From positions 1 to 64,000 of the forward strand of contig WSXX01000019.1 in the NCBI GenBank assembly GCA_009773515.1: a DNA stretch of 64,000 nucleotides, written 5' to 3'. The DNA comes from Bacteroidota bacterium. GTDB lineage: Bacteria > Bacteroidota > Bacteroidia > Bacteroidales > Lentimicrobiaceae. The notes beneath the pieces are model-generated. The model searched no databases and was not told where the DNA came from. It saw only the letters and a list, made by a program, of their open reading frames with translations. A program made the translations under genes and the position numbers. Each line of letters starts with the position of its first letter. The first letter of the stretch is position 1. Below, piece after piece: positions 1-64,000 of the stretch.

Positions 1-66
1 CGGAACAACATAGTGGGGCGTCATTCTAATGATGCTGATTCCGCGAATTGGTTAAACGTTTCATTA

Positions 67-320
67 GCTACCGCCTGGCGGCGGTGATTTGAGCGTTTTT
101 ATGGCACACGGATCTCGTCTAAGGCCGAGACACGGTGACGCTGATTAAGCTGATTTCCACGGATTATGTTTCGGGTTTCAACGGCTACCGCCTGGCGGCA
201 GAGAGTTGGGCGTTTATTTTCCGCCGATTTAAAAAACTTATCCACGGATTAAACGGATTCCCACGGATTAGGTGAATGTTTCAGTGACTACCGCCTGGCG
301 GCGGTGATTTGAGCGTTTTC
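67..320. repeat. three copies of a short CCGCCTGGCGG-centred repeat
   Basis: Three near-identical stretches lie at about 68-100, 185-215 and 288-320. Each has a CCGCCTGGCGG core followed by a tail close to GATTTGAGCGTTTT; the middle copy is more diverged. Between them are phrases such as CACGGATTA and AACGGATTC and a short CTCG/CGAG hairpin element. I see no gene in 1-462. This looks like non-coding dispersed repeat sequence. Confidence 0.75.
101..139. repeat. 39-bp dispersed repeat, copy 1
   Basis: This 39-bp stretch contains the inverted arms TCTCG and CGAGA around TCTAAGGC. It recurs with one mismatch at 58674-58712, in both cases next to AACGGATT/GGATTA-type sequence. It is a dispersed intergenic element, not coding. 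Confidence 0.8.
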
Positions 321-324
321 AAAC

Positions 325-357
325 AACCTTCCAGGTTTTCTTTCAACCTGGAAGGTT
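325..357 (-). terminator. 13-bp perfect hairpin downstream of the S8 protease
   Basis: AACCTTCCAGGTT (325-337) pairs perfectly with AACCTGGAAGGTT (345-357) across a 7-nt loop. It lies about 105 bp past the stop codon of the minus-strand protease gene. The same 13-bp stem recurs at 4825-4857 downstream of another T9SS peptidase gene, so it may be a terminator-like dispersed repeat. The U-tract is weak, so terminator function is an inference. Confidence 0.5.
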
Positions 358-385
358 TTGTTTGTCTTAGCCACCCCATGATGCT

Positions 386-409
386 CACGCGCGTCCCCTG
401 ACGCGTGTA
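386..409. repeat. 24-bp repeat, inverted relative to the copies at 4563 and 4744
   Basis: This is the exact reverse complement of 4563-4586 and 4744-4767 (core ACGCGTCAGGGGACGCG). With the adjacent hairpin it forms an inverted border around the S8 and AlgJ-like genes. It also has internal dyad symmetry (CACGCG and CGCGTG arms). Confidence 0.8.
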
Positions 410-462
410 ACAACAACGCTCAATTCAGTAATCGCATGGTGCGACGCCCTGCAAATCGCACC

Positions 463-2439
463 CTATCTCCCCACCACCTTAATGGTCTTCACAAAATCAT
501 CAGAGGTCATGCGCAGAAAATAGATACCTGCCTGTAATTCAGCTGCAAGCCTGATAGAATGTGCACCGGCGTTGTATTCCTGTGCTGCTGTTTCGTATAC
601 CATAACTCCGCTGCTGTTGAAAAGTTGAAAGCCAACAGAAGAGGCGTTGGGAAGCGAAAACGAAGCATTAAATTCTTTGCTGAAAGGATTTGGAAATGCT
701 TTTAAGGATGGAGAAACACCTGAAACCAGCCTGCTTCTGACTCCGATCTGAACCTTCAGATTGACCTGCACTTTCACCTCATTCAGGAAAAAGTCTTTAA
801 TGGTAATCTCTGTGGAATAGAGGCCTTCATCCATTCCCGTAGTTTTTACGGTTGCATTAATCAGCATGGGTGTTGCACCTGAAAGTGTTCCTGAGGCAGA
901 ATCCACGGTGAGCCATGAAACAGAATCGGGAACCGAAATTGTAAAAGGATTGTATCCGCTGGCAGTTGAAATTAATTCTATGGCAGTGGATTCGGTGTTT
1001 TCGGGGGCCATCAGCAGCGATATGGTTGTTGGTTCGGCTGATAATTGGGGTGGGTTCTGCACCATTGTCAGCACATTGAGCAGGTTCAGCCTGCCGCCGC
1101 TTACTGTCCGGCCTTCAAATGATGGCAGGGTATCTACCGAAGCAATAAGGTATTGTTTGAATTTTGATGAAATCAGAACCGGATCATTCTGATATGCAAT
1201 CAGCGTTTGCTCATCTGCGGCAGCATACATCAGGGCAATGGCACCTGAAACATGTGGCGACGACATTGAAGTACCCGATTTATTACCATAAGCATCGCCT
1301 TGTCGGGTGGAGTAAATGTTTGTGCCGGGTGCAGCAAGATCAATGCTGTTCAGCCCCCAGCCTGCCTGAGAGTTTATAACATCGGTGTTGGTTGAGTTTG
1401 TTACCGACACCACAGAAACATTAGTCATGGCAGTGGGAATATCGCCGTTTACATCCACATCCCAGCCCCGGTTGGCGGTGGAAGCAACATTCAGAATTCC
1501 CACAGATCCCAGTGAGTCATATATAGCACCCCACAACGGGTAATTTGCGGGATTTCCTCCGTCAATTCCAAATGAAGAATTGGTTACCACCACAAAAGCA
1601 CCTGCTGCGCCATTGGTTTCTTCATAAATTTTTCGCATTGTGAAAATATAGTCATACGAAGCCACAGCAATGCCTTCGTTTGAACCAGAGCCGGCAATGG
1701 GCATAAGGTAGGTATTGAATGCCACACCTGTCACACCCAGACTGTTGTTGCCTTTTGCGGCGGCGGTTCCGGCAACGTGTGTGCCGTGGTCGCTCTGCTG
1801 CATATTGCCGCTGTTCATGTAGGCATTCCAGCCATTGTAGTCATCAATATAGCCGTTGTTGTCGTCGTCGATTCCGTTAAACGGGATTTCAAGGCGGTTT
1901 TTCCAGAGTTTAAGGTCGCTGTGGCCAAGGTCAACACCACCATCCACCATGGCAATTACCAGTGTGTCGCCCATAGCGGTGATGCCTGCTGTGGTGATAT
2001 CCCAGGCGTAAGTTGCTTTAATATCTGCACCGGGTGTTCCACTCATCTGCCCTGTATTTTTCATTGCCCAAAGCGCAGTGAATGAGGGGTCATTCGGAAT
2101 TACTTCACGCTCAGTGACTTTGTGATTGAACTGTGCAATTGATACCCGTGGATGAAGGCGGATCTGCTCAAGCAGTTTTGTGGGGTTTACGCTGGCTTCA
2201 TCAAAAGTAAGCAGCCATATTTTCATCCTTTCGGAAAGCTTGCGCGAAAAGCTAAGATCAGCATCCTCAAAATGGGTTGTAAACTGATGAGCAGTAACAT
2301 CATCAGGCATTTGCCTGAATTGTATTAATATTTCACCAGTTTCGCGTTCAGCTTCTGCTGATTGAGAAAAAACAGTAAGGTTTAGCAGGAAAAGCACTGC
2401 AATCATTAAAGAGAGTTTCATTCTTTTGAATTTAATCAT
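463..2439 (-). CDS. T9SS-secreted subtilisin-like serine peptidase (S8)
   Basis: Secreted endopeptidase that should cleave proteins outside the cell. A hydrophobic signal peptide spans about residues 7-28. The S8 catalytic triad is complete: Asp166 in VIAMVDGGVDLGH, His218 in DHGTHVAG and Ser391 in GTSMSSPH. Asn287 (VTNSSFG) is the likely oxyanion residue. An acidic loop rich in Asp/Asn (about 190-202) could bind calcium. The last 80 residues form a T9SS sorting domain, beginning near FPNPFSKEF and ending in IKVVGR, so the protein should leave through the Por machinery and be processed at the surface. ATG at 2421 (Met7) is an alternative start with a more typical signal peptide. It is the first of three T9SS peptidases of different clans in 12 kb. 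Confident in family; substrate unknown. Confidence 0.93.
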   Translation of the reverse strand: MIKFKRMKLSLMIAVLFLLNLTVFSQSAEAERETGEILIQFRQMPDDVTAHQFTTHFEDADLSFSRKLSERMKIWLLTFDEASVNPTKLLEQIRLHPRVSIAQFNHKVTEREVIPNDPSFTALWAMKNTGQMSGTPGADIKATYAWDITTAGITAMGDTLVIAMVDGGVDLGHSDLKLWKNRLEIPFNGIDDDNNGYIDDYNGWNAYMNSGNMQQSDHGTHVAGTAAAKGNNSLGVTGVAFNTYLMPIAGSGSNEGIAVASYDYIFTMRKIYEETNGAAGAFVVVTNSSFGIDGGNPANYPLWGAIYDSLGSVGILNVASTANRGWDVDVNGDIPTAMTNVSVVSVTNSTNTDVINSQAGWGLNSIDLAAPGTNIYSTRQGDAYGNKSGTSMSSPHVSGAIALMYAAADEQTLIAYQNDPVLISSKFKQYLIASVDTLPSFEGRTVSGGRLNLLNVLTMVQNPPQLSAEPTTISLLMAPENTESTAIELISTASGYNPFTISVPDSVSWLTVDSASGTLSGATPMLINATVKTTGMDEGLYSTEITIKDFFLNEVKVQVNLKVQIGVRSRLVSGVSPSLKAFPNPFSKEFNASFSLPNASSVGFQLFNSSGVMVYETAAQEYNAGAHSIRLAAELQAGIYFLRMTSDDFVKTIKVVGR

Positions 2440-2597
2440 TGATTAACAATTCGATGTAAGCGATGTTCAGCAAGCAGCCCGATTACTGAATTTAGAGGAA
2501 ACGATATAGACAAAAAACGCCTTTACAATTCAATGTCGTTCAGTTAAGAAATATCGTCTTCGTTCCGATAGTTATCGGAACCGCTCAGACTGACAGT

Positions 2598-2776
2598 CAT
2601 CCTGAGCGGAAACTCAAAAAATATTTGAGCACAATGCAGAGATGACTGGTAGATCACGCGTTTAAGCACTTCGACTTCGCTCAGTGTGACATTCGTTTAT
2701 AGTGTACACTGCATCATCTTAATGCACTAATTATCAATTCTATACGATGTCCTCCTGAGCGGAGTCGAAGGATATT
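2598..2776. repeat. REP-like dispersed repeat in the spacer between protease and AlgJ-like genes
   Basis: The 384-bp spacer 2440-2823 holds no gene. It contains phrases such as CACTTCGACTTCGCTCAG and, in opposite polarity, CCTGAGCGGAGTCGAAGGA, which can pair with one another. A long stretch matches 8643-8912 closely, including ATATTTGAGCA and TGCATCATCTTAATGCACTA. It is probably a mobile or REP-type non-coding element. Confidence 0.75.
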
Positions 2777-2823
2777 TGATTCACTTTTCTAAAAATCCGA
2801 AGCCTTAACTAAACGACACTGCT

Positions 2824-4329
2824 TTACAGCTGCTGATTCCGGCTTCGTATCTTTTCATCTGCCATCCATTCGGCATCGCGCCTGAGCTGCTCTTCTTCGC
2901 TGATGTTATTGTTTCTTGCTTTTTCGCGAATCTTTTCCATCCATTCCGGCGTATTTTTTATGCTCAATATACCGAGTTTGACAAGGTCGCTGCGACGGGT
3001 ATATTTGTCAGGATTATCTTTTGCATCCTTATAAAACAGGTATTCTGCTTCCTGACTGATGCGTTGTTCAGTGCTGATATTCATAGCAATGGCCTCATCA
3101 ACCAGCTTTTTGAAACCTGCATCATAAACACGGATCTGATTTTCAAAAAACCATTCCGGATTTTCATCTCCGGGAAAGAAGAGCTGATAAAGCTGCTCAT
3201 CGAAATTCCACGCAAAAGCATGATGAAATCTTCCGGTTATCATAATCAGTATGATGTCGCGTTTCATGATTTCTTCCCTGAAATTCTTTTCAGATGCTTT
3301 GCCATCCTGCACATAATCGCAGCGGGTTATGTTGTTGTTGTAATACCAGAAATCGCAATTGCCAAAAACGGAGGGGGTTATCTGATCGTTGAGCCAGTTA
3401 AAGTAAAAGCTGTCGCCGACAATCAGTGCATCGGGGCGTTTACCTGCGTTATTTCCGGAGAAGCTGAAAACCGGATAGCCCAGGTCTGGCTGGAGAATGG
3501 GAAAGATCAGGTTCATTGCCAGTCCTATGTCATAATCCGGATGCCGGATGGTGTCCAGCTCTTTTATTTCATCTATTTTCAGATCGGGAAGCGAAAAACC
3601 ACTCAGTCCTGAAAGATACGAAAGGGTTGTATCTGCAGCCAGAACAGCTCCGTAATAGCTCCAGTGTGTACCACCTTTCGGGAAAAGGGGATAAGTTGCT
3701 GAGTTCCTTTTGGTGCGGAAAAATTCGTCAAGGTCTAGCACATTGATGCCTTGCGCACCAAAGTGATGAAGCATTTGCCCGTAGTTTGAAGGAGACTCAG
3801 GAACAGAGCGGTACTTGCGGGGCAATAAATCGGGGTAAAAGGTGGCTTTCCCGGGTTCAAGAATTACAGCCAGTGTTTTGCCCATTTTTGCAAGTGTATC
3901 CTGCACAGCGCGCAGTTGCGCAGCTTTTTTCTGCCAGGTTTTATCGCCTGTGAAGTATATTCCGCGGGCTTCCCTGATGTAGTCTTCTTCAAATAACTCA
4001 CCGTTTTTACCCACAATTACGCCTTCAGCATTGGCCTGTCTGAAAAAGGAAAAATCAAGCTGATTGTTTATTCTTACCAGTGAATTTCTGAAACCTATAT
4101 TGTTTTCGGTCCGGTTGTTGAAATCTTCCTGAAAAACACCGCTCAACCATTCGGGGCGTGTGAATAAGCCGGGATCAGGTTTACCGGTCGCCAGAAACGA
4201 ACCGGTGAGGGGCGTTTCACCAATCAGATTAAATCGTGCCTGAAGTGAAGGCAATACCAGCAACAGCAAAATAAGACCGAATAACCAGTGTTTCAGCCTT
4301 TCATTTATATTTTTTTGAGCATTGCCCAT
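2824..4329 (-). CDS. AlgJ/AlgX-like SGNH-fold membrane-anchored protein
   Basis: One N-terminal hydrophobic segment (residues 14-30) anchors a periplasmic domain resembling the SGNH-type AlgJ/AlgX/DHHW group, which handles O-acetylation of exported polysaccharides. Visible motifs are GDSF (Asp306-Ser307, the SGNH block I serine) and GGTHWSYYG (His222). In AlgJ/AlgX the His lies in a DxHW motif; here the Asp position is Gly, so activity may differ. An MBOAT acetyltransferase partner is usually next door, but none is present. The C-terminal 100 residues are charged and helical. A TACATTTG box (4357-4350, minus strand) lies about 20 bp upstream and could be a -7 element. The fold assignment is moderate; the substrate is not inferable. 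Confidence 0.65.
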   Translation of the reverse strand: MGNAQKNINERLKHWLFGLILLLLVLPSLQARFNLIGETPLTGSFLATGKPDPGLFTRPEWLSGVFQEDFNNRTENNIGFRNSLVRINNQLDFSFFRQANAEGVIVGKNGELFEEDYIREARGIYFTGDKTWQKKAAQLRAVQDTLAKMGKTLAVILEPGKATFYPDLLPRKYRSVPESPSNYGQMLHHFGAQGINVLDLDEFFRTKRNSATYPLFPKGGTHWSYYGAVLAADTTLSYLSGLSGFSLPDLKIDEIKELDTIRHPDYDIGLAMNLIFPILQPDLGYPVFSFSGNNAGKRPDALIVGDSFYFNWLNDQITPSVFGNCDFWYYNNNITRCDYVQDGKASEKNFREEIMKRDIILIMITGRFHHAFAWNFDEQLYQLFFPGDENPEWFFENQIRVYDAGFKKLVDEAIAMNISTEQRISQEAEYLFYKDAKDNPDKYTRRSDLVKLGILSIKNTPEWMEKIREKARNNNISEEEQLRRDAEWMADEKIRSRNQQL

Positions 4330-4437
4330 GATCCGGCGCTTTGTTTTGGCAAATGTAAGGGATTTCCTGGCAATTTTGGATTTTGGATTTTGGATTTACC
4401 TTCGGTGAGCTCCGCTTCGCTCCGGTTCGGATTTCAG

Positions 4438-4805
4438 ATTTTGGATTTCGGCGTAAAACTCTTACCTCTTACTTCTGTTTTCTGATTTCTGATTCCATCG
4501 TAAAACTCTTACCTCTTACCTCTTACCTCTGTTTTCAAATTTTTATTCTTATGCGCCGCTAATACACGCGTCAGGGGACGCGCGTGAACGGACGCGTGTG
4601 AACGGACGCGCGTGAAGAATTTTGGATTTCGGCGTAAAACTCTTACCTCTTACTTCTGATTTCTGATTTCTGATTTCGGATTCCATCGTAAAACTCTTAC
4701 CTCTTACCTCTGTTTTCAAATTTTTATTCTAATGCGCCGCTAATACACGCGTCAGGGGACGCGCGTGAACGGACGCGCGTGAACGGATGCGTGTGAATGG
4801 GATGC
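4438..4805. repeat. tandem duplication of a ~180-bp non-coding unit
   Basis: Within the 580-bp gene-free spacer 4330-4909, a unit at about 4438-4617 is repeated at about 4618-4805. Each unit has a run of GGATTTCGGCGTAAAACTC, repeated CTTACCTCTTACCTC, then ATGCGCCGCTAATACACGCG and a chain of CGTGAACGGACGCG. The short internal motifs TTACCTC and GTGAACGGACGCG vary in number between copies, which suggests slippage. No coding sense was found in any frame. Confidence 0.8.
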
Positions 4806-4824
4806 GCTGAAATGGGATTAACAA

Positions 4825-4857
4825 AACCTTCCAGGTTGGAAGAAAACCTGGAAGGTT
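4825..4857 (-). terminator. second copy of the 13-bp hairpin, downstream of the C1 peptidase
   Basis: AACCTTCCAGGTT (4825-4837) and AACCTGGAAGGTT (4845-4857) form a perfect 13-bp stem with a 7-nt loop. It sits about 50 bp past the stop of the minus-strand gene that ends at 4910. It uses the same arms as 325-357. It is likely to terminate or attenuate transcription, though the following T-run is short. Confidence 0.55.
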
Positions 4858-4909
4858 ATTTTGAAAGGGATCGACGATTCAGCCTGTCCCGGTTGGATGC
4901 TTCAACAAG

Positions 4910-7900
4910 CTATTTTGTCCGGATCAGTTTCTTTACATACTTCGCTGTGCCGGTCTGCAAAACAATCAGATAAGTTCCTGATCCGCTCAGGTTTACATCG
5001 GGTTTAAGCATGTAATGTCCTTCGCTGAGCGGATGGGTATATGAATGCCGGTAGAGAACCCTGCCGTTTGCATCGCTGATAAAGAGTGATACCTCACTGG
5101 CTTCTTTCAGGCTGAAGGAAACATTAAAATCACCATCAAACGGATTGGGATATACTGAAAAAGCCGAGATTTTTGTTTCTTCATTGCCGGCTAAGGTTGG
5201 CACAGCAAATACGGGCAGTAAGATATAGTCTATGCGGGCACAGTCTTCGTCGGTTGAAACGCTGTAATCTTTGATGTATCTCCACATGAATTTCTGCGCT
5301 CCGGCACCAACAGCAAATCGGGCATAAGTCCAGGGAACATTGCCGGCCCATTTTCCCATTTCTTCATCACCACAGAAAAAATGAAGGAAATCATAGCCCG
5401 GCTCCGACGAAACGCTGTACCAGAATGAAACAGAATCGGAATAAGCCACATCCCAATCGAGCCAAAATGATGAGGTCTGATTGTCGGTAATTATACCCGA
5501 ACGGGCGCTGTATGTTCCTTCCCATGCTTTTTCTGATTCGGTAAACCAGTTGGCATTGCCTCCTGTTTGCCATTCGAATGATGAAAAATCGCCGGTTTCG
5601 AAGTCTTCTGCAATAAATCCGGTGAGCAATGGAATGGTTTGCAGGAAGTCGAACTGATTATGTCCGGAAACATTAACGTTTATGAGCAGCACATGGTACA
5701 GCGGAGTAGCTGGTGCAAGGCTGAGGTTGTAAGTTATGGTCCAGGATTCTTCAGGTTTCAGGGTATCGCGGGTTTGTGTGATTCCTGTAATGGTGAGGTA
5801 AGGGTCCCATGTTTGCAGACCTGCAACTGCATTCATCAGCCTGGCACCTCCGTTGTTGGTAATTTCAATCCTGAAGAGTGCATTTTCGCCGGGTTCAAGA
5901 ATGCCATTGTTCCCATCAATGATCTCAAGATTTCCGATGGCCAATACCGGCCGGTATGCTTTCAGTTTTATGGTGCGTGCCCAGTTTCCTTCAGCCGAAG
6001 CAGCCGAAATCACAAAAGCGCCCTGATGATTGTCCGGCACATTGTTGCCGGCACGCAGTTCAAAAGCATTCTCCAGTATGAATGTTTCACCCGGAAGCAA
6101 TCCCTGAATGCTCGCCTGACTATTAATTATGCTGAAGTTCGGGTTCAGGGTTGAAATGCTGAAGTTTGTCTGACCTAAGGCAAAACTGTTGTGATTGGTG
6201 ATGTGCAGATCAAGGCTGAAGTTTTCACCAAATTCAATAAGGGCATCTTCACCGGCGTTTACCACATATTCCATTTGAAGTCCTTCTGTGTTGAGCAGCA
6301 GTGTTTTATAACTTCTGATGTTGTTGTTGTCGGTAACCTTGAAACGCAGTGGAATTTCTTCCGACATTTCCACGGCAGTGCCTGAAAGTAATCCTTCAGG
6401 AGACAATTGAATACCCGGATGCAGCACAACCGGCGAAAATCTGACAAACTGATCCATTGCCGGGGAATAATCAGGGTAGTGCGACATAAGGTAATAATTC
6501 TCTCCGTCGCCGGCCGAAATACCGGTGTATCTTCTCACATAAGAAGACACATTAAATTCTCCGAAATTCATCTCAATGCGGCCATCGCGGTATAGACGGG
6601 CAGTTGCATTCATGGTTCCTGTTGTCTGATATATAGACAACTTCCACCTGAAGGTGACATAATCTTCTGATTCTTCGTACCAAACGCCGTCGCCCTCGCC
6701 TGAATTAATATAGTAGGGGTGCGACATGCTGGGTGCGATCATCGGATTATCGATAAAATAGGTTTTGCCTTCAATATAATATGGCCAGGGCAAGAGGGAG
6801 TTTTCGAATGTGAGGTAGCCATCTGATGTTGCATAAATGGTATTGTAAAACTTCCCGAAATAAGGGAATGTAAAAGGTAGTATTACCTCAGCCTTACCAC
6901 TGCTGTTGTTCGAGAGCACCAGAATTTGTTCAGTAATTTCCTGCATTGCAGCAACTGAATCGAGGCGGGTGTAATCTTCGGCAATCATCCATTTGTAAGG
7001 CGGAGTTCCGCCTGCGGCCTGAAGCTGAGTGGCATAGTTTCCGTAAAGTTGCAATGGGGGCAGTTCATTGGTTGTAATAATAACAGGGTCGTATGCTACA
7101 GAGGCGTTTACATGCACCATTGTTATTGCGTTGCCCACCAAAGGCAGTTCATTTACCTGACTGTTGATTTCATTTACTCCCTGGGTGTAATCCATCAGCG
7201 AGAAGCTCATCAGCGAACCGGAATCATTGTTCAGGGGGTCATTTTCTTCAATCATAAGGAAAAACCTGGCTTCGGCACCGGGTTCTATATTCACCAGTAT
7301 AGGGTTGAGATCAAGACCGAATTCAATGCTTTCAGGAAGCCCGTTTCCCTGCATGGGCTGGCAGCCTCCCTGAAAATCAAAAATCGGGAAATGTAAAATG
7401 TGCTCAGGCTCAGTTGCCTGAGGATCGGTTGAAACGCCTACGGTAACCTTAATCTTGCTGCGGCAACTGTGCGACAATTCTATTTTAGCTGTAAGTTGTG
7501 GCTGATGATCTTCTTTAACATCAACAATCACAACAGTATTGTTCCAGATTCCGCCCTGCTGAAACTGATCGGCAACCGATTTGTACATCATATATGCAAA
7601 GCCCTGATCGCCCCAGCCACTTATAGAACCATAGGTATTGGCCATTTTGAAACCACCGATTTCCCAATCACGTGCATCCACAATTCCGTCACCGTTTATG
7701 TCGATATGATTGGTGTATTGACCGTCGCCGTTGTAATCCCAGCGAATTGAATCATTGTAGCCACAAATTGACATGGCATGGTTTGCTGAATTGCCCCAGG
7801 CCGTAATAACATGTTTCCCGGCTTCGGGTGTACCGGGAGGGAAAGTGGTGGGCGGATAAGAGAATTCGGCATAAAAACATCCAACTCCGCCGGCAGTGGA

Positions 7901-8512
7901 ACCATCGGCATGATCGTAAATCCAGTTTTTCAGGGTTTGTATTCCTTCGGCAGTGTTTACTTTTATGGAATAAACTTCGCTTACGCGGTTATGCATGGCA
8001 TTGTAATACTTGTCATACCCATTCATCCACATTGAAGGGCCTCCCGGAGCCATTCCGCCATAATCGGCAATATCCGGATTACCGGCTTTTTTTATGATTT
8101 CAAATGATTCATAATAGTTTATCCCAGCATTGGTACCTCCATTGATGAAGTTATACGTAAAGTGGGTCGTATATTGATTTTCAGGAACATTCGCGGGCAC
8201 CTGCCTTGCATAAGCCATTTCATAAGTAAACACCACGCCGATACTGCTTGCTTGTCCGCATTCCAGACCCACCTGTGCCACCAATGGCCTGAACCAGGGA
8301 AGCTGGGAGTTGTCAATAGAGTTGGGAAGCAGGCGTCGCAATGCATTTTCATCGGCTTTGAATTCAGGCAGTTGCGACAACATCAGCGAATCATAAGCAC
8401 TCATGGGCTGCAGTTCGGTGTAAGCTGCAAAAGCTGGTTTGCGATTTTTATCGGTGATTTGTGCGCTGATAATTAACGGCAGCAGCAGCAATGGAAGTAA
8501 GAGTCCTCTCAT
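4910..8512 (-). CDS. T9SS-secreted papain-like (C1) cysteine peptidase, multidomain
   Basis: A 1200-residue secreted protein with a signal peptide (1-17). The N-terminal domain has the order of papain-fold residues: Gln80 and Cys85 in QVGLECGQAS, His245 in NHAMSICGYND, and Asn292 in MANTYGSISGWGDQGF. The motif CGQASS differs from the CGSCWA of classical papains, so which residue is the nucleophile should be checked; Cys85 is the only Cys there. Between His245 and Asn292 lie two Asp-rich loops (YNGDGQ and INGDGIVDARD) resembling dockerin/EF-hand calcium loops. The middle holds immunoglobulin-like beta-sandwich segments (one with GGTPPYKW) and a jelly-roll-like region near 970-1100. A T9SS sorting domain ends the protein (YPNPFDGDF to KLIRTK). 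Function is inferred as extracellular proteolysis. Confidence 0.82.
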   Translation of the reverse strand: MRGLLLPLLLLPLIISAQITDKNRKPAFAAYTELQPMSAYDSLMLSQLPEFKADENALRRLLPNSIDNSQLPWFRPLVAQVGLECGQASSIGVVFTYEMAYARQVPANVPENQYTTHFTYNFINGGTNAGINYYESFEIIKKAGNPDIADYGGMAPGGPSMWMNGYDKYYNAMHNRVSEVYSIKVNTAEGIQTLKNWIYDHADGSTAGGVGCFYAEFSYPPTTFPPGTPEAGKHVITAWGNSANHAMSICGYNDSIRWDYNGDGQYTNHIDINGDGIVDARDWEIGGFKMANTYGSISGWGDQGFAYMMYKSVADQFQQGGIWNNTVVIVDVKEDHQPQLTAKIELSHSCRSKIKVTVGVSTDPQATEPEHILHFPIFDFQGGCQPMQGNGLPESIEFGLDLNPILVNIEPGAEARFFLMIEENDPLNNDSGSLMSFSLMDYTQGVNEINSQVNELPLVGNAITMVHVNASVAYDPVIITTNELPPLQLYGNYATQLQAAGGTPPYKWMIAEDYTRLDSVAAMQEITEQILVLSNNSSGKAEVILPFTFPYFGKFYNTIYATSDGYLTFENSLLPWPYYIEGKTYFIDNPMIAPSMSHPYYINSGEGDGVWYEESEDYVTFRWKLSIYQTTGTMNATARLYRDGRIEMNFGEFNVSSYVRRYTGISAGDGENYYLMSHYPDYSPAMDQFVRFSPVVLHPGIQLSPEGLLSGTAVEMSEEIPLRFKVTDNNNIRSYKTLLLNTEGLQMEYVVNAGEDALIEFGENFSLDLHITNHNSFALGQTNFSISTLNPNFSIINSQASIQGLLPGETFILENAFELRAGNNVPDNHQGAFVISAASAEGNWARTIKLKAYRPVLAIGNLEIIDGNNGILEPGENALFRIEITNNGGARLMNAVAGLQTWDPYLTITGITQTRDTLKPEESWTITYNLSLAPATPLYHVLLINVNVSGHNQFDFLQTIPLLTGFIAEDFETGDFSSFEWQTGGNANWFTESEKAWEGTYSARSGIITDNQTSSFWLDWDVAYSDSVSFWYSVSSEPGYDFLHFFCGDEEMGKWAGNVPWTYARFAVGAGAQKFMWRYIKDYSVSTDEDCARIDYILLPVFAVPTLAGNEETKISAFSVYPNPFDGDFNVSFSLKEASEVSLFISDANGRVLYRHSYTHPLSEGHYMLKPDVNLSGSGTYLIVLQTGTAKYVKKLIRTK

Positions 8513-8642
8513 GGGTGGATTTATTTTAACGTTGTGAAATTAAGGAATAAATCAATTTGATGCATAATCGGCTTGCGGAAATCAAAAATCCCTGTTTGCT
8601 AATCAGCATTTAATTGACAAGAAAAATAGTTCAAGCGTTATT

Positions 8643-8912
8643 GCACTTCGACTTCGCTCAGTGTGACATTCGTTTATAGTGTATGCTGCATCATCTTAAT
8701 GCACTAAATATCAATTATTAACAATGTCATCCTGAGTTGCAACTCAAAAAATATTTGAGCATAATGCGGAGATGACAGTTAAATCAAGCGTTTAAACACT
8801 TCGACTCCGCTCAGTGTGACATTCGTGTTAGGGCAGCATTGTTTTTTTAATACACTCACATTCAATTCCATACGATGTCCTCCTGAGCGGAGTCGAAGGA
8901 TCGGACGAACAA
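8643..8912. repeat. REP-like repeat cluster in the spacer between C1 and C25 peptidases
   Basis: The 528-bp spacer 8513-9040 has no convincing gene. It carries two or more copies of the element seen at 2598-2776: CACTTCGACTTCGCTCAG, GTTTATAGTGTA and CATCTTAATGCACTA, then CTCAAAAAATATTTGAGCA, then CCTGAGCGGAGTCGAAGGA. Opposite-polarity copies could fold into long stems. The two clusters both lie in spacers between secreted-protein genes. Confidence 0.75.
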
Positions 8913-9040
8913 TCTGTCATTGGTACTGGAGTCGAAGGACAAAACGATAAACAATTTACCACCTTTGTTAAATAAATCAGGGCCTGCATTGCTGCAAGCC
9001 CTTGATTTCCCCTAGTCTCCGGCAATTTAGAATAGCCTCC

Positions 9041-12000
9041 TTACATTGTTTTGATAAACCTGCCATTCTGTGATGCTTCGCCGTTTTCTATTTTTACCAT
9101 GTAAATTCCTTGCGGCAGTCCCGAAATATCAAGTCGGTTGCCGGTATTGTTTTCATTGTCCGATTGCATTACAAGCTGTCCAGAAACATTAAAAATTCTT
9201 ACATTCAACCTGCCGTTGTCCTGAACGGTGGTTGCAAAAGAAACCTGATCGGTTGCCGGATTCGGATACATAAGCAAATCTTTTCCGGCCATTGGTCTGC
9301 TGCCTTTAATAACCGTAACTGTAAAGCTTTTCTCAACCGAACAGCCACCTGAATTTTCGCAGGCAATGGTCAGGATGTTTTCACCTTCATTCAGTTCGTC
9401 GGCTTTTATTACGAATCGTGTGCCTTCGGTTCCGTCGGGCAGCAGTTTATAACCAACGGTTACTGCCAGAGGCATAATTATTTCAATCTCTTCGCCGGAA
9501 TACAATGTAGTGTCATTTATTACCGGAAGTTCGGGAAGTCCGAGGAAGGAAACCGAAAGATCATACCTTACTGGTGCACAGAAATCGTTTCCGAAAACAT
9601 CGGCAAAAAAGTGTACATATCCTCTGGCAATATCTTCTGCCGAGGCTCTGTAAACCGGGTAATGACTGTTGATGTCGTCAAATGTGCCGTTGCCTTCGCT
9701 CAGCCATTCCACTTTTGATGCACCGTTTGCCTGAACTGAAAGTTCAATCTCATTTCCAGGACAGGTGGAAAAATCTTCTAGCATTACAGCAGGAGCTTCG
9801 TTGCCCGGAAGGTAGATGTTGTCGATCCATACGGCATCCTCTCCTGAAGTGCCATTGTCATTTTTTGTGTAAATCCATTCAATCAGGTGATCACCAGCTT
9901 CTACGGCAAATACCTCTTCGCTCCATTCAACTTCACCGCTGTATACAGCCACAGTAACGCCGTCGATGATCAGACTCAGCACATCGGCATAAGATTGAGT
10001 CGAAACTTTTATTCTGAATCCAAGGTAATCGCATGAAGGGGTGTAGCAAGTGTAAGCCAGGCGGCTTCTTTGGTTGTCTCCGATTATGCCTGTGCGAAGT
10101 GAATAATTTCCTTCAAAAGAATTGTTGCCATCAATAAACCAGGCAAAATCATCGGTATTTAACCAGTTGCTGCGCGGGAATCCCTGATTTTCAAAATCTT
10201 CGTCAGGGCGGTTGGCCGTGGTGAAATTGAAGATTCCGCTTTCAACAGAGCCGGAATTGTTGTGTGAAATGACTTTCCAGTAGTAAGTGGTGGCATAATT
10301 CAATGGAAAGGATGGTTTTGCTGAAGCGTCGAAGGTAACTAAGGCAGCAATGGGAGCGCTCATATCCTGATTCGTCGAGATCATCACTTCGTAAAAAGCC
10401 GGAGCCATTCCATCGCGGGTTTCCCAGCTAAGGGAAGTGTAAGGTGAAATTTTACCTGCAAAATTTACAGGTGCCGGATTGAAAGCAACAGCAGGCAATC
10501 GGGTGATGGAAATATCGGCTGTATAAGCCTTGTGGTTGTAAGCAGTTATGGTAAGCTGAAGCGTTCCGCTTTCGGGCAGCTGGTCGAGGGCAATGGTTGC
10601 AATACCTTCCTGTGCCCTGCCTGCACCATACAACTTTCCGTTGTAAGTGATGCAGGCCATGGCGTCAGAAACAGGCAGCTTAACCACAAACTCCCGTGCA
10701 TCAGCACCGGAAACCAGTGCGTGATGAGCTGGAATTTCCTCAGGCGATGACGTTCTGATCATCACCGAGGGATCGCCGAAAATATTCCATGTGTCGGTGA
10801 CCCTGAAGCCACCAATCTGATACTTATCGTTCATTTTCATACAGCCGCTCATCGAAATACCTCCGAAAGTGCGGGTAGTTACTGATTCTTTTTTGCGTGC
10901 AAGAATCAGTGCCATTTCGTCCTGAGCTTCCATGGGAGGATACCAGCTCTGGCGGCTTGTTGACATCATAACAGCAACAGCACCGGTAGGAACGCCATTC
11001 TGTTCAGCCCTCAGCCAGCGCTCGGCAAGGCAGGTGGTGGTAACAAAATCGCCGCTGCTGCATCCGGCAACCCATATAAAAGGATGGGTTTCGGTGTTGG
11101 TGAGTTTTTTTACATTGTCGCCGGTAAAAGCACTGCTGGTCCATGTGCCGGAAGTGCCGTGCCCGATGTACATTACAGCTCCTTGTCCGGAGTTTATCGC
11201 TGCTTCAACCATGCCTGCATTCGGATTTCCTGCTGCATCGGCTTCACCTTGTGTGCCATCGTACAATTCGCTGAATCCTTTGTAGTTGTAAGTTTGCAGA
11301 GCTTTGCCTATCTTTCTGATGTGCTGATAATCAAGTTCACCATCATCGCCGGGGCCTTCTTCACTGGCGATTCCCAGAAAGTTGCTGTAAGATTCGTTTC
11401 CGTGGCCGTACATCTCGTAATTTACCGTGCGCTGAACCATAATGGCCAACTGAGCGGTATTTTCAGCAGGGAATCTGCCAACCAGCACTTCGGGGTAATG
11501 ATCATCGCCGGCAATGTAACCATACATATTGTCGCTGGCACCTGTCTCGGACTTATTTGTAGGAACCTGCGCCGCATCACCGGCAATGAGCAGGTAGGTA
11601 AGCCCTTCGCTGTAATATTTTTCAGCTGCATATTCTCTGATACGTTCGGCTGTCTGAAGTGATGCAACATCAATAAATTCACACACTATTCCGCAACGGG
11701 TTTTCCAGTCCATGAAAGGCTGAAGTGTATTCCGGAAATTCTCAGGAGCCACAATCAACATATTGCCGGCTTCGGCAACAGGGGTGTAACGGCTGTTTTC
11801 GGTATAATTGATAAAATGATTCTGTTTCAGGGTGCTGAGTCCGCTTTCGCGACCATAAGATCCGCTGTAGCGGGTAAGTTCGTTAATGCCGTTTCCGGAA
11901 GTCATCTCAATTTCAATACTGATATTGTGATAAACCCTCAACACGCCCGTTGCCGGATTATAGGCAAACGGAAAAACCTGCACTGCAATTCCGCGTGAAT

Positions 12001-12487
12001 CGCACCAGATGTAGGGTTGGCCAGCGGTTGCTGCTTCGGCAGGATAAAAATCCCGGCTTTGAAGCAGACTTTGATTGTAGGAGATGCTCCCCCTTTTGCG
12101 GGAATCGGAAAACTGAGGATCGCCTTGAGCCGGAGCTACTATAATATTGGTAAATTCGGTAAAATCTGAATTGGTAACATTAAGCCTGAAATTTCCCTGC
12201 TCAGGAATCATAAGGCTAAGGGTAATGTGCTGAATATCGGGATAACCAGCTTCGGTTTGCATGGTTCCGCCGGTTAATGAAATGGAATGGTTGATGCCTT
12301 CTGAAGATTCGATCTGCTGTTTGTAGAACCCGTCTATGCTGATTTCGGCGTAAATATTTCCTAAAGAACTGCTGTTTGTGGTAATTTTCGGAGCTGTGCC
12401 GGAGCTTCCTGACACAGAAACCCACTCCTGTGCATAAAGCAGGCTGGCTATCAGGATCATTACAAGGGAAGTAAACAGTTTTTTCAT
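9041..12487 (-). CDS. T9SS-secreted gingipain-like peptidase (C25)
   Basis: Extracellular cysteine endopeptidase of the gingipain family. The start was moved to the ATG at 12487 because this gives a normal signal peptide (MKKLFTSLVMILIASLLYAQ); an upstream in-frame start at 12535 adds 16 unlikely residues. A pro-region covers about 20-230. The C25 catalytic domain follows, with His443 in MYIGHGTSGTW and Cys476 in WVAGCSSGDF. Further on are a fibronectin-like segment (about 660-760), a jelly-roll/MAM-like region (about 780-900), an Ig-like region and a C-terminal sorting domain (MYPNPATDQVSF to FIKTM). Length (1148 residues) fits family members with adhesin-like tails. Arg- or Lys-specificity cannot be read from the sequence. 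It is the third T9SS peptidase in the cluster. Confidence 0.92.
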   Translation of the reverse strand: MKKLFTSLVMILIASLLYAQEWVSVSGSSGTAPKITTNSSSLGNIYAEISIDGFYKQQIESSEGINHSISLTGGTMQTEAGYPDIQHITLSLMIPEQGNFRLNVTNSDFTEFTNIIVAPAQGDPQFSDSRKRGSISYNQSLLQSRDFYPAEAATAGQPYIWCDSRGIAVQVFPFAYNPATGVLRVYHNISIEIEMTSGNGINELTRYSGSYGRESGLSTLKQNHFINYTENSRYTPVAEAGNMLIVAPENFRNTLQPFMDWKTRCGIVCEFIDVASLQTAERIREYAAEKYYSEGLTYLLIAGDAAQVPTNKSETGASDNMYGYIAGDDHYPEVLVGRFPAENTAQLAIMVQRTVNYEMYGHGNESYSNFLGIASEEGPGDDGELDYQHIRKIGKALQTYNYKGFSELYDGTQGEADAAGNPNAGMVEAAINSGQGAVMYIGHGTSGTWTSSAFTGDNVKKLTNTETHPFIWVAGCSSGDFVTTTCLAERWLRAEQNGVPTGAVAVMMSTSRQSWYPPMEAQDEMALILARKKESVTTRTFGGISMSGCMKMNDKYQIGGFRVTDTWNIFGDPSVMIRTSSPEEIPAHHALVSGADAREFVVKLPVSDAMACITYNGKLYGAGRAQEGIATIALDQLPESGTLQLTITAYNHKAYTADISITRLPAVAFNPAPVNFAGKISPYTSLSWETRDGMAPAFYEVMISTNQDMSAPIAALVTFDASAKPSFPLNYATTYYWKVISHNNSGSVESGIFNFTTANRPDEDFENQGFPRSNWLNTDDFAWFIDGNNSFEGNYSLRTGIIGDNQRSRLAYTCYTPSCDYLGFRIKVSTQSYADVLSLIIDGVTVAVYSGEVEWSEEVFAVEAGDHLIEWIYTKNDNGTSGEDAVWIDNIYLPGNEAPAVMLEDFSTCPGNEIELSVQANGASKVEWLSEGNGTFDDINSHYPVYRASAEDIARGYVHFFADVFGNDFCAPVRYDLSVSFLGLPELPVINDTTLYSGEEIEIIMPLAVTVGYKLLPDGTEGTRFVIKADELNEGENILTIACENSGGCSVEKSFTVTVIKGSRPMAGKDLLMYPNPATDQVSFATTVQDNGRLNVRIFNVSGQLVMQSDNENNTGNRLDISGLPQGIYMVKIENGEASQNGRFIKTM

Positions 12488-12709
12488 GTGTGCTGATTTT
12501 GCTGTTGGCAATCGGGCGCACATTCCCTTAGGCAATCTGTGTTCCTGAAATCAGACAAACATTTGTTGGTGTAGGAAGAAAACTGTCAAATAGATTTTAC
12601 ATCATTGAAAATAAGGCAAATAGACTGGAAGAAAACGGCGTTAGTGTTGTTGGTATAAATTGAAATTTTATTTTTCACATAATTATGGTCTCAAAATCAC
12701 ACACAAAAG

Positions 12710-12816
12710 CGCACAGGTGTGCGAAATTTATGGCAAAGAGATGTCATGATTTATCACAGAAACCCCGGTTGTTCCCGAAAACAATTTATGCATACCGAAA
12801 GCCGGAATGATTCCGG
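12710..12816. other. two short perfect palindromes upstream of the small membrane-protein pair
   Basis: CGCACA-GG-TGTGCG (12710-12723) and CCGGAA-TGA-TTCCGG (12802-12816) lie in the 453-bp gene-free region between the divergent C25 gene and the gene at 12941. They could be operators or small hairpins. Nothing else was recognised in 12488-12849. Confidence 0.4.
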
Positions 12817-12849
12817 ATAAGCTAAAAATTGTTTTTTTTTATGATTGAA

Positions 12850-12880
12850 TTGTATTTTTAATACTTCTGGTATATATTTG
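12850..12880 (+). promoter_or_regulatory. Bacteroidota-type promoter for the gene at 12941
   Basis: TTG (12850-12852) and TATATTTG (12873-12880), separated by 20 bp, match the Bacteroidota housekeeping pattern TTG-N19-21-TAnnTTTG. The surroundings are A/T-rich. Transcription would start near 12887, giving a leader of about 55 nt before the ATG at 12941. Confidence 0.65.
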
Positions 12881-12940
12881 CTGTGATTAAAGTTCATCAA
12901 TCTCTTATTCGCATTAATTCTAACTTTTAATTCATCTTTT

Positions 12941-13375
12941 ATGAAATTCAGAATTCTACTATTATCGCTGCTGGCCGTTATGCTAAGCACATCAACATTG
13001 TTTGCCGGTCAGGCAGATGATTTCAAAATTGACAAACAGAAAGTTCAGGATGAATTTGCTGATCTTACCCGTTTGGAACAAACAGTGGCTGACCACAACT
13101 ATCTTACACTGTCCGAATTAAAAGAAGATAGTATGCTTTCTGCTGAATTTGCCTCAATGAACCTGAGCAGCAGCATGATGATGGAATCGGCACTTGGCAT
13201 TCCTGGCTTCTGGTGGGGATGTATTTTCGGCCCGATCGGTATCCTTATTGTTTATCTGGTTACCGACAACGACAGGGCAGAAGTTAAAAGTGCATTTACA
13301 GGTTGTATTGTTGGTACAGCTGTAAGTGCTGTATTCTACCTGATTTATTATCTTGCCTGGGCAGCAGCAATCTAA
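12941..13375 (+). CDS. small exported membrane protein with GIPGFWWGCIFGPIGI signature (paralogue 1)
   Basis: Function not recognised. The 144-residue protein has a signal peptide (1-22, ending LFAG) and a short acidic helical region (residues 25-70). A C-terminal module carries GIPGFWWGCIFGPIGI at about 86-101, a charged turn (TDNDRAEVK) and a second hydrophobic segment with FTGCIVG. The two Cys residues, one in each hydrophobic segment, are conserved in the neighbouring paralogue at 13540. I recall proteins with this signature as a Bacteroidota family without assigned role. The gene has its own promoter (12850-12880) and terminator (13438-13479). It may be an outer- or inner-membrane component that works with the following operon, but that is inferred from position only. 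Confidence 0.75.
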   Translation: MKFRILLLSLLAVMLSTSTLFAGQADDFKIDKQKVQDEFADLTRLEQTVADHNYLTLSELKEDSMLSAEFASMNLSSSMMMESALGIPGFWWGCIFGPIGILIVYLVTDNDRAEVKSAFTGCIVGTAVSAVFYLIYYLAWAAAI

Positions 13376-13437
13376 CGAAAGTATATTAACATTGTACGAT
13401 TTGATAAGAATTGCTGCAATGTTTATTGAATCAGACC

Positions 13438-13479
13438 AGCAGCAGGTATAATTTAACTGATTATATTCTGCTGCTTTTT
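13438..13479 (+). terminator. Rho-independent terminator after the gene at 12941
   Basis: AGCAGCAG (13438-13445) pairs with CTGCTGCT (13468-13475), followed by TTTT. Inside, TATAAT and ATTATA extend the pairing. It lies about 60 bp past the stop at 13375 and separates the two paralogous genes. Confidence 0.8.
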
Positions 13480-13539
13480 CTATGATTTATCCGCAAGGAT
13501 ATGCTTTCACAATCTGCCAAACAAATCAACTTTAACGAT

Positions 13540-13989
13540 ATGAAAACAACCGTAATTAAATGCCTTGTTGCTGTTTCTTTGCTTTTCGCAAGTGTATTTA
13601 ACTCCTTTGCAGATGGTTCCGCTGACTTTAATTATGACCGTGCAGCCATTGAAGCCGATTTTACAGAATTAAGTAAACTTGAGCAATTTGTAGAATCAAG
13701 AAACTTCATAAGTTTAAGCGAAATTAACGAACAGGAATTCCTGCCGGCTTCACTTTCAGGGCTTAGCCTTTCACCAATACATATGATAGAGGATCCTATG
13801 GGCATTCCCGGGTTTTGGTGGGGATGTATTTTCGGCCCTATAGGTATTGCGCTTGCTTATGTTTTATCAGATAAGGATCAATATCAGGCCCGGCAGGCAC
13901 TTACCGGTTGCATTGTAAACGGAGTTGTAAGTGTGGGAATTGTAGTTGTTTACTACTTGTGGATACTGACATATTTTTCAGTGTATTGA
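13540..13989 (+). CDS. small exported membrane protein with GIPGFWWGCIFGPIGI signature (paralogue 2)
   Basis: A 149-residue paralogue of the protein at 12941. The start was set at the ATG at 13540 (MKTTVIKCLVAVSLLF), which gives a proper signal peptide; the upstream in-frame ATG at 13501 adds 13 polar residues. It shares the 16-residue signature exactly, followed by a charged turn (SDKDQYQAR) and LTGCIV in the second hydrophobic segment. The exported helical region resembles paralogue 1 (DFTELSKLEQFVESRNFISLSE against DFADLTRLEQTVADHNYLTLSE, only partly identical). The strong conservation of the membrane module against a looser N-terminal half suggests the signature is the functional part. 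Role unknown. Confidence 0.75.
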   Translation: MKTTVIKCLVAVSLLFASVFNSFADGSADFNYDRAAIEADFTELSKLEQFVESRNFISLSEINEQEFLPASLSGLSLSPIHMIEDPMGIPGFWWGCIFGPIGIALAYVLSDKDQYQARQALTGCIVNGVVSVGIVVVYYLWILTYFSVY

Positions 13990-14068
13990 TTGAAATTCAT
14001 TGCCTGATTGGGTCTCCAGAGATTGTAACCCCGGTTGTTTTTAACTTTGAAAACTTCATAAGAAATTT

Positions 14069-14758
14069 ATGAAAAAACTTCTTCTTCTATTGTCCTTGAT
14101 TTTTCTTTTGCCTTTGATTTCTTCTGCTCAGAAAGATGTGTATTACCGCGTCAGAGCTGATTTCTCGGTAAAGGAAAAAAGCTCTGACGGAAGGTCAAGC
14201 CTTACCATGGGAAAGGTGTTTTACGACAAAGCCAGAAAACGAATAGTTTATGATGTTTTGTTTCCCGAAAAGGAGATGTGGCTTTTTACTGATACGGTGA
14301 TGTACACCATTAGAGGAGATGCGCAGATAAAGAATCCTATCGTTCCGGGTTATATTGATTTTTCGGTTTTTAACCTTTCGCTGAACAACAACCTGAAAGA
14401 TTACGGACTTAAAAATTCTATTTATGAGTTGAAGGAAGTGATGAAGGATGAGGATATGGTCATTTCACTGTACGTTCCGAAAAAGGAGTATGAGAAAATA
14501 ATCGGCGATGTAAAGGTTTCTGTTAAGGACAACCGGCTTTACGGAGTGCTGATTTATGATGTCAACAAAAAAATGATAGGCAAACAAATATTTTCTGAAT
14601 ACCTGAAAATCGGCGGGTTTGAATTTCCTGCAGAGATTATCAACTTTTCATATCTCCAGAACGGAGAAGAAATCACGCAGATTACCACCTACAAAAATGT
14701 AAAAATCAACAACTGGGATGAGGATTATTTTTACAATTATAACGTTACTGTGCCTTAG
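14069..14758 (+). CDS. exported LolA-like protein, first gene of the YidD/TPR operon
   Basis: A 229-residue protein with a clear signal peptide (MKKLLLLLSLIFLLPLISSAQ). The mature part is a run of alternating beta-strands (YRVRADFSVKEKSS, KVFYDKARKRIVYDV, EMWLFTDTVMYTI) resembling the LolA/LolB-type half-barrel used for lipid or lipoprotein handling in the periplasm. The assignment rests on strand pattern and topology only. A TAACTTTG box (14042-14049) lies 20 bp upstream. The 3' end overlaps the next gene (yidD-like) by 41 nt, so the two are translationally coupled. It could instead be a general beta-rich periplasmic protein of unknown role. Confidence 0.6.
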   Translation: MKKLLLLLSLIFLLPLISSAQKDVYYRVRADFSVKEKSSDGRSSLTMGKVFYDKARKRIVYDVLFPEKEMWLFTDTVMYTIRGDAQIKNPIVPGYIDFSVFNLSLNNNLKDYGLKNSIYELKEVMKDEDMVISLYVPKKEYEKIIGDVKVSVKDNRLYGVLIYDVNKKMIGKQIFSEYLKIGGFEFPAEIINFSYLQNGEEITQITTYKNVKINNWDEDYFYNYNVTVP

Positions 14759-15119
14759 TTCAGCTAATGCTCAGAACGATAAAGGTGATTTCAAGGCTTT
14801 GGCATGCGATATTATTGCTTGCCAGGCTGACGAACCTCACCGGCATAGTTTCGGGCACTACCTTGAACAATGCTCAAACGAAGCGGAAGTAATCTTTACA
14901 GGCTTTTTTCTGGGATACAAACATTTTTTCTCTTCTCAGGACAGCCGCAGTTGCACTTTCGAACCCAGCTGCTCGGTGTATGCCATTGAAACCATCAGAA
15001 AAAACGGACTTATAAAAGGATTTCTCGATTCGGTTGACCGCCTTACCCGTTGCAACGGATTATCGCCCGGAAACTACAAAATTGATCAGCAAAAACATTT
15101 ACTCATCGACAATCCCTGA
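14718..15119 (+). CDS. yidD: exported YidD-like protein
   Basis: A 133-residue protein whose C-terminal half carries the YidD (membrane protein insertion efficiency factor) signature: CTFEPSCSVYAIETIRKNG (about 79-97), then GFLDSVDRLTRC. Classical YidD is a roughly 70-residue inner-membrane-associated protein acting beside the YidC insertase on the cytoplasmic side. This one starts with an apparent cleavable signal peptide (MRIIFTIITLLCLSSANAQ) and an extra N-terminal stretch with several Cys/His, which suggests a periplasmic location and a different task. The start lies inside the upstream gene (41-nt overlap). The TPR/membrane gene at 15138 follows after 18 bp. The domain call is good; function in this setting is uncertain. 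Confidence 0.8.
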   Translation: MRIIFTIITLLCLSSANAQNDKGDFKALACDIIACQADEPHRHSFGHYLEQCSNEAEVIFTGFFLGYKHFFSSQDSRSCTFEPSCSVYAIETIRKNGLIKGFLDSVDRLTRCNGLSPGNYKIDQQKHLLIDNP

Positions 15120-15137
15120 CCAAAACCACTCCAATTG

Positions 15138-16052
15138 ATGCTCAGATTATTTTCCGGTTATTCCCGGGTTGAAAGTACTGAATCTTTCGCTTTTACATCC
15201 TTAAACCCCTTTCAGGAAATAAGAAAGAGCTGGGCAGTACTTTGCCTGTTTTTACTTTCATTTATTCCCGATTCATCGGCACAGAACCTATATGATTACC
15301 AGCATTCGCTGATTTACGGAAATTATCTTTTAAATACCCGTCAGTACACCCTTGCCACAGAAGAATTTGAGCGACTGCTGTTTATGAATCCGGCAAACGA
15401 TACCCTGAAACAAAAGCTTGTCCGTTCATACTTGTTCGATGGCAGCTATCAGTCAGCCATCCGGCGCACCGACAGTTTATTTCAGAACCGGGCTGCAATT
15501 CCACAGCCCATTGCGCTGGATTATTCACGGGCGCTTATCCTTGGCGGGATGCACTTTATGGCAAATCAGTTTTTAGAAGAGAGCAAAACCATATCCGAAA
15601 AGGACAGAGTTTTCCTTATTCTTAACAATCAGCTGCTTGCTTATAATTGGAAAGATGCAGAGAATACATACAACAGTATGCTTGCTTCGGGGCAAAGTGT
15701 TGATATGCGTTACAAAACGCTTTTTCAGGATATGAACAATGCCAGGTACAAAAGACCGGGTCTTGCACTCGGGATGTCGGCAATATTGCCGGGATCTGGT
15801 AAAATATATACAGGTGAATGGAAAGACGGGCTGGTATCGCTGCTGTTTGTAACCGGATCTGTAATTCAGGCCATCAGGGGACATCAGCTGTATGGCGAAA
15901 AAAGTGCATTCTTCATTGCATACACGGGACTGGCAACCACATTTTATCTGGGTAACCTTTATGGTTCCTTTAAATCGGCACGCAAACACAATGATAAAAT
16001 CAGGCATCAACTGCACCGCCGTATGGCGGATACTTTTACCGGCACTTTTTAG
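15138..16052 (+). CDS. TPR protein with C-terminal PGSGKIYTG membrane module (paralogue 1)
   Basis: The start was set at ATG 15138. The first 30 residues precede a hydrophobic export signal (about 31-49, ending SSAQ), an unusually long n-region. Residues 50-200 are helical and TPR-like (repeats of LYDYQHSLIYGNYLLNTRQY type). The C-terminal third contains LPGSGKIYTGEWKDGL followed by two hydrophobic helices. This resembles the PGxGQxYxGxxxxG turn of TM2/DUF5683-like membrane proteins. The next gene has the same architecture and overlaps by 62 nt, so the pair arose by duplication and probably works as a hetero-pair. The position after a YidD-like gene hints at membrane biogenesis or envelope assembly, but no specific role can be claimed. 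Confidence 0.7.
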   Translation: MLRLFSGYSRVESTESFAFTSLNPFQEIRKSWAVLCLFLLSFIPDSSAQNLYDYQHSLIYGNYLLNTRQYTLATEEFERLLFMNPANDTLKQKLVRSYLFDGSYQSAIRRTDSLFQNRAAIPQPIALDYSRALILGGMHFMANQFLEESKTISEKDRVFLILNNQLLAYNWKDAENTYNSMLASGQSVDMRYKTLFQDMNNARYKRPGLALGMSAILPGSGKIYTGEWKDGLVSLLFVTGSVIQAIRGHQLYGEKSAFFIAYTGLATTFYLGNLYGSFKSARKHNDKIRHQLHRRMADTFTGTF

Positions 16053-16863
16053 TTTCTGGGTATCGGCAGTTGTTGCGCAGACCTCTGAGCAAACGCTGTC
16101 ATTTGCCACAAAACAAATTGAAGCAGGAAATTACTCAGTGGCCGGAAAAGCACTGAGCAGGCTGGTATTTTTCGACAATGGAATAGAATATCCCGAAACT
16201 TTTGAACTGCTTGCTGAAACTTACTTTAAGCAGAACGACTTTTCAAATGCCTGGCATTTTTATGATCTGGCAGCCATACGTGCCGATAATGATTCGCTGA
16301 GGGCTGAGTTTACTTCGCTTAAAGCTGCCTGCCGGCTTTACAACAAAGAGTATCATGCGGCAATGATCGACCTGATGTCATATCAGGGAAACTCAACAGA
16401 ATCGCAGCAATGGCAGTTCGATTTGCTTTCCGGAATTGCTTCATTCTATTTGTATGACTATAAGAACGCGGAAACTTATTTTCTAAGGTGTGCCGACAGT
16501 TCTTCGGCTTCGGCTGTAATTGAAAGTTTCCGGCAAATAAAACAGACAGAGAAAAGATACAACCCGCGAAAGGCCAGGGTTATGAGCTTCATAATTCCCG
16601 GAAGCGGTCAGTTGTATGCGGGTGATGCGAAAAACGGACTGAACTCCTTTTTGCTGGTTACCGGATTTGTTGCTGTTGGATTTGGTCTGGCAACTTCCAT
16701 TCAGTTTATTGATGCGGCAATTATTGTATTTCCCTGGTTTCAAAGGTATTATATGGGAGGATATCAGAAAGCATATGCCATTACCCTCGACAAACAAAAT
16801 GCTGCGAAAAGTGAATTATTGCTTGCGTTGATGAATAAACTTTCAGAAACTGAAGGGCAATGA
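15991..16863 (+). CDS. TPR protein with C-terminal PGSGQLYAG membrane module (paralogue 2)
   Basis: The start was placed at ATG 15991, which gives a signal peptide (about 10-29, ending SAVVAQ) and a 62-nt overlap with the upstream gene. An earlier in-frame start at 15892 would add 33 residues inside the other coding region. The exported domain is TPR-like helices (about 30-190). IIPGSGQLYAGDAKNGL then leads into two or three hydrophobic segments, as in paralogue 1. The stop overlaps the start of the next gene in an ATGA at 16860-16863. Function unknown; likely part of the same envelope complex as the preceding gene. Confidence 0.7.
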   Translation: MIKSGINCTAVWRILLPALFSFWVSAVVAQTSEQTLSFATKQIEAGNYSVAGKALSRLVFFDNGIEYPETFELLAETYFKQNDFSNAWHFYDLAAIRADNDSLRAEFTSLKAACRLYNKEYHAAMIDLMSYQGNSTESQQWQFDLLSGIASFYLYDYKNAETYFLRCADSSSASAVIESFRQIKQTEKRYNPRKARVMSFIIPGSGQLYAGDAKNGLNSFLLVTGFVAVGFGLATSIQFIDAAIIVFPWFQRYYMGGYQKAYAITLDKQNAAKSELLLALMNKLSETEGQ

Positions 16864-17804
16864 AAACCGGAATAAAACTCAGTCCAACGCTGCTTTCGCT
16901 GATGATTTTCATAGCTATGGCGATAAATTCTATCGCCTATGCACAAAAAGGGAATACGGTTATCACAACTTCACCCGGGCTATATGAACTTACCCTGAAC
17001 TATCAGTTTCATTCGGCAGATTCGTTGATTAAAGTCAGCGATCAGAAATTTAAGAATGATCTTTCTTATCAGCTTTCGGTAATCAATCACTACTGGTGGA
17101 AACTGGTTTCGGCAGAAAATAGCGACCATTTTGCCGGATTGATTGAATCGCGGCTGAAACAAATGGAATCGCTTGCGCAATCCGACAAAAAAGAACTTGA
17201 AAATGCCCGCCTTTTTGCCATGATTTCGGCATATGCTTTCAGCGCAAGAATTAACCTTCATAACAATTCGTGGTTTGATGCTTTGGCAAAGCTTTCTAAA
17301 TATCATTCGGTTATAGTGCAGTCTTTCGGGCGTGAGAATGAGTTTCCTGCCTTTTACCTTACCTCCGGATTGTACTATTATTTTACAGCACATGCACGCG
17401 ATAAGATTCCGGTGGTGCGCCTGTTCCTGAGCAATTACACCAGTAAGGATAAGGAAACCGGAATGAAATTTCTTTTAAAGGCAGCTAATTCAAACGATTT
17501 TCTGATCCGTAATGAAGCCACCTATTTTTTAATGAAAATTGCCTTTGAAATTGAAGCCAATCCTTCCGCGGCTTACATATATTGCAATTCTCTTTTGAAT
17601 GCGACTCCCGATAACCTGCTCTATCAATATTACAGGTTTAAAATTTATCTCAGTCAGGGAAAATTGGAGTCTGCAAGAGAACAATATCAGCAGATATTGA
17701 AGACAGCAGGCAGGAATAACGGCATAAACAGCGATGAAAAGAAGTATTTTGCCTCACTATGTGAAAAAGACCTGAAAATATCCGGGGGCAAGACAAAACA
17801 TTAA
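16860..17804 (+). CDS. exported TPR-like helical protein, last gene of the operon
   Basis: A 314-residue protein with a signal peptide (about 1-28, MAINSIAYAQ). The remainder is predicted helical with TPR-like phrases (ARLFAMISAYAFSARINLHNN-like, cut here; AAYIYCNSLLN; LYQYYRFKIYLSQGKLESA). Unlike its two upstream neighbours it has no C-terminal membrane module. It overlaps the preceding stop by 4 nt (ATGA), so the five genes from 14069 form one translationally coupled operon. Function not recognised; it could act as a periplasmic scaffold for the two membrane paralogues. Confidence 0.68.
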   Translation: MKTGIKLSPTLLSLMIFIAMAINSIAYAQKGNTVITTSPGLYELTLNYQFHSADSLIKVSDQKFKNDLSYQLSVINHYWWKLVSAENSDHFAGLIESRLKQMESLAQSDKKELENARLFAMISAYAFSARINLHNNSWFDALAKLSKYHSVIVQSFGRENEFPAFYLTSGLYYYFTAHARDKIPVVRLFLSNYTSKDKETGMKFLLKAANSNDFLIRNEATYFLMKIAFEIEANPSAAYIYCNSLLNATPDNLLYQYYRFKIYLSQGKLESAREQYQQILKTAGRNNGINSDEKKYFASLCEKDLKISGGKTKH

Positions 17805-17904
17805 TCTGTTCGTTACCAATTAAATTGCCGGGAGGAAGCTGCAAGATTCTCTTAAAATAGAGAGAAATTATGACTTTTATTAAAATACCTACCAATACTT
17901 ACTA

Positions 17905-17931
17905 TTGACTTTTTAAAAAACCATATATTTG
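17905..17931 (+). promoter_or_regulatory. possible promoter for the small barrel gene
   Basis: TTG (17905-17907) and TATATTTG (17924-17931) lie 139 bp upstream of the ATG at 18070. The -7 box is a perfect TAnnTTTG, but the 16-bp spacing is shorter than the usual 19-21. It would give a long leader. Confidence 0.4.
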
Positions 17932-18069
17932 CTTAACTAAATAATGATTGTCTGCTGAAAATCTCCGGCCTCTGGATTCGCTAAGTTCTTAAATGAAATT
18001 ATTTCAAACCGATTTTAAATATAATTGTTAATTCACCCTAACCCAAAGTTCAACTTAAATCAATCAAAC

Positions 18070-18636
18070 ATGAAAAAAGTCGTAATTACTCTTTTTGCAG
18101 CCTTTATGGCATTAAGCCTTTCGGCTCAGGATAACCTGCTGACCAAAGGGGAAAAAGTCCTTAATCTGGGTATCGGATTGGGAAGTACTCTTTATTCCGG
18201 TAGTGGTTATACTTCAACCATTCCACCAATTTCCGCATCTTTTGAGATTGGAGTTAAAGACGATGTTCTGGATATTGGATCAATTGGCGTTGGAGGATAT
18301 CTTGGATATGCCTCAAGCAAATGGGAGTATACTTATTTTGGCGGAAGCTGGGGTTATAAATACACCAACTTTATTTTGGGAGCACGTGGTTCATTCCATT
18401 ATCCGCTCATCGAAAAACTTGATACTTACACTGGTTTAATGATTGGTTTCAATGTTGTTTCTGCAAAAGAAACCGGTGACATTGATCCTTTGTACAACTA
18501 TAGCGCATCAAGCAGTGGTTTGATCTGGTCATGGTATGCCGGTGGTCGTTACTATTTCACCGATAACTTTGCTGCTATGGCAGAAATCGGATACGGAATT
18601 GCATGGCTCAATTTAGGTGTTGCCCTGAAACTGTAA
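18070..18636 (+). CDS. small outer-membrane beta-barrel protein
   Basis: A 188-residue protein. The start at ATG 18070 gives a signal peptide (MKKVVITLFAAFMALSLSAQ); an upstream in-frame ATG at 18025 is less likely. The mature chain is a series of amphipathic strands with Gly/Tyr/Trp alternation (KVLNLGIGLGSTLYSG, IGVGGYLGYASSKWEY, NFILGARGSFHYPL, WSWYAGGRYYFTDNFA, AEIGYGIAWLNLGVAL). This fits an 8-stranded OmpA/OmpX-like barrel. It is followed by a strong terminator (18657-18688) and is probably transcribed alone. Precise role unknown. Confidence 0.8.
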   Translation: MKKVVITLFAAFMALSLSAQDNLLTKGEKVLNLGIGLGSTLYSGSGYTSTIPPISASFEIGVKDDVLDIGSIGVGGYLGYASSKWEYTYFGGSWGYKYTNFILGARGSFHYPLIEKLDTYTGLMIGFNVVSAKETGDIDPLYNYSASSSGLIWSWYAGGRYYFTDNFAAMAEIGYGIAWLNLGVALKL

Positions 18637-18656
18637 TCATTTCATTTCTCTTTTAT

Positions 18657-18688
18657 AAAAAGGCTGCCCTTACGGGTGGCCTTTTTTA
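18657..18688 (+). terminator. Rho-independent terminator after the barrel gene
   Basis: AAAAGGCTGCCC pairs with GGGTGGCCTTTT around a TTAC loop, followed by TTATT. It starts about 20 bp past the stop at 18636. Confidence 0.85.
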
Positions 18689-18725
18689 TTGCCTGATATT
18701 CGAAATCTGTTGAACTTCTAATACT

Positions 18726-18733
18726 TATCTTTG
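18726..18733 (+). promoter_or_regulatory. -7 box (TATCTTTG) upstream of mtnA
   Basis: TATCTTTG matches TAnnTTTG and lies 30 bp before the ATG at 18764. No TTG sits at the expected -33 distance, so the promoter is half-supported. The same octamer precedes lysS, the ABC exporter and the first universal stress gene in this window. Confidence 0.45.
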
Positions 18734-18763
18734 CTGATCTTCTTACTACTTACAAATTCTTTT

Positions 18764-19780
18764 ATGAAAGTCGGCAACAAACATTACCGCACCTTATGGA
18801 TGGAAGGTCAGGAAGTTCATATGATCGATCAGAATCTTCTGCCATTTTCTTTTGTAATAAAAAGTTTTCGCACCAGCGAAGAAACCTGCAAAGCCATTGA
18901 ACAGATGACGGTTCGCGGAGCAGGAGCCATTGGTGCTGCTGCTGGTTTTGCAATGGCTCAGGCTTTTGCCGAAGGTAAAGATCCTGAGACTGCCCGGGCT
19001 CGCATCAAATCAACCCGCCCAACTGCCCGCGATCTGTTTTTTGCGGTGGACAGCGTTTTTGAAGCCGGAAAAGTTTCAGTTGAAAAAGCCATGCATCAGG
19101 CACAAATGCTGGCCAGTATGAACGAAGAAGCAGCCTTGAAAATCGGAATAATCGGCGAAAAACTGATCAGTGACGGAGCAAATATCCTCACCCATTGCAA
19201 TGCCGGATGGCTGGGATTTGTGGATTATGGAAGCGCACTTTCGCCGGTTTATCAGGCGCACCGCAATGGGAAAAAAATACATGTTTACGCCGATGAAACC
19301 CGTCCGCGAAGTCAGGGTGCAAGGCTGACTGCATGGGAACTCAGCAACGAAGGTATTTCACACACCATAGTGCCCGACAATGCCGGGGCTTACCTTATGC
19401 AGAAAGGCATGATAGACCTGATTATTGTCGGAGCTGACCGCATTGCCGCCAACGGTGATGTGGCCAATAAAATCGGGACTTTCGAAAAAGCCATCGTAGC
19501 AAAGCACTTTGGCGTTCCATTTTATGTGGCAGCACCACTTTCAACTTTTGATCACTCAACCCCAACAGGTGAAGGCATTGAAATTGAACAACGCAGCAGC
19601 AGAGAAGTCCACTACCAGACCGGCCCGGATACCAGCGGAAAAATGCATACCATCAGAGTAACAAACCCGGGATCTGATGCCATAAATCCGGCATTTGATG
19701 TAACACCGGCGGAGTTGATTAGTGGGATTATAACTGAGAATGGGATTATAAAGCCTGGAAACGCTGATTTTCAATATTGA
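18764..19780 (+). CDS. mtnA: MtnA-like S-methyl-5-thioribose-1-phosphate isomerase
   Basis: Cytoplasmic aldose-ketose isomerase of the eIF2B-alpha/MtnA fold. MtnA converts 5-methylthioribose-1-phosphate to the ribulose form in methionine salvage. The start was set at ATG 18764 (MKVGNKHYRTLWMEG) rather than an upstream TTG at 18731. Family features are RGAGAIGAAAGF (51-62; usually RGAPAIG), the active-site Cys145 in THCNAG, Asp225 in VGADRIAANGD, and NKIGTF. Length (338) is normal. No other methionine-salvage gene is nearby. Related enzymes act on ribose-1,5-bisphosphate or 5-deoxyribose-1-phosphate, so the substrate is not certain from sequence. Confidence 0.9.
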   Translation: MKVGNKHYRTLWMEGQEVHMIDQNLLPFSFVIKSFRTSEETCKAIEQMTVRGAGAIGAAAGFAMAQAFAEGKDPETARARIKSTRPTARDLFFAVDSVFEAGKVSVEKAMHQAQMLASMNEEAALKIGIIGEKLISDGANILTHCNAGWLGFVDYGSALSPVYQAHRNGKKIHVYADETRPRSQGARLTAWELSNEGISHTIVPDNAGAYLMQKGMIDLIIVGADRIAANGDVANKIGTFEKAIVAKHFGVPFYVAAPLSTFDHSTPTGEGIEIEQRSSREVHYQTGPDTSGKMHTIRVTNPGSDAINPAFDVTPAELISGIITENGIIKPGNADFQY

Positions 19781-19806
19781 GACTCCCCACTCCTTACTTA
19801 TTTTTG
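19777..19806 (+). promoter_or_regulatory. promoter for the antitoxin-like gene
   Basis: TTG (19777-19779) and TATTTTTG (19799-19806) with 19-bp spacing match the Bacteroidota consensus. A second TATTTTTG follows directly at 19807-19814. The ATG at 19841 is about 30 bp downstream. Confidence 0.6.
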
Positions 19807-19840
19807 TATTTTTGTTTAATAAAATCTCAAGTCATAAAAA

Positions 19841-20068
19841 ATGCCACGCGAAACGCTGATAAAGAAAACCATCAAAACATTATCGAAACTTCCTCCGGAT
19901 AAAGTGAAAGAGGTCTCCGATTTTGCGGAATTCATTTTTATGAAATACGAAGATGAAATTCTGCTTAAAGGGATGGAAAAACTGACTTCAGATTCAAAGG
20001 TGTTTTACTTTCTGAATGATGAAGAGGATTTATATACTGTTGAAGATCTGAAAGAAAAATACCAATGA
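19841..20068 (+). CDS. DUF2281-like antitoxin
   Basis: A 75-residue acidic, helical protein. The segment LSKLPPDKVKEVSDFAEFIF resembles the DUF2281-type antitoxin core, and the C-terminus (EEDLYTVEDLKEKYQ) is typical of toxin-wrapping tails. In such modules the toxin gene follows with an ATGA overlap. Here the overlap exists (20065-20068), but the downstream frame is only 13 codons long. The antitoxin therefore appears orphaned. It has its own promoter (19777-19806). Family assignment is moderate. Confidence 0.65.
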   Translation: MPRETLIKKTIKTLSKLPPDKVKEVSDFAEFIFMKYEDEILLKGMEKLTSDSKVFYFLNDEEDLYTVEDLKEKYQ

Positions 20069-20106
20069 TCAAAGGCGATATTGTTCTTATTCTTAAAAAG
20101 ATCTGA
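20065..20106 (+). pseudogene. MazF/PemK-type toxin remnant (13 codons)
   Basis: The frame beginning at the ATG of the ATGA overlap reads MIKGDIVLILKKI and then stops. MxxGDIVLI is the usual N-terminus of MazF/PemK-family endoribonucleases, after which FPFTD normally follows. Sequence after the stop is GGAGGTCAGAGGTCGGAGG-type simple repeat, not coding. The toxin was probably deleted or replaced at codon 11. Confidence 0.6.
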
Positions 20107-20170
20107 AGTCGGAGGTCAGAGGTCGGAGGAGGCTTGTCCCGGGATTCTGCGAATGCAGGGCATGAGTAAT

Positions 20171-20207
20171 AAAAAAAATCGCGACTACCTTCCGGAAGCC
20201 GCGATTT
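20171..20207 (-). terminator. terminator for the giant T9SS protein gene
   Basis: On the minus strand AAATCGCG pairs with CGCGATTT (20176-20183 and 20200-20207) and runs into a T-tract read from the A-run at 20171-20178. It lies about 20 bp past the stop at 20229. Confidence 0.85.
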
Positions 20208-20228
20208 CAAATTTAATGATCAGTCTTT

Positions 20229-23200
20229 TTATCGAATAATCAGTTTTTGTGTTTTACTGATTTTGGTGTTCATTACCCTTGCAATATAAATACCGGCAGG
20301 CAAATTCACATTAAACGCATAAATGTCGCTGCCACTCAGCTGTTTGCTGTAAACTTCCTGTCCCTGAAGGTTTATAAGGGTAAAAGTATGGGTAGAGGCA
20401 TCGGTGGTCATTACACGGATTTCCTGCCCGGTGCCTGATATAAACAAGGCGGCACTTTCTGGTTCATCGATGCCAATCGGTGCAAAGAAATGCAGCATAA
20501 AACGGTTTGCATTATCGCCAGGGCCTGCTGAAAATGTATAGACCGGGTTTTTGGTAAGATCCTGTAAAGTATTTGTTGCCTGATCTTCAAGATTTATCAA
20601 AGTTTCTGATGAAAAACTGCCGATATTCTCCGCGGTAATCGTAAAGCTGCCAGCGGCGCCGGGCAAGAATCCCATTGGAACTGAACCCTTCAGTTTTGAG
20701 AGTGGTTCTGTATTGATGGCCAGCGGGGTTTCGCCCGTTGCCAGGGTGTATAGCTCCGGATTACCCCCGCTGTAGTTGAAAAGCTTATAGGCGTCAAAAT
20801 CGCTGTCGAAACTTTCAGTGGCATGTTCGTAGAAACAGACACGGGCATAATCGGTTTTATCATTTCCCTCAACTTTCAGATCGAGGATATTGGTGGTGAG
20901 TGGTTCGTTTTTATAGAAAACATTCTGACCTTCATGGGTGCGGGCAGTATTTGATATCACAACGCTTCCGGCGGATGCTGCATGCACCATAAATCCCTGC
21001 ATAGGAGCAACGTATTGAGTAGCTCCTCCAATTCCTCCGCTTGTGGTGTTATAGTATTTATATCCCGGTACTGAATTGTCGTAGTAGTAGAGCGTTGCAT
21101 CAACATTGCTTTTCGTTAAAGAATTCCAGTTGATGGATGAAGGAAAGGGATTCCCGATCAGGTTCCAGCCACCATTATTAGTATTGGTGCAATTAACCGT
21201 TAAACCAGAGGCATTGGTGTAAGGTGCGCCCGTAAAGTATTTGGTTACCGCTGATGGATAAGCTACTAAATAGCCTTTTCCGGGAACAAATTTAAAGTCA
21301 TCACCAAAATCTTCGTTACGCACATTGTAAGCGTCACTTCGGAAGTTGACCCATATATTGCCCGGTTCATCCCACTTATAAAAGTCAGTAATCTCAGGAC
21401 TGTCGAGATCAATAAATTCATTTTCTATTGCCTGAGCAACGCCCACCGGAGAGGAGATAAAGTGAAACTTAAGGTCAGAGACTTCATCATAAGGCGTGAG
21501 GTAACGTTCAATTCGGGCAGTACCGCTTCCGCTGATTGTTCCGTTGTCAATAAAAGAAGCTGTTCCGTTTTCATCAGATTTTAATACCAGACATTGTGCA
21601 GAACCCAGTGTTGTGGTGCCGGATGCGGAGACTGATTTGCCTGCATTTACTGTAAAAGTACCTGTTGAAATATTGAGGGCTGCAGTTGTGGCATGATTAT
21701 AAAGAGTAACGCCACTGGTATTTGAAACCGTTAAACCACCCAATGCAATGGTTGCAGCATCTCCCTGAATCGATTGGGCTGAACTGCCATTCATGGTGAT
21801 CAGACTGCCGGAACCTGGCGTTAAAGTGCCATTGCAGGTCAGGTTGCCTTTAATTTCATGGCTGTAGGTTCCGGTGCCAAGCGCTGTTCCGCTGCCGATG
21901 GATACATTTCCATCAATGTTCAGACTGTTGCTTGCTGTTGCGGACGCAGTACCAGCAACAGTAAAATCTCCCAGTATACTCATGGCCGTGCCGGGCATGG
22001 TCTTGGTTCCGCTGCCGGAAAGTTCGAGATGATAATATTCATTGTCGGCCGGTAAAAAAACCTGCTGATCACCTCCGGAATAACCAAAAGTGGTTGGCCC
22101 ATCGAAAATGGCATCAAAAATCGCACTTGAATGTTTTGAAAAGGCACCTGATACATAAGTTCTCGAGCCATTCATCAACAAAAGTGAACTGGTAGAATTA
22201 GGAACGCTCAAATTATAAAAGACAGTGTTACCGGCGATAGAGGCATTGGTGTTGGTGAAGACCACTGTGCTTGTTCCTGCTTCAAAACTGCCGGCATTCT
22301 CCCACGATACGGTCCCGTTGTTTACTTCCAATGCTCCAAATACTTCCAGGGTGCTGTTTGTGCCACCCAGCATCTGACCGCCCGGCTGTATTGTGATTGA
22401 TTTTACCTGTCGGGTTACACCATCACTAAGCTTTGCCGGACTGGGTGTATTGGCAGGAATAATTACGTCACTTGTTAAAGTTGGAACTCTTCCACCATTC
22501 CAATTGGATTCGACATCCCAACCATTCCCTGCTGCACCTAACCATAAATAATCGCTTGTTGACTCTTTGCCTGATATCATCCAGATTTTACTGTTACTGG
22601 CAAGCTCCGGATGTGCCGGATCCCACGCCAATTCGCCAGAATATTCATTTAGCACCAAATATTGAATACCGTGGCCCGAGAGTGAAACCCAGTTCTCACT
22701 CGTATTCAATTCTGTTTTTCCATGTTCGTGAGGTGAGATTCCATTGTAGGTAACGTGATGATCCCAGTAAACCAGGTTGCTTTCGGTGTTTCCGTTTAAT
22801 TCACTATCAAGATAATGGAGCTGCAGGGAAAACCTTGTTGGAGAGCTTCCGCCTGCGCGAACTATCTGATAATAGCGTTTAACAGCATTTGTTTTGGTGC
22901 TATGCGTATTGCCTATCTGAACAATAAATTTGATCTGGGTGGGCATATTTTCACTTGCCGCATTATAAAAACGAAGGGTGGTATTGGTATTTCCAAAAGT
23001 GTAGGTTGTTTCGGGTGAAATGCCGTTGCGAATGATTCTGCCGGTTACATCTCCTGTTCCAGATGTAGTGGCAGCATTTTTCATTTCAAGAACAAAATTT
23101 CCCATATCCAGAAGTCCTTTAGTTGCTGTAGGATTGGCAGCATTTAAGTTTATATTTCCGGTTACAGCGAGGTCGCTTCCAGCAGTAATTCCGGATGATG

Positions 23201-26200
23201 TGTTAAAAGTTAATTGCCGGATATCGCCCGCAAATACTGAAGCTGGAAGTGTAATAGCTGAGGTGTTTTCAAATACAATGGCAGCGCTGCTGTGGCTTGC
23301 GTCAATAGTTCCGGAAGTTCTGCCAATGCTGTTGCCTGAAATGCTTAATGTATTTGCACCCACCGTTAAGGTTCCGCTGGCAAGCGTAAGCCCGGCAGAA
23401 ATTGTCAGGTTGCCGTTTAGCGCAACACCAAAGGAATTGGCAGTTTCAAGCCCTGAAACAGAACTATTTAAAAACGCTGCTGCCGGAATTGTTTGTTCAG
23501 CAGAACCTGCAAATTTCACTACCGAGGAAGCAGTGGAAGTGTTAATCTTTCCGCTGCTGGTGAAATTCAGACTACCATTTACTGTGAGCGTTTTGCCATT
23601 CACTACCAGGTTTTTTGAACTGCCGTTGGTAATGCTTCCTATTGTTCTGTCGGCATCCAACATACAATCGTTGGCTGGGCTTGTGGCAAAAAAGATGTCA
23701 GCCCCGGAAGTGGGAACTGCGTTATTTGCCCAGTTTGATGCTGTATTAAAATCAGTGCTGTTACCGCCCTGCCAAACATTCTGATTTATCTCTAATGCGC
23801 CCATTTTAGGCGTTGCACCTCTGGTAATTCCATAATAATCGGTTGTAATTCCAGTGCCTGAAACTCCTGTTAAAGTTGCCGATGGATAATAATTTATTGC
23901 CGAAGTACCTCCGGCTAAGGCAAAATTCGGATTAGTAGCTACACTATTATTATCAGGTGCTGTATTAAGTGTAATTCCTGAAAGTGCACCCACATAATTG
24001 TTATAACCAATAGCAAGTCCTGTAGTTCCGGTAACTGTAACAGCAAAATTTTGCCCTCCACCGGTACGCACATTGTTGAAAATATTGTTCCGGTAATTTC
24101 TGGTTGCGGTGTTTCCTGAACTCCTCAACGCTGCTGAGGGGGAAGTTCCCGAAGTTACAGTCCCTTCGATATGTACCGTATTAAAATAGATGTTTCTTTG
24201 CAAACTGCTGCTGATTTCGTCCCAGATCCCGTTGATTTGGTATCCACGGGAAATAGCTGTACCAAGGCTGATAATGTTGTTGGCGCAGGTAAAAGTTCCA
24301 CCGACAAGATTCAGACCGGTAATATCAGAAGTATGATCCGTTGAAACAATAGAAAGGCTATGCACAAAATTTCCGGAGATGTTATGCGACCCGGAAGTTG
24401 GCCCGGTGTAGAAAATTCCTCTGACAAACGATCTGTCTGTAGGGTTTGTATTTTTAATATTATAAACTGTATTTCCTTCAACAATTTGGGTTGTTCCGGC
24501 GGTTGTGCCGGCTTGCGAAATACCAATGACCGAAGCTTGTGACCCTCCGGTTGATTGCTTGCTTGCTGAAGAAATATTATAAACCGTATTGTTTGAAATT
24601 AAGTTTGATCCTGCTATTGTTTGGATACCTCTGGTGCGGGTTCCGGCATTTAAACCTGAATAGGAATTGGTCAGGTTAGCAACCGTATTGCCCGAAATTG
24701 TTGTGGTTCCGGTGCTTGCACTATACAAACCGTAAATATCCTGCTTAATCAGCGACAATGCTGCTGTCGAACTGACATGGATACTGTTTTCGGTGGAAAG
24801 GCTTCCGATAAGATTATTTGTAAGAGTGGTCGTTGCTAAAACTGTTCTCACATAAATAGCCTCAAAGCCATGGGAGTAGTAGTCGGAGCCTTCTATGGTA
24901 ATCGAACCCAGGTTGTTTCCAATTATATTTACTGTGCCTGTGCTGTTTTGAATCATGCCATGAGAGGTGGAATAGTTGTTAGATTGACCGTCGAAGATAA
25001 CCGCAGGAGCTGTGGTATAGCCTGATCCACCATTGTTGATGGTAAATCCGGTAACAATACCATCGGTAATGGTAGCTGTTGCAGTAGGGGCAGTGCCACC
25101 GGCCGGTGGGTTGGTAAATGTTATAATTGGTGGTGTTGTTGAATAGTTGCTGCCTCCATTAAGAAGATTTATTGCAGTAACTGCTCCTCCACTAATGGTG
25201 GTAGTTGCCACCGGAACAGGTGTCCTGCATATAATAGACCCATTCCCGGTAGTTGCACCAATGGTATTGCCGATAACTTCAAAATTGCCGGCAAATAGAA
25301 AAATCCCATCCCAGGGATTATCTTCTTTACTGCTGTAGTCAATATTGGCAATGATATTATTCGATATGCTTGTTGCATTCGTGGTTCCGGCATAAACATA
25401 TATTGCGCAGAAATAAACGGCACGATTTGCAACAAAAGACCAGGGACTTCCTCCACACTGTGGTTGAGAGCCTCCTATATAATTTCCTGTAATTGAATGT
25501 TCGGCAGTTGTGCTCACGCGAATAGCATTGTAAGCTGATGCATTGGCTGTGGCTGTAAATGGTTCAGTTTCATAAAGGCTGTTGCCTGAAATCGTAAATC
25601 CAACGGAAGCACTGTTAATGTTAATTCCATTTGAGCTGACACCAGTCTGAAAGAAATTATAAATATTGTTGTTCCGGATTATGTTCCCAGTGTTTTCGCG
25701 TCCACTTGTCCCCGCAGAAAGTATGGCATTGTAGGGCCGGCTTCCCGAGTTGGTCAGATTGCAATATTCTACTATATTGTTGTCGTTTCCATTGCCGATA
25801 TTGCTGCCTCCAAAAGTTACAATACCCATAGAAGAACTTGCGGAACAAGCCTGGATATTGCAATATTTTATGGTGTTGTTTTCGGCAGTATTCAGAAAAC
25901 GGATTGCTGCTGCACCATTTCCGGTATTTGTTCCGATGATGGTTAAACTGTTGGGAGTGCCTGTCCCGTTAATCCGTCCGTCAATGGTAACATTATCGGC
26001 TCCGTTCAGGTCAATAGCTGCCCAATTTCCAGCTGTTGATATGGTATAAACCCCTGTTGGATAAATAAGCACCGAAGTATAGTTTGACAAACCGGTTCCA
26101 CTGCCATTAAGGACAGGCAAGGCAGTTTCAGTGGTACTTCCGGTAATCTGAAGTATAATCTGCCCTTGTAAAGTCCCGCTGTTAATGGCAGCAAAAGCTG

Positions 26201-26312
26201 ACTGCAAAGTTGCATAATCAGCTCCGGTTGGAGCAACAGTTTTGATGGTTTGCGCCCGGGCTATAACCATCATCAGTAACATCGAAAAAGTGAACAGGAA
26301 TATTTTTTTCAT
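20229..26312 (-). CDS. giant T9SS-secreted beta-helix surface protein
   Basis: A 2027-residue secreted protein. The start was set at the ATG at 26312 (MKKIFLFTFSMLLMM...), since the upstream in-frame ATG at 26336 adds 8 charged residues before the signal peptide. About residues 100-830 contain many short repeats rich in NNxI/NTIxxCN, typical of a right-handed parallel beta-helix, as in polysaccharide lyases and adhesins. Near 385-465 are two repeats of the form GGSxYxTxPxxxF. The middle (870-1500) is Ser/Thr/Gly-rich with recurring phrases such as SGTLTVGANTLSISG. Near the C-terminus are SPVGVAQAIEN-type and GGWNLIGNPFPSSINW motifs. A T9SS sorting tail ends in KTQKLIIR. No catalytic motif was recognised; an adhesin or matrix protein is likely. 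Confidence 0.85.
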   Translation of the reverse strand: MKKIFLFTFSMLLMMVIARAQTIKTVAPTGADYATLQSAFAAINSGTLQGQIILQITGSTTETALPVLNGSGTGLSNYTSVLIYPTGVYTISTAGNWAAIDLNGADNVTIDGRINGTGTPNSLTIIGTNTGNGAAAIRFLNTAENNTIKYCNIQACSASSSMGIVTFGGSNIGNGNDNNIVEYCNLTNSGSRPYNAILSAGTSGRENTGNIIRNNNIYNFFQTGVSSNGININSASVGFTISGNSLYETEPFTATANASAYNAIRVSTTAEHSITGNYIGGSQPQCGGSPWSFVANRAVYFCAIYVYAGTTNATSISNNIIANIDYSSKEDNPWDGIFLFAGNFEVIGNTIGATTGNGSIICRTPVPVATTTISGGAVTAINLLNGGSNYSTTPPIITFTNPPAGGTAPTATATITDGIVTGFTINNGGSGYTTAPAVIFDGQSNNYSTSHGMIQNSTGTVNIIGNNLGSITIEGSDYYSHGFEAIYVRTVLATTTLTNNLIGSLSTENSIHVSSTAALSLIKQDIYGLYSASTGTTTISGNTVANLTNSYSGLNAGTRTRGIQTIAGSNLISNNTVYNISSASKQSTGGSQASVIGISQAGTTAGTTQIVEGNTVYNIKNTNPTDRSFVRGIFYTGPTSGSHNISGNFVHSLSIVSTDHTSDITGLNLVGGTFTCANNIISLGTAISRGYQINGIWDEISSSLQRNIYFNTVHIEGTVTSGTSPSAALRSSGNTATRNYRNNIFNNVRTGGGQNFAVTVTGTTGLAIGYNNYVGALSGITLNTAPDNNSVATNPNFALAGGTSAINYYPSATLTGVSGTGITTDYYGITRGATPKMGALEINQNVWQGGNSTDFNTASNWANNAVPTSGADIFFATSPANDCMLDADRTIGSITNGSSKNLVVNGKTLTVNGSLNFTSSGKINTSTASSVVKFAGSAEQTIPAAAFLNSSVSGLETANSFGVALNGNLTISAGLTLASGTLTVGANTLSISGNSIGRTSGTIDASHSSAAIVFENTSAITLPASVFAGDIRQLTFNTSSGITAGSDLAVTGNINLNAANPTATKGLLDMGNFVLEMKNAATTSGTGDVTGRIIRNGISPETTYTFGNTNTTLRFYNAASENMPTQIKFIVQIGNTHSTKTNAVKRYYQIVRAGGSSPTRFSLQLHYLDSELNGNTESNLVYWDHHVTYNGISPHEHGKTELNTSENWVSLSGHGIQYLVLNEYSGELAWDPAHPELASNSKIWMISGKESTSDYLWLGAAGNGWDVESNWNGGRVPTLTSDVIIPANTPSPAKLSDGVTRQVKSITIQPGGQMLGGTNSTLEVFGALEVNNGTVSWENAGSFEAGTSTVVFTNTNASIAGNTVFYNLSVPNSTSSLLLMNGSRTYVSGAFSKHSSAIFDAIFDGPTTFGYSGGDQQVFLPADNEYYHLELSGSGTKTMPGTAMSILGDFTVAGTASATASNSLNIDGNVSIGSGTALGTGTYSHEIKGNLTCNGTLTPGSGSLITMNGSSAQSIQGDAATIALGGLTVSNTSGVTLYNHATTAALNISTGTFTVNAGKSVSASGTTTLGSAQCLVLKSDENGTASFIDNGTISGSGTARIERYLTPYDEVSDLKFHFISSPVGVAQAIENEFIDLDSPEITDFYKWDEPGNIWVNFRSDAYNVRNEDFGDDFKFVPGKGYLVAYPSAVTKYFTGAPYTNASGLTVNCTNTNNGGWNLIGNPFPSSINWNSLTKSNVDATLYYYDNSVPGYKYYNTTSGGIGGATQYVAPMQGFMVHAASAGSVVISNTARTHEGQNVFYKNEPLTTNILDLKVEGNDKTDYARVCFYEHATESFDSDFDAYKLFNYSGGNPELYTLATGETPLAINTEPLSKLKGSVPMGFLPGAAGSFTITAENIGSFSSETLINLEDQATNTLQDLTKNPVYTFSAGPGDNANRFMLHFFAPIGIDEPESAALFISGTGQEIRVMTTDASTHTFTLINLQGQEVYSKQLSGSDIYAFNVNLPAGIYIARVMNTKISKTQKLIIR

Positions 26313-26713
26313 AATCTTGAATTTTGTTACCCGCATATTTCAGAATGCATTCATTCCGGTGAATATGCTTCAAAAAGGTTTTGTTAAAAGGAAGTCAATG
26401 GTTTTATCTCTTCAGCCTGACTTTCAGTTATTTGTAAAGGTAGTCAAAACACTTTGATACATCAGTTCAAAACAGTGTTCTTCTCAGGATTTTTGAGAAT
26501 GAAATCTATTAAAAACCAGTGTAACTAATTGTTACTGCTCACTATTGTCTTATAAAAACGAGAAAATCCTGAATCTTTTTCCCCCTTTAAACAGACCCAT
26601 GATTATTCGAAAACATACCTGTTAATCTGCGATTTACGATAAAGTAATACACATTATTGAACATAATATCTTAATTTTATAGTGGCAATTGTTGGTGAAA
26701 AATTTAGCTGTTT
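26313..26713. other. 401-bp spacer between divergent genes
   Basis: I saw no gene, RNA or clear consensus promoter between the divergent T9SS giant and tag. The region is A/T-rich, and both promoters should lie here. Confidence 0.4.
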
Positions 26714-27271
26714 ATGGAAAAAACCTGCACCTGGCCGGGCAACGACCCGTTGATGAATGTGTATCACGACACCGAATGGGGTGTTCCTGTTCACGATGAC
26801 CGGAAATTATTCGAATTTCTTGTGCTTGATGCGTTTCAGGCCGGGCTGAGCTGGAAAACTATTCTTCATCGCCGTGAAGGTTTTCGCAAGGCTTTCGATA
26901 ATTTTGATGCAGCCCGGATTGCATTGTATGGTGAAGAAGATTACAACCGCTTGCTTAACGACTCCGCAATCATCCGGAACAAAGCAAAAATCAGGGGAAC
27001 CATAAAAAATGCACTGGCGTTTCTTGAAGTCCAGAAAGAGTTCGGCACCTTTGATGCTTACATCTGGCGGTTTACCGGCGGCAAAACCATGGTTAATCAC
27101 TGGACAGAATCTCAGCAAATTCCTGCTACCAGCCCTGAATCAGATGCTATGTCGATAGACATGAAAAAGCGTGGTTTTGCTTTTTGCGGAAGCACAATTT
27201 GTTATGCGTTTATGCAGGCGGCCGGGATGATTGATGATCACCTGGAGGGGTGTTTCCGAAAGGGAAAATGA
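26714..27271 (+). CDS. tag: DNA-3-methyladenine glycosylase I
   Basis: Base-excision repair enzyme that removes 3-methyladenine from alkylated DNA. Its 185 residues match the family length. The zinc-snap ligands are present: Cys5 (KTCTW), His18 (VYHDTEWG), His176 and Cys180 (DDHLEGC). The substrate pocket motif QAGLSWKTIL is intact. The position equivalent to the E. coli pocket Glu38 is Asp39 here (LDAFQAGLSW), a conservative change. It appears monocistronic. The following 185-bp spacer to 27456 holds no gene. Confidence 0.93.
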   Translation: MEKTCTWPGNDPLMNVYHDTEWGVPVHDDRKLFEFLVLDAFQAGLSWKTILHRREGFRKAFDNFDAARIALYGEEDYNRLLNDSAIIRNKAKIRGTIKNALAFLEVQKEFGTFDAYIWRFTGGKTMVNHWTESQQIPATSPESDAMSIDMKKRGFAFCGSTICYAFMQAAGMIDDHLEGCFRKGK

Positions 27272-27456
27272 GTAGAATGAGGGACGAACCTTCAATTGTA
27301 GCTCCTGCCATGAAGTATCTGACAAGGATTAAGGGAGAAAGGGTCCAAAGGTGAAAAAATGGGTCGAAAGACTCCCTCCCCTTGTCCCCATTTCCCCTTG
27401 TCCCCGTGTCTGCCACTAAAGAGACGATTCACTCTTTCAATGGTGTGCCCTGAGGA

Positions 27457-30153
27457 TTAAACCGAGTTAAGAAATTCATATAAGTCTTCATCGGCTTTTA
27501 TATTGAGTTTCTTTCTCAAACGCGATCGGCTTATAAAAGCACTTGATGGAAGAATGTTCAGTATTTCTGCTATTTCCTTCGAATTCAGTCCGATTTTTAA
27601 ATAGGCACATAATCGTAAATCATGAGTAGAAAGACCAGGATAACTGGTCTTTAATTTTTTATAAAACTCCTGATGCAGTTCATCTATCTGAATTTCAAAT
27701 GTATTGACCTCATTATTTATATAGGACTCCAGGATTCGGTTAATTTCATTTACAGTCATTTTTGCCAGAGCAGGTTCCTTTTGAATTCGTTCAAATTTTT
27801 CCTTTAAAGAAATCAATATTCGGTTTTTTTCTTCGTCAACCCTGGATTTGCACGCCAACTCAATGGTTTTGATTCTTAACTGTTGTTTCAGTTTATTAAA
27901 TTCTGCTTTTAACTTATCCTGCTCCAGCATGATGACTTCCTGTCTGTGTTTTTCAGCTTGTTCCCGCAGTGAGAGCTGTTCTTTGATCAAATGTTTTTTC
28001 CGCTGTTTCTTTAATGCTAACTTTTGCAAAGCAAGTAATCCGGAAACAAATAAAATAGTTATTAAAAAGTATGAAAGATATGCATACCACGAATGATACA
28101 AGGGAGCTTTAATGCGAAATGAAACGGAATAAATCTGTGTAACTTCCCCGTTTACCGATGCTTTGACAAAAAGGGTGTATTTCCCTCTTTTCAGATTAAA
28201 AAACTCAAAGGTATTTTTTGAGTTCCATGTGCTCCATTTACCTGATTCTTTGAGTTTATATTGATACAAAACATTGTCGTGGTTCGGAACAATACACTCA
28301 ATTTTCAAATTATTTTGTTTGAATGGTATACTTGCTCCCGGATAAAAAACAGTGCTTTCATGATTACGGCCGAATGCTTCAATCTTTCTTAAACTAATCG
28401 CAATCTTCTCCCGCTTTTTGTCATTGTCAGGCTTCAGGTATTTTAAAGCAAAACCATTGTAAACCGGGTAAAATTTATAATCCTGATGGATAACTTTTGA
28501 TGGATGCATTCCCACTACCAGGTCTTCAATTTCAGGTTGACTGCTGACAGAAACCTTATTGATGAATTTATTTTCTGCTGAGCTAAAGGTGTAATGGAAA
28601 TTATCAGTCAGTACATGCATTCCAGAGTCACTTTTCACAAGGATGGGATTATCACCATCAAATTCCTTGTCTTTGATAATCAAGCGTTCCGTCGGGTAAA
28701 GATTGTCGTCTAAAACTGCTCTGATAACTCCAAAGTTGGGGATGTTAACCCATAAAATATTTTCTTTTTCGATGATGAGCTGATTGCACGATCCGAGTAT
28801 GAGTTCCATCTTTTTTACGAAAGTCCAGCTTTTGCCGGCTTTCCTATAGACTGAAATGCCGTTGTAATTTCCTGTAAGTAAATACTTTTTATAAGGGACT
28901 ATTGTCCAAACACCGGGCGTATTGTTCAGTTTTTGAATGTTGTTTCCATTCATGATAAATAGCCCCCGATCGTGACCAAAAAGAACGGTATTCTCAATTT
29001 CTTCCAAACACCAAACCTGCCCTTCGGTACCCGGAATCAGCTGAAACCTGCTATAATCCGAATCGTTATTCAGATCATTCCATTTGGATTGATACAAACC
29101 CTGATTGGTGCCAAGATAGAAGATTTCATTGTAAAGCAGGGCAGAGGAACCCGTGCCAAAATCTCCTCTGAAATCATAAAAAGTAGTGATTCTTTTTTGG
29201 AGGTCTAAGGCTGTAACTCCATAATCCATGCCCATCCATAGCTTTCCCGAAGGACTATAGTGAAGGCTCAGGATGGTGTTATTTGGCAAGCCCTTGTTTT
29301 TGTTAATCTGATGGATGATTCTTCCATTGATGTCAGTGATATACAAACCTTTAAGAATAGTACCAAAAGCCAGATACTTATCGCCGAGGGTTGTAAAACT
29401 AAAAACCTTTGCTGTCTTTAAATTTTGAGATGCTGCATTATTCAGATAGTTCAGTTTTCCTGCTGAAAAGAGATACAACCCTGAGTTTGTTGTCACCAAA
29501 ACAGTACCTTGCGGATGATGATAAATTCCGGCTATCTCAAAATTCAGATCTGGAGGAAAGGCTAAAACCTGTTTCAGCTCCATGCCGTTAAACAGAAAAA
29601 TTCCAGCCTTATTATCTGCAAAATATAATGAATCACTTACGGTAAAACTTCCTGAGAATTTGGTGGGTGCCGAAATTTTTGTAAAATGCTGGTTTTTGTA
29701 AATATAGATGCTTTGAGAGGATACAAACAATACTTTATCGTCTTGCTTGTAGACGCCCCAGAATTCCTCATTTATTTCGGCAACATCTTCCTGAAAAGGA
29801 TACAATGATGTGTATTCAAAAACCTGATACCTGTTTCTTTTCCATACGCCAAAGTCCAGGTCAGAACCTGTGTAGAGCAGAGAATCATTTATCACCAGCA
29901 ACGACCGGGTAAAACCATCGCTTCCTTTGAAGCTGTTCCAGTTATTTCCATCGAACTCAAGCAAACCCTTGTCGGCGGCCATATAAACCATGCCATTCGG
30001 AGAAGACTGTATATCCCATATCTTGCCTCTATTCTGATATTGAGCAGGTGCGTAATTCTGAAGCAGAGGCATGCCTTTTTCTGAAAACAATTGAGCAAAA
30101 GCTGCCAGTGTTCCAAAAATAAGCGGAAATAGAAAAAATGCCTTTTTATTCAC
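27457..30153 (-). CDS. membrane-anchored sensor-regulator with propeller, Y_Y_Y and LuxR-type HTH (glucan-locus regulator)
   Basis: An 898-residue one-component regulator, probably sensing glucan oligosaccharides in the periplasm. The start is GTG at 30153, which gives a good signal peptide (MNKKAFFLFPLIFGTLAAFAQ). Residues 25-600 are repeats of beta-propeller type (Reg_prop-like: KGLPNNTILSLHYSPSGKLW is one). A Y_Y_Y-type domain follows (about 615-680), then a membrane helix (about 690-711) and a long coiled coil (about 715-790). The C-terminal HTH (about 840-898) is NarL/LuxR-like (LSTHDLRLCAYLKIGLNSKE). There is no histidine kinase or receiver domain, so it is not a classical hybrid two-component system. 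It lies 90 bp past the end of the glucan operon, on the same strand, across a terminator. Confidence 0.85.
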   Translation of the reverse strand: MNKKAFFLFPLIFGTLAAFAQLFSEKGMPLLQNYAPAQYQNRGKIWDIQSSPNGMVYMAADKGLLEFDGNNWNSFKGSDGFTRSLLVINDSLLYTGSDLDFGVWKRNRYQVFEYTSLYPFQEDVAEINEEFWGVYKQDDKVLFVSSQSIYIYKNQHFTKISAPTKFSGSFTVSDSLYFADNKAGIFLFNGMELKQVLAFPPDLNFEIAGIYHHPQGTVLVTTNSGLYLFSAGKLNYLNNAASQNLKTAKVFSFTTLGDKYLAFGTILKGLYITDINGRIIHQINKNKGLPNNTILSLHYSPSGKLWMGMDYGVTALDLQKRITTFYDFRGDFGTGSSALLYNEIFYLGTNQGLYQSKWNDLNNDSDYSRFQLIPGTEGQVWCLEEIENTVLFGHDRGLFIMNGNNIQKLNNTPGVWTIVPYKKYLLTGNYNGISVYRKAGKSWTFVKKMELILGSCNQLIIEKENILWVNIPNFGVIRAVLDDNLYPTERLIIKDKEFDGDNPILVKSDSGMHVLTDNFHYTFSSAENKFINKVSVSSQPEIEDLVVGMHPSKVIHQDYKFYPVYNGFALKYLKPDNDKKREKIAISLRKIEAFGRNHESTVFYPGASIPFKQNNLKIECIVPNHDNVLYQYKLKESGKWSTWNSKNTFEFFNLKRGKYTLFVKASVNGEVTQIYSVSFRIKAPLYHSWYAYLSYFLITILFVSGLLALQKLALKKQRKKHLIKEQLSLREQAEKHRQEVIMLEQDKLKAEFNKLKQQLRIKTIELACKSRVDEEKNRILISLKEKFERIQKEPALAKMTVNEINRILESYINNEVNTFEIQIDELHQEFYKKLKTSYPGLSTHDLRLCAYLKIGLNSKEIAEILNILPSSAFISRSRLRKKLNIKADEDLYEFLNSV

Positions 30154-30189
30154 TTGAATTATGATTTGAAGACCATGACCTGAGCAAGG

Positions 30190-30222
30190 TAAAAAAAAGC
30201 CGCCCTGTTGCAGACGGCTTAA
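30190..30222 (-). terminator. terminator closing the glucan operon
   Basis: On the minus strand AAGCCG (from 30220 to 30215) pairs with CGGCTT (30202-30197), followed by eight T residues. It lies about 20 bp past the stop of the gene at 30243 and before the regulator gene, so the regulator is likely expressed separately. Confidence 0.85.
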
Positions 30223-30242
30223 AGGTAAGAAAAATCACAAAC

Positions 30243-32057
30243 CTATTTTACTATAAGTTTTTGCGTTTGAATTTCACCGTTTTTGGTGTAAATCCTTAAA
30301 ACGTAAATTCCCTTAATTAGTCTTTCAGTATCAACAACAGAGGTGTTTGCCGAAGTCATTAATCTGCCGCTCATATCGAGCAATTCAAATTGCCTTACAT
30401 CTGCACCCAGATTAATCTGTTGCCCGGCTTTTACAGGATTTGGATAAACTAAAATGCGATTTGAGGGTTTGAGATCATTGGTGCTCAACAGTTGGTTAAA
30501 TGTTATATTATCGAAATAAACAACATTGTCCTGTGTTCTGCCTGCCAGATAAAAGTCAGGGTAGATTACGATCTGGTCGTACATTCCCTCTGAAGCGGGC
30601 GGATTCGGATATCCTGAAAAATCAAACATAAGCTCTTCCCACTGATTGATCAGGGTGTTGGCTACTTTAAGTTCCGGTTGCGCCCAGCCACTGGCTGCCA
30701 CCAACTTAATCCCGACATCGCTGATCACGGGTTTCCAGACCTTGATTTTTACAGTTGAATTGGTTGCGTTGAGCACAAAAGGTCCAAGGTCATCGTCACC
30801 ATGCGCTGATTCAACGCCAGCCCAAGGTTTTCCTGCCTGCAAAGCCGTAAATTTGGCTACCGTTGCTGACAAGTTGATGCCGGAGATATCCGGGTTTGGA
30901 ATAACTTCCAGGGGTGGATTGGTATTGTTCTCAAACACAGTCCATGTCCAGTCGGCTCCATAGCCACCTGTTTCAAAATCAATCGGGTTTCTTGGGGTAC
31001 CCCCAACCACGCCACCTCCGGTATAGAAGTATATATTATCCAGGTAAATGGCTTGAGAACTGTTGCCTCCGTCAAATTTGAGCTGAATAACATCAGCAAG
31101 GTCAACACCGGCAAAGGCAGTCAACGGAATGTCATAGCTTACCCACTGATTGGGCGTAATCTGCAAAGCATATGGCGTTTCAACCGGGCCCGTGCTGATC
31201 AGGGAGATATTTACCGCTGTGGCATCAGCTGTCCACATATCCAGATGCAAAGTCTCCATTCCATTCACATTCAGTGCTGAGGCAAATTGAGTTCCCTGGT
31301 AGTTGAAGTTGGCATAAAGCATGGTTTCGTTGTTTTGAATAAGTGGGAAACTAACAACGGTTGTTTGCTCCCAGTTGGGATTGAAATCAGTGCCCGGCAC
31401 ATCGGTATAAGCATCGCTGAAAACAGAAATCACATCACCTGGATCGCGAACCGGAGGCGTGGGAGCCGCTGTGGCTGGCTCCCCGGGAGTTGATCCGGTC
31501 TGGTTGAAAGTGATGTTGTCGAAATAGATAATGTTGGTTTGGGTTCTTCCTGACAGATTAAAGTCAGGGAAGATCACTATCTGGTCATACATTCCCTCTG
31601 AAGCGGGCGGATTGGGATAGGCTGAGAAATTAAAAGTAAGCTCTTCCCATTGATTGATGAGGGTGTTGGCTACTTTAATTTCTGGTTGCGCCCAGCCGGT
31701 AGCTGCTACCAGTTTAACTCCCACATCACTTATAACAGACTTCCACACCATAATTTTTATGGTAGAATTTGTGGCGTTCAGCACAAATGGCCCAAGGTCG
31801 GTTGTGCCGTGAGCTGATTCACATCCGGCCCAGGGATTTCCGGTTTGTAATGCTGTGAATTTAGCCACAGTGGCTGAAGTGTTTCCACCAGATTGATCGG
31901 GATTTGGAATAATTTCAAGAGGAGGATTGCTGTCGTTCTCAAAAACGGTCCATGTCCAGTCTGCTCCGAATCCACCTGATTCAAAATCAATTGGATTGTT
32001 TTGAGCAAAACTTACTGATGCAATAAGCATCAATAAAATAGTCGTAATTTTTTTCAT
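30243..32057 (-). CDS. T9SS-secreted glucan-binding-type protein with duplicated modules
   Basis: A 604-residue protein with a signal peptide (1-19, ASVSFAQ). Module A (about 21-186) is repeated almost unchanged at 357-522; both contain ADWTWTVFEN, ATNSTxKIxVWK and NTLINQWEEL. Between them is module B (about 205-346, ISVFSDAYTDVPGTDFNPNW to IYLDNIYFY). Module B also occurs twice in the lipoprotein at 44085. Both modules look like beta-sandwich carbohydrate-binding domains. A T9SS sorting domain (ILVYPNPVKAGQ to KLIVK) directs it outside. No catalytic residues were identified, so the likely job is capture of glucan at the surface or in the medium. It is last in the operon, after a 114-bp gap that could hold a secondary promoter, and is followed by a terminator. 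Confidence 0.8.
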   Translation of the reverse strand: MKKITTILLMLIASVSFAQNNPIDFESGGFGADWTWTVFENDSNPPLEIIPNPDQSGGNTSATVAKFTALQTGNPWAGCESAHGTTDLGPFVLNATNSTIKIMVWKSVISDVGVKLVAATGWAQPEIKVANTLINQWEELTFNFSAYPNPPASEGMYDQIVIFPDFNLSGRTQTNIIYFDNITFNQTGSTPGEPATAAPTPPVRDPGDVISVFSDAYTDVPGTDFNPNWEQTTVVSFPLIQNNETMLYANFNYQGTQFASALNVNGMETLHLDMWTADATAVNISLISTGPVETPYALQITPNQWVSYDIPLTAFAGVDLADVIQLKFDGGNSSQAIYLDNIYFYTGGGVVGGTPRNPIDFETGGYGADWTWTVFENNTNPPLEVIPNPDISGINLSATVAKFTALQAGKPWAGVESAHGDDDLGPFVLNATNSTVKIKVWKPVISDVGIKLVAASGWAQPELKVANTLINQWEELMFDFSGYPNPPASEGMYDQIVIYPDFYLAGRTQDNVVYFDNITFNQLLSTNDLKPSNRILVYPNPVKAGQQINLGADVRQFELLDMSGRLMTSANTSVVDTERLIKGIYVLRIYTKNGEIQTQKLIVK

Positions 32058-32171
32058 GATTTATTGGGTTGATGGTTAAAAAAAATGATTTACATTAATT
32101 CAATTGCTTATTCCAGTGAATTAGAAATGCTGTTAAGTAATTAGATATTAAATAATTGTATTTCATTCTGG

Positions 32172-33098
32172 TTAAAGAAAATTTTTCACTGCCATTTTGG
32201 GAGTTCTGTCTATTTTGAATAACCCCCAGTGTTTTTCGGGTTCCAAAGGTTCGGGTGAGCCTTTCCAGGATTCATCAAATGCTTCGAAAAAGAAAGCAAG
32301 AATATTTTCTTTTTCTACCCATTCCATTAGGGCTTCAAAATAAATTTTCTGGTAGGCTTCATTGGCATTTACCGGGTTTATACCCCGCCCGTTGGAATTG
32401 GTTGCCCATCCTGCTTCAGTTATGACAACCGGCTTGCCGGGATATTTTTGAGCTACATCGTAATAGTTTGCCTTTGTATGCTCCAGAGCCTGATCAATAT
32501 GCTTGTATTCCCATACCGGATAGGTATGAATGGAAATAAAATCCACTTCATTTATTAATGCCTCCATTTTAAACAGCCAGGGAACATAATTTTCACAAAA
32601 TGTAACCGGTTGTCTGATGCGCTGTTTGGCAATTTTTACATATTCAGCAACTTTACCCACAGGCACATAATGATCTGTCCAGTCTACACAAGCCTCATTT
32701 CCAACAGATACCGAAAAAATGATTTCAGGGTAATGGTTTGCAAGTTCAGCAAGCTTATGTATCTTGATTAAGTTACTTTGACAGTTTTTATCAAGCTGTT
32801 CTTCTGAATAAACACCCCCGTTCCATGGGCAGTTGAAGTTATTCATTTCGGCTTCGATATAAGCGCCAAGCATAACCTTAAAGTCCAGTTTTTCACGGGT
32901 AATCACATCAAGCACAAGTTCAGCATGCCGATCGCAATCAAACAGCCGCAGGTATTTCCAATGGTTTTTGAGAAGCAGAAGATCTTCCTTTATTTCCTCA
33001 TAATCAGGATAAAGACCTCCGGGTTTTTGACCTTCCCTGAAGCCGGAATAGCAGATGGCTTTTCCGGGAATTATTCCAAGTTTTTTAAATGTGTCCAT
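32172..33098 (-). CDS. cytoplasmic GH17-type beta-1,3-glucanase/transglycosidase (second of a pair)
   Basis: A 308-residue TIM-barrel enzyme resembling GH17. The start was set at ATG 33098; an upstream TTG at 33104 is less likely. The acid/base Glu135 lies in VSVGNEACVDW and the nucleophile Glu228 in VVITEAGW. SIHTYPVW and FFEAFDESWKG are further family-like phrases. There is no signal peptide, so it should act in the cytoplasm on imported beta-1,3-linked oligosaccharides, as hydrolase or transglycosidase. The start overlaps the stop of the upstream GH17 gene by 14 nt. Relation to the two other GH17 proteins in the locus is clear from shared motifs, but identity is moderate. Exact specificity is not inferable. 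Confidence 0.85.
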   Translation of the reverse strand: MDTFKKLGIIPGKAICYSGFREGQKPGGLYPDYEEIKEDLLLLKNHWKYLRLFDCDRHAELVLDVITREKLDFKVMLGAYIEAEMNNFNCPWNGGVYSEEQLDKNCQSNLIKIHKLAELANHYPEIIFSVSVGNEACVDWTDHYVPVGKVAEYVKIAKQRIRQPVTFCENYVPWLFKMEALINEVDFISIHTYPVWEYKHIDQALEHTKANYYDVAQKYPGKPVVITEAGWATNSNGRGINPVNANEAYQKIYFEALMEWVEKENILAFFFEAFDESWKGSPEPLEPEKHWGLFKIDRTPKMAVKNFL

Positions 33099-34005
33099 CA
33101 ACAAATTTCAATTTTTCAGACTTATCCCAAATACCCCAATGGGCACCAACATCACCTTCCGGACCAACTTTCCAGGATTCATCAAAAGAGGCGAAATAGA
33201 AAACTTCAATATTTTCATCTATTGCCCACAGGTTGGTGTTGATAAAATACTTTATGGCATTAAGATTCGAAGGTTGTGCTCCTTCCAATGCCTGCCCCTG
33301 ACTTGGCCAGCCTGTTTCGGTGATGATGACTTTTTTGCCATTGCCCGCCATCAATGCCTGATGATACATTTCTTGTATGTGCTCAAATGAATCATTAAAA
33401 CTTGTTCCTTCCCAAAAAGGATAGCAGTTACAGAAAATCACATCACAAGCTTCGGTTATTGCCGGCCTTTGCACGAATTCATAGTATGCATCAACATAGC
33501 CGACAGGTACATCCGGGATTTCTTTTTTCACATGTTTAATGATATCCAGAAGTTGATTTTCGGTTAAATCTTTCCTGTAAAGCACTTCGTTGCCCACTGC
33601 TGCATAATCAACGTATCCATCTTTGGCCAGTTGAATCAGATTCTCAATTTCCTGAAGGTTTTTTTGTTCATCAGTCCCTAACCAGGCTCCGACCAGAGTT
33701 TTCATGCCGAATTCCTTCGCTATTTTTGGAACCAGCTCATTCCCTTCGATACAGGAAAAAGATCGCACCGAATTGGTATAAGGTTTAAGGATTTGCATTC
33801 TTCTTCTTACCTGAGCTTCAGAAATCTGGGTTCCTGGTTTTTGGCCATCTTCATAAATGCTGAAGCAGAATCCACTTACGCCACCGTGTAAAACTTCCAG
33901 AAACAAACTCCTGATATCCTCAACAGACTTGTCATCGTACAACAATTCTTTGCGGATGCTTTCCGGCCGCTTGTATTTCAGTAATCTTTCTTTTCTAAAT
34001 GACAT
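33085..34005 (-). CDS. cytoplasmic GH17-type beta-1,3-glucanase/transglycosidase (first of a pair)
   Basis: A 306-residue GH17-like TIM barrel without signal peptide. Acid/base is Glu140 in YAAVGNEVLYR, nucleophile Glu230 in VIITETGWPSQGQ; both phrases are close to the plant/fungal GH17 signatures. FYFASFDESWKVGPEGD near the C-terminus matches its neighbours. It overlaps the next gene by 14 nt and follows the GPH transporter by 47 bp. The likely substrate is imported beta-1,3-glucan oligosaccharide. Two cytoplasmic GH17 proteins beside a phosphorylase could tune oligosaccharide length for phosphorolysis; that is inference. Confidence 0.87.
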   Translation of the reverse strand: MSFRKERLLKYKRPESIRKELLYDDKSVEDIRSLFLEVLHGGVSGFCFSIYEDGQKPGTQISEAQVRRRMQILKPYTNSVRSFSCIEGNELVPKIAKEFGMKTLVGAWLGTDEQKNLQEIENLIQLAKDGYVDYAAVGNEVLYRKDLTENQLLDIIKHVKKEIPDVPVGYVDAYYEFVQRPAITEACDVIFCNCYPFWEGTSFNDSFEHIQEMYHQALMAGNGKKVIITETGWPSQGQALEGAQPSNLNAIKYFINTNLWAIDENIEVFYFASFDESWKVGPEGDVGAHWGIWDKSEKLKFVDGHI

Positions 34006-34052
34006 ATTTTCAGTTTGTTAGATTTAATATCAATTCAAATATTCACAGTTGG

Positions 34053-35483
34053 TTATAACTCACCCCTTCGGCTAACCAACTCATCCTTGATTTCTCTGGC
34101 TTTTGTTTCGGTGAGGTCATAGCCCCACATTACCCAAATTGCAAGTGCAGCCGTAATGGCCGGAATCAGAATGTCGGCAAGCCTGAGATTGGTGATGGTT
34201 TCGGCTGTTTGTATGCTGGCGTTCTGATCAAAACCAACCAGTTTCAGCACCAGTCCGCCCAATACCAGAGCCAATCCCTGTCCCAGTTTTACCATCCACC
34301 AGTAAATGGCACCGAAAGTACCTTCTTTCCTGGGCATACCGTTGTTCAGCTCATCCAGATCACACACATCGGCGGTCATGCTCATCATGAGGGTGAATAA
34401 GCCTCCGATACCAAATACCATAAACGGGATTGGCATAAAAACCATCCAGGGATTTTCAGGATTGAAGCCCCACCATTTAAGTGCATATCCCACAATAGAA
34501 ATAAGCGTTGCAATTAAAAAAGCTTTTCTCTTGCCCCAACGATTTGACATCCATGTAATTATCGGTATAATTAACACAGCAGTTGTGAGGGCGCTGATTG
34601 TTGAAAACCAGGCGGGCCATGTTCCGGCATCACCATAGTTGCCATTGAACATGTAGAACACCATGATAAAATAACTAAAAGATGCAACCATTTGAAAACC
34701 ATTAAATACCAGAAAGGTAGCAGCGCAAAGCCTGACAAATGTTGTATTTTTAAAAATCAGCACCATATTACGGATCAGGCTTTTGAAATTCCTGGCGATA
34801 TTCTTTATCGTCAGATCGTCTCTGTTGGTCAGGTTGGTCTGGTCTATCTCTTTACAGAATAATGCAGGTAGAATACCCAGCAACATACAGGCAGCCCCCA
34901 CAATAATGGAAAGTCTTCTGACGCCGATAGCCTGTGTTTCAAAGATTTCAGGATCGGCAATAATAACCCAGAACCACGGAACGATCATCCAGGCGACTTG
35001 TCCGACAGTTTGAGAAAACCCCATAAGTCTTGTGCGTTCATTATAATCAGAAGTCATTTCATATCCTAAGCCGATCAGTGGTGTTGAAAACATGGTATTT
35101 CCAAGCAGATAAATCATTGAAAAAATCAGGAAATACCAAAAATTGTACATCTGGGAATTTTCAGGATTCAGTTGCCACAAAACCGCGAATAAAATGCCGC
35201 TTAAGATAGCTCCGATAAAAATATAGGGTTTCCGGCGGCCGTATTTTGATTTTGTATTGTCAGAAATATAGCCCATTATCGGGTCGGTGATGGCATCAAA
35301 GAAGCGCGGCAGTCCACCCAGCAAACCAGCCAGAAAAGGGTCCATGCCAAACGCAGTTAACAAGAAGAAAGCAAATACTCCCAGTGATCCCGGCAATAGA
35401 TTGTTGACCAGATTGCCTGCACCAAAGGCGACCTTCTCTCTTAATGGTACCCTGTCTTTCGAAACTGTTTTTGCAGATGTCAT
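34053..35483 (-). CDS. GPH/MelB-type sugar cation symporter (1)
   Basis: Inner-membrane carrier of the major facilitator superfamily, glycoside-pentoside-hexuronide:cation symporter (MelB) type. The start was set at ATG 35483, since the upstream in-frame codon at 35501 is TTG. About 12 hydrophobic segments are visible. The family motif after helix 2 reads RFFDAITDPIMGYISDNTKS with YGRRKPY. A second half-repeat shows MTADVCDLDELNNGMPRKEG. The likely cargo is beta-glucan oligosaccharides released in the periplasm. It is preceded by the GH30 gene (25 bp) and followed by a GH17 gene. A second paralogous carrier in the same operon (38361) suggests different chain lengths or linkages. Confidence 0.88.
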   Translation of the reverse strand: MTSAKTVSKDRVPLREKVAFGAGNLVNNLLPGSLGVFAFFLLTAFGMDPFLAGLLGGLPRFFDAITDPIMGYISDNTKSKYGRRKPYIFIGAILSGILFAVLWQLNPENSQMYNFWYFLIFSMIYLLGNTMFSTPLIGLGYEMTSDYNERTRLMGFSQTVGQVAWMIVPWFWVIIADPEIFETQAIGVRRLSIIVGAACMLLGILPALFCKEIDQTNLTNRDDLTIKNIARNFKSLIRNMVLIFKNTTFVRLCAATFLVFNGFQMVASFSYFIMVFYMFNGNYGDAGTWPAWFSTISALTTAVLIIPIITWMSNRWGKRKAFLIATLISIVGYALKWWGFNPENPWMVFMPIPFMVFGIGGLFTLMMSMTADVCDLDELNNGMPRKEGTFGAIYWWMVKLGQGLALVLGGLVLKLVGFDQNASIQTAETITNLRLADILIPAITAALAIWVMWGYDLTETKAREIKDELVSRRGEL

Positions 35484-35508
35484 AGTGTTTGTTTTATGCA
35501 ATGGTTCA

Positions 35509-37020
35509 TTATTGATTATTTGCGATAGCTTTGTTTAACAGGATTGTTTGAATTGCCTGTGCACTGATACTGATGTCAGTGACTTTTCCGTTCAGCATCA
35601 GCTGCATACCTGCAGGCTTTGCAGAAGGATTAAAGACAACAACTGCAATGCTTCCATCCGGATTCCGGGCTGCTGTTACCATCAGGTCTGCTGAAGTATG
35701 CTGTACTCCGATTCTGATAGCGCCCGGCCTGATAAACCTGCTGAAATGAGCAAGGGTATAGTACAATGGCGTGAAATAAATTTCATCCTGTTCAGGATCA
35801 ACAATAACGGGAGCAACACACCAGTTCTTTGCCCAGTTTGGCCCTCCCTGCCTGTCAAGAACCATATTCCAGTCCACCCAGCCATCTACCCCATTGTTGA
35901 GGCATCCGATGATATCGCGTGCATAGCGGTAAACAGGAACATATTTCGGGTGAAGGTATTTCTGGTCTTCGGGCGCCCAGGTCCAGCCCCAGTCGGTGGC
36001 TTCTTCTGACCAGTACCATGCGTCGTCCTTCCACCTTGGCACCTGTGCATCCACGCAGGCTTCTGTGTTAATGAGGTGCTTTCCGGGAGCTTTATTCACA
36101 ACATATTGCAAAGCTTCCGGAAAATATTCATAGGTGCTTGTATACCAGTGAACAGCGGTGCCATCGAAATAATCCTTAGCCACTTCGTCTCCGAACATAA
36201 CATCCGCCCATTTCTTCAACTCTTCATCGCGATTCTGGTCAAATCCCAGAATTTTAACATCAGGCCACCCGGATTTCAATTTGGGGCCTAAATGGTTTTT
36301 AACAAATTCATTCATTTCTTCCGGTGTGAAAAGCATGCTTTCCCAGTTGCTGTCGTTGCCAAGGGGTTCGTTTTCAACCGTAAATCCCCAGATATCAATG
36401 CCTTCAGCTCGGTACGCGTCCAGATACTTTGAGAAGAACAACGCCCAGGTATCATAATACGCCGGCAACAGCTTTCCGCCACGCCAGTCGTTGTTGTCTT
36501 TCATCCAGGGTGGCGCTGTCCATGGAGATGAAATAATTTTAAAACCATCCTTTGAAATGGCTTTTGCATCTTTGATCATGGGAATGATATCATCCATATC
36601 TTCCTTTACGGAGAAATGCGCCAGTTCCAAATCTCCTTCCACGGGGGCATAAGAATAGTTGCCCAGTGAAAAATCGCAGGAATTCATGTGGGTGCGCGTA
36701 AGGGAATATCTGGCACCCGATTCACCAAAATATGCTTCCAGAATTTTGTCACGGTTTTTTTTGCTCACCCGGTTGAGCAGGTAAGCAGAAGCTTCGGTAA
36801 AAGATCCTCCGAATCCGGTAATTTGCTGAAATTTTTCATCGGGCAAAATGGAAATTTCAACCTTTGAATCAGCAGCCTGAAATTCAGATATCCTGGCTAG
36901 TTGATTACCGCTTGCGGATGTCTCAAAGACTTCAACCTCCATTTTTTTCGAATTTGTACAACTACTCATCAGCGTGATTGTGAGAAGAAAATTGATCAGA
37001 TATTTTACAATTGCCTTCAT
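35509..37020 (-). CDS. GH30 lipoprotein, beta-1,6-glucanase/beta-glucosidase type
   Basis: A 503-residue enzyme with a lipoprotein signal (lipobox LMSS-Cys21). The GH30 (beta/alpha)8 barrel plus side beta-domain shows FGGSFTEASAYL, SPWTAPPWMKDN, acid/base Glu218 in TVENEPLGN and nucleophile Glu320 in LINTEACVD. In laminarin loci GH30 enzymes remove beta-1,6 glucose branches, which would let GH16, GH17 and the phosphorylase work on the linear chain. After Cys21 the residues are TNSKK, lacking an acidic surface-export signal, so a periplasmic inner-leaflet location is favoured. It lies 15 bp after the GH17 lipoprotein gene. Exact specificity (glucanase or glucosylceramidase-like) is not certain. 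Confidence 0.9.
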   Translation of the reverse strand: MKAIVKYLINFLLTITLMSSCTNSKKMEVEVFETSASGNQLARISEFQAADSKVEISILPDEKFQQITGFGGSFTEASAYLLNRVSKKNRDKILEAYFGESGARYSLTRTHMNSCDFSLGNYSYAPVEGDLELAHFSVKEDMDDIIPMIKDAKAISKDGFKIISSPWTAPPWMKDNNDWRGGKLLPAYYDTWALFFSKYLDAYRAEGIDIWGFTVENEPLGNDSNWESMLFTPEEMNEFVKNHLGPKLKSGWPDVKILGFDQNRDEELKKWADVMFGDEVAKDYFDGTAVHWYTSTYEYFPEALQYVVNKAPGKHLINTEACVDAQVPRWKDDAWYWSEEATDWGWTWAPEDQKYLHPKYVPVYRYARDIIGCLNNGVDGWVDWNMVLDRQGGPNWAKNWCVAPVIVDPEQDEIYFTPLYYTLAHFSRFIRPGAIRIGVQHTSADLMVTAARNPDGSIAVVVFNPSAKPAGMQLMLNGKVTDISISAQAIQTILLNKAIANNQ

Positions 37021-37035
37021 GAAATTGATTTTTGT

Positions 37036-38340
37036 TTACCTGCGCTCCAGAATTTCTTTTGCAGCCGGCGGTACTTTCACTTCCTGCATCATCGCGGCTT
37101 TGTCGCCATCAAATGTTTTGGTAATTGGTTTGCCGTCGCGGGTTAAACCATCAAAAACGCCGGCATCTACCATATCCCATAAGGCATATTTAGCCTGCGC
37201 TTGCAGATTAAATAACCCGAAATGGTTTTCGGAACCCTGCGGATTTGCAGCATCTTTCCATTGTTCGTCAAACGCCTCAAAATAAAAGCAGGTTATCCCT
37301 TTTGAGTCTGTCCATTGGCGCATCAGATCGTAATAAATTGCTGATTTGTATTCATCGCACGCCCTGGAACCGGCATGGCCATAATATCCGTCGGATTGAG
37401 ATGCCCAGCCGGTTTCGCCGATATGCACGGGTTTATTTACGCCAAGGCTTTGCATGTAAGCCACAACACTTTCGTACTGAGAAATGGCATAGTTTTTTGC
37501 CCTGAGCATAGCCGAATCAATTTTTTCCATGTCCGATAATTCTTCCTCATTTGCGGGCACTCCCCAGAAATCAGGGTTGTAATGGGTGTCGTGCATGGGG
37601 TAGGTATGCATCGAAATGTAATCAACTGACCGGATGAGTTCGTTCAGATCTTCCAGATGATATTCATTTCCACCGCCACCCCAGGAAGCAAAATTGTCAG
37701 AACTTGTGATCCATAAAGTTTCGGGTAATTCGCCTTTTTTCTTCAGTTTCTGCAAATGTTTTACCCATTTAAGGATGATGCCGGGTTCAACATAATATTC
37801 CCAGGCCCAGTGCACCATGGCTTCATTGCCTACAGCAATAATTTTCACAATGTCAGGGTATTGCTGAGTCAGTTCAACAGCACGTTCAATTTCTGTTTCA
37901 TTTGCCGGACTCTCTTCATTCCGGATGCGATCGGGCAAATTGGTAAAGGCATTTTTACAATCGATCCAGGCACCAAGCATCACATACATTTCAAATTGAG
38001 GATCATCTTTTTTTAGTTGGCTGATGGCTTCAAGCAGATTGGCTGCTTCGGCATAATGGACATTGTAGGTACGCAACAACTTGATTCCCATGGCTGACAA
38101 TAATTTCATGTCTTCTTTCAGCTGGGGAATGGTGGGTTGTGTGTCTCTTGTTATTTCGCGATAACCTCCATACGAAATGGCCTGATAGTCGGGGTTGCCC
38201 AAAATATCAGCGGCTGTTTTACCAGTACTGACTGAAGGTTGAGAACATGACACAACCAGCAAAACCGGTACAGATAAAATCATGGAGAGAAGAACTTTCC
38301 TGATTGCATCGATGATTCTATTTATTTTTCCCAAGTGCAT
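37036..38340 (-). CDS. GH17 lipoprotein, beta-1,3-glucanase type
   Basis: A 434-residue protein with a lipoprotein signal (lipobox VVS-Cys32). Its GH17-like barrel carries acid/base Glu173 in IAVGNEAMVHW and nucleophile Glu309 in VHIGETGWASQSDG. FYFEAFDEQWKDA and SMHTYPMHD match the two cytoplasmic GH17 neighbours. The C-terminal 50 residues after the barrel are extra. Residues after Cys32 (SQPSVSTG) carry no acidic cluster, so periplasmic placement is inferred. It probably shortens oligosaccharides before the GPH carriers. It follows the transporter at 38361 by 20 bp. Confidence 0.87.
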   Translation of the reverse strand: MHLGKINRIIDAIRKVLLSMILSVPVLLVVSCSQPSVSTGKTAADILGNPDYQAISYGGYREITRDTQPTIPQLKEDMKLLSAMGIKLLRTYNVHYAEAANLLEAISQLKKDDPQFEMYVMLGAWIDCKNAFTNLPDRIRNEESPANETEIERAVELTQQYPDIVKIIAVGNEAMVHWAWEYYVEPGIILKWVKHLQKLKKKGELPETLWITSSDNFASWGGGGNEYHLEDLNELIRSVDYISMHTYPMHDTHYNPDFWGVPANEEELSDMEKIDSAMLRAKNYAISQYESVVAYMQSLGVNKPVHIGETGWASQSDGYYGHAGSRACDEYKSAIYYDLMRQWTDSKGITCFYFEAFDEQWKDAANPQGSENHFGLFNLQAQAKYALWDMVDAGVFDGLTRDGKPITKTFDGDKAAMMQEVKVPPAAKEILERR

Positions 38341-38360
38341 AATCCTTAAATTAAATCGTT

Positions 38361-39713
38361 TTATGATTCTTTTCTTCGTTGTTCCAGTTCCTGCTGCATT
38401 ACAAGACAGGTTTTGTGGTCAATGGCATAGTAATACAGCAAAATGGCGCACGACATATACAGAACTCCGGGGAAGATGGAAATCATCAGTTTTATTCCGT
38501 TGAGCGAAGTGGCTGATTGCACAGCATTGGGGACAAATTGAAACAAAACAAGCATCCATCCGGCCAGTGCGCCGCCAATTCCCCATCCCGCCTTTTGAGC
38601 GAATGTGGCTGCCGAAAATACCAATCCGGTTGCGCGGCGGCCAAATTTCCATTCGGAGTAGTCAGCAGTGTCGGCAAGCATGGTCCAAAGCAACGGAACG
38701 GCTGGAGCATAAGTGAATTTGGCCAGAATGTTCAGTATGTAAATGGAGTAAATATTTTCGTTTCCCGGAAGATATAACAGAATGAAAAACAGGCCGGAGA
38801 GGAGAGAACTGGCGATATATACATTTCTTTTCCCAAACCGTTTAGCCAGAGGTTTTGAAAAAGGGATACCAATTATCAGCGCAACGGTGCCGATAACATT
38901 AAACAATTGCACGTTTTGCTCCTGTCCGATATAATATTTGAAGTAATAGGCAATGGTCAGATTTTGCAGAGCAAACATGACAAACGAAACTATGCCGACA
39001 AAGAACAGGATTACCCAGGGTCGGTTCCTGAAAAGATTTTTGAGATCCTGTTTAAGATTTTTCTGTTGTTCAGCCGGAGGCTTTACCCTTTCCTTTGTTG
39101 TTTTAAAGGTAATCATGAACAACACAAAGCTGATAGCCGCGAACAGCATCAGGGTGTATTGGTAGCCTTTGGCATTGTCGCCCTTACCGAAATAGTTGGC
39201 CAGATAAAGTGCAGTGCCGGTAACGATAAACTGTCCCACAAAGGCAAAAATAAAGCGATATGAATTTAACCCAGCCCTTTCGTAAGAGTCGGAAGTCATT
39301 ACAGCACCCAGCGAAGAATAAGGCAGGTTGATGGCTGTAAAAACGGTCATCAGCAACAAATAGGTAACTCCTGCGTAAATTACTTTTCCGGTTTGCCCGA
39401 TATCGGGTGTGGAAAAGGCTAGCACAGCAAGTAGGCTATATGGAAGCGCCATCCACAATAAATATGGACGAAACTTCCCCCATCGGGTGTTGGTCCTGTC
39501 AGAAATAATGCCCATTATCGGATCGCTGACCATATCCCAGAAGCGGGCGATAAGCATAATCGTTCCGGCTGCAGCCGCAGATATACCAAAGGTATCGGTG
39601 TAAAAAATTAAAATCCAGAAGCCAACCATATCCCACACAAAATGTGAGGCGGTGTCGCCCAGTCCATACCCGATTTTTTCCTTTACGGATAATTTTGTAG
39701 TATTTTCGCTCAT
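38361..39713 (-). CDS. GPH/MelB-type sugar cation symporter (2)
   Basis: A 450-residue inner-membrane carrier of the GPH family with about 12 hydrophobic segments. Family motifs are ARFWDMVSDPIMGIISDRTN, RWGKFRPYLLW and MLADTADYSEWKFGRRATG. The start is ATG 39713, which overlaps the stop of the upstream phosphorylase by one base (TGATG); a GTG at 39716 is the alternative. Direct coupling to the phosphorylase gene suggests this is the importer that feeds it. It differs clearly from the carrier at 34053, including a shorter N-terminus. Cargo is inferred from context as beta-1,3-glucan oligosaccharides. Confidence 0.88.
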   Translation of the reverse strand: MSENTTKLSVKEKIGYGLGDTASHFVWDMVGFWILIFYTDTFGISAAAAGTIMLIARFWDMVSDPIMGIISDRTNTRWGKFRPYLLWMALPYSLLAVLAFSTPDIGQTGKVIYAGVTYLLLMTVFTAINLPYSSLGAVMTSDSYERAGLNSYRFIFAFVGQFIVTGTALYLANYFGKGDNAKGYQYTLMLFAAISFVLFMITFKTTKERVKPPAEQQKNLKQDLKNLFRNRPWVILFFVGIVSFVMFALQNLTIAYYFKYYIGQEQNVQLFNVIGTVALIIGIPFSKPLAKRFGKRNVYIASSLLSGLFFILLYLPGNENIYSIYILNILAKFTYAPAVPLLWTMLADTADYSEWKFGRRATGLVFSAATFAQKAGWGIGGALAGWMLVLFQFVPNAVQSATSLNGIKLMISIFPGVLYMSCAILLYYYAIDHKTCLVMQQELEQRRKES

Positions 39714-42700
39714 CACTTTTTATTTATTGATACTTCAACTTTTTCAATTTCTCCGGTTCTCCTGAATATCAGATTACTGATTTCATTATTTAAAGTAGTG
39801 CCTTCAATTTCTAGTTTGGTTCCGTTGCCATAATGTACAGAAATCCGGTCGGTATCTGAAATATGATACACAATGGGTGTCTGGCAGAAGGTAAATGCCA
39901 ACTGTCCTGTGGCAAGTTCTATTTCCCCGTTGCCGCCCGCGCATTTTCTGTATTCAAATATACCCTCACCACTATGGAGCTCTTCATTTCGGAGCAACCA
40001 TGGGTTGAAATACAATTTACCTTCATTTACAAACACGCCTAATTCACCAAACCTGACCAGGATATCTTCCTTAACCTGGCCGGTCATTCCGGGTTGCTGG
40101 GCGCCTCTGTGCTTTGGGGTGTGTGAATACGGATCGGTTGGAAAGGCACCATAAAGTTCAGGGGATTTATGCACCCCGATCCCTGCTTCAATTTCGTAAT
40201 AATGATCCATTAATCTGCCGATGACTTTTTTGTCGGCGCCTGTCTCAATGGCTTTCAGGCAACATTCCTGCACTGCCAGATGCAGTTTTGAAACCATGTG
40301 CCAGTAAATTGAACCCAGACCTTCGAACGAATAAAAAGTGCCCGACCTGCCTGTAAAAGCTTTATGATTAAATACTTCCTCAAAAATATCAAGTACCAGT
40401 CTGCGGTCTTTTTCAACGAGTTCATGGTAAACACCCCCAGATTGTTTGTTCAGGGCCTCATTTAGATCAGCGGCATTTTTGAAATTTCCGTTGAAATGCA
40501 AGCCTCCCAGAATATCCAGATCAACAATTTCTTTGTTTCCATCAGCAACCAGCTTTTTAATCAGTTCCGATTTTTGGGCGCTGATGGCAGGAATGTTGTT
40601 CTTTCGCAAAAAGCCGGGTAATTCTTTATCAGGGTATAAGATGTAACTGTACTGATCTTTGCGGAACAAAGCACTGCTTTTTAGTGCGTCCAATACCTCC
40701 AGGGCCTGCTCCGAATTTAAATAACCTGAACTTAACACGGCAACCTGGCCTTCAAGCATTTCGCTCAGGGGTGAACAGGATACTCCGGTATCAGCAGAAG
40801 TCATCAGGTTGTATGCATGGTAAAGTTTATCGGTTCTTTGGTTGGCGCGTATGGAATGTTCGATGAAATCAAGGCAAATACCGGTAAATTCATTCAGCCC
40901 TTCAACCGGGATTCTTTGTTTGCTGCCTTTGAATCCATTGTTGTAAATCTGCTGACGATAGTCTGAAGCGGCCCGTCCAAGGCTGTCAAGAATTGCTTTT
41001 CTGTTGCTATCGCTGATGTTACTTGCCAGCAAGGGGCTAAATTCAGTAAGCGTACCTTTCAGCGCATGGTAAAACACATTCAACTCCTCCGAAATCATTA
41101 CGCTTTCTAATTTGCTTTTTCCCAGAACGTTTCCAAAAAACTTCAAAAAGCGATGCAGATAGTAAAGTGTAACCATTGAAACACCATTTCCTACCAGCGC
41201 ATTGTTGGCATCGTTCCATTCCGGTCGTTGCGTGTTCATCCAGATACCGGCTTCGGGAATAAAATTGGAAATTTTTGCCAGCACTGTTGCCAGTATTTTT
41301 TCGATGAAATTCACATGACAGATTGCCTGGTTGCTATCGGTTAGCAGAGCTCCGTCAGCTCCGATTAATTCGCGGTTTTTCCGGATAACGCCATCCCATT
41401 TATGATCAAATTCAATGGTGTCTTTCGGGTTTTTAAGAATCTGGCTGTAAGGTTTGATTTTATAGGGAACAGCAGCATAGACAAACCAGTCTTTGTCAAA
41501 AAATGATTGCAATGTACCGGGGTAGAACTTTTCAGTGATTTCGAAGAATTTCTGCAGGTAAATAATCTGATGATCACCCCAGTATCCGATATACGACCAG
41601 GGATTATCCGGTTCGATGGTTTCCCAGTCGAATCCGTCTTTTGTGATTCTGTAAGGATTATAACCATCGAATGTGGATGCATTCAGAAATTTGATAATCA
41701 TGTTGGTTACAAATTCGGGATACGAATTTGCCAGCGCTTCCCAGTTTTGGAAAATATCCCGCCAGTTTCCCTCATAATCCAGAATTTCTGATCCATCGGT
41801 TTCGTTCTGAATATTGATGGTAAAATAATTCCAGGGGCGGCTGGGATCACCATGCCTTCGGCTGAATTTTAAAGGAAGATACTCTGCAGAAAGTCTTATC
41901 AGATCAGCATCTTTACATTCTGACAACAGGCTTTTCAGCTCTGATTGGCTGAAAGTTTCCTGAAGTTTACCAATAAACGCATGATTTTTGGCCACAACTT
42001 CTTTATTGGCTTTCATGAGGAAATCAGCAAAATCCCCTTTTTTTATCAGGTAGCCATTATCAAAAATCCCCCCGCGCATGATGTTGAACAGTACATTGGA
42101 AAAATGGCGGGAGTCGTTCAGTTTGTCGGCTGTGAATTGCAGTCCATCGGCACTTGCAACAAGATCAATTAGTTTTTCTGTCCCGGAATCGATATCTTCC
42201 TGAATCTGCCGTTCAAGATTGATATTGTCTTTTATATTTTGTGAAAGGCCAATAATCTGCGGAGAATTCTGATTGACATTGGCTATGAGTTTCCAGTTTT
42301 TCTCACTTTGAGCAGGCAGTAAGATTTCAGAACAAACAAAATAGGCGCCTTTTTCCCCCTTAATATCCGATTCTTCTGCCACTTCCCTGTTCTTTCTGAA
42401 ATTATCAAGTTGCAGTGATGAAAGCAGGTGTTTGGGTTTATCCAGACCCAACGACCAGGCAATATTCGCTTTCAGCGCTTCGCTGGGTTCGGCTTTATCA
42501 ACAATAATGGCGCTGAGGGCATAAATTCCGATTCCGGATGCCGCTTCCAGTTCACTTCTTTTATAAGCATCTACCAGGTTGCTGGTCGATCGTTGCAGGT
42601 CACTGGGAACCCCAAATGGCATTATATTTTGTATTCCATCCAACAGGGTAATCTGGTAATCATTCCCTGAAGTATTTTGTAACGAAGCCTTTCTGACAAA

Positions 42701-43165
42701 ACCAAACAACTTCGAGGAGTTCCACTGATAGCTGAATTTCAAACCCAAATCATGGTTGATTTCTTCGAAGATAATTTTATTGCCATAGATGCTTTTATAA
42801 AGGTTCCGGCTGATGGAATATTTCCCTGTAAACCTTTCAGAAAATGGCTCCCAAATCAGGATGGAATCATCTGTTTGAATCCGGAAAATGGATTTACTTC
42901 CGGTGATGTCGGCCGATTCGGTTATTTTGTCGTCGGTGTAATAGGGGAACAAAGCATATTCAGGATTTTTTCGCCCGGCAGAAAGTCCTCCGTTACTGGA
43001 AATAAACATCCAGTGATTCGAGTCACTTACGATGCTCATAAAAAAGGGACGCATGCCATCGTGATCTGAAATTTTGAAGTAGCTTTCATTTTCATGCTGA
43101 ACTACCTTCATTTCGATTGTTTTCTTTGCAACATTCATTGGGTTTTCCGGATATGCTTTGTTCAT
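39713..43165 (-). CDS. GH94-clan beta-1,3-oligoglucan phosphorylase (GH149/GH161 type)
   Basis: A 1150-residue cytoplasmic enzyme without signal peptide. It should split beta-1,3-glucan oligosaccharides with phosphate to give glucose-1-phosphate, saving ATP. The N-terminal half is beta-rich (beta-sandwich) and the rest is helical, as in GH94-related (alpha/alpha)6 phosphorylases. RPEWNDANNALVGNG carries a WND motif whose Asp652 matches the GH94 general acid. GDPSRPWNYFT, DYEGNWRDIFQNWEAL, TPKHRGAQQPGMTGQVKED and GRSGTFYSFEGLGSIYWHM are other conserved-looking stretches. The length exceeds classical cellobiose phosphorylases (about 800) and fits GH149 or GH161, both reported to act on beta-1,3-glucan oligosaccharides; I cannot decide between them by eye. 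It lies between GH16 (47 bp) and the GPH carrier (1-nt overlap). Confidence 0.82.
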   Translation of the reverse strand: MNKAYPENPMNVAKKTIEMKVVQHENESYFKISDHDGMRPFFMSIVSDSNHWMFISSNGGLSAGRKNPEYALFPYYTDDKITESADITGSKSIFRIQTDDSILIWEPFSERFTGKYSISRNLYKSIYGNKIIFEEINHDLGLKFSYQWNSSKLFGFVRKASLQNTSGNDYQITLLDGIQNIMPFGVPSDLQRSTSNLVDAYKRSELEAASGIGIYALSAIIVDKAEPSEALKANIAWSLGLDKPKHLLSSLQLDNFRKNREVAEESDIKGEKGAYFVCSEILLPAQSEKNWKLIANVNQNSPQIIGLSQNIKDNINLERQIQEDIDSGTEKLIDLVASADGLQFTADKLNDSRHFSNVLFNIMRGGIFDNGYLIKKGDFADFLMKANKEVVAKNHAFIGKLQETFSQSELKSLLSECKDADLIRLSAEYLPLKFSRRHGDPSRPWNYFTINIQNETDGSEILDYEGNWRDIFQNWEALANSYPEFVTNMIIKFLNASTFDGYNPYRITKDGFDWETIEPDNPWSYIGYWGDHQIIYLQKFFEITEKFYPGTLQSFFDKDWFVYAAVPYKIKPYSQILKNPKDTIEFDHKWDGVIRKNRELIGADGALLTDSNQAICHVNFIEKILATVLAKISNFIPEAGIWMNTQRPEWNDANNALVGNGVSMVTLYYLHRFLKFFGNVLGKSKLESVMISEELNVFYHALKGTLTEFSPLLASNISDSNRKAILDSLGRAASDYRQQIYNNGFKGSKQRIPVEGLNEFTGICLDFIEHSIRANQRTDKLYHAYNLMTSADTGVSCSPLSEMLEGQVAVLSSGYLNSEQALEVLDALKSSALFRKDQYSYILYPDKELPGFLRKNNIPAISAQKSELIKKLVADGNKEIVDLDILGGLHFNGNFKNAADLNEALNKQSGGVYHELVEKDRRLVLDIFEEVFNHKAFTGRSGTFYSFEGLGSIYWHMVSKLHLAVQECCLKAIETGADKKVIGRLMDHYYEIEAGIGVHKSPELYGAFPTDPYSHTPKHRGAQQPGMTGQVKEDILVRFGELGVFVNEGKLYFNPWLLRNEELHSGEGIFEYRKCAGGNGEIELATGQLAFTFCQTPIVYHISDTDRISVHYGNGTKLEIEGTTLNNEISNLIFRRTGEIEKVEVSINKK

Positions 43166-43212
43166 TAACTGAGAAAAAGATTGTTAAAGATGATGCTGTC
43201 TGTTGAGTTTTT

Positions 43213-44043
43213 CTAATTAACCTCCTGATAAACCCTCACATAATCGATGATCATTTTTTGCGGGAAAGGGGTTTGGGTAGTTGGAAATCCGACATAATTT
43301 CCGCCCACCGCTACATTGAGCAGGATGAAAAAAGGTTGATCATAAACCCATTGACCGGGAACATCACTTTTTTCAATGCGCTGATACAAATAGTCATCAA
43401 CAAAAAAGTCAATTTTATCAGCATCCCATTCAATTGCAAAAATATGGAAATCCGTATCAAAACGACTATTCGTCAGGGCATAAGCTTTGGAAATCGGATT
43501 CCCGCCCGAATACCCGGGGCCATGAATGGTTCCGTGGATAATGTGGGGTTCCTGCCCCCTGAGTTCCATAATATCAATTTCGCCACATTGTGGCCAGGGT
43601 GTAGTTTCGATGTTTTCGCCCAGCATCCAGAAAGCAGGCCACAATCCGGGCCCATAGGGTGTTTTAATGCGCGCCTCAAAACGGCCATATTTCTGCGCAA
43701 ACAATCCCTGCGTTTTAATTCTTGCCGAGGTAAAATTGCCTTCCCTGATGGCGGTAATTACCAGATTTCCTTTATCATCGAGCGAGATATTTGCAGGATT
43801 GTTGGTATAACTTTGCAATTCGCTGTTGCCCCATCCGTTCTGGCCTGTGCCCAGATCAAAGGTCCACTTTGCAGCATCCGGTAATTGCCCGGCAGTGCCG
43901 TTAAATTCATCGCTCCAGGTTAATTGCCAATTGCGTTCATCCAATTTTTGGAAGTTATCACGTTCACAACCCCAAAAAATAACCATCACCATCAAGAGTA
44001 TGGATTGGATGAGGATTCTCCTGAATTTATTTATTTTATTCAT
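43213..44043 (-). CDS. GH16 lipoprotein, laminarinase type
   Basis: A 276-residue endo-beta-1,3-glucanase of the GH16 laminarinase group. The lipoprotein signal has its lipobox at FWG-Cys26, and the residues after Cys (ERDN) include acidic positions compatible with surface export. The jelly-roll shows WSDEFNGTAG, GLWPAFWMLG and the catalytic GEIDIMEL (Glu155, Asp157, Glu160; ExDxxE form lacking the extra Met-bulge residue difference needed for subgroup calls). HGTIHGPGYSGG and FHIFAIEWDADKI are typical. It likely performs the first cleavage of laminarin-like glucan outside. It is followed by the phosphorylase and preceded by the binding lipoprotein (41 bp). Confidence 0.93.
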   Translation of the reverse strand: MNKINKFRRILIQSILLMVMVIFWGCERDNFQKLDERNWQLTWSDEFNGTAGQLPDAAKWTFDLGTGQNGWGNSELQSYTNNPANISLDDKGNLVITAIREGNFTSARIKTQGLFAQKYGRFEARIKTPYGPGLWPAFWMLGENIETTPWPQCGEIDIMELRGQEPHIIHGTIHGPGYSGGNPISKAYALTNSRFDTDFHIFAIEWDADKIDFFVDDYLYQRIEKSDVPGQWVYDQPFFILLNVAVGGNYVGFPTTQTPFPQKMIIDYVRVYQEVN

Positions 44044-44084
44044 TTTTGTAAGATTTAATGTTTACAAGACAAGCCCTGTTATGA

Positions 44085-45950
44085 TTAATTTTTCCGGAAG
44101 TAAATGTTATCCAGATAGATGTCACCATTTCCGTCGAATTTGAGTTGAATAACATCACTTAGATTCACCGGTGCAAAGGATGATAGCGGAATGTCGATAC
44201 TTGTCCAGCCAGAAGTTGGAACCGTCAAAGAATATCCGGTTTCAACAGGCCCGGGGCTAATCAGAAAGACATTGAGTGTTGTTGAATTTGCTGTCCAGAA
44301 GTCCAGATGCAAAAATCCCATTGACGAAACATTCTGGCTTGCGCCCAATTCAATCCCCTGATAGTTGAGACCAGCATATTTCAATGTGTTATTTCCCTGA
44401 ATTGGCACTGTGGTGACAACTGTTGCCTGTGCCCAGTCCGGATTAAGGTTAGTACCAGGAATTGGTGTATAAGCATCGCTGAACACCGAAATCACATTGG
44501 CCGCCGGATGGGTTGGAGTTGAAGCTGCAACAGTTGGTTCACCGCCCGGAGGAGGTGGGGTTCCATTGCTGTAGAAATAAATATTATCGGCATAAAATCC
44601 TGAAATCATGTTGTTTTCATTCACAAAAATGATCTGCATGAGCTTATCAGTGCTGTTTAGCCCGGTAAATTCAGAGAATGGCAAATCAAGGCCAACCCAC
44701 CTCTTTGACTGTAAAGCAGGGATATTGGCGATATAAGTAGCTGAGCTGGCTGCGCCTTCATTCACCAGTTCTATTTTCAGCTGAGCATCTGCGGCGAGGG
44801 TATTTGGTATGTAAATATCCAGGTGCAGGTGGGTCATTGCAGTGGCATCCACGGTTGGAGAGCTGAATTCAATACCCACAAAGTTAAAATCAATATATTG
44901 AAGAATCTGATCTCCGTTTATTTCAAAATCGGCCGATGTCGTGGTTTGATAGGGCGCCCAGTAACCATTGTAGTAATTCACAGGCACGTTGGTGTATGCA
45001 TTGCTGAAGATGGAAATTACGTCATCAGCGGCATGCACCGGCAGAGGGGCCTGCTGAAAATTACCAATGGACTGTAAAGTGAGCGAACCCAGGACAGCGG
45101 CATCACCGACCATGGCTGTAATTTCGGCACTGCCAGGGCCTCCCACTACAATAACTTCACCAGATTCATCCACGGTAGCTATGCTCTTGTTGGATGAAGT
45201 AAAAGTAAAATATGCTGTAGCAGCATTTAACGATTGATTAACTCCGTCAGGCAGGTTGTAGATTGCCGTTAATCCACTGATCTGTTGTGTAACTCCGATA
45301 AATGTTGTTTCTACCTTGTCTTCACCATTGAAAATAGTAAACTGCGGATGGGCAATGGTTCCAAGATTTTCAAACTTCACTTCATCTATCCAGAAAGAAT
45401 AACCTTTACCATCTACAGGCCCCGTTGAGTAGAAAAACATCCCTCGCTCAGCAGTTAATACTGATGAATTGGGCAGAGGGATATAATATTTTTTCCAATT
45501 GGTACTTACCTGTAAACCTGAGATGGTGGCCTGGTATTTTGAGGCTCCGAGGTCATTTCCAAACCCGACAAGGTCCAAAACAGCAGATTCTGAAGCTTTT
45601 GCCCAGAATGTCAAAGCAGTATAGCCCGATAAGTTTCTGCCCGCTTCGGTAAAGAAAACGCCTCCGGCATAAGCTCCCCTGGGATCCCCTGCGTTTGGAA
45701 CATCAAATCGCATAGAAGCTTTTGAATTGTTGTAAGTCTCCTTTGTGTCGACATCAAAAGCGGTTGGCACTGAGCCTCCGAAGGCAGCATAGTTTAATCC
45801 GGCACTAAACCCGTCAATAAATACTTCGGGAGTATCAGGAAATGTAACAGGTTTCAGATCGCCAAGCTCGCGCTCGCACCCCATCAGAAGTAAAACAAGG
45901 AAACCTGTGGGGATATATTTTTTTAAAATGATGAGAATATTTGTTTTCAT
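44085..45950 (-). CDS. multi-module glucan-binding-type lipoprotein
   Basis: A 621-residue lipoprotein with lipobox LLMG-Cys25 followed by ERELGD, an acid-rich start suggestive of surface display. Layout: an N-terminal beta-sandwich (about 45-196, ASMRFDVPNAGDPRGAYAGG), a BIG2-like immunoglobulin domain (about 205-293, with SNKSIATVDESGEVIVVGG), then two module-B domains (about 308-460 and 484-621) of the same kind as in the T9SS protein at 30243 (VISVFSDAYT ... DNIYF). No catalytic motifs were seen. It probably takes the SusE/SusF-like role of binding glucan at the outer membrane, next to the enzyme-barrel fusion encoded 14 bp upstream. Binding itself is inferred. Confidence 0.78.
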   Translation of the reverse strand: MKTNILIILKKYIPTGFLVLLLMGCERELGDLKPVTFPDTPEVFIDGFSAGLNYAAFGGSVPTAFDVDTKETYNNSKASMRFDVPNAGDPRGAYAGGVFFTEAGRNLSGYTALTFWAKASESAVLDLVGFGNDLGASKYQATISGLQVSTNWKKYYIPLPNSSVLTAERGMFFYSTGPVDGKGYSFWIDEVKFENLGTIAHPQFTIFNGEDKVETTFIGVTQQISGLTAIYNLPDGVNQSLNAATAYFTFTSSNKSIATVDESGEVIVVGGPGSAEITAMVGDAAVLGSLTLQSIGNFQQAPLPVHAADDVISIFSNAYTNVPVNYYNGYWAPYQTTTSADFEINGDQILQYIDFNFVGIEFSSPTVDATAMTHLHLDIYIPNTLAADAQLKIELVNEGAASSATYIANIPALQSKRWVGLDLPFSEFTGLNSTDKLMQIIFVNENNMISGFYADNIYFYSNGTPPPPGGEPTVAASTPTHPAANVISVFSDAYTPIPGTNLNPDWAQATVVTTVPIQGNNTLKYAGLNYQGIELGASQNVSSMGFLHLDFWTANSTTLNVFLISPGPVETGYSLTVPTSGWTSIDIPLSSFAPVNLSDVIQLKFDGNGDIYLDNIYFRKN

Positions 45951-45964
45951 CTTTTTGTGTTTTT

Positions 45965-48900
45965 TTATTTACCAATATTTATACGCACATAAGTCCTGAT
46001 TTCCCATTCATTGCCATTGTCAAATCCAACAGCTTCCGGATCGGGCACCAAAGCTCCGCTTGCTTCAAGCTTGTATGTTGGCGCGTAACGGGGAGAATAC
46101 TTGTCGAGCGTGCGGTATGTTGCCCGCAATCCGATCTCGGTATTCGGAAGTTCAAACCAGTCAGGTTTTTTCAGAGAGGTTGAAATGTCAGCCATAAGCT
46201 GAAGCGGGAACGTTAAGTTGTAATCGCGATGGTAGTCGTAAGGACCCCAGTCGTTTATTCGGGCAAAAGAAGTGAGTTTAACTTCCTTGTAAATCATACG
46301 TAAGTCAATGCCATAGCGCCTGATGAGCCGGTCGTCGCTTCCATTGCCCTGGGCGTCGCCGGCATAGATGTTTGCAATAAAACCAAAATCGCTGCTGACT
46401 TTCGAAACCAGTCTGGAGTGGATCTCCCATAAATCTTTGGCAGGTGCGGCACCCGGGAAAGCAAATGTGGTGCGGCCATCGGGTAAAATGCCGATCGCAG
46501 CATCCTGCGTAGTTGGCAAATGCCGGTAAACAAAGCCTAAACTTACAGCAAGTTCTGCATCTTCTGAACGGTCACTATCCCAGTTGTACATCCAGGTACC
46601 AGGCGTGGGGTCGTATGTAAGTAATATTTCGCCGGAAACCTGCTCCCTGTTTCCTCTTACCACAAAAGGATCGTCAAGGATGTTTCTGGGTCTGCCGGGG
46701 GCTGGTACATCGGAAGGAATAGGTCCTTCGATGGGTTTTTGCCACAGGAAATTAGGAGCCACCTGAAAATCTCCGATCAAATAAGTAGCACCGGTCAGGA
46801 AATTATATTGGTTTCCGCTACCGCTGTCTTTTAACCTCCAGCCGGTAAAGGTAATTGTTTGATCAGCTCCACCTTGCGCCACCAGGCCCATGGCTGCCGA
46901 CTGTGCATACCAGTTAAACCGGCCTCCTTTGTAGGTTAATTTTATTTTACCTCCGAAATTATCCTGTGCCTTGATTTCATCTTTATAAACAGTGTAATTC
47001 CCTTCTTCTCCCCTTACAACCTGAAATTCTCTTCCCTGCAAGGGTTGACCGGCCCAGATTCCTCCGGCATTTACGCCGGATTTGCCAAATTCCCTGTTCA
47101 GATGTAAGGTCAATCGCCTGGTTTTGGGCTGTGGAATGGCAAATGAACTCTCTGTCAGCCCAAGTTGAGCGAGGTCTTCATGATAAATACCGGTAAAATT
47201 GAACTTTGCAATACTTTTACTGTATTTCAGCAATACTGCAGGATTCGCTCCCCACCATAACTGCGGGCCAAAGGCAAGTTTGAAATCACTGAACTTTTGT
47301 TTGCCCGTCATTTCAAATCCAAAAGGCGCAATACCATTATAAATGTCAATATTAGGCCCGTAGTTGGCTTCAGGGTAAAGTCCGAAGAAATCACCTTCAT
47401 TCCCCCAGTGGTAATGCCCCGTGCGATAAAAGCCCTTTAGATCGAACAATTTATGATCCCAATGGTAACTGGCCTTATAAACCTGAACCCGGTCAACAGA
47501 GCCCAGCGTTACATTTCCATTGCTGCCCGTTACTTCAACAGGACGGCCCCGGTTTTCATAGAATATCTGATCGATAGGATTCAGCGCCACATTACCCAAA
47601 ATATTAAATTCAATATCAGCACTGAAATTACTTGACGGATTTGCGGCAACACCAACATAGAATGACTGCATATGGTCGAAACCCAGCTGATTCGGGAAAA
47701 CCGGATTATTCGGATCGGCTACATCAGGTGTAGAAATTAAACTGCCTCCCGTGTTAAAAGTTGTGTTTTGTGCACTAAAACGGCTCAGGCTGATTTTTTT
47801 CAGCTTTTCCCCTTCCAGTGCGGCCTTGTCGCCCCTGGCTTTAAGCAGCGATTCCACAACCTGAATGCCGCTGAAGTGTTGCTGTATGGTTTGCAAATTG
47901 GTGCCAACGGCGTAGGGATTAATTTGGTGGGCTTCTTTTAAAGCATAATATGAAGCCCTTGGAAACAACTGGTAAAACCCTTTTGCATTGGTGGGGCCTT
48001 TGGCGCAAATTCCGAACCACTCCTCATTCATGTTGTTTTGGCCTGCCTTGTAATCAAATAAATATCCGCCGTTTGACCATGAAGCATGGGAGTCGTGAAC
48101 ATCAAGGAATTCGGTCTGGCCATACTTCCACCAGCCATCGCTGAACTGAAAAGTAAAACCTCCCAACGAATTACCCGCTTTCCCGATTCCGGCCGCATTT
48201 TCATATATTTCTTTCCAGTTGGCTACATTGTAAATGGCCTGTTCTTTTTGCGCCTCTTCCATGGTGATGGCATTAAAACCATCAGACCCAAATTCAGTCA
48301 AGAGGACGGGTTTACCGTATTCTTTCTTAACTCTGTCAAACATATCGGTAAATGAAATACCCCGGTAAACGTTTATTCCAAAGATATCTACATCTTTACA
48401 TTCTTCTGCGATGATATCGAGAAACAGCAGGTCGCCGTTGCAGATTGACACGGGATGATTCGGGTCAATGGCTTTCATGGCCACTGAGGCTTCGTTGAAT
48501 AGTTTATAAAGGTAACGGGCCATTTGTGTCGATTCCCTGTCTTCCATCGGGATATCTTCGGTTTCGGCACCACGCCAGAATAGTCCGTAGTTGTTTTCAT
48601 TTCCCAGAAGATATAGCAATAGTCCGGGGGTGTTTCTGTATTCTTCAACCAGCGCTGTTACTTCCTTTAAAAGAAGTTCCTTTACCCGGGGATCAGCATA
48701 ATCGGTGTTTCCTTCCCATGCCCCGTCGAGCGTAAGCCCGTATCTCCCGAAAGAATGATTGAGCATGGTATAAATACCGTAAGTTTCATAGATGTACGTA
48801 ATCCATTTGGGTTGGATACCAGTGTAAACACGAATGGTATTCACATTCATGTTCTTCAGCAGCGACATCTCATCATCAAGCGCCTTTTTGATAAAGTCGT

Positions 48901-49099
48901 CGGATTGAGTCCATAAGCTGTAGGAGTAATTGGTGCCAATGGGGAAATAATCCCAGTTCATACCATTTACCATGAAACTTTGATCATTTACCATAAGTTT
49001 CATTCCTTTTTCAGTATTTTCTATTGCAACCTTCTGAGGTTGAGCCAACAGAGAAATAGAGAAACTTAATAAAATCAGAGCAAGAAATTTTTGTTTCAT
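45965..49099 (-). CDS. GH-A clan glycosidase fused to an outer-membrane beta-barrel
   Basis: A 1044-residue protein, first gene of the glucan operon. After a signal peptide (1-19, SISLLAQ) comes a TIM barrel (about 35-400) of GH2/GH72-like clan A type. DEMSLLKNMNVNTIRVYTG leads in, the likely acid/base Glu168 is in YLLGNENNYG and the nucleophile Glu269 in VLLTEFGSDG. From about 430 to the C-terminus the sequence is a long series of amphipathic strands with aromatic girdles (FKLAFGPQLWWGANP, RFNWYAQSAAMGL, FQVAPNFLWQ, AELAVSLGFVYRHLP, TEIGLRATYRTLD), ending EIRTYVRINIGK, like a porin or alginate-export barrel. No TonB box, plug or CarboxypepD_reg domain is seen. The pairing would place an enzyme on a channel, perhaps replacing SusC in this SusCD-less locus. 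Which side the enzyme faces is unknown. GH family assignment is tentative. Confidence 0.75.
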   Translation of the reverse strand: MKQKFLALILLSFSISLLAQPQKVAIENTEKGMKLMVNDQSFMVNGMNWDYFPIGTNYSYSLWTQSDDFIKKALDDEMSLLKNMNVNTIRVYTGIQPKWITYIYETYGIYTMLNHSFGRYGLTLDGAWEGNTDYADPRVKELLLKEVTALVEEYRNTPGLLLYLLGNENNYGLFWRGAETEDIPMEDRESTQMARYLYKLFNEASVAMKAIDPNHPVSICNGDLLFLDIIAEECKDVDIFGINVYRGISFTDMFDRVKKEYGKPVLLTEFGSDGFNAITMEEAQKEQAIYNVANWKEIYENAAGIGKAGNSLGGFTFQFSDGWWKYGQTEFLDVHDSHASWSNGGYLFDYKAGQNNMNEEWFGICAKGPTNAKGFYQLFPRASYYALKEAHQINPYAVGTNLQTIQQHFSGIQVVESLLKARGDKAALEGEKLKKISLSRFSAQNTTFNTGGSLISTPDVADPNNPVFPNQLGFDHMQSFYVGVAANPSSNFSADIEFNILGNVALNPIDQIFYENRGRPVEVTGSNGNVTLGSVDRVQVYKASYHWDHKLFDLKGFYRTGHYHWGNEGDFFGLYPEANYGPNIDIYNGIAPFGFEMTGKQKFSDFKLAFGPQLWWGANPAVLLKYSKSIAKFNFTGIYHEDLAQLGLTESSFAIPQPKTRRLTLHLNREFGKSGVNAGGIWAGQPLQGREFQVVRGEEGNYTVYKDEIKAQDNFGGKIKLTYKGGRFNWYAQSAAMGLVAQGGADQTITFTGWRLKDSGSGNQYNFLTGATYLIGDFQVAPNFLWQKPIEGPIPSDVPAPGRPRNILDDPFVVRGNREQVSGEILLTYDPTPGTWMYNWDSDRSEDAELAVSLGFVYRHLPTTQDAAIGILPDGRTTFAFPGAAPAKDLWEIHSRLVSKVSSDFGFIANIYAGDAQGNGSDDRLIRRYGIDLRMIYKEVKLTSFARINDWGPYDYHRDYNLTFPLQLMADISTSLKKPDWFELPNTEIGLRATYRTLDKYSPRYAPTYKLEASGALVPDPEAVGFDNGNEWEIRTYVRINIGK

Positions 49100-49521
49100 T
49101 TTCTGTAATTTGTTGTAAAGTTTCTAAAATATATGGGGTTTGTATGCTTAACTTTTGGCTAACATATAACTATTTTTCTCAGAATGAGACTATAAATTAT
49201 ATATACAAAAGCTGGAAAAGGGATCTTTATTAATTCTGATTATGATCGTATTAGTCTATTATTCAATATATTAGGATGCCATTTGTATTCTACCTGCCAA
49301 TGTTATTTCATTTTCAGATGTATATATTAATTTAGCCGTAAACCACCCTTTCGGATCAACAAAAAGGAATTTTTAATGCTTTTATCGTTCACTTCCTCTT
49401 TTCTGACTTAGATAATTCTTGAACAATTTGAAGCCTTTTCAGGATTTCGGGTCCGGTTGATATTTGTATTGTAGTCGGTGAAAGATGCCTGAAAGAAATT
49501 CTTTTGAATCAGGCATTTTGA

Positions 49522-49566
49522 GTAATCCATTACATAATTTTTATTTATTTTATGTAATCCATTACA
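49522..49566. promoter_or_regulatory. two GTAATCCATTAC dyads, 31 bp apart
   Basis: TGTAATCCATTACA (49553-49566) is a near-perfect inverted repeat (TGTAAT-CC-ATTACA). A second copy at 49522-49533 (GTAATCCATTAC) lies 31 bp away, about three helical turns. They stand in the 616-bp gene-free region between the divergent glucan operon (start 49099) and the YgiQ-type gene. The rest of 49100-49521 is A/T-rich with nothing else recognised. Operator function is inferred. Confidence 0.45.
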
Positions 49567-49573
49567 CAATTTT

Positions 49574-49674
49574 AGAAATTAGAAATTGCTTGTCTCGGGA
49601 GCGCGAAGCGATAACGAGAGAAATTAGAAATTAGAAATTAGAAATTAGAAATTAGAAATTAGAAATTAGAAATT
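49574..49674. repeat. AGAAATT heptanucleotide tandem repeat
   Basis: Two AGAAATT units (49574-49587) and eight more (49619-49674) flank a 31-bp insert with dyad arms CTCG and CGAG (TCTCGGGAGCGCG...CGATAACGAGA). It ends 30 bp before the -7 box of the next gene. The copy number may vary between strains. Confidence 0.85.
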
Positions 49675-49703
49675 AGCTATTCCTCCCGAACCATTTTATC
49701 CTC

Positions 49704-49711
49704 TACCTTTG
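49704..49711 (+). promoter_or_regulatory. -7 box (TACCTTTG) of the YgiQ-type gene
   Basis: TACCTTTG matches TAnnTTTG and lies only 4 bp before the ATG at 49716, so the transcript would be nearly leaderless. No clear TTG at -33; that position falls near the edge of the heptanucleotide repeat. Confidence 0.4.
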
Positions 49712-49715
49712 CCAC

Positions 49716-51560
49716 ATGCAAACACCTGTAAGACGCCCCATTACCGACTGGCTTCCCGTTACCCGCGAAGAGCTTGACCGCCGCGGCTGGGACGAGGTGG
49801 ATGTTATTATTGTTTCGGGTGATGCTTATGTCGATCATCCATCCTTCGGACATGCCGTGATGGGCCGTTTGATCGAACGAGAAGGATTCAGGGTAGCCAT
49901 TCTGCCGCAGCCAAACTGGCGCGACGATCTCCGCGATTTTAAAAAACTGGGGAAACCACGGCTGTTTTTCGGGGTCACCGCTGGCTGTATGGATTCAATG
50001 GTAAACCATTACACCGCCAATAAACGCCTGCGCAGCGACGATGCCTATACCGCGGGCGGTGTTTCAGGTTTCAGACCTGATTATGCTACAGTGATTTACA
50101 CCGGAATTCTTAAAAAACTGTTTCCCGATGTGCCGGTAATCCTTGGCGGGATTGAAGCTTCGATGCGGCGCCTTACCCATTACGATTATTGGAGCGACAG
50201 CCTCAAACCTGATATTCTTACCTGGAGTGGTGCCGATTTGCTGGTTTTCGGGATGGGAGAAAAGGGAATAATAACTTTGCTTAAGCGACTTGCTGCCGGA
50301 GAAAATATATCCCAGCTCAGAGATATTGAACAAACCGCTTTCCGCTTGCCTTCGGGTGATGCTTTGCCTGATCTGCCGGGTATGGAAACCCGTGAACTTC
50401 CTTCACATATTGAATGTCTGGCTGACAAAAAAGCATTTGCCAGACATTTCCGCATTTTCGAGGAGGAGTCGAACCGCTGGCAGGGGGCGAGGCTTCTGGA
50501 AAGAAACGGTGATTCTACAGTGGTAGTCAATCCGCCAAATCCACCTATGAATGAGGCTGAGATTGATGCCGCTTTTGACCTGCCATACACCCGCGAACCA
50601 CACCCAAGGTACAATAAGCGCGGTGCAATTCCTGCCTTCGACATGATCCGCAATTCAATCAATATGCACCGGGGTTGCTTTGGCGGTTGTGCATTTTGTG
50701 CCATTTCGGCCCATCAGGGTAAGTTTGTGGTGAGCCGTTCCGAAAAATCCATCCTGAAAGAGGTGCAACAGGTAGCTGCGGCTGCTGACTTTAAAGGACA
50801 CATCACCGATATGGGCGGTCCTTCCGCAAATATGTATCTGATGAAAGGCATAGATACAGAAAAATGCATGAAATGTAAACGTGCTTCCTGTATTTTCCCT
50901 TCCATCTGCCGCAACCTGTATACAGACCATCGTCCCATGACTGCCCTGTACAACAAGGCTTTGCGGATACCCAATGTAAAGCGTATCACCATAGGCAGCG
51001 GTATCCGCTACGATATGCTGGTGGGAAGGACAGATGCCGAACGTAAAGCCAATGGATTAAACGAATACCTGGAACAGCTCATCACAAAACACGTTTCGGG
51101 CAGGTTAAAAGTTGCTCCTGAACACAGTTCGGAACAAGTGCTGCAAATCATGCGTAAACCACACTACCGCACATTTACTGAATTTCAGAAGCGGTTCACT
51201 GAAATAAACCAAAAACATGGTTTACGCCAGCAACTTATTCCTTATTTTATATCCAGCCATCCGGGCAGCCGCCCCGAAGATATGGCTGAACTTGCCTGCG
51301 AAACCATGCAGCAGGGGTTCCACCTTGAGCAGGTGCAGGATTTTACGCCAACCCCTATGACTCTGGCGACAACCATTTATTATACGGGCATTGATCCTTA
51401 CACGCAAAAGCCTGTTTATGTGGCCAAAGCAAAGGAAGACAAAGTTAATCAGCAAAGGTTTTTCTTCTGGTATAAGGCTGAGAATAAGAGATGGCTCTCC
51501 GATTCCCTAAGAAATATGGGAAGAAATGATTTACTGGCTAAGTTTGGGAAGCGGAAATAA
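49716..51560 (+). CDS. ygiQ: YgiQ-type radical SAM protein
   Basis: A 614-residue cytoplasmic radical S-adenosylmethionine protein of the YgiQ family (B12-binding-like N-terminal domain, UPF0313), of unknown reaction. The iron-sulfur cluster motif is HRGCFGGCAFC (Cys321, Cys325, Cys328). Other visible features are ITDWLPVTREELDRRGWDEVDV at the N-terminus (cut: PITDWLPVT), FGVTAGCMDSMVNHYTA and ILGGIEASMRRLTHYDYW, typical of this family. KVAPEHSSEQVLQIMRKP and YFISSHPGS are in the C-terminal half. It is monocistronic. The length is slightly below E. coli YgiQ. Family assignment is firm; substrate unknown. Confidence 0.9.
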   Translation: MQTPVRRPITDWLPVTREELDRRGWDEVDVIIVSGDAYVDHPSFGHAVMGRLIEREGFRVAILPQPNWRDDLRDFKKLGKPRLFFGVTAGCMDSMVNHYTANKRLRSDDAYTAGGVSGFRPDYATVIYTGILKKLFPDVPVILGGIEASMRRLTHYDYWSDSLKPDILTWSGADLLVFGMGEKGIITLLKRLAAGENISQLRDIEQTAFRLPSGDALPDLPGMETRELPSHIECLADKKAFARHFRIFEEESNRWQGARLLERNGDSTVVVNPPNPPMNEAEIDAAFDLPYTREPHPRYNKRGAIPAFDMIRNSINMHRGCFGGCAFCAISAHQGKFVVSRSEKSILKEVQQVAAAADFKGHITDMGGPSANMYLMKGIDTEKCMKCKRASCIFPSICRNLYTDHRPMTALYNKALRIPNVKRITIGSGIRYDMLVGRTDAERKANGLNEYLEQLITKHVSGRLKVAPEHSSEQVLQIMRKPHYRTFTEFQKRFTEINQKHGLRQQLIPYFISSHPGSRPEDMAELACETMQQGFHLEQVQDFTPTPMTLATTIYYTGIDPYTQKPVYVAKAKEDKVNQQRFFFWYKAENKRWLSDSLRNMGRNDLLAKFGKRK

Positions 51561-51795
51561 AGCTGATTTTAGTATTCTGAAACCCCGGGGGACTGTAAAA
51601 TCATAACCAGTGTAGTATAGTTTATAGGATGGTATAACATCCATTTGGAAGTATTTTGCCTTATATATACAATAAAAGTAAATGACTTAAGTTTATACGG
51701 TAAATCAAGGATTTCATTAGGAAAGTCTGGTATTTGATTTCTCAGAAATATTAGATTAGTTCGTAACATTTATTATTCACACAACATTTATTTAT

Positions 51796-52746
51796 ATGAA
51801 TCAACCCAAATATTCATTTGCTGTAAAGAAGAACCATCGATTATTTGTGCGGAAAATATTTCTTCTTTTTACACTGCCTTTAGTAACCTTCTTCATCTTC
51901 TCCTGCCAGAAAACCAGAGACGATTTATTGCCGAAAGGCAGAAGTCAAATGTATTTTCAGTCAATACTTTGCCCGGATAGTTCTATCAGGGTGTTTGTTG
52001 GCAGAACAGCTGGTATTCAAGATGATAACTCACCGGTTAATGATGCCATTGTGCTTGCGTTTGTAAACAATGTTTTTGCTGATACATTGCAATTTGTTGA
52101 AAATGGCATTTATGAGTTGTGGAGACAACCTGAGATTTATGATACTGTAAGAATAGAAGTGATATCAAACGGTAAGATGAGTGGAGAAACCATCATACCT
52201 TCACCCGCATATGTCAACAATTCAAGTTATGTGTGTTCTACCCATTATTATGCCCTTGATCAGGAATACCATGGCACACTTACCTTTTCTATTGAAGATG
52301 ATCCGGAGACTGAAAATTATTACGAAATGCTCATATACACCCGTGAAGAGTTGTCAGGAGGGAGTTACAGGATATATTCAAAAGTAAGCGATTATTATAT
52401 TTTTAAACCGGATATTATTATTCAAAACGAGGGGGACTGGGATTTTAAGCCTACAACATTATTTTTCAGTGATAAAATGTTTGACGGTAAAACCGGTTAT
52501 TTTTCATTTATAATGTCAGTTTCAGATGAGTACGGATATATAACCTTGCGCAGTATTTCGAAGGAGTATTATTATTACCGTAAGTATTATACCCGTCATG
52601 CCTTCAATGCACAATTAAATTCAGATGGGATACGCAACCTCCTGTTCACCGGAGAACCTTTGGATATGTACACCAACATACAGGGAGGTCTTGGCGTATG
52701 TGCCGCATATAGTTCAACCGTTACTAAAATAGAAAGTAAACCATGA
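51796..52746 (+). CDS. DUF4249 lipoprotein, partner of the TonB receptor
   Basis: A 316-residue lipoprotein of the DUF4249 kind, which usually precedes a TonB-dependent receptor. The signal has a long positively charged n-region and lipobox FIFS-Cys37. An Ig-like N-terminal domain follows (SIRVFVGRTAGIQDDNSPVNDAIV), with the rest beta-rich and aromatic (EYYYYRKYYTRHAF). The stop overlaps the receptor start in ATGA (52743-52746), so both are co-translated. It probably forms a surface lid or substrate-binding partner for the receptor, as SusD does for SusC but of a different fold. Cargo unknown. Confidence 0.85.
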   Translation: MNQPKYSFAVKKNHRLFVRKIFLLFTLPLVTFFIFSCQKTRDDLLPKGRSQMYFQSILCPDSSIRVFVGRTAGIQDDNSPVNDAIVLAFVNNVFADTLQFVENGIYELWRQPEIYDTVRIEVISNGKMSGETIIPSPAYVNNSSYVCSTHYYALDQEYHGTLTFSIEDDPETENYYEMLIYTREELSGGSYRIYSKVSDYYIFKPDIIIQNEGDWDFKPTTLFFSDKMFDGKTGYFSFIMSVSDEYGYITLRSISKEYYYYRKYYTRHAFNAQLNSDGIRNLLFTGEPLDMYTNIQGGLGVCAAYSSTVTKIESKP

Positions 52747-55112
52747 GATATACAGCATTAACCTTATTAATAGGCTTTATTTATATTCAAGCCGTTGCAC
52801 AACACACCATGCAGGGTTATATATCAGATGAAAAAACCGGCGAAAAACTTATTGGCTGTTCGGTGTACATTTCAGGAACCACAGAGGGTGTGACCAGCAA
52901 TAATTACGGATTTTACAGTATAAAAGTAAATATGCTTCCTTCTTGGTTGGTTTTCAGCTATATAGGATATAAATCTGACACCGTTCAATTTGTTTCTGCC
53001 GGCAGCAATATTGACATAGCACTCACTCAAAAATCGAGTACCCTCAAAGAGGTTGAAATAAAAGCCTCTGGTACTTTTACATCATCACCCAGAATGGGAG
53101 TACTTACCATTCCCGTGAAGCAGATAAAACAATTGCCGGCACTGGGTGGCGAAGTAGATGTGCTGAAAGTCTTTCAGCTAATGCCTGGCGTACAGGGCGG
53201 AAATGAAGGAACAAGTGCTTTGTATGTAAGAGGCGGCACTCCCGACCAGAATCTTATTCTGCTGGATGATATACCTTTATACTATGTTAACCATATAGGT
53301 GGTTTTGTTTCGGTGTTTGATGTAAATGCGATTAACGACATAAAGCTAATCAAAGGCGGATTTCCTGCCCGCTATGGCGGAAGGTTAAGCAGTGTAGTGG
53401 ATATCAGAATGAAAAGCGGAAATTCATCTGAAATTAAAGGTGAATATGGTATTGGCCTACTAGCAAGTCGCATATTTATTGAAGGCCCGGTGTTAAAAAA
53501 GGAGAAAACAAAGTTTATGTTCAGCCTGCGCAGATGCAATCTTGACCTTGCTACCAGATTAATAACAAGAATGCAAAGTGGTTTGGTTTTCAGTGCCGGT
53601 TATACATTTTATGATTTGTATTCAAAACTTACACACGAAATTGATGCTAAGAATTCACTTTCGTTTTCATTTTACAACGGGCGCGATAATATCTTTTTCA
53701 AACAAAGAGATCCTGTTGCTGATGGTGCTGATACCTTTTTCGATTTTCAGTCAAATGTCATATGGGGTAACACACTTGCATCAGTCAAGTGGAATCATCA
53801 GTACAATAAAAATGTTTTCGGAACCCTGACATTTGCCTATACACATTTTAATTACCTGAACCGGGTACAGTACGAAGAAAAATACAAGAGCGACAAAGAA
53901 GTGATTGAAAAAGCCAGTACTTCATTTGTTTCAGGGGTTAATGATCTGATTTTGAAAAAGGATTTTGATTATTTTGTCTCAAACAGCTTTTCACTTAAAA
54001 TGGGAGCCGGTTATACCAATCATCAGTTTAACCCCGGGGTTCACACTTACAGAAGCTTTGCTACTGATTCGGCTGCCGGATCGCAAAGATTATATTCCAA
54101 TGAAATAACCGCTTATGCCGAAGGAGAATTTTCGATTTCCCCTAAAATTAACACAAATGCCGGTCTTCATTTCAATACATATTTTGAAGGCGTTGCTATT
54201 TTCCCTTCATTACAGCCCAGAATAACAGTGAATTACAACATGCGACCCAACTGGGCAGTAAAAACAAGTTTTGTTTACATGCAGCAGAATCTGCATCTTT
54301 TATCAAACAATGGAGCAGGATTACCTACAGATCTGTGGGTTCCGGCCACTTCAACCACAAGCCCGCAATACAGTTTCCTTTATAGTGCCGGGCTTTTTCA
54401 CACTTTCGAAAACAAGGGTGTTGAAATTAGTATTGAGGGGTATTATAAATCGCTTAGCAATCAGATTGAGTTCAGCGAAGGTGCAAGCTTTTTTGGCGGA
54501 TCAAATGAATGGGAAGATAAAATAGAAAGAGACGGCAAAGGAAGAGTATATGGTGTGGAGTTTCTTGCTCAGAAAGAACATGGCAGGTTAACCGGATGGG
54601 TAGGCTATACACTTAGCTATAATTTCAGGAAATTTGACAACATCAACCACGGCGAATGGTTTCCCTATAAATTTGACCGCAGACATTATTTCACCATAGC
54701 AGCAAACTACACCCTGAAAAAGAATATAATATTCAGTGGTGATTTTATATTCAATACCGGCAATGCCATTACACTACCCGATGGCAAATATCCAACCATA
54801 AACGAAGAATTTAAACAGGGTATTTTCCCAGGTACTTTGCCGATTTTTAATCAAGTGTATGACATCACATACACGTATTCCGGAAGAAACCAAAGCCGTA
54901 TGCCGGTTTACCACAGGATTGATCTTGCGGTAAGGTTCATCAAGGAAAAGAAAAAAGGAACCCGTGAATGGGTGATTTCGGTTTATAACGTTTACAGCCG
55001 TGAAAATCCTTATTTTGTTTATATGCAGCATGATAAGCAAAAAAAACTGCACCTCTACCAAATTACGCTTTTCCCGATAATTCCATCATTTACTTATGTG
55101 AGGAGCTTTTGA
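52743..55112 (+). CDS. TonB-dependent outer-membrane receptor
   Basis: A 789-residue receptor. Signal peptide 1-19 (IQAVAQ); CarboxypepD_reg-like domain about 22-100 (MQGYISDEKTGEKLIGCSVY). The plug domain (about 120-230) has MPGVQGGNEGTSALYVRGG and QNLILLDDIPLYYVNHIGG. A 22-strand-type barrel follows to the C-terminus (PSFTYVRSF, ending in Phe). It is shorter than SusC-type receptors (about 1000 residues) and is paired with DUF4249 instead of SusD, so it is not the importer of the glucan locus. It probably takes up a metal complex, peptide or other small ligand. It converges with the universal stress gene. Confidence 0.9.
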   Translation: MRYTALTLLIGFIYIQAVAQHTMQGYISDEKTGEKLIGCSVYISGTTEGVTSNNYGFYSIKVNMLPSWLVFSYIGYKSDTVQFVSAGSNIDIALTQKSSTLKEVEIKASGTFTSSPRMGVLTIPVKQIKQLPALGGEVDVLKVFQLMPGVQGGNEGTSALYVRGGTPDQNLILLDDIPLYYVNHIGGFVSVFDVNAINDIKLIKGGFPARYGGRLSSVVDIRMKSGNSSEIKGEYGIGLLASRIFIEGPVLKKEKTKFMFSLRRCNLDLATRLITRMQSGLVFSAGYTFYDLYSKLTHEIDAKNSLSFSFYNGRDNIFFKQRDPVADGADTFFDFQSNVIWGNTLASVKWNHQYNKNVFGTLTFAYTHFNYLNRVQYEEKYKSDKEVIEKASTSFVSGVNDLILKKDFDYFVSNSFSLKMGAGYTNHQFNPGVHTYRSFATDSAAGSQRLYSNEITAYAEGEFSISPKINTNAGLHFNTYFEGVAIFPSLQPRITVNYNMRPNWAVKTSFVYMQQNLHLLSNNGAGLPTDLWVPATSTTSPQYSFLYSAGLFHTFENKGVEISIEGYYKSLSNQIEFSEGASFFGGSNEWEDKIERDGKGRVYGVEFLAQKEHGRLTGWVGYTLSYNFRKFDNINHGEWFPYKFDRRHYFTIAANYTLKKNIIFSGDFIFNTGNAITLPDGKYPTINEEFKQGIFPGTLPIFNQVYDITYTYSGRNQSRMPVYHRIDLAVRFIKEKKKGTREWVISVYNVYSRENPYFVYMQHDKQKKLHLYQITLFPIIPSFTYVRSF

Positions 55113-55163
55113 TCGGGTATAAAATTGTCGGTATCCTATTTTTTGCTTTCTCTGTTTATCAAA

Positions 55164-55598
55164 TCAGCGCTGAGGTACAATCATCACCGGGCAGGGGCTG
55201 TTGCGCATAATTCCATCACTTACACTGCCAATAAAAGCGCGATAAAGAAACCCATGACTCTGAGACCCGACAATAATCAGATCGGCCTGAAATTTCACAG
55301 CCTCATCAATAACGGTTGATACCACAGGGCCATGCATAAGATCTGATTTTGCTTTTATTCCACGTTCATGAAGATAATGCACCATTGCCTTCAGATCATG
55401 GTCTTCGCGGATCAGCTCCTCAAGACCGGGATTGTTGACAAGCGGAAGATGTGAAGTATCGTCATTGAAAAATGACCCGGGGACTGAAATATGCAGGATA
55501 TATACTTCCCCATCAAAAGCTTTGGCTATTTCGCCTGCTTTTTCAATAACTTCGGTCGATAAATCTGAAAAATCAACAGGTACAAGTATCTTTTTCAT
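55164..55598 (-). CDS. universal stress protein (UspA family)
   Basis: A 144-residue cytoplasmic UspA-fold protein. MKKILVPVDFSD at the N-terminus and the C-terminal nucleotide-binding pattern (VGSQSHGFLYRAFIGSVSDG, cut: GSQSHGFLYRAFIGSVS, then CPVMIVP) fit the ATP-binding type. The promoter at 55622-55652 is well formed. A second, more divergent homologue is at 63458. Its role is in stress survival; the specific signal is not known. Confidence 0.9.
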   Translation of the reverse strand: MKKILVPVDFSDLSTEVIEKAGEIAKAFDGEVYILHISVPGSFFNDDTSHLPLVNNPGLEELIREDHDLKAMVHYLHERGIKAKSDLMHGPVVSTVIDEAVKFQADLIIVGSQSHGFLYRAFIGSVSDGIMRNSPCPVMIVPQR

Positions 55599-55621
55599 GG
55601 CTATAATTTATTGTATCAACA

Positions 55622-55652
55622 CAAAGATACATTATATCGTAGCTGAATGCAA
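55622..55652 (-). promoter_or_regulatory. promoter of the universal stress gene
   Basis: On the minus strand TTG (55652-55650) and TATCTTTG (55629-55622) are spaced by 20 bp, matching the Bacteroidota consensus. The ATG at 55598 is 24 bp downstream. Confidence 0.65.
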
Positions 55653-55730
55653 GTACCTGTCAGACAATTCGTCCGCAATGGATTAAGTGCGTTTTTCAGG
55701 AGAATAAAAAGTCATGATCTGCAATCTGCA

Positions 55731-56819
55731 TTAGCCTTTACGGCCATCTTCGTTCATTACATTGGTCTGTATCTGAATGGATTGCTCATGCACCAGTTGA
55801 AGCAGTGAAGCAAGAAATTTTGTATCCAAACCGGCTTTGCTGCCTTTTTTTATACGGTCGGCAAACAACTCTTTCCAGCGCTGCAGCTGAAGAATGGTGA
55901 TGTTGTGGGTATATTTGTAACGGCCCATTTCTTCGGCAACTTCCATACGTCTGGCAAGCAGCCTGAGCATTTCATAGTCGATCAGGTCAATTTCATGCCG
56001 CAATTCTTCAAGGCTGCGTTCAAATTCGCGGTTGCCGGTGGTGTCTCTCAGCACAAGGTTTCCCAGTATTTCTTTCAGACTTTGCGGAGTAATCTGCTGA
56101 GCCGCATCGCTCCATGCTTTGTCGGGGTCGGGATGGGTTTCTATCATCAGTCCATCGGCCTCCAGGTCAAGGGCTTGCTGAGCGATGGATTGTATCATAT
56201 TGCGGTTGCCTCCGATGTGGCTGGGGTCGCAAATCAAAGGCAATCCGGGCATTCTGCGTTTAAGTTCAATGGGTATTTCCCACTGCGGTGGATTGCGGAA
56301 CTGAGTTTTTTCAAACTGATAAAATCCCCGGTGAACTGCAGCAATGTTTCTGATCCCGTTTTTATAAAAACGTTCGATAGCGCCGATCCAGAGTGAAAGA
56401 TCTGGGTTTACCGGGTTTTTTACCATCACCGGAATATCAACCCCGGCAAGGCTTTCGGCAAGTTCCTGCACCGAAAACGGGTTGACAACGGTGCGTGCGC
56501 CTATCCACAAAATATCTATGCCATGTGCCAGCGCCTGTTCCACATGATTGGGATTGGCAACTTCAACGGTGGTGAGTAACCCGGTTTCTTTTTTTACACG
56601 CATCAGCCAGGCGAGGCCAGCGGCACCAACGCCTTCAAATGAACCGGGACGGGTTCTAGGCTTCCAGATTCCTGCCCTGAAAACCCTGACCTGCTCAATT
56701 TCCTTTAGCGCAAGCGCGGTTTGCATCACCTGGGTTTCCGACTCAGCACTGCATGGACCTGCAATCACCAGAGGTCTGCCTCCGGAAGGAATCCATGTGT
56801 GTATTGACGGGAAGTCCAT
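55731..56819 (-). CDS. bifunctional DAHP synthase / chorismate mutase
   Basis: A 362-residue aromatic-pathway enzyme. Residues 1-265 are a type I-beta DAHP synthase (KDOPS-like): IAGPCSAESETQ, FRAGIWKPRTRPGSFEG, VKNPVNPDL, HRGFYQ and ICDPSHIGGNR are the phosphoenolpyruvate- and metal-binding motifs. Residues about 270-355 are an AroQ-type chorismate mutase (LEELRHEIDLIDYEMLRLLARRM, cut: EIDLIDYEMLRLLARRM). The fusion lets the mutase domain act as feedback sensor for chorismate or prephenate in related proteins. It follows lysS by 18 bp and is probably co-transcribed. Confidence 0.93.
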   Translation of the reverse strand: MDFPSIHTWIPSGGRPLVIAGPCSAESETQVMQTALALKEIEQVRVFRAGIWKPRTRPGSFEGVGAAGLAWLMRVKKETGLLTTVEVANPNHVEQALAHGIDILWIGARTVVNPFSVQELAESLAGVDIPVMVKNPVNPDLSLWIGAIERFYKNGIRNIAAVHRGFYQFEKTQFRNPPQWEIPIELKRRMPGLPLICDPSHIGGNRNMIQSIAQQALDLEADGLMIETHPDPDKAWSDAAQQITPQSLKEILGNLVLRDTTGNREFERSLEELRHEIDLIDYEMLRLLARRMEVAEEMGRYKYTHNITILQLQRWKELFADRIKKGSKAGLDTKFLASLLQLVHEQSIQIQTNVMNEDGRKG

Positions 56820-56837
56820 TTCAGCTGCTGAATTGAG

Positions 56838-58565
56838 TTATGCTTTTACCCACGCCTGAATTTCTTCAAGTTTCAAAGCCGGGATATCGAGTTTCATTTT
56901 TTTGCGAAGACCACCCAGATCGTTCAGCATTTTATTGGGGTTTCCTGCTTTCAGATCGGCCACGGTTTTAAATCCATATTTGCGCAGCACAGCTACCCAC
57001 ACTTCAGGAACGCCGGCTTCAACAAAAGCTTCATCGCTGTCGCCCTGAGGTATTGCTTTCTTCTCAGGCCGCATCTGCGGGAAGAAAAGCACATCCTGAA
57101 TGGAAGGCTGGTTGGTCATAAACATGGTAAGGCGGTCGATGCCGATGCCCATTCCGGAGCAGGTCGGCATTCCGTATTCGAGTGCCCGCACAAAATCCAT
57201 ATCGATAAACATGGCTTCATCATCGCCCTTTTGCGAAAGTTTAAGCTGATCCTGAAAGCGGTCAAGCTGATCAATCGGATCGTTCAATTCGGAGTATGCG
57301 TTACAGAGTTCTTTGCCATTGACAAAAAGCTCAAACCTTTCGGTTAATGCAGGATTGCTGCGGTGGCGTTTGCAGAGCGGCGACATTTCAATGGGATAAT
57401 CCATGATGAAAGTCGGCTGAATGAGATGCTCTTCACATTTTTCCCCGAAAATGGCATCAATCAGTTTGCCGGTGCCCATGCTTGGCGCGGTTTCTATGCC
57501 CAGTTCTTTGCAGATGGCGCGAAGTTCATCTTCTGATTTCCCTGCGATATCAACACCTGCATATTGTTTAATGGCATCCGACATGGTGAGTCTGCGGAAA
57601 GGACGCTTAAAGTCAATGGTTCGTTCACCAACCTGCACATCGGTGCGTTTGTGAAGCGCCAAAGCCACTCTTTCGAGCATTTCTTCGGTAAAATCCATCA
57701 TCCAGAAGTAATCCTTGTAAGCCACGTAAATCTCCATGACAGTGAATTCCGGATTGTGGGTGCGGTCCATGCCTTCGTTGCGGAAATCTTTGGCAAATTC
57801 ATACACGCCATCAAATCCACCGACAATAAGCTTTTTTAGATAAAGCTCATTGGCGACACGCAGGTAAAGCGGCATATCAAGCGCGTTGTGATGTGTGGTG
57901 AAAGGCCTTGCGGCAGCACCACCGGGGATGGGTTGAAGAATAGGTGTTTCTACTTCGAGGTAACCGCGTTCGTTAAACAATGAACGCATGGAATTGATGA
58001 TCTGGCTGCGTTTTACGAAAATATCCCTGATTTCAGGGTTTACGATGAGGTCAACATAGCGCTGGCGATAACGTTGTTCGGGATCGCTGAAAGCATCAAA
58101 AACCTGATCATCTTTTTCCTTAACCACCGGCAGCACACGAAGCGATTTACTCAGCAGTTTAAGCGATTTTACATGAATGGATATTTCGCCCATCTGGGTA
58201 ATAAACACAAATCCGGTAACGCCGATTATGTCGCCGATATCGAGCAATCGCTTAAAAACGGTGTTGTAAAGCGATTTGTCTTCGCCCGGGCAAATGTCGT
58301 CGCGTTTGATGTAAAGCTGAATGCGTCCGCTTGAATCCTGAAGATCAACAAACGACGCAGCACCCATAATGCGGCGGGTCATAATACGGCCTGCAATGCT
58401 TATGTCCTGATAAAGTTCATGATTGTCAGGAAACTTACTGTGGATTTCGGAGGTGTTTATGTTGACGTTAAACGCTTCGGCCGGATATGGGTTGATGCCT
58501 GCTTTTTCGAGTTCTTTAAGAGATTCCCTGCGGATTGATTCCTGTTCGCTGAGTTCGTGATGCAT
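56838..58565 (-). CDS. lysS: lysyl-tRNA synthetase (class II)
   Basis: Charges tRNA-Lys with lysine. The start was set at ATG 58565 ([13 protein letters not shown]), because the upstream in-frame codon at 58583 is TTG and overlaps the -7 box. The OB-fold domain (about 50-170) has [17 protein letters not shown]. Class II motifs are present: motif 2 [15 protein letters not shown] and motif 3 [12 protein letters not shown]. After the usual end (PQMRPEKK) a further 65 residues form a helical tail ([14 protein letters not shown] to IQAWVKA), which I recall as usual in Bacteroidota LysRS. Length 575. Confidence 0.95.
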
Positions 58566-58580
58566 GGATGAAATTTTTTG

Positions 58581-58588
58581 CAAAGATA
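58581..58588 (-). promoter_or_regulatory. -7 box (TATCTTTG) of lysS
   Basis: The octamer TATCTTTG reads 58588 to 58581 on the minus strand, 15 bp before the ATG at 58565. No clear TTG at -33. It supports the shorter start, since a TTG start at 58583 would lie within the box. Confidence 0.5.
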
Positions 58589-58673
58589 GGAATTAATGGT
58601 TCAGGGAAGAGTGGGGGAGAAGGAGGAGGTGAAGAGCCCTAGCAATGCCTAAAGTTCGGTTCGGGTTTGTAAA

Positions 58674-58712
58674 ATGGCACACAGATCTCGTCTAAGGCCG
58701 AGACACGGTGAC
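58674..58712. repeat. 39-bp dispersed repeat, copy 2
   Basis: Matches 101-139 with one mismatch and is followed by AACGGATTC and CGCGGATTA phrases similar to those at 240-272. It lies in the 222-bp spacer between lysS and the ABC exporter, where nothing else was recognised. Confidence 0.8.
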
Positions 58713-58787
58713 AAGGATTTAACGGATTCTCGCGGATTATTTTTCCGTGGATTTTATTTTGATGAACGATGACCCGGATTTGAAGCA

Positions 58788-60608
58788 CTACCCAATCGTC
58801 TGCATATCGTGCAATCTTTTATAAGCACCTTGTTTGGCCATAAGTTCGGTGTGGGTTCCACGTTCAACGATTTCTCCTTTTTGCATCACTATGATTTCAT
58901 CGGCATGCTGAACGGTGGAAAGCCGGTGGGCAATCACCAGCGAAGTGCGGTTTTGCATCAGGTTGATCAGCGCATCCTGCACCAGTCTTTCTGATTCGGT
59001 ATCCAGGGCCGAAGTAGCTTCATCAAGAATCATTACCGGCGGATTGCGCAATACAGCCCGTGCAATGCTGATGCGTTGCCGCTGTCCGCCCGACATTTTT
59101 ATACCCCTGTCACCGATATTGGTTTCGTAACCTTCGGGCATCTGCATGATAAATTCGTGGGCGTTGGCTACTTTAGCGGCTGCAATAATATCATCCATTG
59201 AAACATTCAGCATTCCGAAAGCAATATTATCAAAAACAGTGGCATTAAAAAGTATGGTTTCCTGAGAAACAATGCCCATCAATCCCCTTACATCGCTGAT
59301 AAAAAATTCGCGTATGGGTGTGCCATCAATGAGGATTTCGCCCTGGGTTACATCGTAAAAACGTGGCAGCAAATCGGCCATGGTTGATTTTCCGGAGCCC
59401 GATGCACCAACTAAAGCAATTGATTTCCCTTTCGGGATAACCAGATTGATATTTTTAAGCACATCTTCCTGCTCATAGCGGAACCATACATTGCGGTATT
59501 CAATCTGAGTGCTGAACTCATTGATATGCAGCGCGTTTTCCTTTTCGGTAATCACTTCTTCGGCAGCAAGCACCTGCTCAATACGTTCCACAGAAGCTGC
59601 GCCCTTCTGAATATTGTAAATGGCAGTTGAAATTGCTTTTATGGGATTGATCAGTTGAGAAAATACCAGAATGTACATGATAAAAAGAGCGGCATCCATG
59701 GTTGAGTCCGGCGAAAGAATAATTTTTCCTCCATACCATATCACAAAAACCGAAACTGCAATTCCCAGAAATTCGCTCAAAGGAGAGGCAAGGTCTCTTT
59801 TGCGATAAAGACGCACCATCAGCCGGTTATATCTGTCATTGGTTTCCTGAAAGTTGCTGTTGGCCCAGTCTATGGCATTAAATGCTTTGATGTTTCGCAG
59901 TCCGCTGATGGTTTCCTCGATGGTTGAAAGCAACTCGCCCATTTTTATCTGTCCTTTGGCTGAGGTCCGCTTCAGGCTTTTGCCTATCTGTCCGATTAAT
60001 AATCCGCTTATCGGAAGAAGTACCATTACCATAAGGGTAAGCTCATAATCCATCAGGAATAAAGAAACCAGATATGAAATAATGGTAACGGGATCGCGGA
60101 ACATCATTTCAAGAGAACTGAGCACCGACCATTCAACCTCCTGCACATCGGTGGTCATGCGCGAAATAATATCGCCTTTCTTTTTCTCGGAATAATAGGA
60201 AAGGGGCAGTATAAGTATTTTCAGATAAAGAGCATTCCGGATATCGCGAACCACGCCGTTACGCACTTCGGCCATATAATACATGGCAAGGTAACGGAAC
60301 AGGTTTTTCAACAGATAAACCACCACAAGAATTACACAGATAAATGCCAGCACAGTCAGTTCGTCATACTTATCGATCAATGCGCCAATCTGAAAATAGA
60401 AATGATCTTTCAGCGATTTTACATTCCATTCCAGAAGGCCAACCGATTCCATTGGCTTTTCGAGCTTAAAAAGAATGTTAAGCACCGGAACAACGGCTGC
60501 AAAAGAAATCAGCGAAAATAAAATGCTGATAATGTTGAAGATAATGTTCAGCAATGCAAAGCCCCAGTAAGGGATGGCATATCTGAGTACTTTGAACAGA
60601 TTTTTCAT
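58788..60608 (-). CDS. MsbA-like ABC exporter (fused permease and ATPase)
   Basis: A 606-residue half-transporter that works as a homodimer in the inner membrane. Residues 1-340 hold about six membrane helices. The ATPase domain has Walker A GASGSGKS (401-408), Q-loop VSQETILFN, signature MSGGQRQR (505-512), Walker B VMILDEATSALD (525-536) and the H-loop IAHRLST. Closest in type to MsbA/lipid flippases and type 1 multidrug exporters; substrate cannot be told. A TATCTTTG -7 box lies 33 bp upstream. Confidence 0.9.
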   Translation of the reverse strand: MKNLFKVLRYAIPYWGFALLNIIFNIISILFSLISFAAVVPVLNILFKLEKPMESVGLLEWNVKSLKDHFYFQIGALIDKYDELTVLAFICVILVVVYLLKNLFRYLAMYYMAEVRNGVVRDIRNALYLKILILPLSYYSEKKKGDIISRMTTDVQEVEWSVLSSLEMMFRDPVTIISYLVSLFLMDYELTLMVMVLLPISGLLIGQIGKSLKRTSAKGQIKMGELLSTIEETISGLRNIKAFNAIDWANSNFQETNDRYNRLMVRLYRKRDLASPLSEFLGIAVSVFVIWYGGKIILSPDSTMDAALFIMYILVFSQLINPIKAISTAIYNIQKGAASVERIEQVLAAEEVITEKENALHINEFSTQIEYRNVWFRYEQEDVLKNINLVIPKGKSIALVGASGSGKSTMADLLPRFYDVTQGEILIDGTPIREFFISDVRGLMGIVSQETILFNATVFDNIAFGMLNVSMDDIIAAAKVANAHEFIMQMPEGYETNIGDRGIKMSGGQRQRISIARAVLRNPPVMILDEATSALDTESERLVQDALINLMQNRTSLVIAHRLSTVQHADEIIVMQKGEIVERGTHTELMAKQGAYKRLHDMQTIG

Positions 60609-60640
60609 AGTCAGGCTTCTTCAGTCCGCGGAAGCGTGCA

Positions 60641-60648
60641 CAAAGATA
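60641..60648 (-). promoter_or_regulatory. -7 box (TATCTTTG) of the ABC exporter
   Basis: TATCTTTG reads 60648 to 60641 on the minus strand, 32 bp before the ATG at 60608. A matching -33 TTG was not found. Confidence 0.45.
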
Positions 60649-60803
60649 GCGGTTAATGGGGATTTTTAATAAATCAGCTTTTGATGAAATCCGTCTTTTT
60701 AAGGTCTGCTTAAAATTGTGTTATACCCTGGTTAATTATTTTTATGATTCTTGATCAATTTATTAAATTTGCCAGTTAAGATAATGCAGACATTGAGGTT
60801 AAT

Positions 60804-62312
60804 ATGGTAAAACAGGCAAGCATTCTTTTAGTTGACGATCTTGAGGCGAACCTGATGTTACTCAGGGCTCTTATTCACAATGTCGATGTAAATCTGATAA
60901 CGGCACTTTCCGGTGCTGAAGCACTGCAGAAAACCGAAGGGGTTGATCTTGCGCTGGCTATAATTGATGTTCAGATGCCTCAAATGAATGGTTATGAATT
61001 GGCTGTGAAACTCAATGAAAGCAGACAGGGAGAAAAAGTACCGGTTATTTTTATTACTGCGAATTATTTTGATGAATCAAATGTTACTCAAGGCTATCAG
61101 TCGGGAGCTGTAGATTATATTTTCAAGCCTGTAAACAGGATGATTTTTATCAGTAAAGTAAATGTTTTTCTTGATCTTTTTAATCAGAAACAAGCAGTTA
61201 AGAACAATGCCAGACTTTTGAAAGAGGCTGCAGAGAAACTGGAAAGAACAAATAAGCGGTTGCAGAACCGGGAAAAGAAATTACAACAGGAACAATTATT
61301 TACCAAAGCTCTGCTGCATAGTATTCCAGGAATTTTTTATCTTTATACCTTGCCGGAACTTAAACTGGTTATGTGGAATAAACAGCATGAAACTCTTTTT
61401 GGTTATGAACCTCATGAAATGAAAGACCGTCATGTTCTGACCTGGCATTTGCCCGAAAAGTGGGATGCCGTTATGGAGTCGATAAAGGTTATTATGGATG
61501 AAAATCAGGACGGAATAGAAACCCATCTGCTAAAAAAAGACGGGAGTACAATTCCTTTTGTACTTTCGGGCGTGAAGTTTGAAAGTAACGGACAAGGGTA
61601 TCTGATTGGCATTGGCACCGATATAACTGAAAGAGAAAAGGCTGAAAACAAATTGAAAGATTCGCTGGAACAGCTGCAGCAGTTATCAAAACATATTGAG
61701 CAGGTGAGGGAGAATGAGCGGGTTTCAATCTCACGCGATCTTCACGATGATCTAGGACAGGCTCTGACGGCAGTAAAAATTGATCTGGGGATTATAAGGC
61801 AGAGAATATCAGAGCCAGATATAGTTCTGAAAATAGATAAAGTTTCAACGCTTGTCAGCAATACGATAAAAACAGTGCAGCGCCTGACCTCTCAGCTCAG
61901 ACCTGAAATTATTGATGATCTGGGTTTGGAAGTGGCAATAGAATGGTTTACCAGCGAATTTGCCGAAAGAAACAATATTGATGTAGTGCTTGATCTTGAC
62001 ACAAATATTTCCTTTTCACCTGATAACTCACTTATCCTTTTCAGGATAATGCAGGAATCGCTCACCAATATTGCGAGGCATGCAAAGGCAACAGAAGTAA
62101 AAATCAGTATGCTCATTATTGATGAAACAATTCATTTCAGGATTTCGGATAATGGGATTGGAATTTCAGAATCAGAATTAAACTCGAAAAAATCATTCGG
62201 ATTAATCGGCATGAAAGAAAGAGCCGCTTCAATGGGTGGAATTTGTGAGATATCGGGGATTGAGAATGTTGGAAGCATAATAGAATTGACTTTACCATTG
62301 GACTTAAACTGA
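60804..62312 (+). CDS. soluble REC-PAS-histidine kinase (HisKA_3)
   Basis: A 502-residue cytoplasmic sensor kinase with an N-terminal receiver domain (1-120; Asp11-Asp12, phospho-acceptor Asp55 in IIDVQMPQ, Lys108). A coiled coil (130-165) and PAS domain (about 168-280, ending GTDITEREKAE) follow, then a NarX/DesK-type HisKA_3 with His314 in SRDLHDDLGQAL and a HATPase domain (MQESLTNIARHAK, SDNGIGI, FGLIGMKERAASMGG). There is no membrane segment, so it receives a signal from another phosphodonor and perhaps from a PAS ligand. A TAAATTTG box (60764-60771) lies 32 bp upstream. The NarL-type partner gene follows after 4 bp. Confidence 0.92.
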   Translation: MVKQASILLVDDLEANLMLLRALIHNVDVNLITALSGAEALQKTEGVDLALAIIDVQMPQMNGYELAVKLNESRQGEKVPVIFITANYFDESNVTQGYQSGAVDYIFKPVNRMIFISKVNVFLDLFNQKQAVKNNARLLKEAAEKLERTNKRLQNREKKLQQEQLFTKALLHSIPGIFYLYTLPELKLVMWNKQHETLFGYEPHEMKDRHVLTWHLPEKWDAVMESIKVIMDENQDGIETHLLKKDGSTIPFVLSGVKFESNGQGYLIGIGTDITEREKAENKLKDSLEQLQQLSKHIEQVRENERVSISRDLHDDLGQALTAVKIDLGIIRQRISEPDIVLKIDKVSTLVSNTIKTVQRLTSQLRPEIIDDLGLEVAIEWFTSEFAERNNIDVVLDLDTNISFSPDNSLILFRIMQESLTNIARHAKATEVKISMLIIDETIHFRISDNGIGISESELNSKKSFGLIGMKERAASMGGICEISGIENVGSIIELTLPLDLN

Positions 62313-62316
62313 TGTT

Positions 62317-62943
62317 ATGAGAATTTTAATATGCGATGACCATAAAATCGTAAGGGAGGGTCTGAGACAGATACTCCAGCAGATTGAAGAAGTGCCACTG
62401 ATTATTGAAGCTGGAAGTGGAAACGAGGTTTGTTCCATTTTAAAGGGAAAAACATTTGATATTGTCCTGCTCGATATCTCTCTTCCCGATAAAAACGGGC
62501 TTGAGGTGCTTCAAGTTATCAAAGAAAAATGGCCGTTCACCAATGTGCTTATGCTCAGTATGCATCCACAGGAGCAATATGCAATCAGGGCGCTTAAACT
62601 CGGAGCTTCAGGTTATCTTACCAAAGACACAGCATCGGAAGAATTACTCATTGCGGTAAAAAAAGTTTCGGCGGGTGGTGAATACATTTCACAATCACTT
62701 GCCGAAAGTATGGCTATCCACTTTAAGCGAAAAGCCCTGAACCATAAACATGAAAAACTATCGCAGCGCGAGTTTGAAATTATGATTCAGCTTGCAAACG
62801 GGAAATCGCTGCTTGAGATCGGAAATATGCTTTGCATCTCAGCAAAAACAGTAAGTACCTACCGTGGACGGATTATGGAAAAGATGGAGCTTAATAAAAA
62901 TACTGAATTGGCCAGATACTGCATGGAAAATGATCTGATTTAG
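62317..62943 (+). CDS. NarL/LuxR-type response regulator
   Basis: A 208-residue response regulator, certainly the output partner of the kinase ending 4 bp upstream. The receiver domain (1-120) has the acidic pair Asp7-Asp8, phospho-acceptor Asp53 in IVLLDISLPDKNG, and conserved MLSMH and GYLTKD. The LuxR-type HTH (about 142-205) reads LSQREFEIMIQLANGKS then ISAKTVSTYRGRIMEKM. Target genes are not evident; no obvious autoregulatory dyad was seen. Confidence 0.94.
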   Translation: MRILICDDHKIVREGLRQILQQIEEVPLIIEAGSGNEVCSILKGKTFDIVLLDISLPDKNGLEVLQVIKEKWPFTNVLMLSMHPQEQYAIRALKLGASGYLTKDTASEELLIAVKKVSAGGEYISQSLAESMAIHFKRKALNHKHEKLSQREFEIMIQLANGKSLLEIGNMLCISAKTVSTYRGRIMEKMELNKNTELARYCMENDLI

Positions 62944-62970
62944 AACATCAGACTTCAATCCTGAAAATAT

Positions 62971-63129
62971 TTATCTGAGCATTGTCTTCGACAAAATTAT
63001 CTTCATCAGCAGGGCAATTACAGCAATCACCAGCAAAATAGCTGTGATTGCGTATATTTTTATAGCCATAAATCCAATTGCCCAGATTATTATCAGAACA
63101 ATGGTGGCTGTGTAAACCAATTCGTTCAT
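62971..63129 (-). CDS. 52-residue membrane protein, Lmo0937/DUF5670-like
   Basis: A short minus-strand gene, found by reading the spacer. It encodes MNELVYTATIVLIIIWAIGF, a short turn and a second hydrophobic segment, AITAILLVIAVIALLMKI, then a basic tail (SKTMLR). Two membrane helices with a W-x-x-G pattern resemble the Lmo0937/DUF5670 family of small stress-linked membrane proteins. It converges with the response regulator and lies between it and a universal stress gene. Confidence 0.7.
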   Translation of the reverse strand: MNELVYTATIVLIIIWAIGFMAIKIYAITAILLVIAVIALLMKIILSKTMLR

Positions 63130-63457
63130 GACTGTGTTTGTTTTTTGAGTTGTTCGCAGTAAGTCAGTTATGATTTTCGCACCAACATTAAAATATTCCG
63201 AAAATCAAAGTACGAAAGCGGCCGTCATGTTATTCAGAGAATTAGAGACAGCTTCAGGCCAGCTTCAGTTCATAAAATTAATAAATGGCAAAACAACCGG
63301 GATATCACTATCCGGCTATTTTACCATACAAAATTAGTCACATGAACCTGAAAATGTGTTACACAATTTTAATCGGATATTATATTTTTCACACAATCCG
63401 GAAGAAAGATTTTCTGAACGTGCGTTGCTCTGCAAAAGAGCATCCTGTGATCAATTG
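63130..63457. other. 328-bp spacer between small membrane gene and stress gene
   Basis: No gene, RNA or complete promoter was recognised. It contains some A/T-rich tracts and must hold the promoter of the minus-strand gene at 63129. Confidence 0.35.
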
Positions 63458-63943
63458 TTATTCCTGCTTCCTTACGGGGATAATATAAACAGGCAATGTT
63501 GTTTTGCGCAGCACTTCCTGGGTAACACTCCCCATTACAATATTTTCCAGCCATTTACGGCTGTGAGAGCCCATAACAATCAAATCTGCATTTGTGGCTT
63601 TTGCAGCATCCAGAATTGCAGTAGAAGTATCGCCCTCTTCGATGATTGTAGAAATTGATTCGTTGCCCAGCACATGTTTTATCTTATCGAGCAGATGTTT
63701 AGCTCCGGTTCTTAAGCTTTCGATGTTTTCGAAATGCATAGGAATAACTCCCAGATAGGCGCCGACTCCGGCCATTGGTATCGGTTCTGCTGTTGAATAG
63801 AATGCCTGGTCGGATATAACAAAAAGCAATACAACTTCAGCTCTTAAAGACCTGGCTAAAGAATAACCTGATTCGGCAACTTTTTCGGCAGATGGATCAT
63901 AATCCAGTGCGATCAATACTTTGTCAATGGTTTTTGTTTTCAT
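63458..63943 (-). CDS. universal stress protein (UspA family), second copy
   Basis: A 161-residue UspA-fold protein. The start was set at ATG 63943 (MKTKTIDKVLIALDYDPSAEK, cut: KTIDKVLIALDYDPSAEK), the usual distance before the first strand; an in-frame ATG at 63988 would add 15 residues. The ATP-site pattern VMGSHSRKWLENIVMGSV and the terminal LPVYIIPV are present. It differs from the copy at 55164 in its loop (STAEPIPMAGVGAYLG). The upstream region runs off the window end, so regulation cannot be judged. Confidence 0.88.
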   Translation of the reverse strand: MKTKTIDKVLIALDYDPSAEKVAESGYSLARSLRAEVVLLFVISDQAFYSTAEPIPMAGVGAYLGVIPMHFENIESLRTGAKHLLDKIKHVLGNESISTIIEEGDTSTAILDAAKATNADLIVMGSHSRKWLENIVMGSVTQEVLRKTTLPVYIIPVRKQE

Positions 63944-64000
63944 ATTCAACGGGGGTTTTAATGATTCGGAAATAATGATTAGTGCCATAATCTGATTCAG

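Follow-up and report, generated by a model that had tools for sequence, protein, structure and literature searches.

A glycosidase fused to a predicted outer-membrane beta-barrel, widespread in bacteria, is a candidate substitute for the standard importers of an abundant algal polysaccharide

A protein that carries a glycosidase and a predicted outer-membrane beta-barrel in one chain is widespread in bacteria. It may take over the role of the machinery by which an abundant polysaccharide of algae is normally imported. We favor, with some confidence, the reading that this fusion works as a porin for glucan import, with its glycosidase in the periplasm where the chains exit, and that it is partnered by a lipoprotein which binds glycan at the cell surface, the two standing in place of SusC/SusD. 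More tentatively, at somewhat less than an even chance, we propose that an undescribed Bacteroidota outer-membrane uptake system is involved, in which the one-chain pore-glycosidase and the lipoprotein replace SusC/SusD, cleavage at the exit rather than TonB energy draws in beta-1,3-glucan, and the barrel would constitute a new family known so far only together with the enzyme.

A single gene encodes both domains

The fusion gene lies in the window, which is the whole 64,000-nucleotide stretch of DNA that was analyzed. An ORF check of the window gave 1044 uninterrupted codons from ATG to stop on the minus strand; an earlier note on this DNA did not state the strand. The features of the gene are as follows.

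45965..49099, minus strand: glycosidase/outer-membrane beta-barrel fusion gene, a single ORF of 1044 amino acids and the first gene of its operon
49043..49099, minus strand: signal peptide, residues 1-19, with probable cleavage before Gln20 (from the sequence; Q20 at least 90% conserved)
47915..49030, minus strand: GH-A TIM barrel domain, residues 24-395 (AF2 model; Pfam Glyco_hydro_2_C; Foldseek GH158)
48596..48598, minus strand: codon of Glu168, predicted acid/base
48293..48295, minus strand: codon of Glu269, predicted nucleophile
47795..47914, minus strand: linker, residues 396-435, with helices 402-410 and 414-432 (AF2 model)
45971..47794, minus strand: predicted beta-barrel of about 24 strands, residues 436-1043 (AF2, Foldseek, alternation test; no sequence family)

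The signal peptide ends in ...LLAQ, and by the usual cleavage rule we take Gln20 to be the probable first mature residue. Relatives carry a single gene too, rather than the frameshift-joined pair that the earlier note had allowed for: among the best 80 of 578 matching stretches the fusion occupies one open frame, complete in 78 and cut by contig ends in 2. This conserved frame refutes a sequencing or assembly artefact that fused two genes, to which we assign next to no probability; the halves do lie on two contigs in one genome (G005), but there they stop at contig edges.

Among 395 sampled Bacteroidota genomes, 33 have the fusion and nine have the enzyme alone. The barrel domain occurs in 35 of these genomes, comprising the 33 fusions, one frameshifted copy and one relic of 59 residues behind a stop. 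No intact barrel separate from the enzyme was found in this sample, in searches that scored no more than a small number of first-look candidates in each genome (2, 3, 7 or 2, by search; where seven were scored, any open frame of at least 940 amino acids was counted as a fusion, its length being the sole criterion). The fusion is present in named species of Flavobacterium and Chryseobacterium, and a homologue is on record from a human-gut genus, in Bacteroides finegoldii.

Some barrel losses have occurred, because two enzyme-alone copies retain barrel relics, of 59 residues behind a stop (L150) and of 29 residues where the enzyme is interrupted as well (L193). Set against these relics are seven enzyme-alone rows that may be basal in a tree rooted only at its midpoint (the frameshifted L151 is omitted); enzyme-alone copies are perhaps not always derived.

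The N-terminal half resembles clan GH-A glycosidases

We modelled the protein with AF2 from 76 aligned homologues (mean pLDDT 78.7, pTM 0.65); a run on the sequence alone gave a pLDDT of 30 and was discarded. The alignment (A1), which is nearly free of gaps, comprises the window protein and 75 of the 80 loci, with near-copies or cut sequences omitted (L006, L033, L036, L038 and L066). Two smaller sets of 27 sequences (A2, A3) comprise the window protein and 26 of the 80 loci.

The earlier note had read the N-terminal half as a GH-A TIM barrel with Glu168 in GNEN and Glu269 in TEFG, and this assignment is supported. The model places a TIM barrel at residues 24-395, and both predicted catalytic glutamates stand at these positions, invariant in all 76 rows. 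They follow the pattern of retaining clan GH-A enzymes, with an Asn-Glu acid/base after beta4 (N167-E168) and a Glu nucleophile after beta7 (E269), and align to N136-E137 and E220 of the laminarinase BuGH158.

Only GH-A-type TIM barrels match the N-terminal half of the window protein in Pfam, where Glyco_hydro_2_C (E 1.9e-6) and Glyco_hydro_cc (6.8e-5) pass the cut-off; the former also matches 25 of the 27 homologues at E <=0.01. In Foldseek the TIM domain finds GH158 laminarinases first (best E 2.7e-12), and a GH158 profile search gives weak matches, in pieces only, to 6pal (E 4.7e-6) and 9oro (1.9e-4). VIA-align ties GH158 with GH2 and GH157, in rows that mostly cover residues 16-411, so that the barrel was hardly probed by this method; families absent from its list remain candidates. 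By fold and profile, the modelled enzyme domain is nearest to GH158, GH157 and GH2 barrels.

Each of these resemblances has its limits. GH158 beta-1,3-glucanases (BuGH158, GH158(Pro)) and GH157 share the TIM fold and the aligned catalytic glutamates and imply the same polymer, but BuGH158 continues into an Ig-like domain where the fusion has a linker and barrel, and the profile match is weak. The GH2 likeness lies in Glyco_hydro_2_C and in the name given to the B. finegoldii homologue, whereas no GH2 N-terminal sandwich or Ig-like domain matches in Pfam, the TIM domain already begins at residue 24, and the GH2 name leaves out the C-terminal 600 residues. The GH72-like traits proposed in the earlier note survive in part: 10 of the 27 homologues match Pfam GH72 at E <=0.01, and the window protein stays below cut-off (E 7.1e-4). 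GH72 was rejected as the enzyme family, with Glyco_hydro_72 scoring 19.4 bits on the whole protein and 22.9 on the N-terminal half against a cut-off of 25.9.

The C-terminal half is a predicted outer-membrane barrel

A porin-type barrel of 16 to 18 strands had been suggested after residue 430. Our analysis also predicts an outer-membrane barrel within this chain, but with about 24 strands: DSSP on the AF2 model counts 24 in an antiparallel meander across residues 436-1043. Foldseek matches the C-terminal half to outer-membrane barrels, namely FepA (1fep, 1.8e-8), BtuB (1nqe, 2.1e-8) and MOMP (5ldt, 7.7e-8), with a loose superposition on BtuB (rmsd 13.1 A, TM 0.38 when normalized by target length). 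By sequence, searches of Pfam, NCBIfam and the PDB matched no family (27 C-terminal halves in Pfam and NCBIfam), and neither a plug domain nor CarboxypepD_reg matches the protein in Pfam.

Mean hydrophobic alternation over the barrel strands is 2.41. Shuffling the entire half gives 1.28 +/- 0.20 and shuffling within strands gives 1.40 +/- 0.22, and 0 of 2000 shuffles of either type reach the observed value; the test is not independent of the AF2 model, because the strands came from it. Three strands (436-453, 538-548 and 905-917) alternate little. Together with the signal peptide, the model thus presents amphipathic antiparallel strands, long loops and short turns, as in outer-membrane barrels. 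Long gaps between strands (7-36, mean 23) alternate with short ones (2-21, median 2), and by this pattern strand 1 would begin in the periplasm, on the side of the short turns.

Co-variation among 114 unique barrel sequences (~86 effective) is higher for neighboring strands, 0.89 versus 0.56 (sd 0.24), yet neighbors make up only 10 of the 23 strand pairs with the highest scores, and 38 of 252 non-neighbor pairs reach the score of the closing pair. Closure of the barrel and the number of its strands are predictions from one AF2 model (pTM 0.65) with loose superpositions.

The long loops are conserved like the strands (entropy 0.95 and 0.98, compared with 1.20 for turns), and loops 559-592 (0.32), 614-620 (0.05) and 952-962 (0.21) are near-invariant. 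The linker is helical and variable, and at 1.73 is the least conserved stretch after the signal peptide, which would be odd for a helix inside a conserved pore. Such a helix is what autotransporter-like surface display would call for: the barrel would be a translocator with helix 414-432 through its pore, and the glycosidase an extracellular glucanase on the cell surface. We consider this unlikely, even though signal peptide, passenger, helix and C-terminal barrel follow one another as in type V secretion, strand 1 begins in the periplasm under both readings, and a surface glucanase would make sense beside a surface-type lipoprotein. Classical autotransporter barrels have 12 strands, compared with the ~24 predicted here, and no autotransporter family appears among the Pfam or NCBIfam matches of the 27 C-terminal halves. 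Surface display would also leave the operon lacking an outer-membrane entry route, and adds a surface glucanase to an operon in which GH16 already bears a surface-type signal.

The fusion heads a beta-1,3-glucan operon

The fusion had been described as heading an operon for beta-1,3-glucan use that lacks SusC/SusD, and the neighboring genes bear this out: GH149, GH16, GH30 and GH17 genes are in the operon, and there is no SusD in the 64,000-nucleotide window. The neighbors are as follows.

44085..45950, minus strand: lipoprotein that has an acidic post-Cys signal and contains CBM11-like and Big_2 fragments
43213..44043, minus strand: GH16 lipoprotein, acidic post-Cys signal
39713..43165, minus strand: GH149 beta-1,3-glucan phosphorylase (NCBIfam 1760.7 bits against a cut-off of 1150), with no signal peptide visible
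38361..39716, minus strand: GPH-family sugar symporter
37036..38340, minus strand: GH17 lipoprotein, non-acidic post-Cys signal (above Pfam cut-off)
35509..37020, minus strand: GH30 lipoprotein, non-acidic post-Cys signal
34053..35501, minus strand: MFS_2 sugar transporter
33085..34005, minus strand: GH17, no visible signal peptide (above Pfam cut-off)
32172..33104, minus strand: GH17-like, no visible signal peptide (Pfam 26.4 bits, just under the cut-off of 28.2)
30243..32057, minus strand: protein with weak similarity to the lipoprotein family and a T9SS sorting tail (gap 114; may not belong to the operon)
27457..30153, minus strand: Y_Y_Y / LuxR-type regulator (gap 89; may not belong to the operon)
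52743..55112, other strand, outside the operon: TonB receptor with plug and CarboxypepD_reg, the one SusC-like protein of the window

Scans of the DNA gave 17 promoter-like sites versus 14.6 expected and four terminator-like sites versus 7.3 expected. Most of the other fusion loci are likewise gene clusters for beta-1,3-glucan (GH16, GH149, GH17, GH30), and at least 32 of the 80 have a homologue of the Y_Y_Y / LuxR-type regulator within the DNA around each locus. GH149 was found in 58 of the 80, and the putative glucan substrate is therefore less sure for the remaining loci.

PgaA and BcsC, which are polysaccharide-export barrels with a periplasmic domain ahead of a C-terminal barrel, have the layout seen here, and like type V autotransporters they combine an N-terminal soluble domain with a C-terminal barrel. 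Export or remodelling of a self-made glucan is nevertheless very improbable, as the recognized neighbors are degradative enzymes or transporters (GH16, GH149, GH17, GH30, symporters), with no glycosyltransferase recognized in the operon. The fusion also differs from both groups in matching no related family, in its ~24 predicted strands, and in its GH domain.

A surface-type lipoprotein accompanies the barrel

The lipoprotein gene adjacent to the fusion has a homologue in 77 of the 80 fusion loci, and the three misses are contigs that end 0, 101 and 217 bases past the fusion. It is also present at 29 of 29 further fusion loci, from the phylum sample, compared with 0 of 28 enzyme-alone loci (for the phylum-sample loci L113-L141, lipoprotein and SusD were sought in ~1.5 kb on each side). 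On the tree this link comprises four independent events, two of them on well-supported branches, and a sign test is not significant because the independent events are too few. Where a lipobox was recognized (51 of 83 in the lipoprotein family, 43 of 74 GH16, 19 of 39 GH17 and 10 of 26 GH30), acidic signals occur in 48 of the 51, 38 of the 43, 1 of the 19 and 0 of the 10, respectively.

With profiles that passed leave-one-out, SusD was found in none of the 80 fusion loci and SusC-like pieces in two, on the opposite strand in L055 and at the locus end in L060; the search reached at least 7 kb downstream in 65 of the 80, and the fusion starts at least 7 kb into the locus in 56. The idea that barrel and SusCD exclude each other exactly was ruled out, as SusD is also not seen in 24 of the 28 enzyme-alone loci within the DNA around each (less than 5 kb for L147, L198, L205 and L211). 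Elsewhere in the genome, SusD genes are among the matches listed for 33 of 33 genomes tested, that of the window included (the test took in the window's genome and the genomes of 33 of the 80 loci, L081 not included), and another SusCD might therefore carry glucan.

The barrel could then serve mainly as an outer-membrane anchor for the lipoprotein and for a glucanase in the periplasm, with glucan entering through another SusCD or a general porin. Enzyme-alone orthologues do manage with no barrel in similar gene sets, but anchoring has no need of ~600 residues with near-fixed long loops, and a lipoprotein signal serves the same purpose, as in enzyme-alone copies L143 and L146. Furthermore, the lipoprotein tracks the barrel and not the enzyme, and we regard the anchor as quite unlikely.

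A possible mechanism of import

As a dedicated importer of beta-1,3-glucan (laminarin-type) carrying its own glycosidase, the fusion would work as follows. Surface lipoproteins would bind the glucan (44085-45950) and shorten its chains (GH16), after which the chains would cross a large, plug-less outer-membrane pore of ~24 strands formed by the C-terminal domain, steered by the conserved long loops. The retaining GH-A glycosidase, in the periplasm at the pore exit, would cleave or remodel the emerging chains, making passage effectively one-way with no need of TonB. Periplasmic GH17 and GH30 would then trim the backbone and beta-1,6 branches, and GPH/MFS symporters would import the oligosaccharides for phosphorolysis by cytoplasmic GH149. 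Coupling of cleavage to passage, which the earlier note also raised, is plausible, with indirect support from the barrel never being intact apart from the enzyme in our sample, the absence of SusD, and the lipoprotein that tracks the barrel.

Relationship to known systems

Laminarin is a very abundant algal polysaccharide whose uptake by Bacteroidota is described via SusC/SusD, and the available parts of two reports treat laminarin loci in these terms (PMC6298971, PMC6794258). Like SusC/SusD TonB-dependent importers, the fusion loci encode a predicted outer-membrane barrel together with glucan-degradation genes and a surface-type lipoprotein, and TonB-dependent barrels are among the Foldseek matches of the predicted barrel. 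Unlike them, the fusion has no plug, CarboxypepD_reg or SusD, and the glycosidase is in the barrel's own chain. A laminarin system of Formosa likewise has a transporter fused to a hydrolase of beta-1,3-glucan (FbGH17b; PMC6246565), although, as far as the accessible part of that source goes, its transporter is an alpha-helical MFS protein of the inner membrane, the enzyme belongs to another family, and the domain order is reversed.

In the literature searched, which had most subscription papers outside its scope, we recognized no glycosidase fused to an outer-membrane barrel. GH149 clusters that lack SusCD are already in print, with no outer-membrane route named for them in the accessible portion of the paper (PMC5827456), and the fusion is a concrete candidate for such a route. 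It also makes testable whether a glycosidase at the exit can give direction to an outer-membrane pore. The open portions of two papers contain the labels 'GH2 beta-glycosidase' in Muricauda loci (PMC13188888) and 'GH0' in laminarin loci (PMC10108472), either of which may refer to the enzyme domain described here. The B. finegoldii homologue is annotated 'glycoside hydrolase family 2 TIM barrel-domain containing protein', a name that can conceal a 600-residue membrane domain, and surveys keyed to SusC/D would therefore overlook such loci.

The fusion gene and its operon

The observation in the earlier note is borne out, apart from its strand count. The fusion gene is a single intact ORF and the first in a tight run of genes.

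45965-49099, minus strand: fusion gene of 1044 codons; its product has a signal peptide and, in the AF2 model, a TIM barrel of GH-A-like type (residues 24-395) that a linker of 40 residues joins to a long C-terminal half rich in strands
32172-49099, minus strand: ten genes separated by -20 to 47 bases; the fusion gene is followed by genes for a lipoprotein, a GH16 protein, a GH149 phosphorylase, a GPH symporter, a GH17 lipoprotein, a GH30 protein, an MFS_2 transporter and, lastly, two proteins of GH17 type
Past the run, minus strand: two further genes at gaps of 114 and 89 bases, for a T9SS-tailed protein and then a Y_Y_Y regulator

The two GH17-type proteins have no visible signal, and one scores slightly below the Pfam cut-off. 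The run is a beta-1,3/1,6-glucan degradation set, in which the fusion is the sole recognised candidate for an outer membrane channel. Passages in two papers on marine Bacteroidota laminarin loci give accounts in SusC/D terms (PMC6298971, PMC6794258), another notes GH149 clusters that lack SusCD (PMC5827456), and an MFS-GH17 fusion is known (PMC6246565). A survey of 76 outer membrane pore families describes fusions to other domains as rare and has no glycosidase in its fusion section (PMC4827864). Our literature search found no recognised fusion of a glycosidase to an outer membrane barrel, which is not proof of absence.

The enzyme half

The enzyme half is a clan GH-A domain near the GH158, GH157 and GH2 barrels. 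Glyco_hydro_2_C and "cc" match the window protein above Pfam cut-offs, and GH72 and GH53 match below them; among 27 homologous N-terminal halves, the corresponding counts at E <=0.01 are 25 (Glyco_hydro_2_C), 17 ("cc") and 10 (GH72). A profile of these 27 sequences has two matches at E <=0.01 among PDB sequences, both GH158, and Foldseek likewise ranks GH158 first for the enzyme-half model, while VIA-align groups GH157, GH2 and GH158 together (Z 25-26). In the profile alignment, E168 and E269 correspond to E137 and E220 of BuGH158, whose residue numbers are alignment positions plus 22, an offset deduced from the chain numbering. Changing either BuGH158 residue to alanine is described as abolishing activity (PMC7157763).

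The predicted membrane half

The model of the C-terminal half has 24 strands, the hairpin at 691-708 being taken as part of a loop, rather than the 16 to 18 proposed in the earlier note; the first spans 436-453 and the last 1029-1043. Long gaps between strands (7-36 residues) alternate with short ones (2-21, median 2), just as loops and turns do in outer membrane barrels. Hydrophobic alternation of the strands, which are drawn from the same model, exceeds that in 2000/2000 shuffles, with three strands showing little. Foldseek partners of the model are FepA, BtuB and MOMP. The window's C-terminal half has no match in Pfam or NCBIfam, and 27 homologous halves have only stray ones, the best in NCBIfam being a TonB receptor model (2/27, E 0.013); no PDB sequence is a credible match (best E 0.16). 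Conservation in the long loops matches that in the strands, with 559-592, 614-620 and 952-962 nearly fixed, which suggests that these loops bind a defined ligand or partner.

Genetic company

One genome per species was scanned for 84,980 species, giving 578 matching stretches, of which the best 80 were kept. Homologues of the lipoprotein occur in 77 of these 80 fusion loci, GH16 in 70, GH149 in 58, GH17 (437-aa type) in 39, the regulator in 32 and GH30 in 29, counts that are lower bounds because many loci are cut. The three loci that lack the lipoprotein stop 0, 217 and 101 bases past the fusion, and the lipoprotein is present in 29/29 further fusion loci from the phylum sample. Its profile matches none of 28 enzyme-alone loci (glycosidase without barrel) and none of four short loci (L223-L226). 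The partner lipoprotein, which may bind the predicted barrel or act as its lid, is encoded at 44085-45950 (minus strand); it is 621 aa long in the window, 435 in locus L212 and 843 in L213, and has no single Pfam family.

SusD was found in 0/80 fusion loci, both by phmmer and by a nine-member profile that gives scores of 187-669 bits to members left out of it. SusC-like pieces occur in two of the 80, on the opposite strand in L055 and at the end of L060. Among enzyme-alone loci, L144, L145, L200 and L206 have SusD, adjoined by SusC in three, and L195 and L196 have weak SusC-like matches.

The fusion is also present in a record of the gut Bacteroides species Bacteroides finegoldii (L212, NZ_OY725931.1), under the annotation "glycoside hydrolase family 2 TIM barrel-domain containing protein". 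Next to it come a protein that scores 450 bits against the lipoprotein profile, then GH16, two further genes and BglX. Five seed sequences each for SusC and SusD gave no match in 30 kb of this record. Although deposited as a plasmid, it may be a misfiled piece of chromosome, since rpsA and a gene for valyl-tRNA ligase lie on it along with the fusion operon.

Distribution and history

The fusion is old and stable. Both halves lie in one frame in 80/80 of the best loci among the 578 stretches. In a Bacteroidota sample, 45/395 genomes match: 33 fusions (that of G334 truncated at a contig edge), nine enzyme-alone, one frameshifted and two remote partial matches. With the barrel alone as query, 35/395 genomes match, comprising the same 33 fusions, the frameshifted copy and a genome in which a relic of 59 residues lies behind a stop. 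In the class to which one enzyme-alone genome belongs, 62/244 genomes match, at 63 places (34 open frames of at least 940 aa, 27 enzyme-alone, two broken or at an edge), and one genome, G547, has both forms. In the window's taxonomic order, the 15/393 matching genomes comprise eight with full fusions, three with pieces at contig edges (G005, G910, G782), three with enzyme-alone copies (G943, G917, G945) and one with another C-terminal domain (G929).

Mapped on a tree built from 104 enzyme domains, enzyme-alone status requires four changes, at least two on well-supported branches; a first tree of 115 rows gave five. Barrel loss has occurred, as relics remain in L150 and L193. Locus L225 (1501-3573, plus strand) has the same TIM domain with a different C-terminal part of ~290 aa that belongs to no Pfam family, adjoining an MFS transporter gene. 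Fusion copies in L049, L078 and L079 come from MAGs labelled Thermoanaerobaculia, Verrucomicrobia and Calditrichia, and may reflect gene transfer or mis-binning.

Predicted topology and proposed import

A signal with two or more acidic residues at +2 to +7 is a mark of surface lipoproteins in Bacteroidota. With lipoboxes called by a simple pattern, lipobox-bearing proteins carried such a signal in 48/51 cases for the lipoprotein family, 38/43 for GH16, 1/19 for GH17 and 0/10 for GH30. The set thus probably divides into surface, periplasmic and cytoplasmic layers. Among enzyme-alone copies, some signals resemble those of lipoproteins and others do not, a mixture that points neither way.

The even strand number, the start of strand 1 on the short-turn side and the variable linker would place the glycosidase on the periplasmic side. 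The same three features are compatible with an autotransporter-like topology, a less likely alternative. With a periplasmic glycosidase, glucan hydrolysis may give import its direction. The coupling of cleavage to outer membrane passage proposed in the earlier note is plausible and has stronger support now than when first put forward.

Other genes in the window

9041-12535, minus strand: gingipain-type protein of peptidase family C25 that has a propeptide and a T9SS sorting tail
51796-55112, plus strand: DUF4249 protein adjoining a TonB-dependent receptor that has Plug and CarboxypepD_reg domains; both lie outside the operon
20229-26336, minus strand: 2035-aa protein with weak sub-cut-off Pfam matches only (T9SS tail, Amnionless)
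2824-4329, minus strand: protein with an AlgX-like SGNH hydrolase domain
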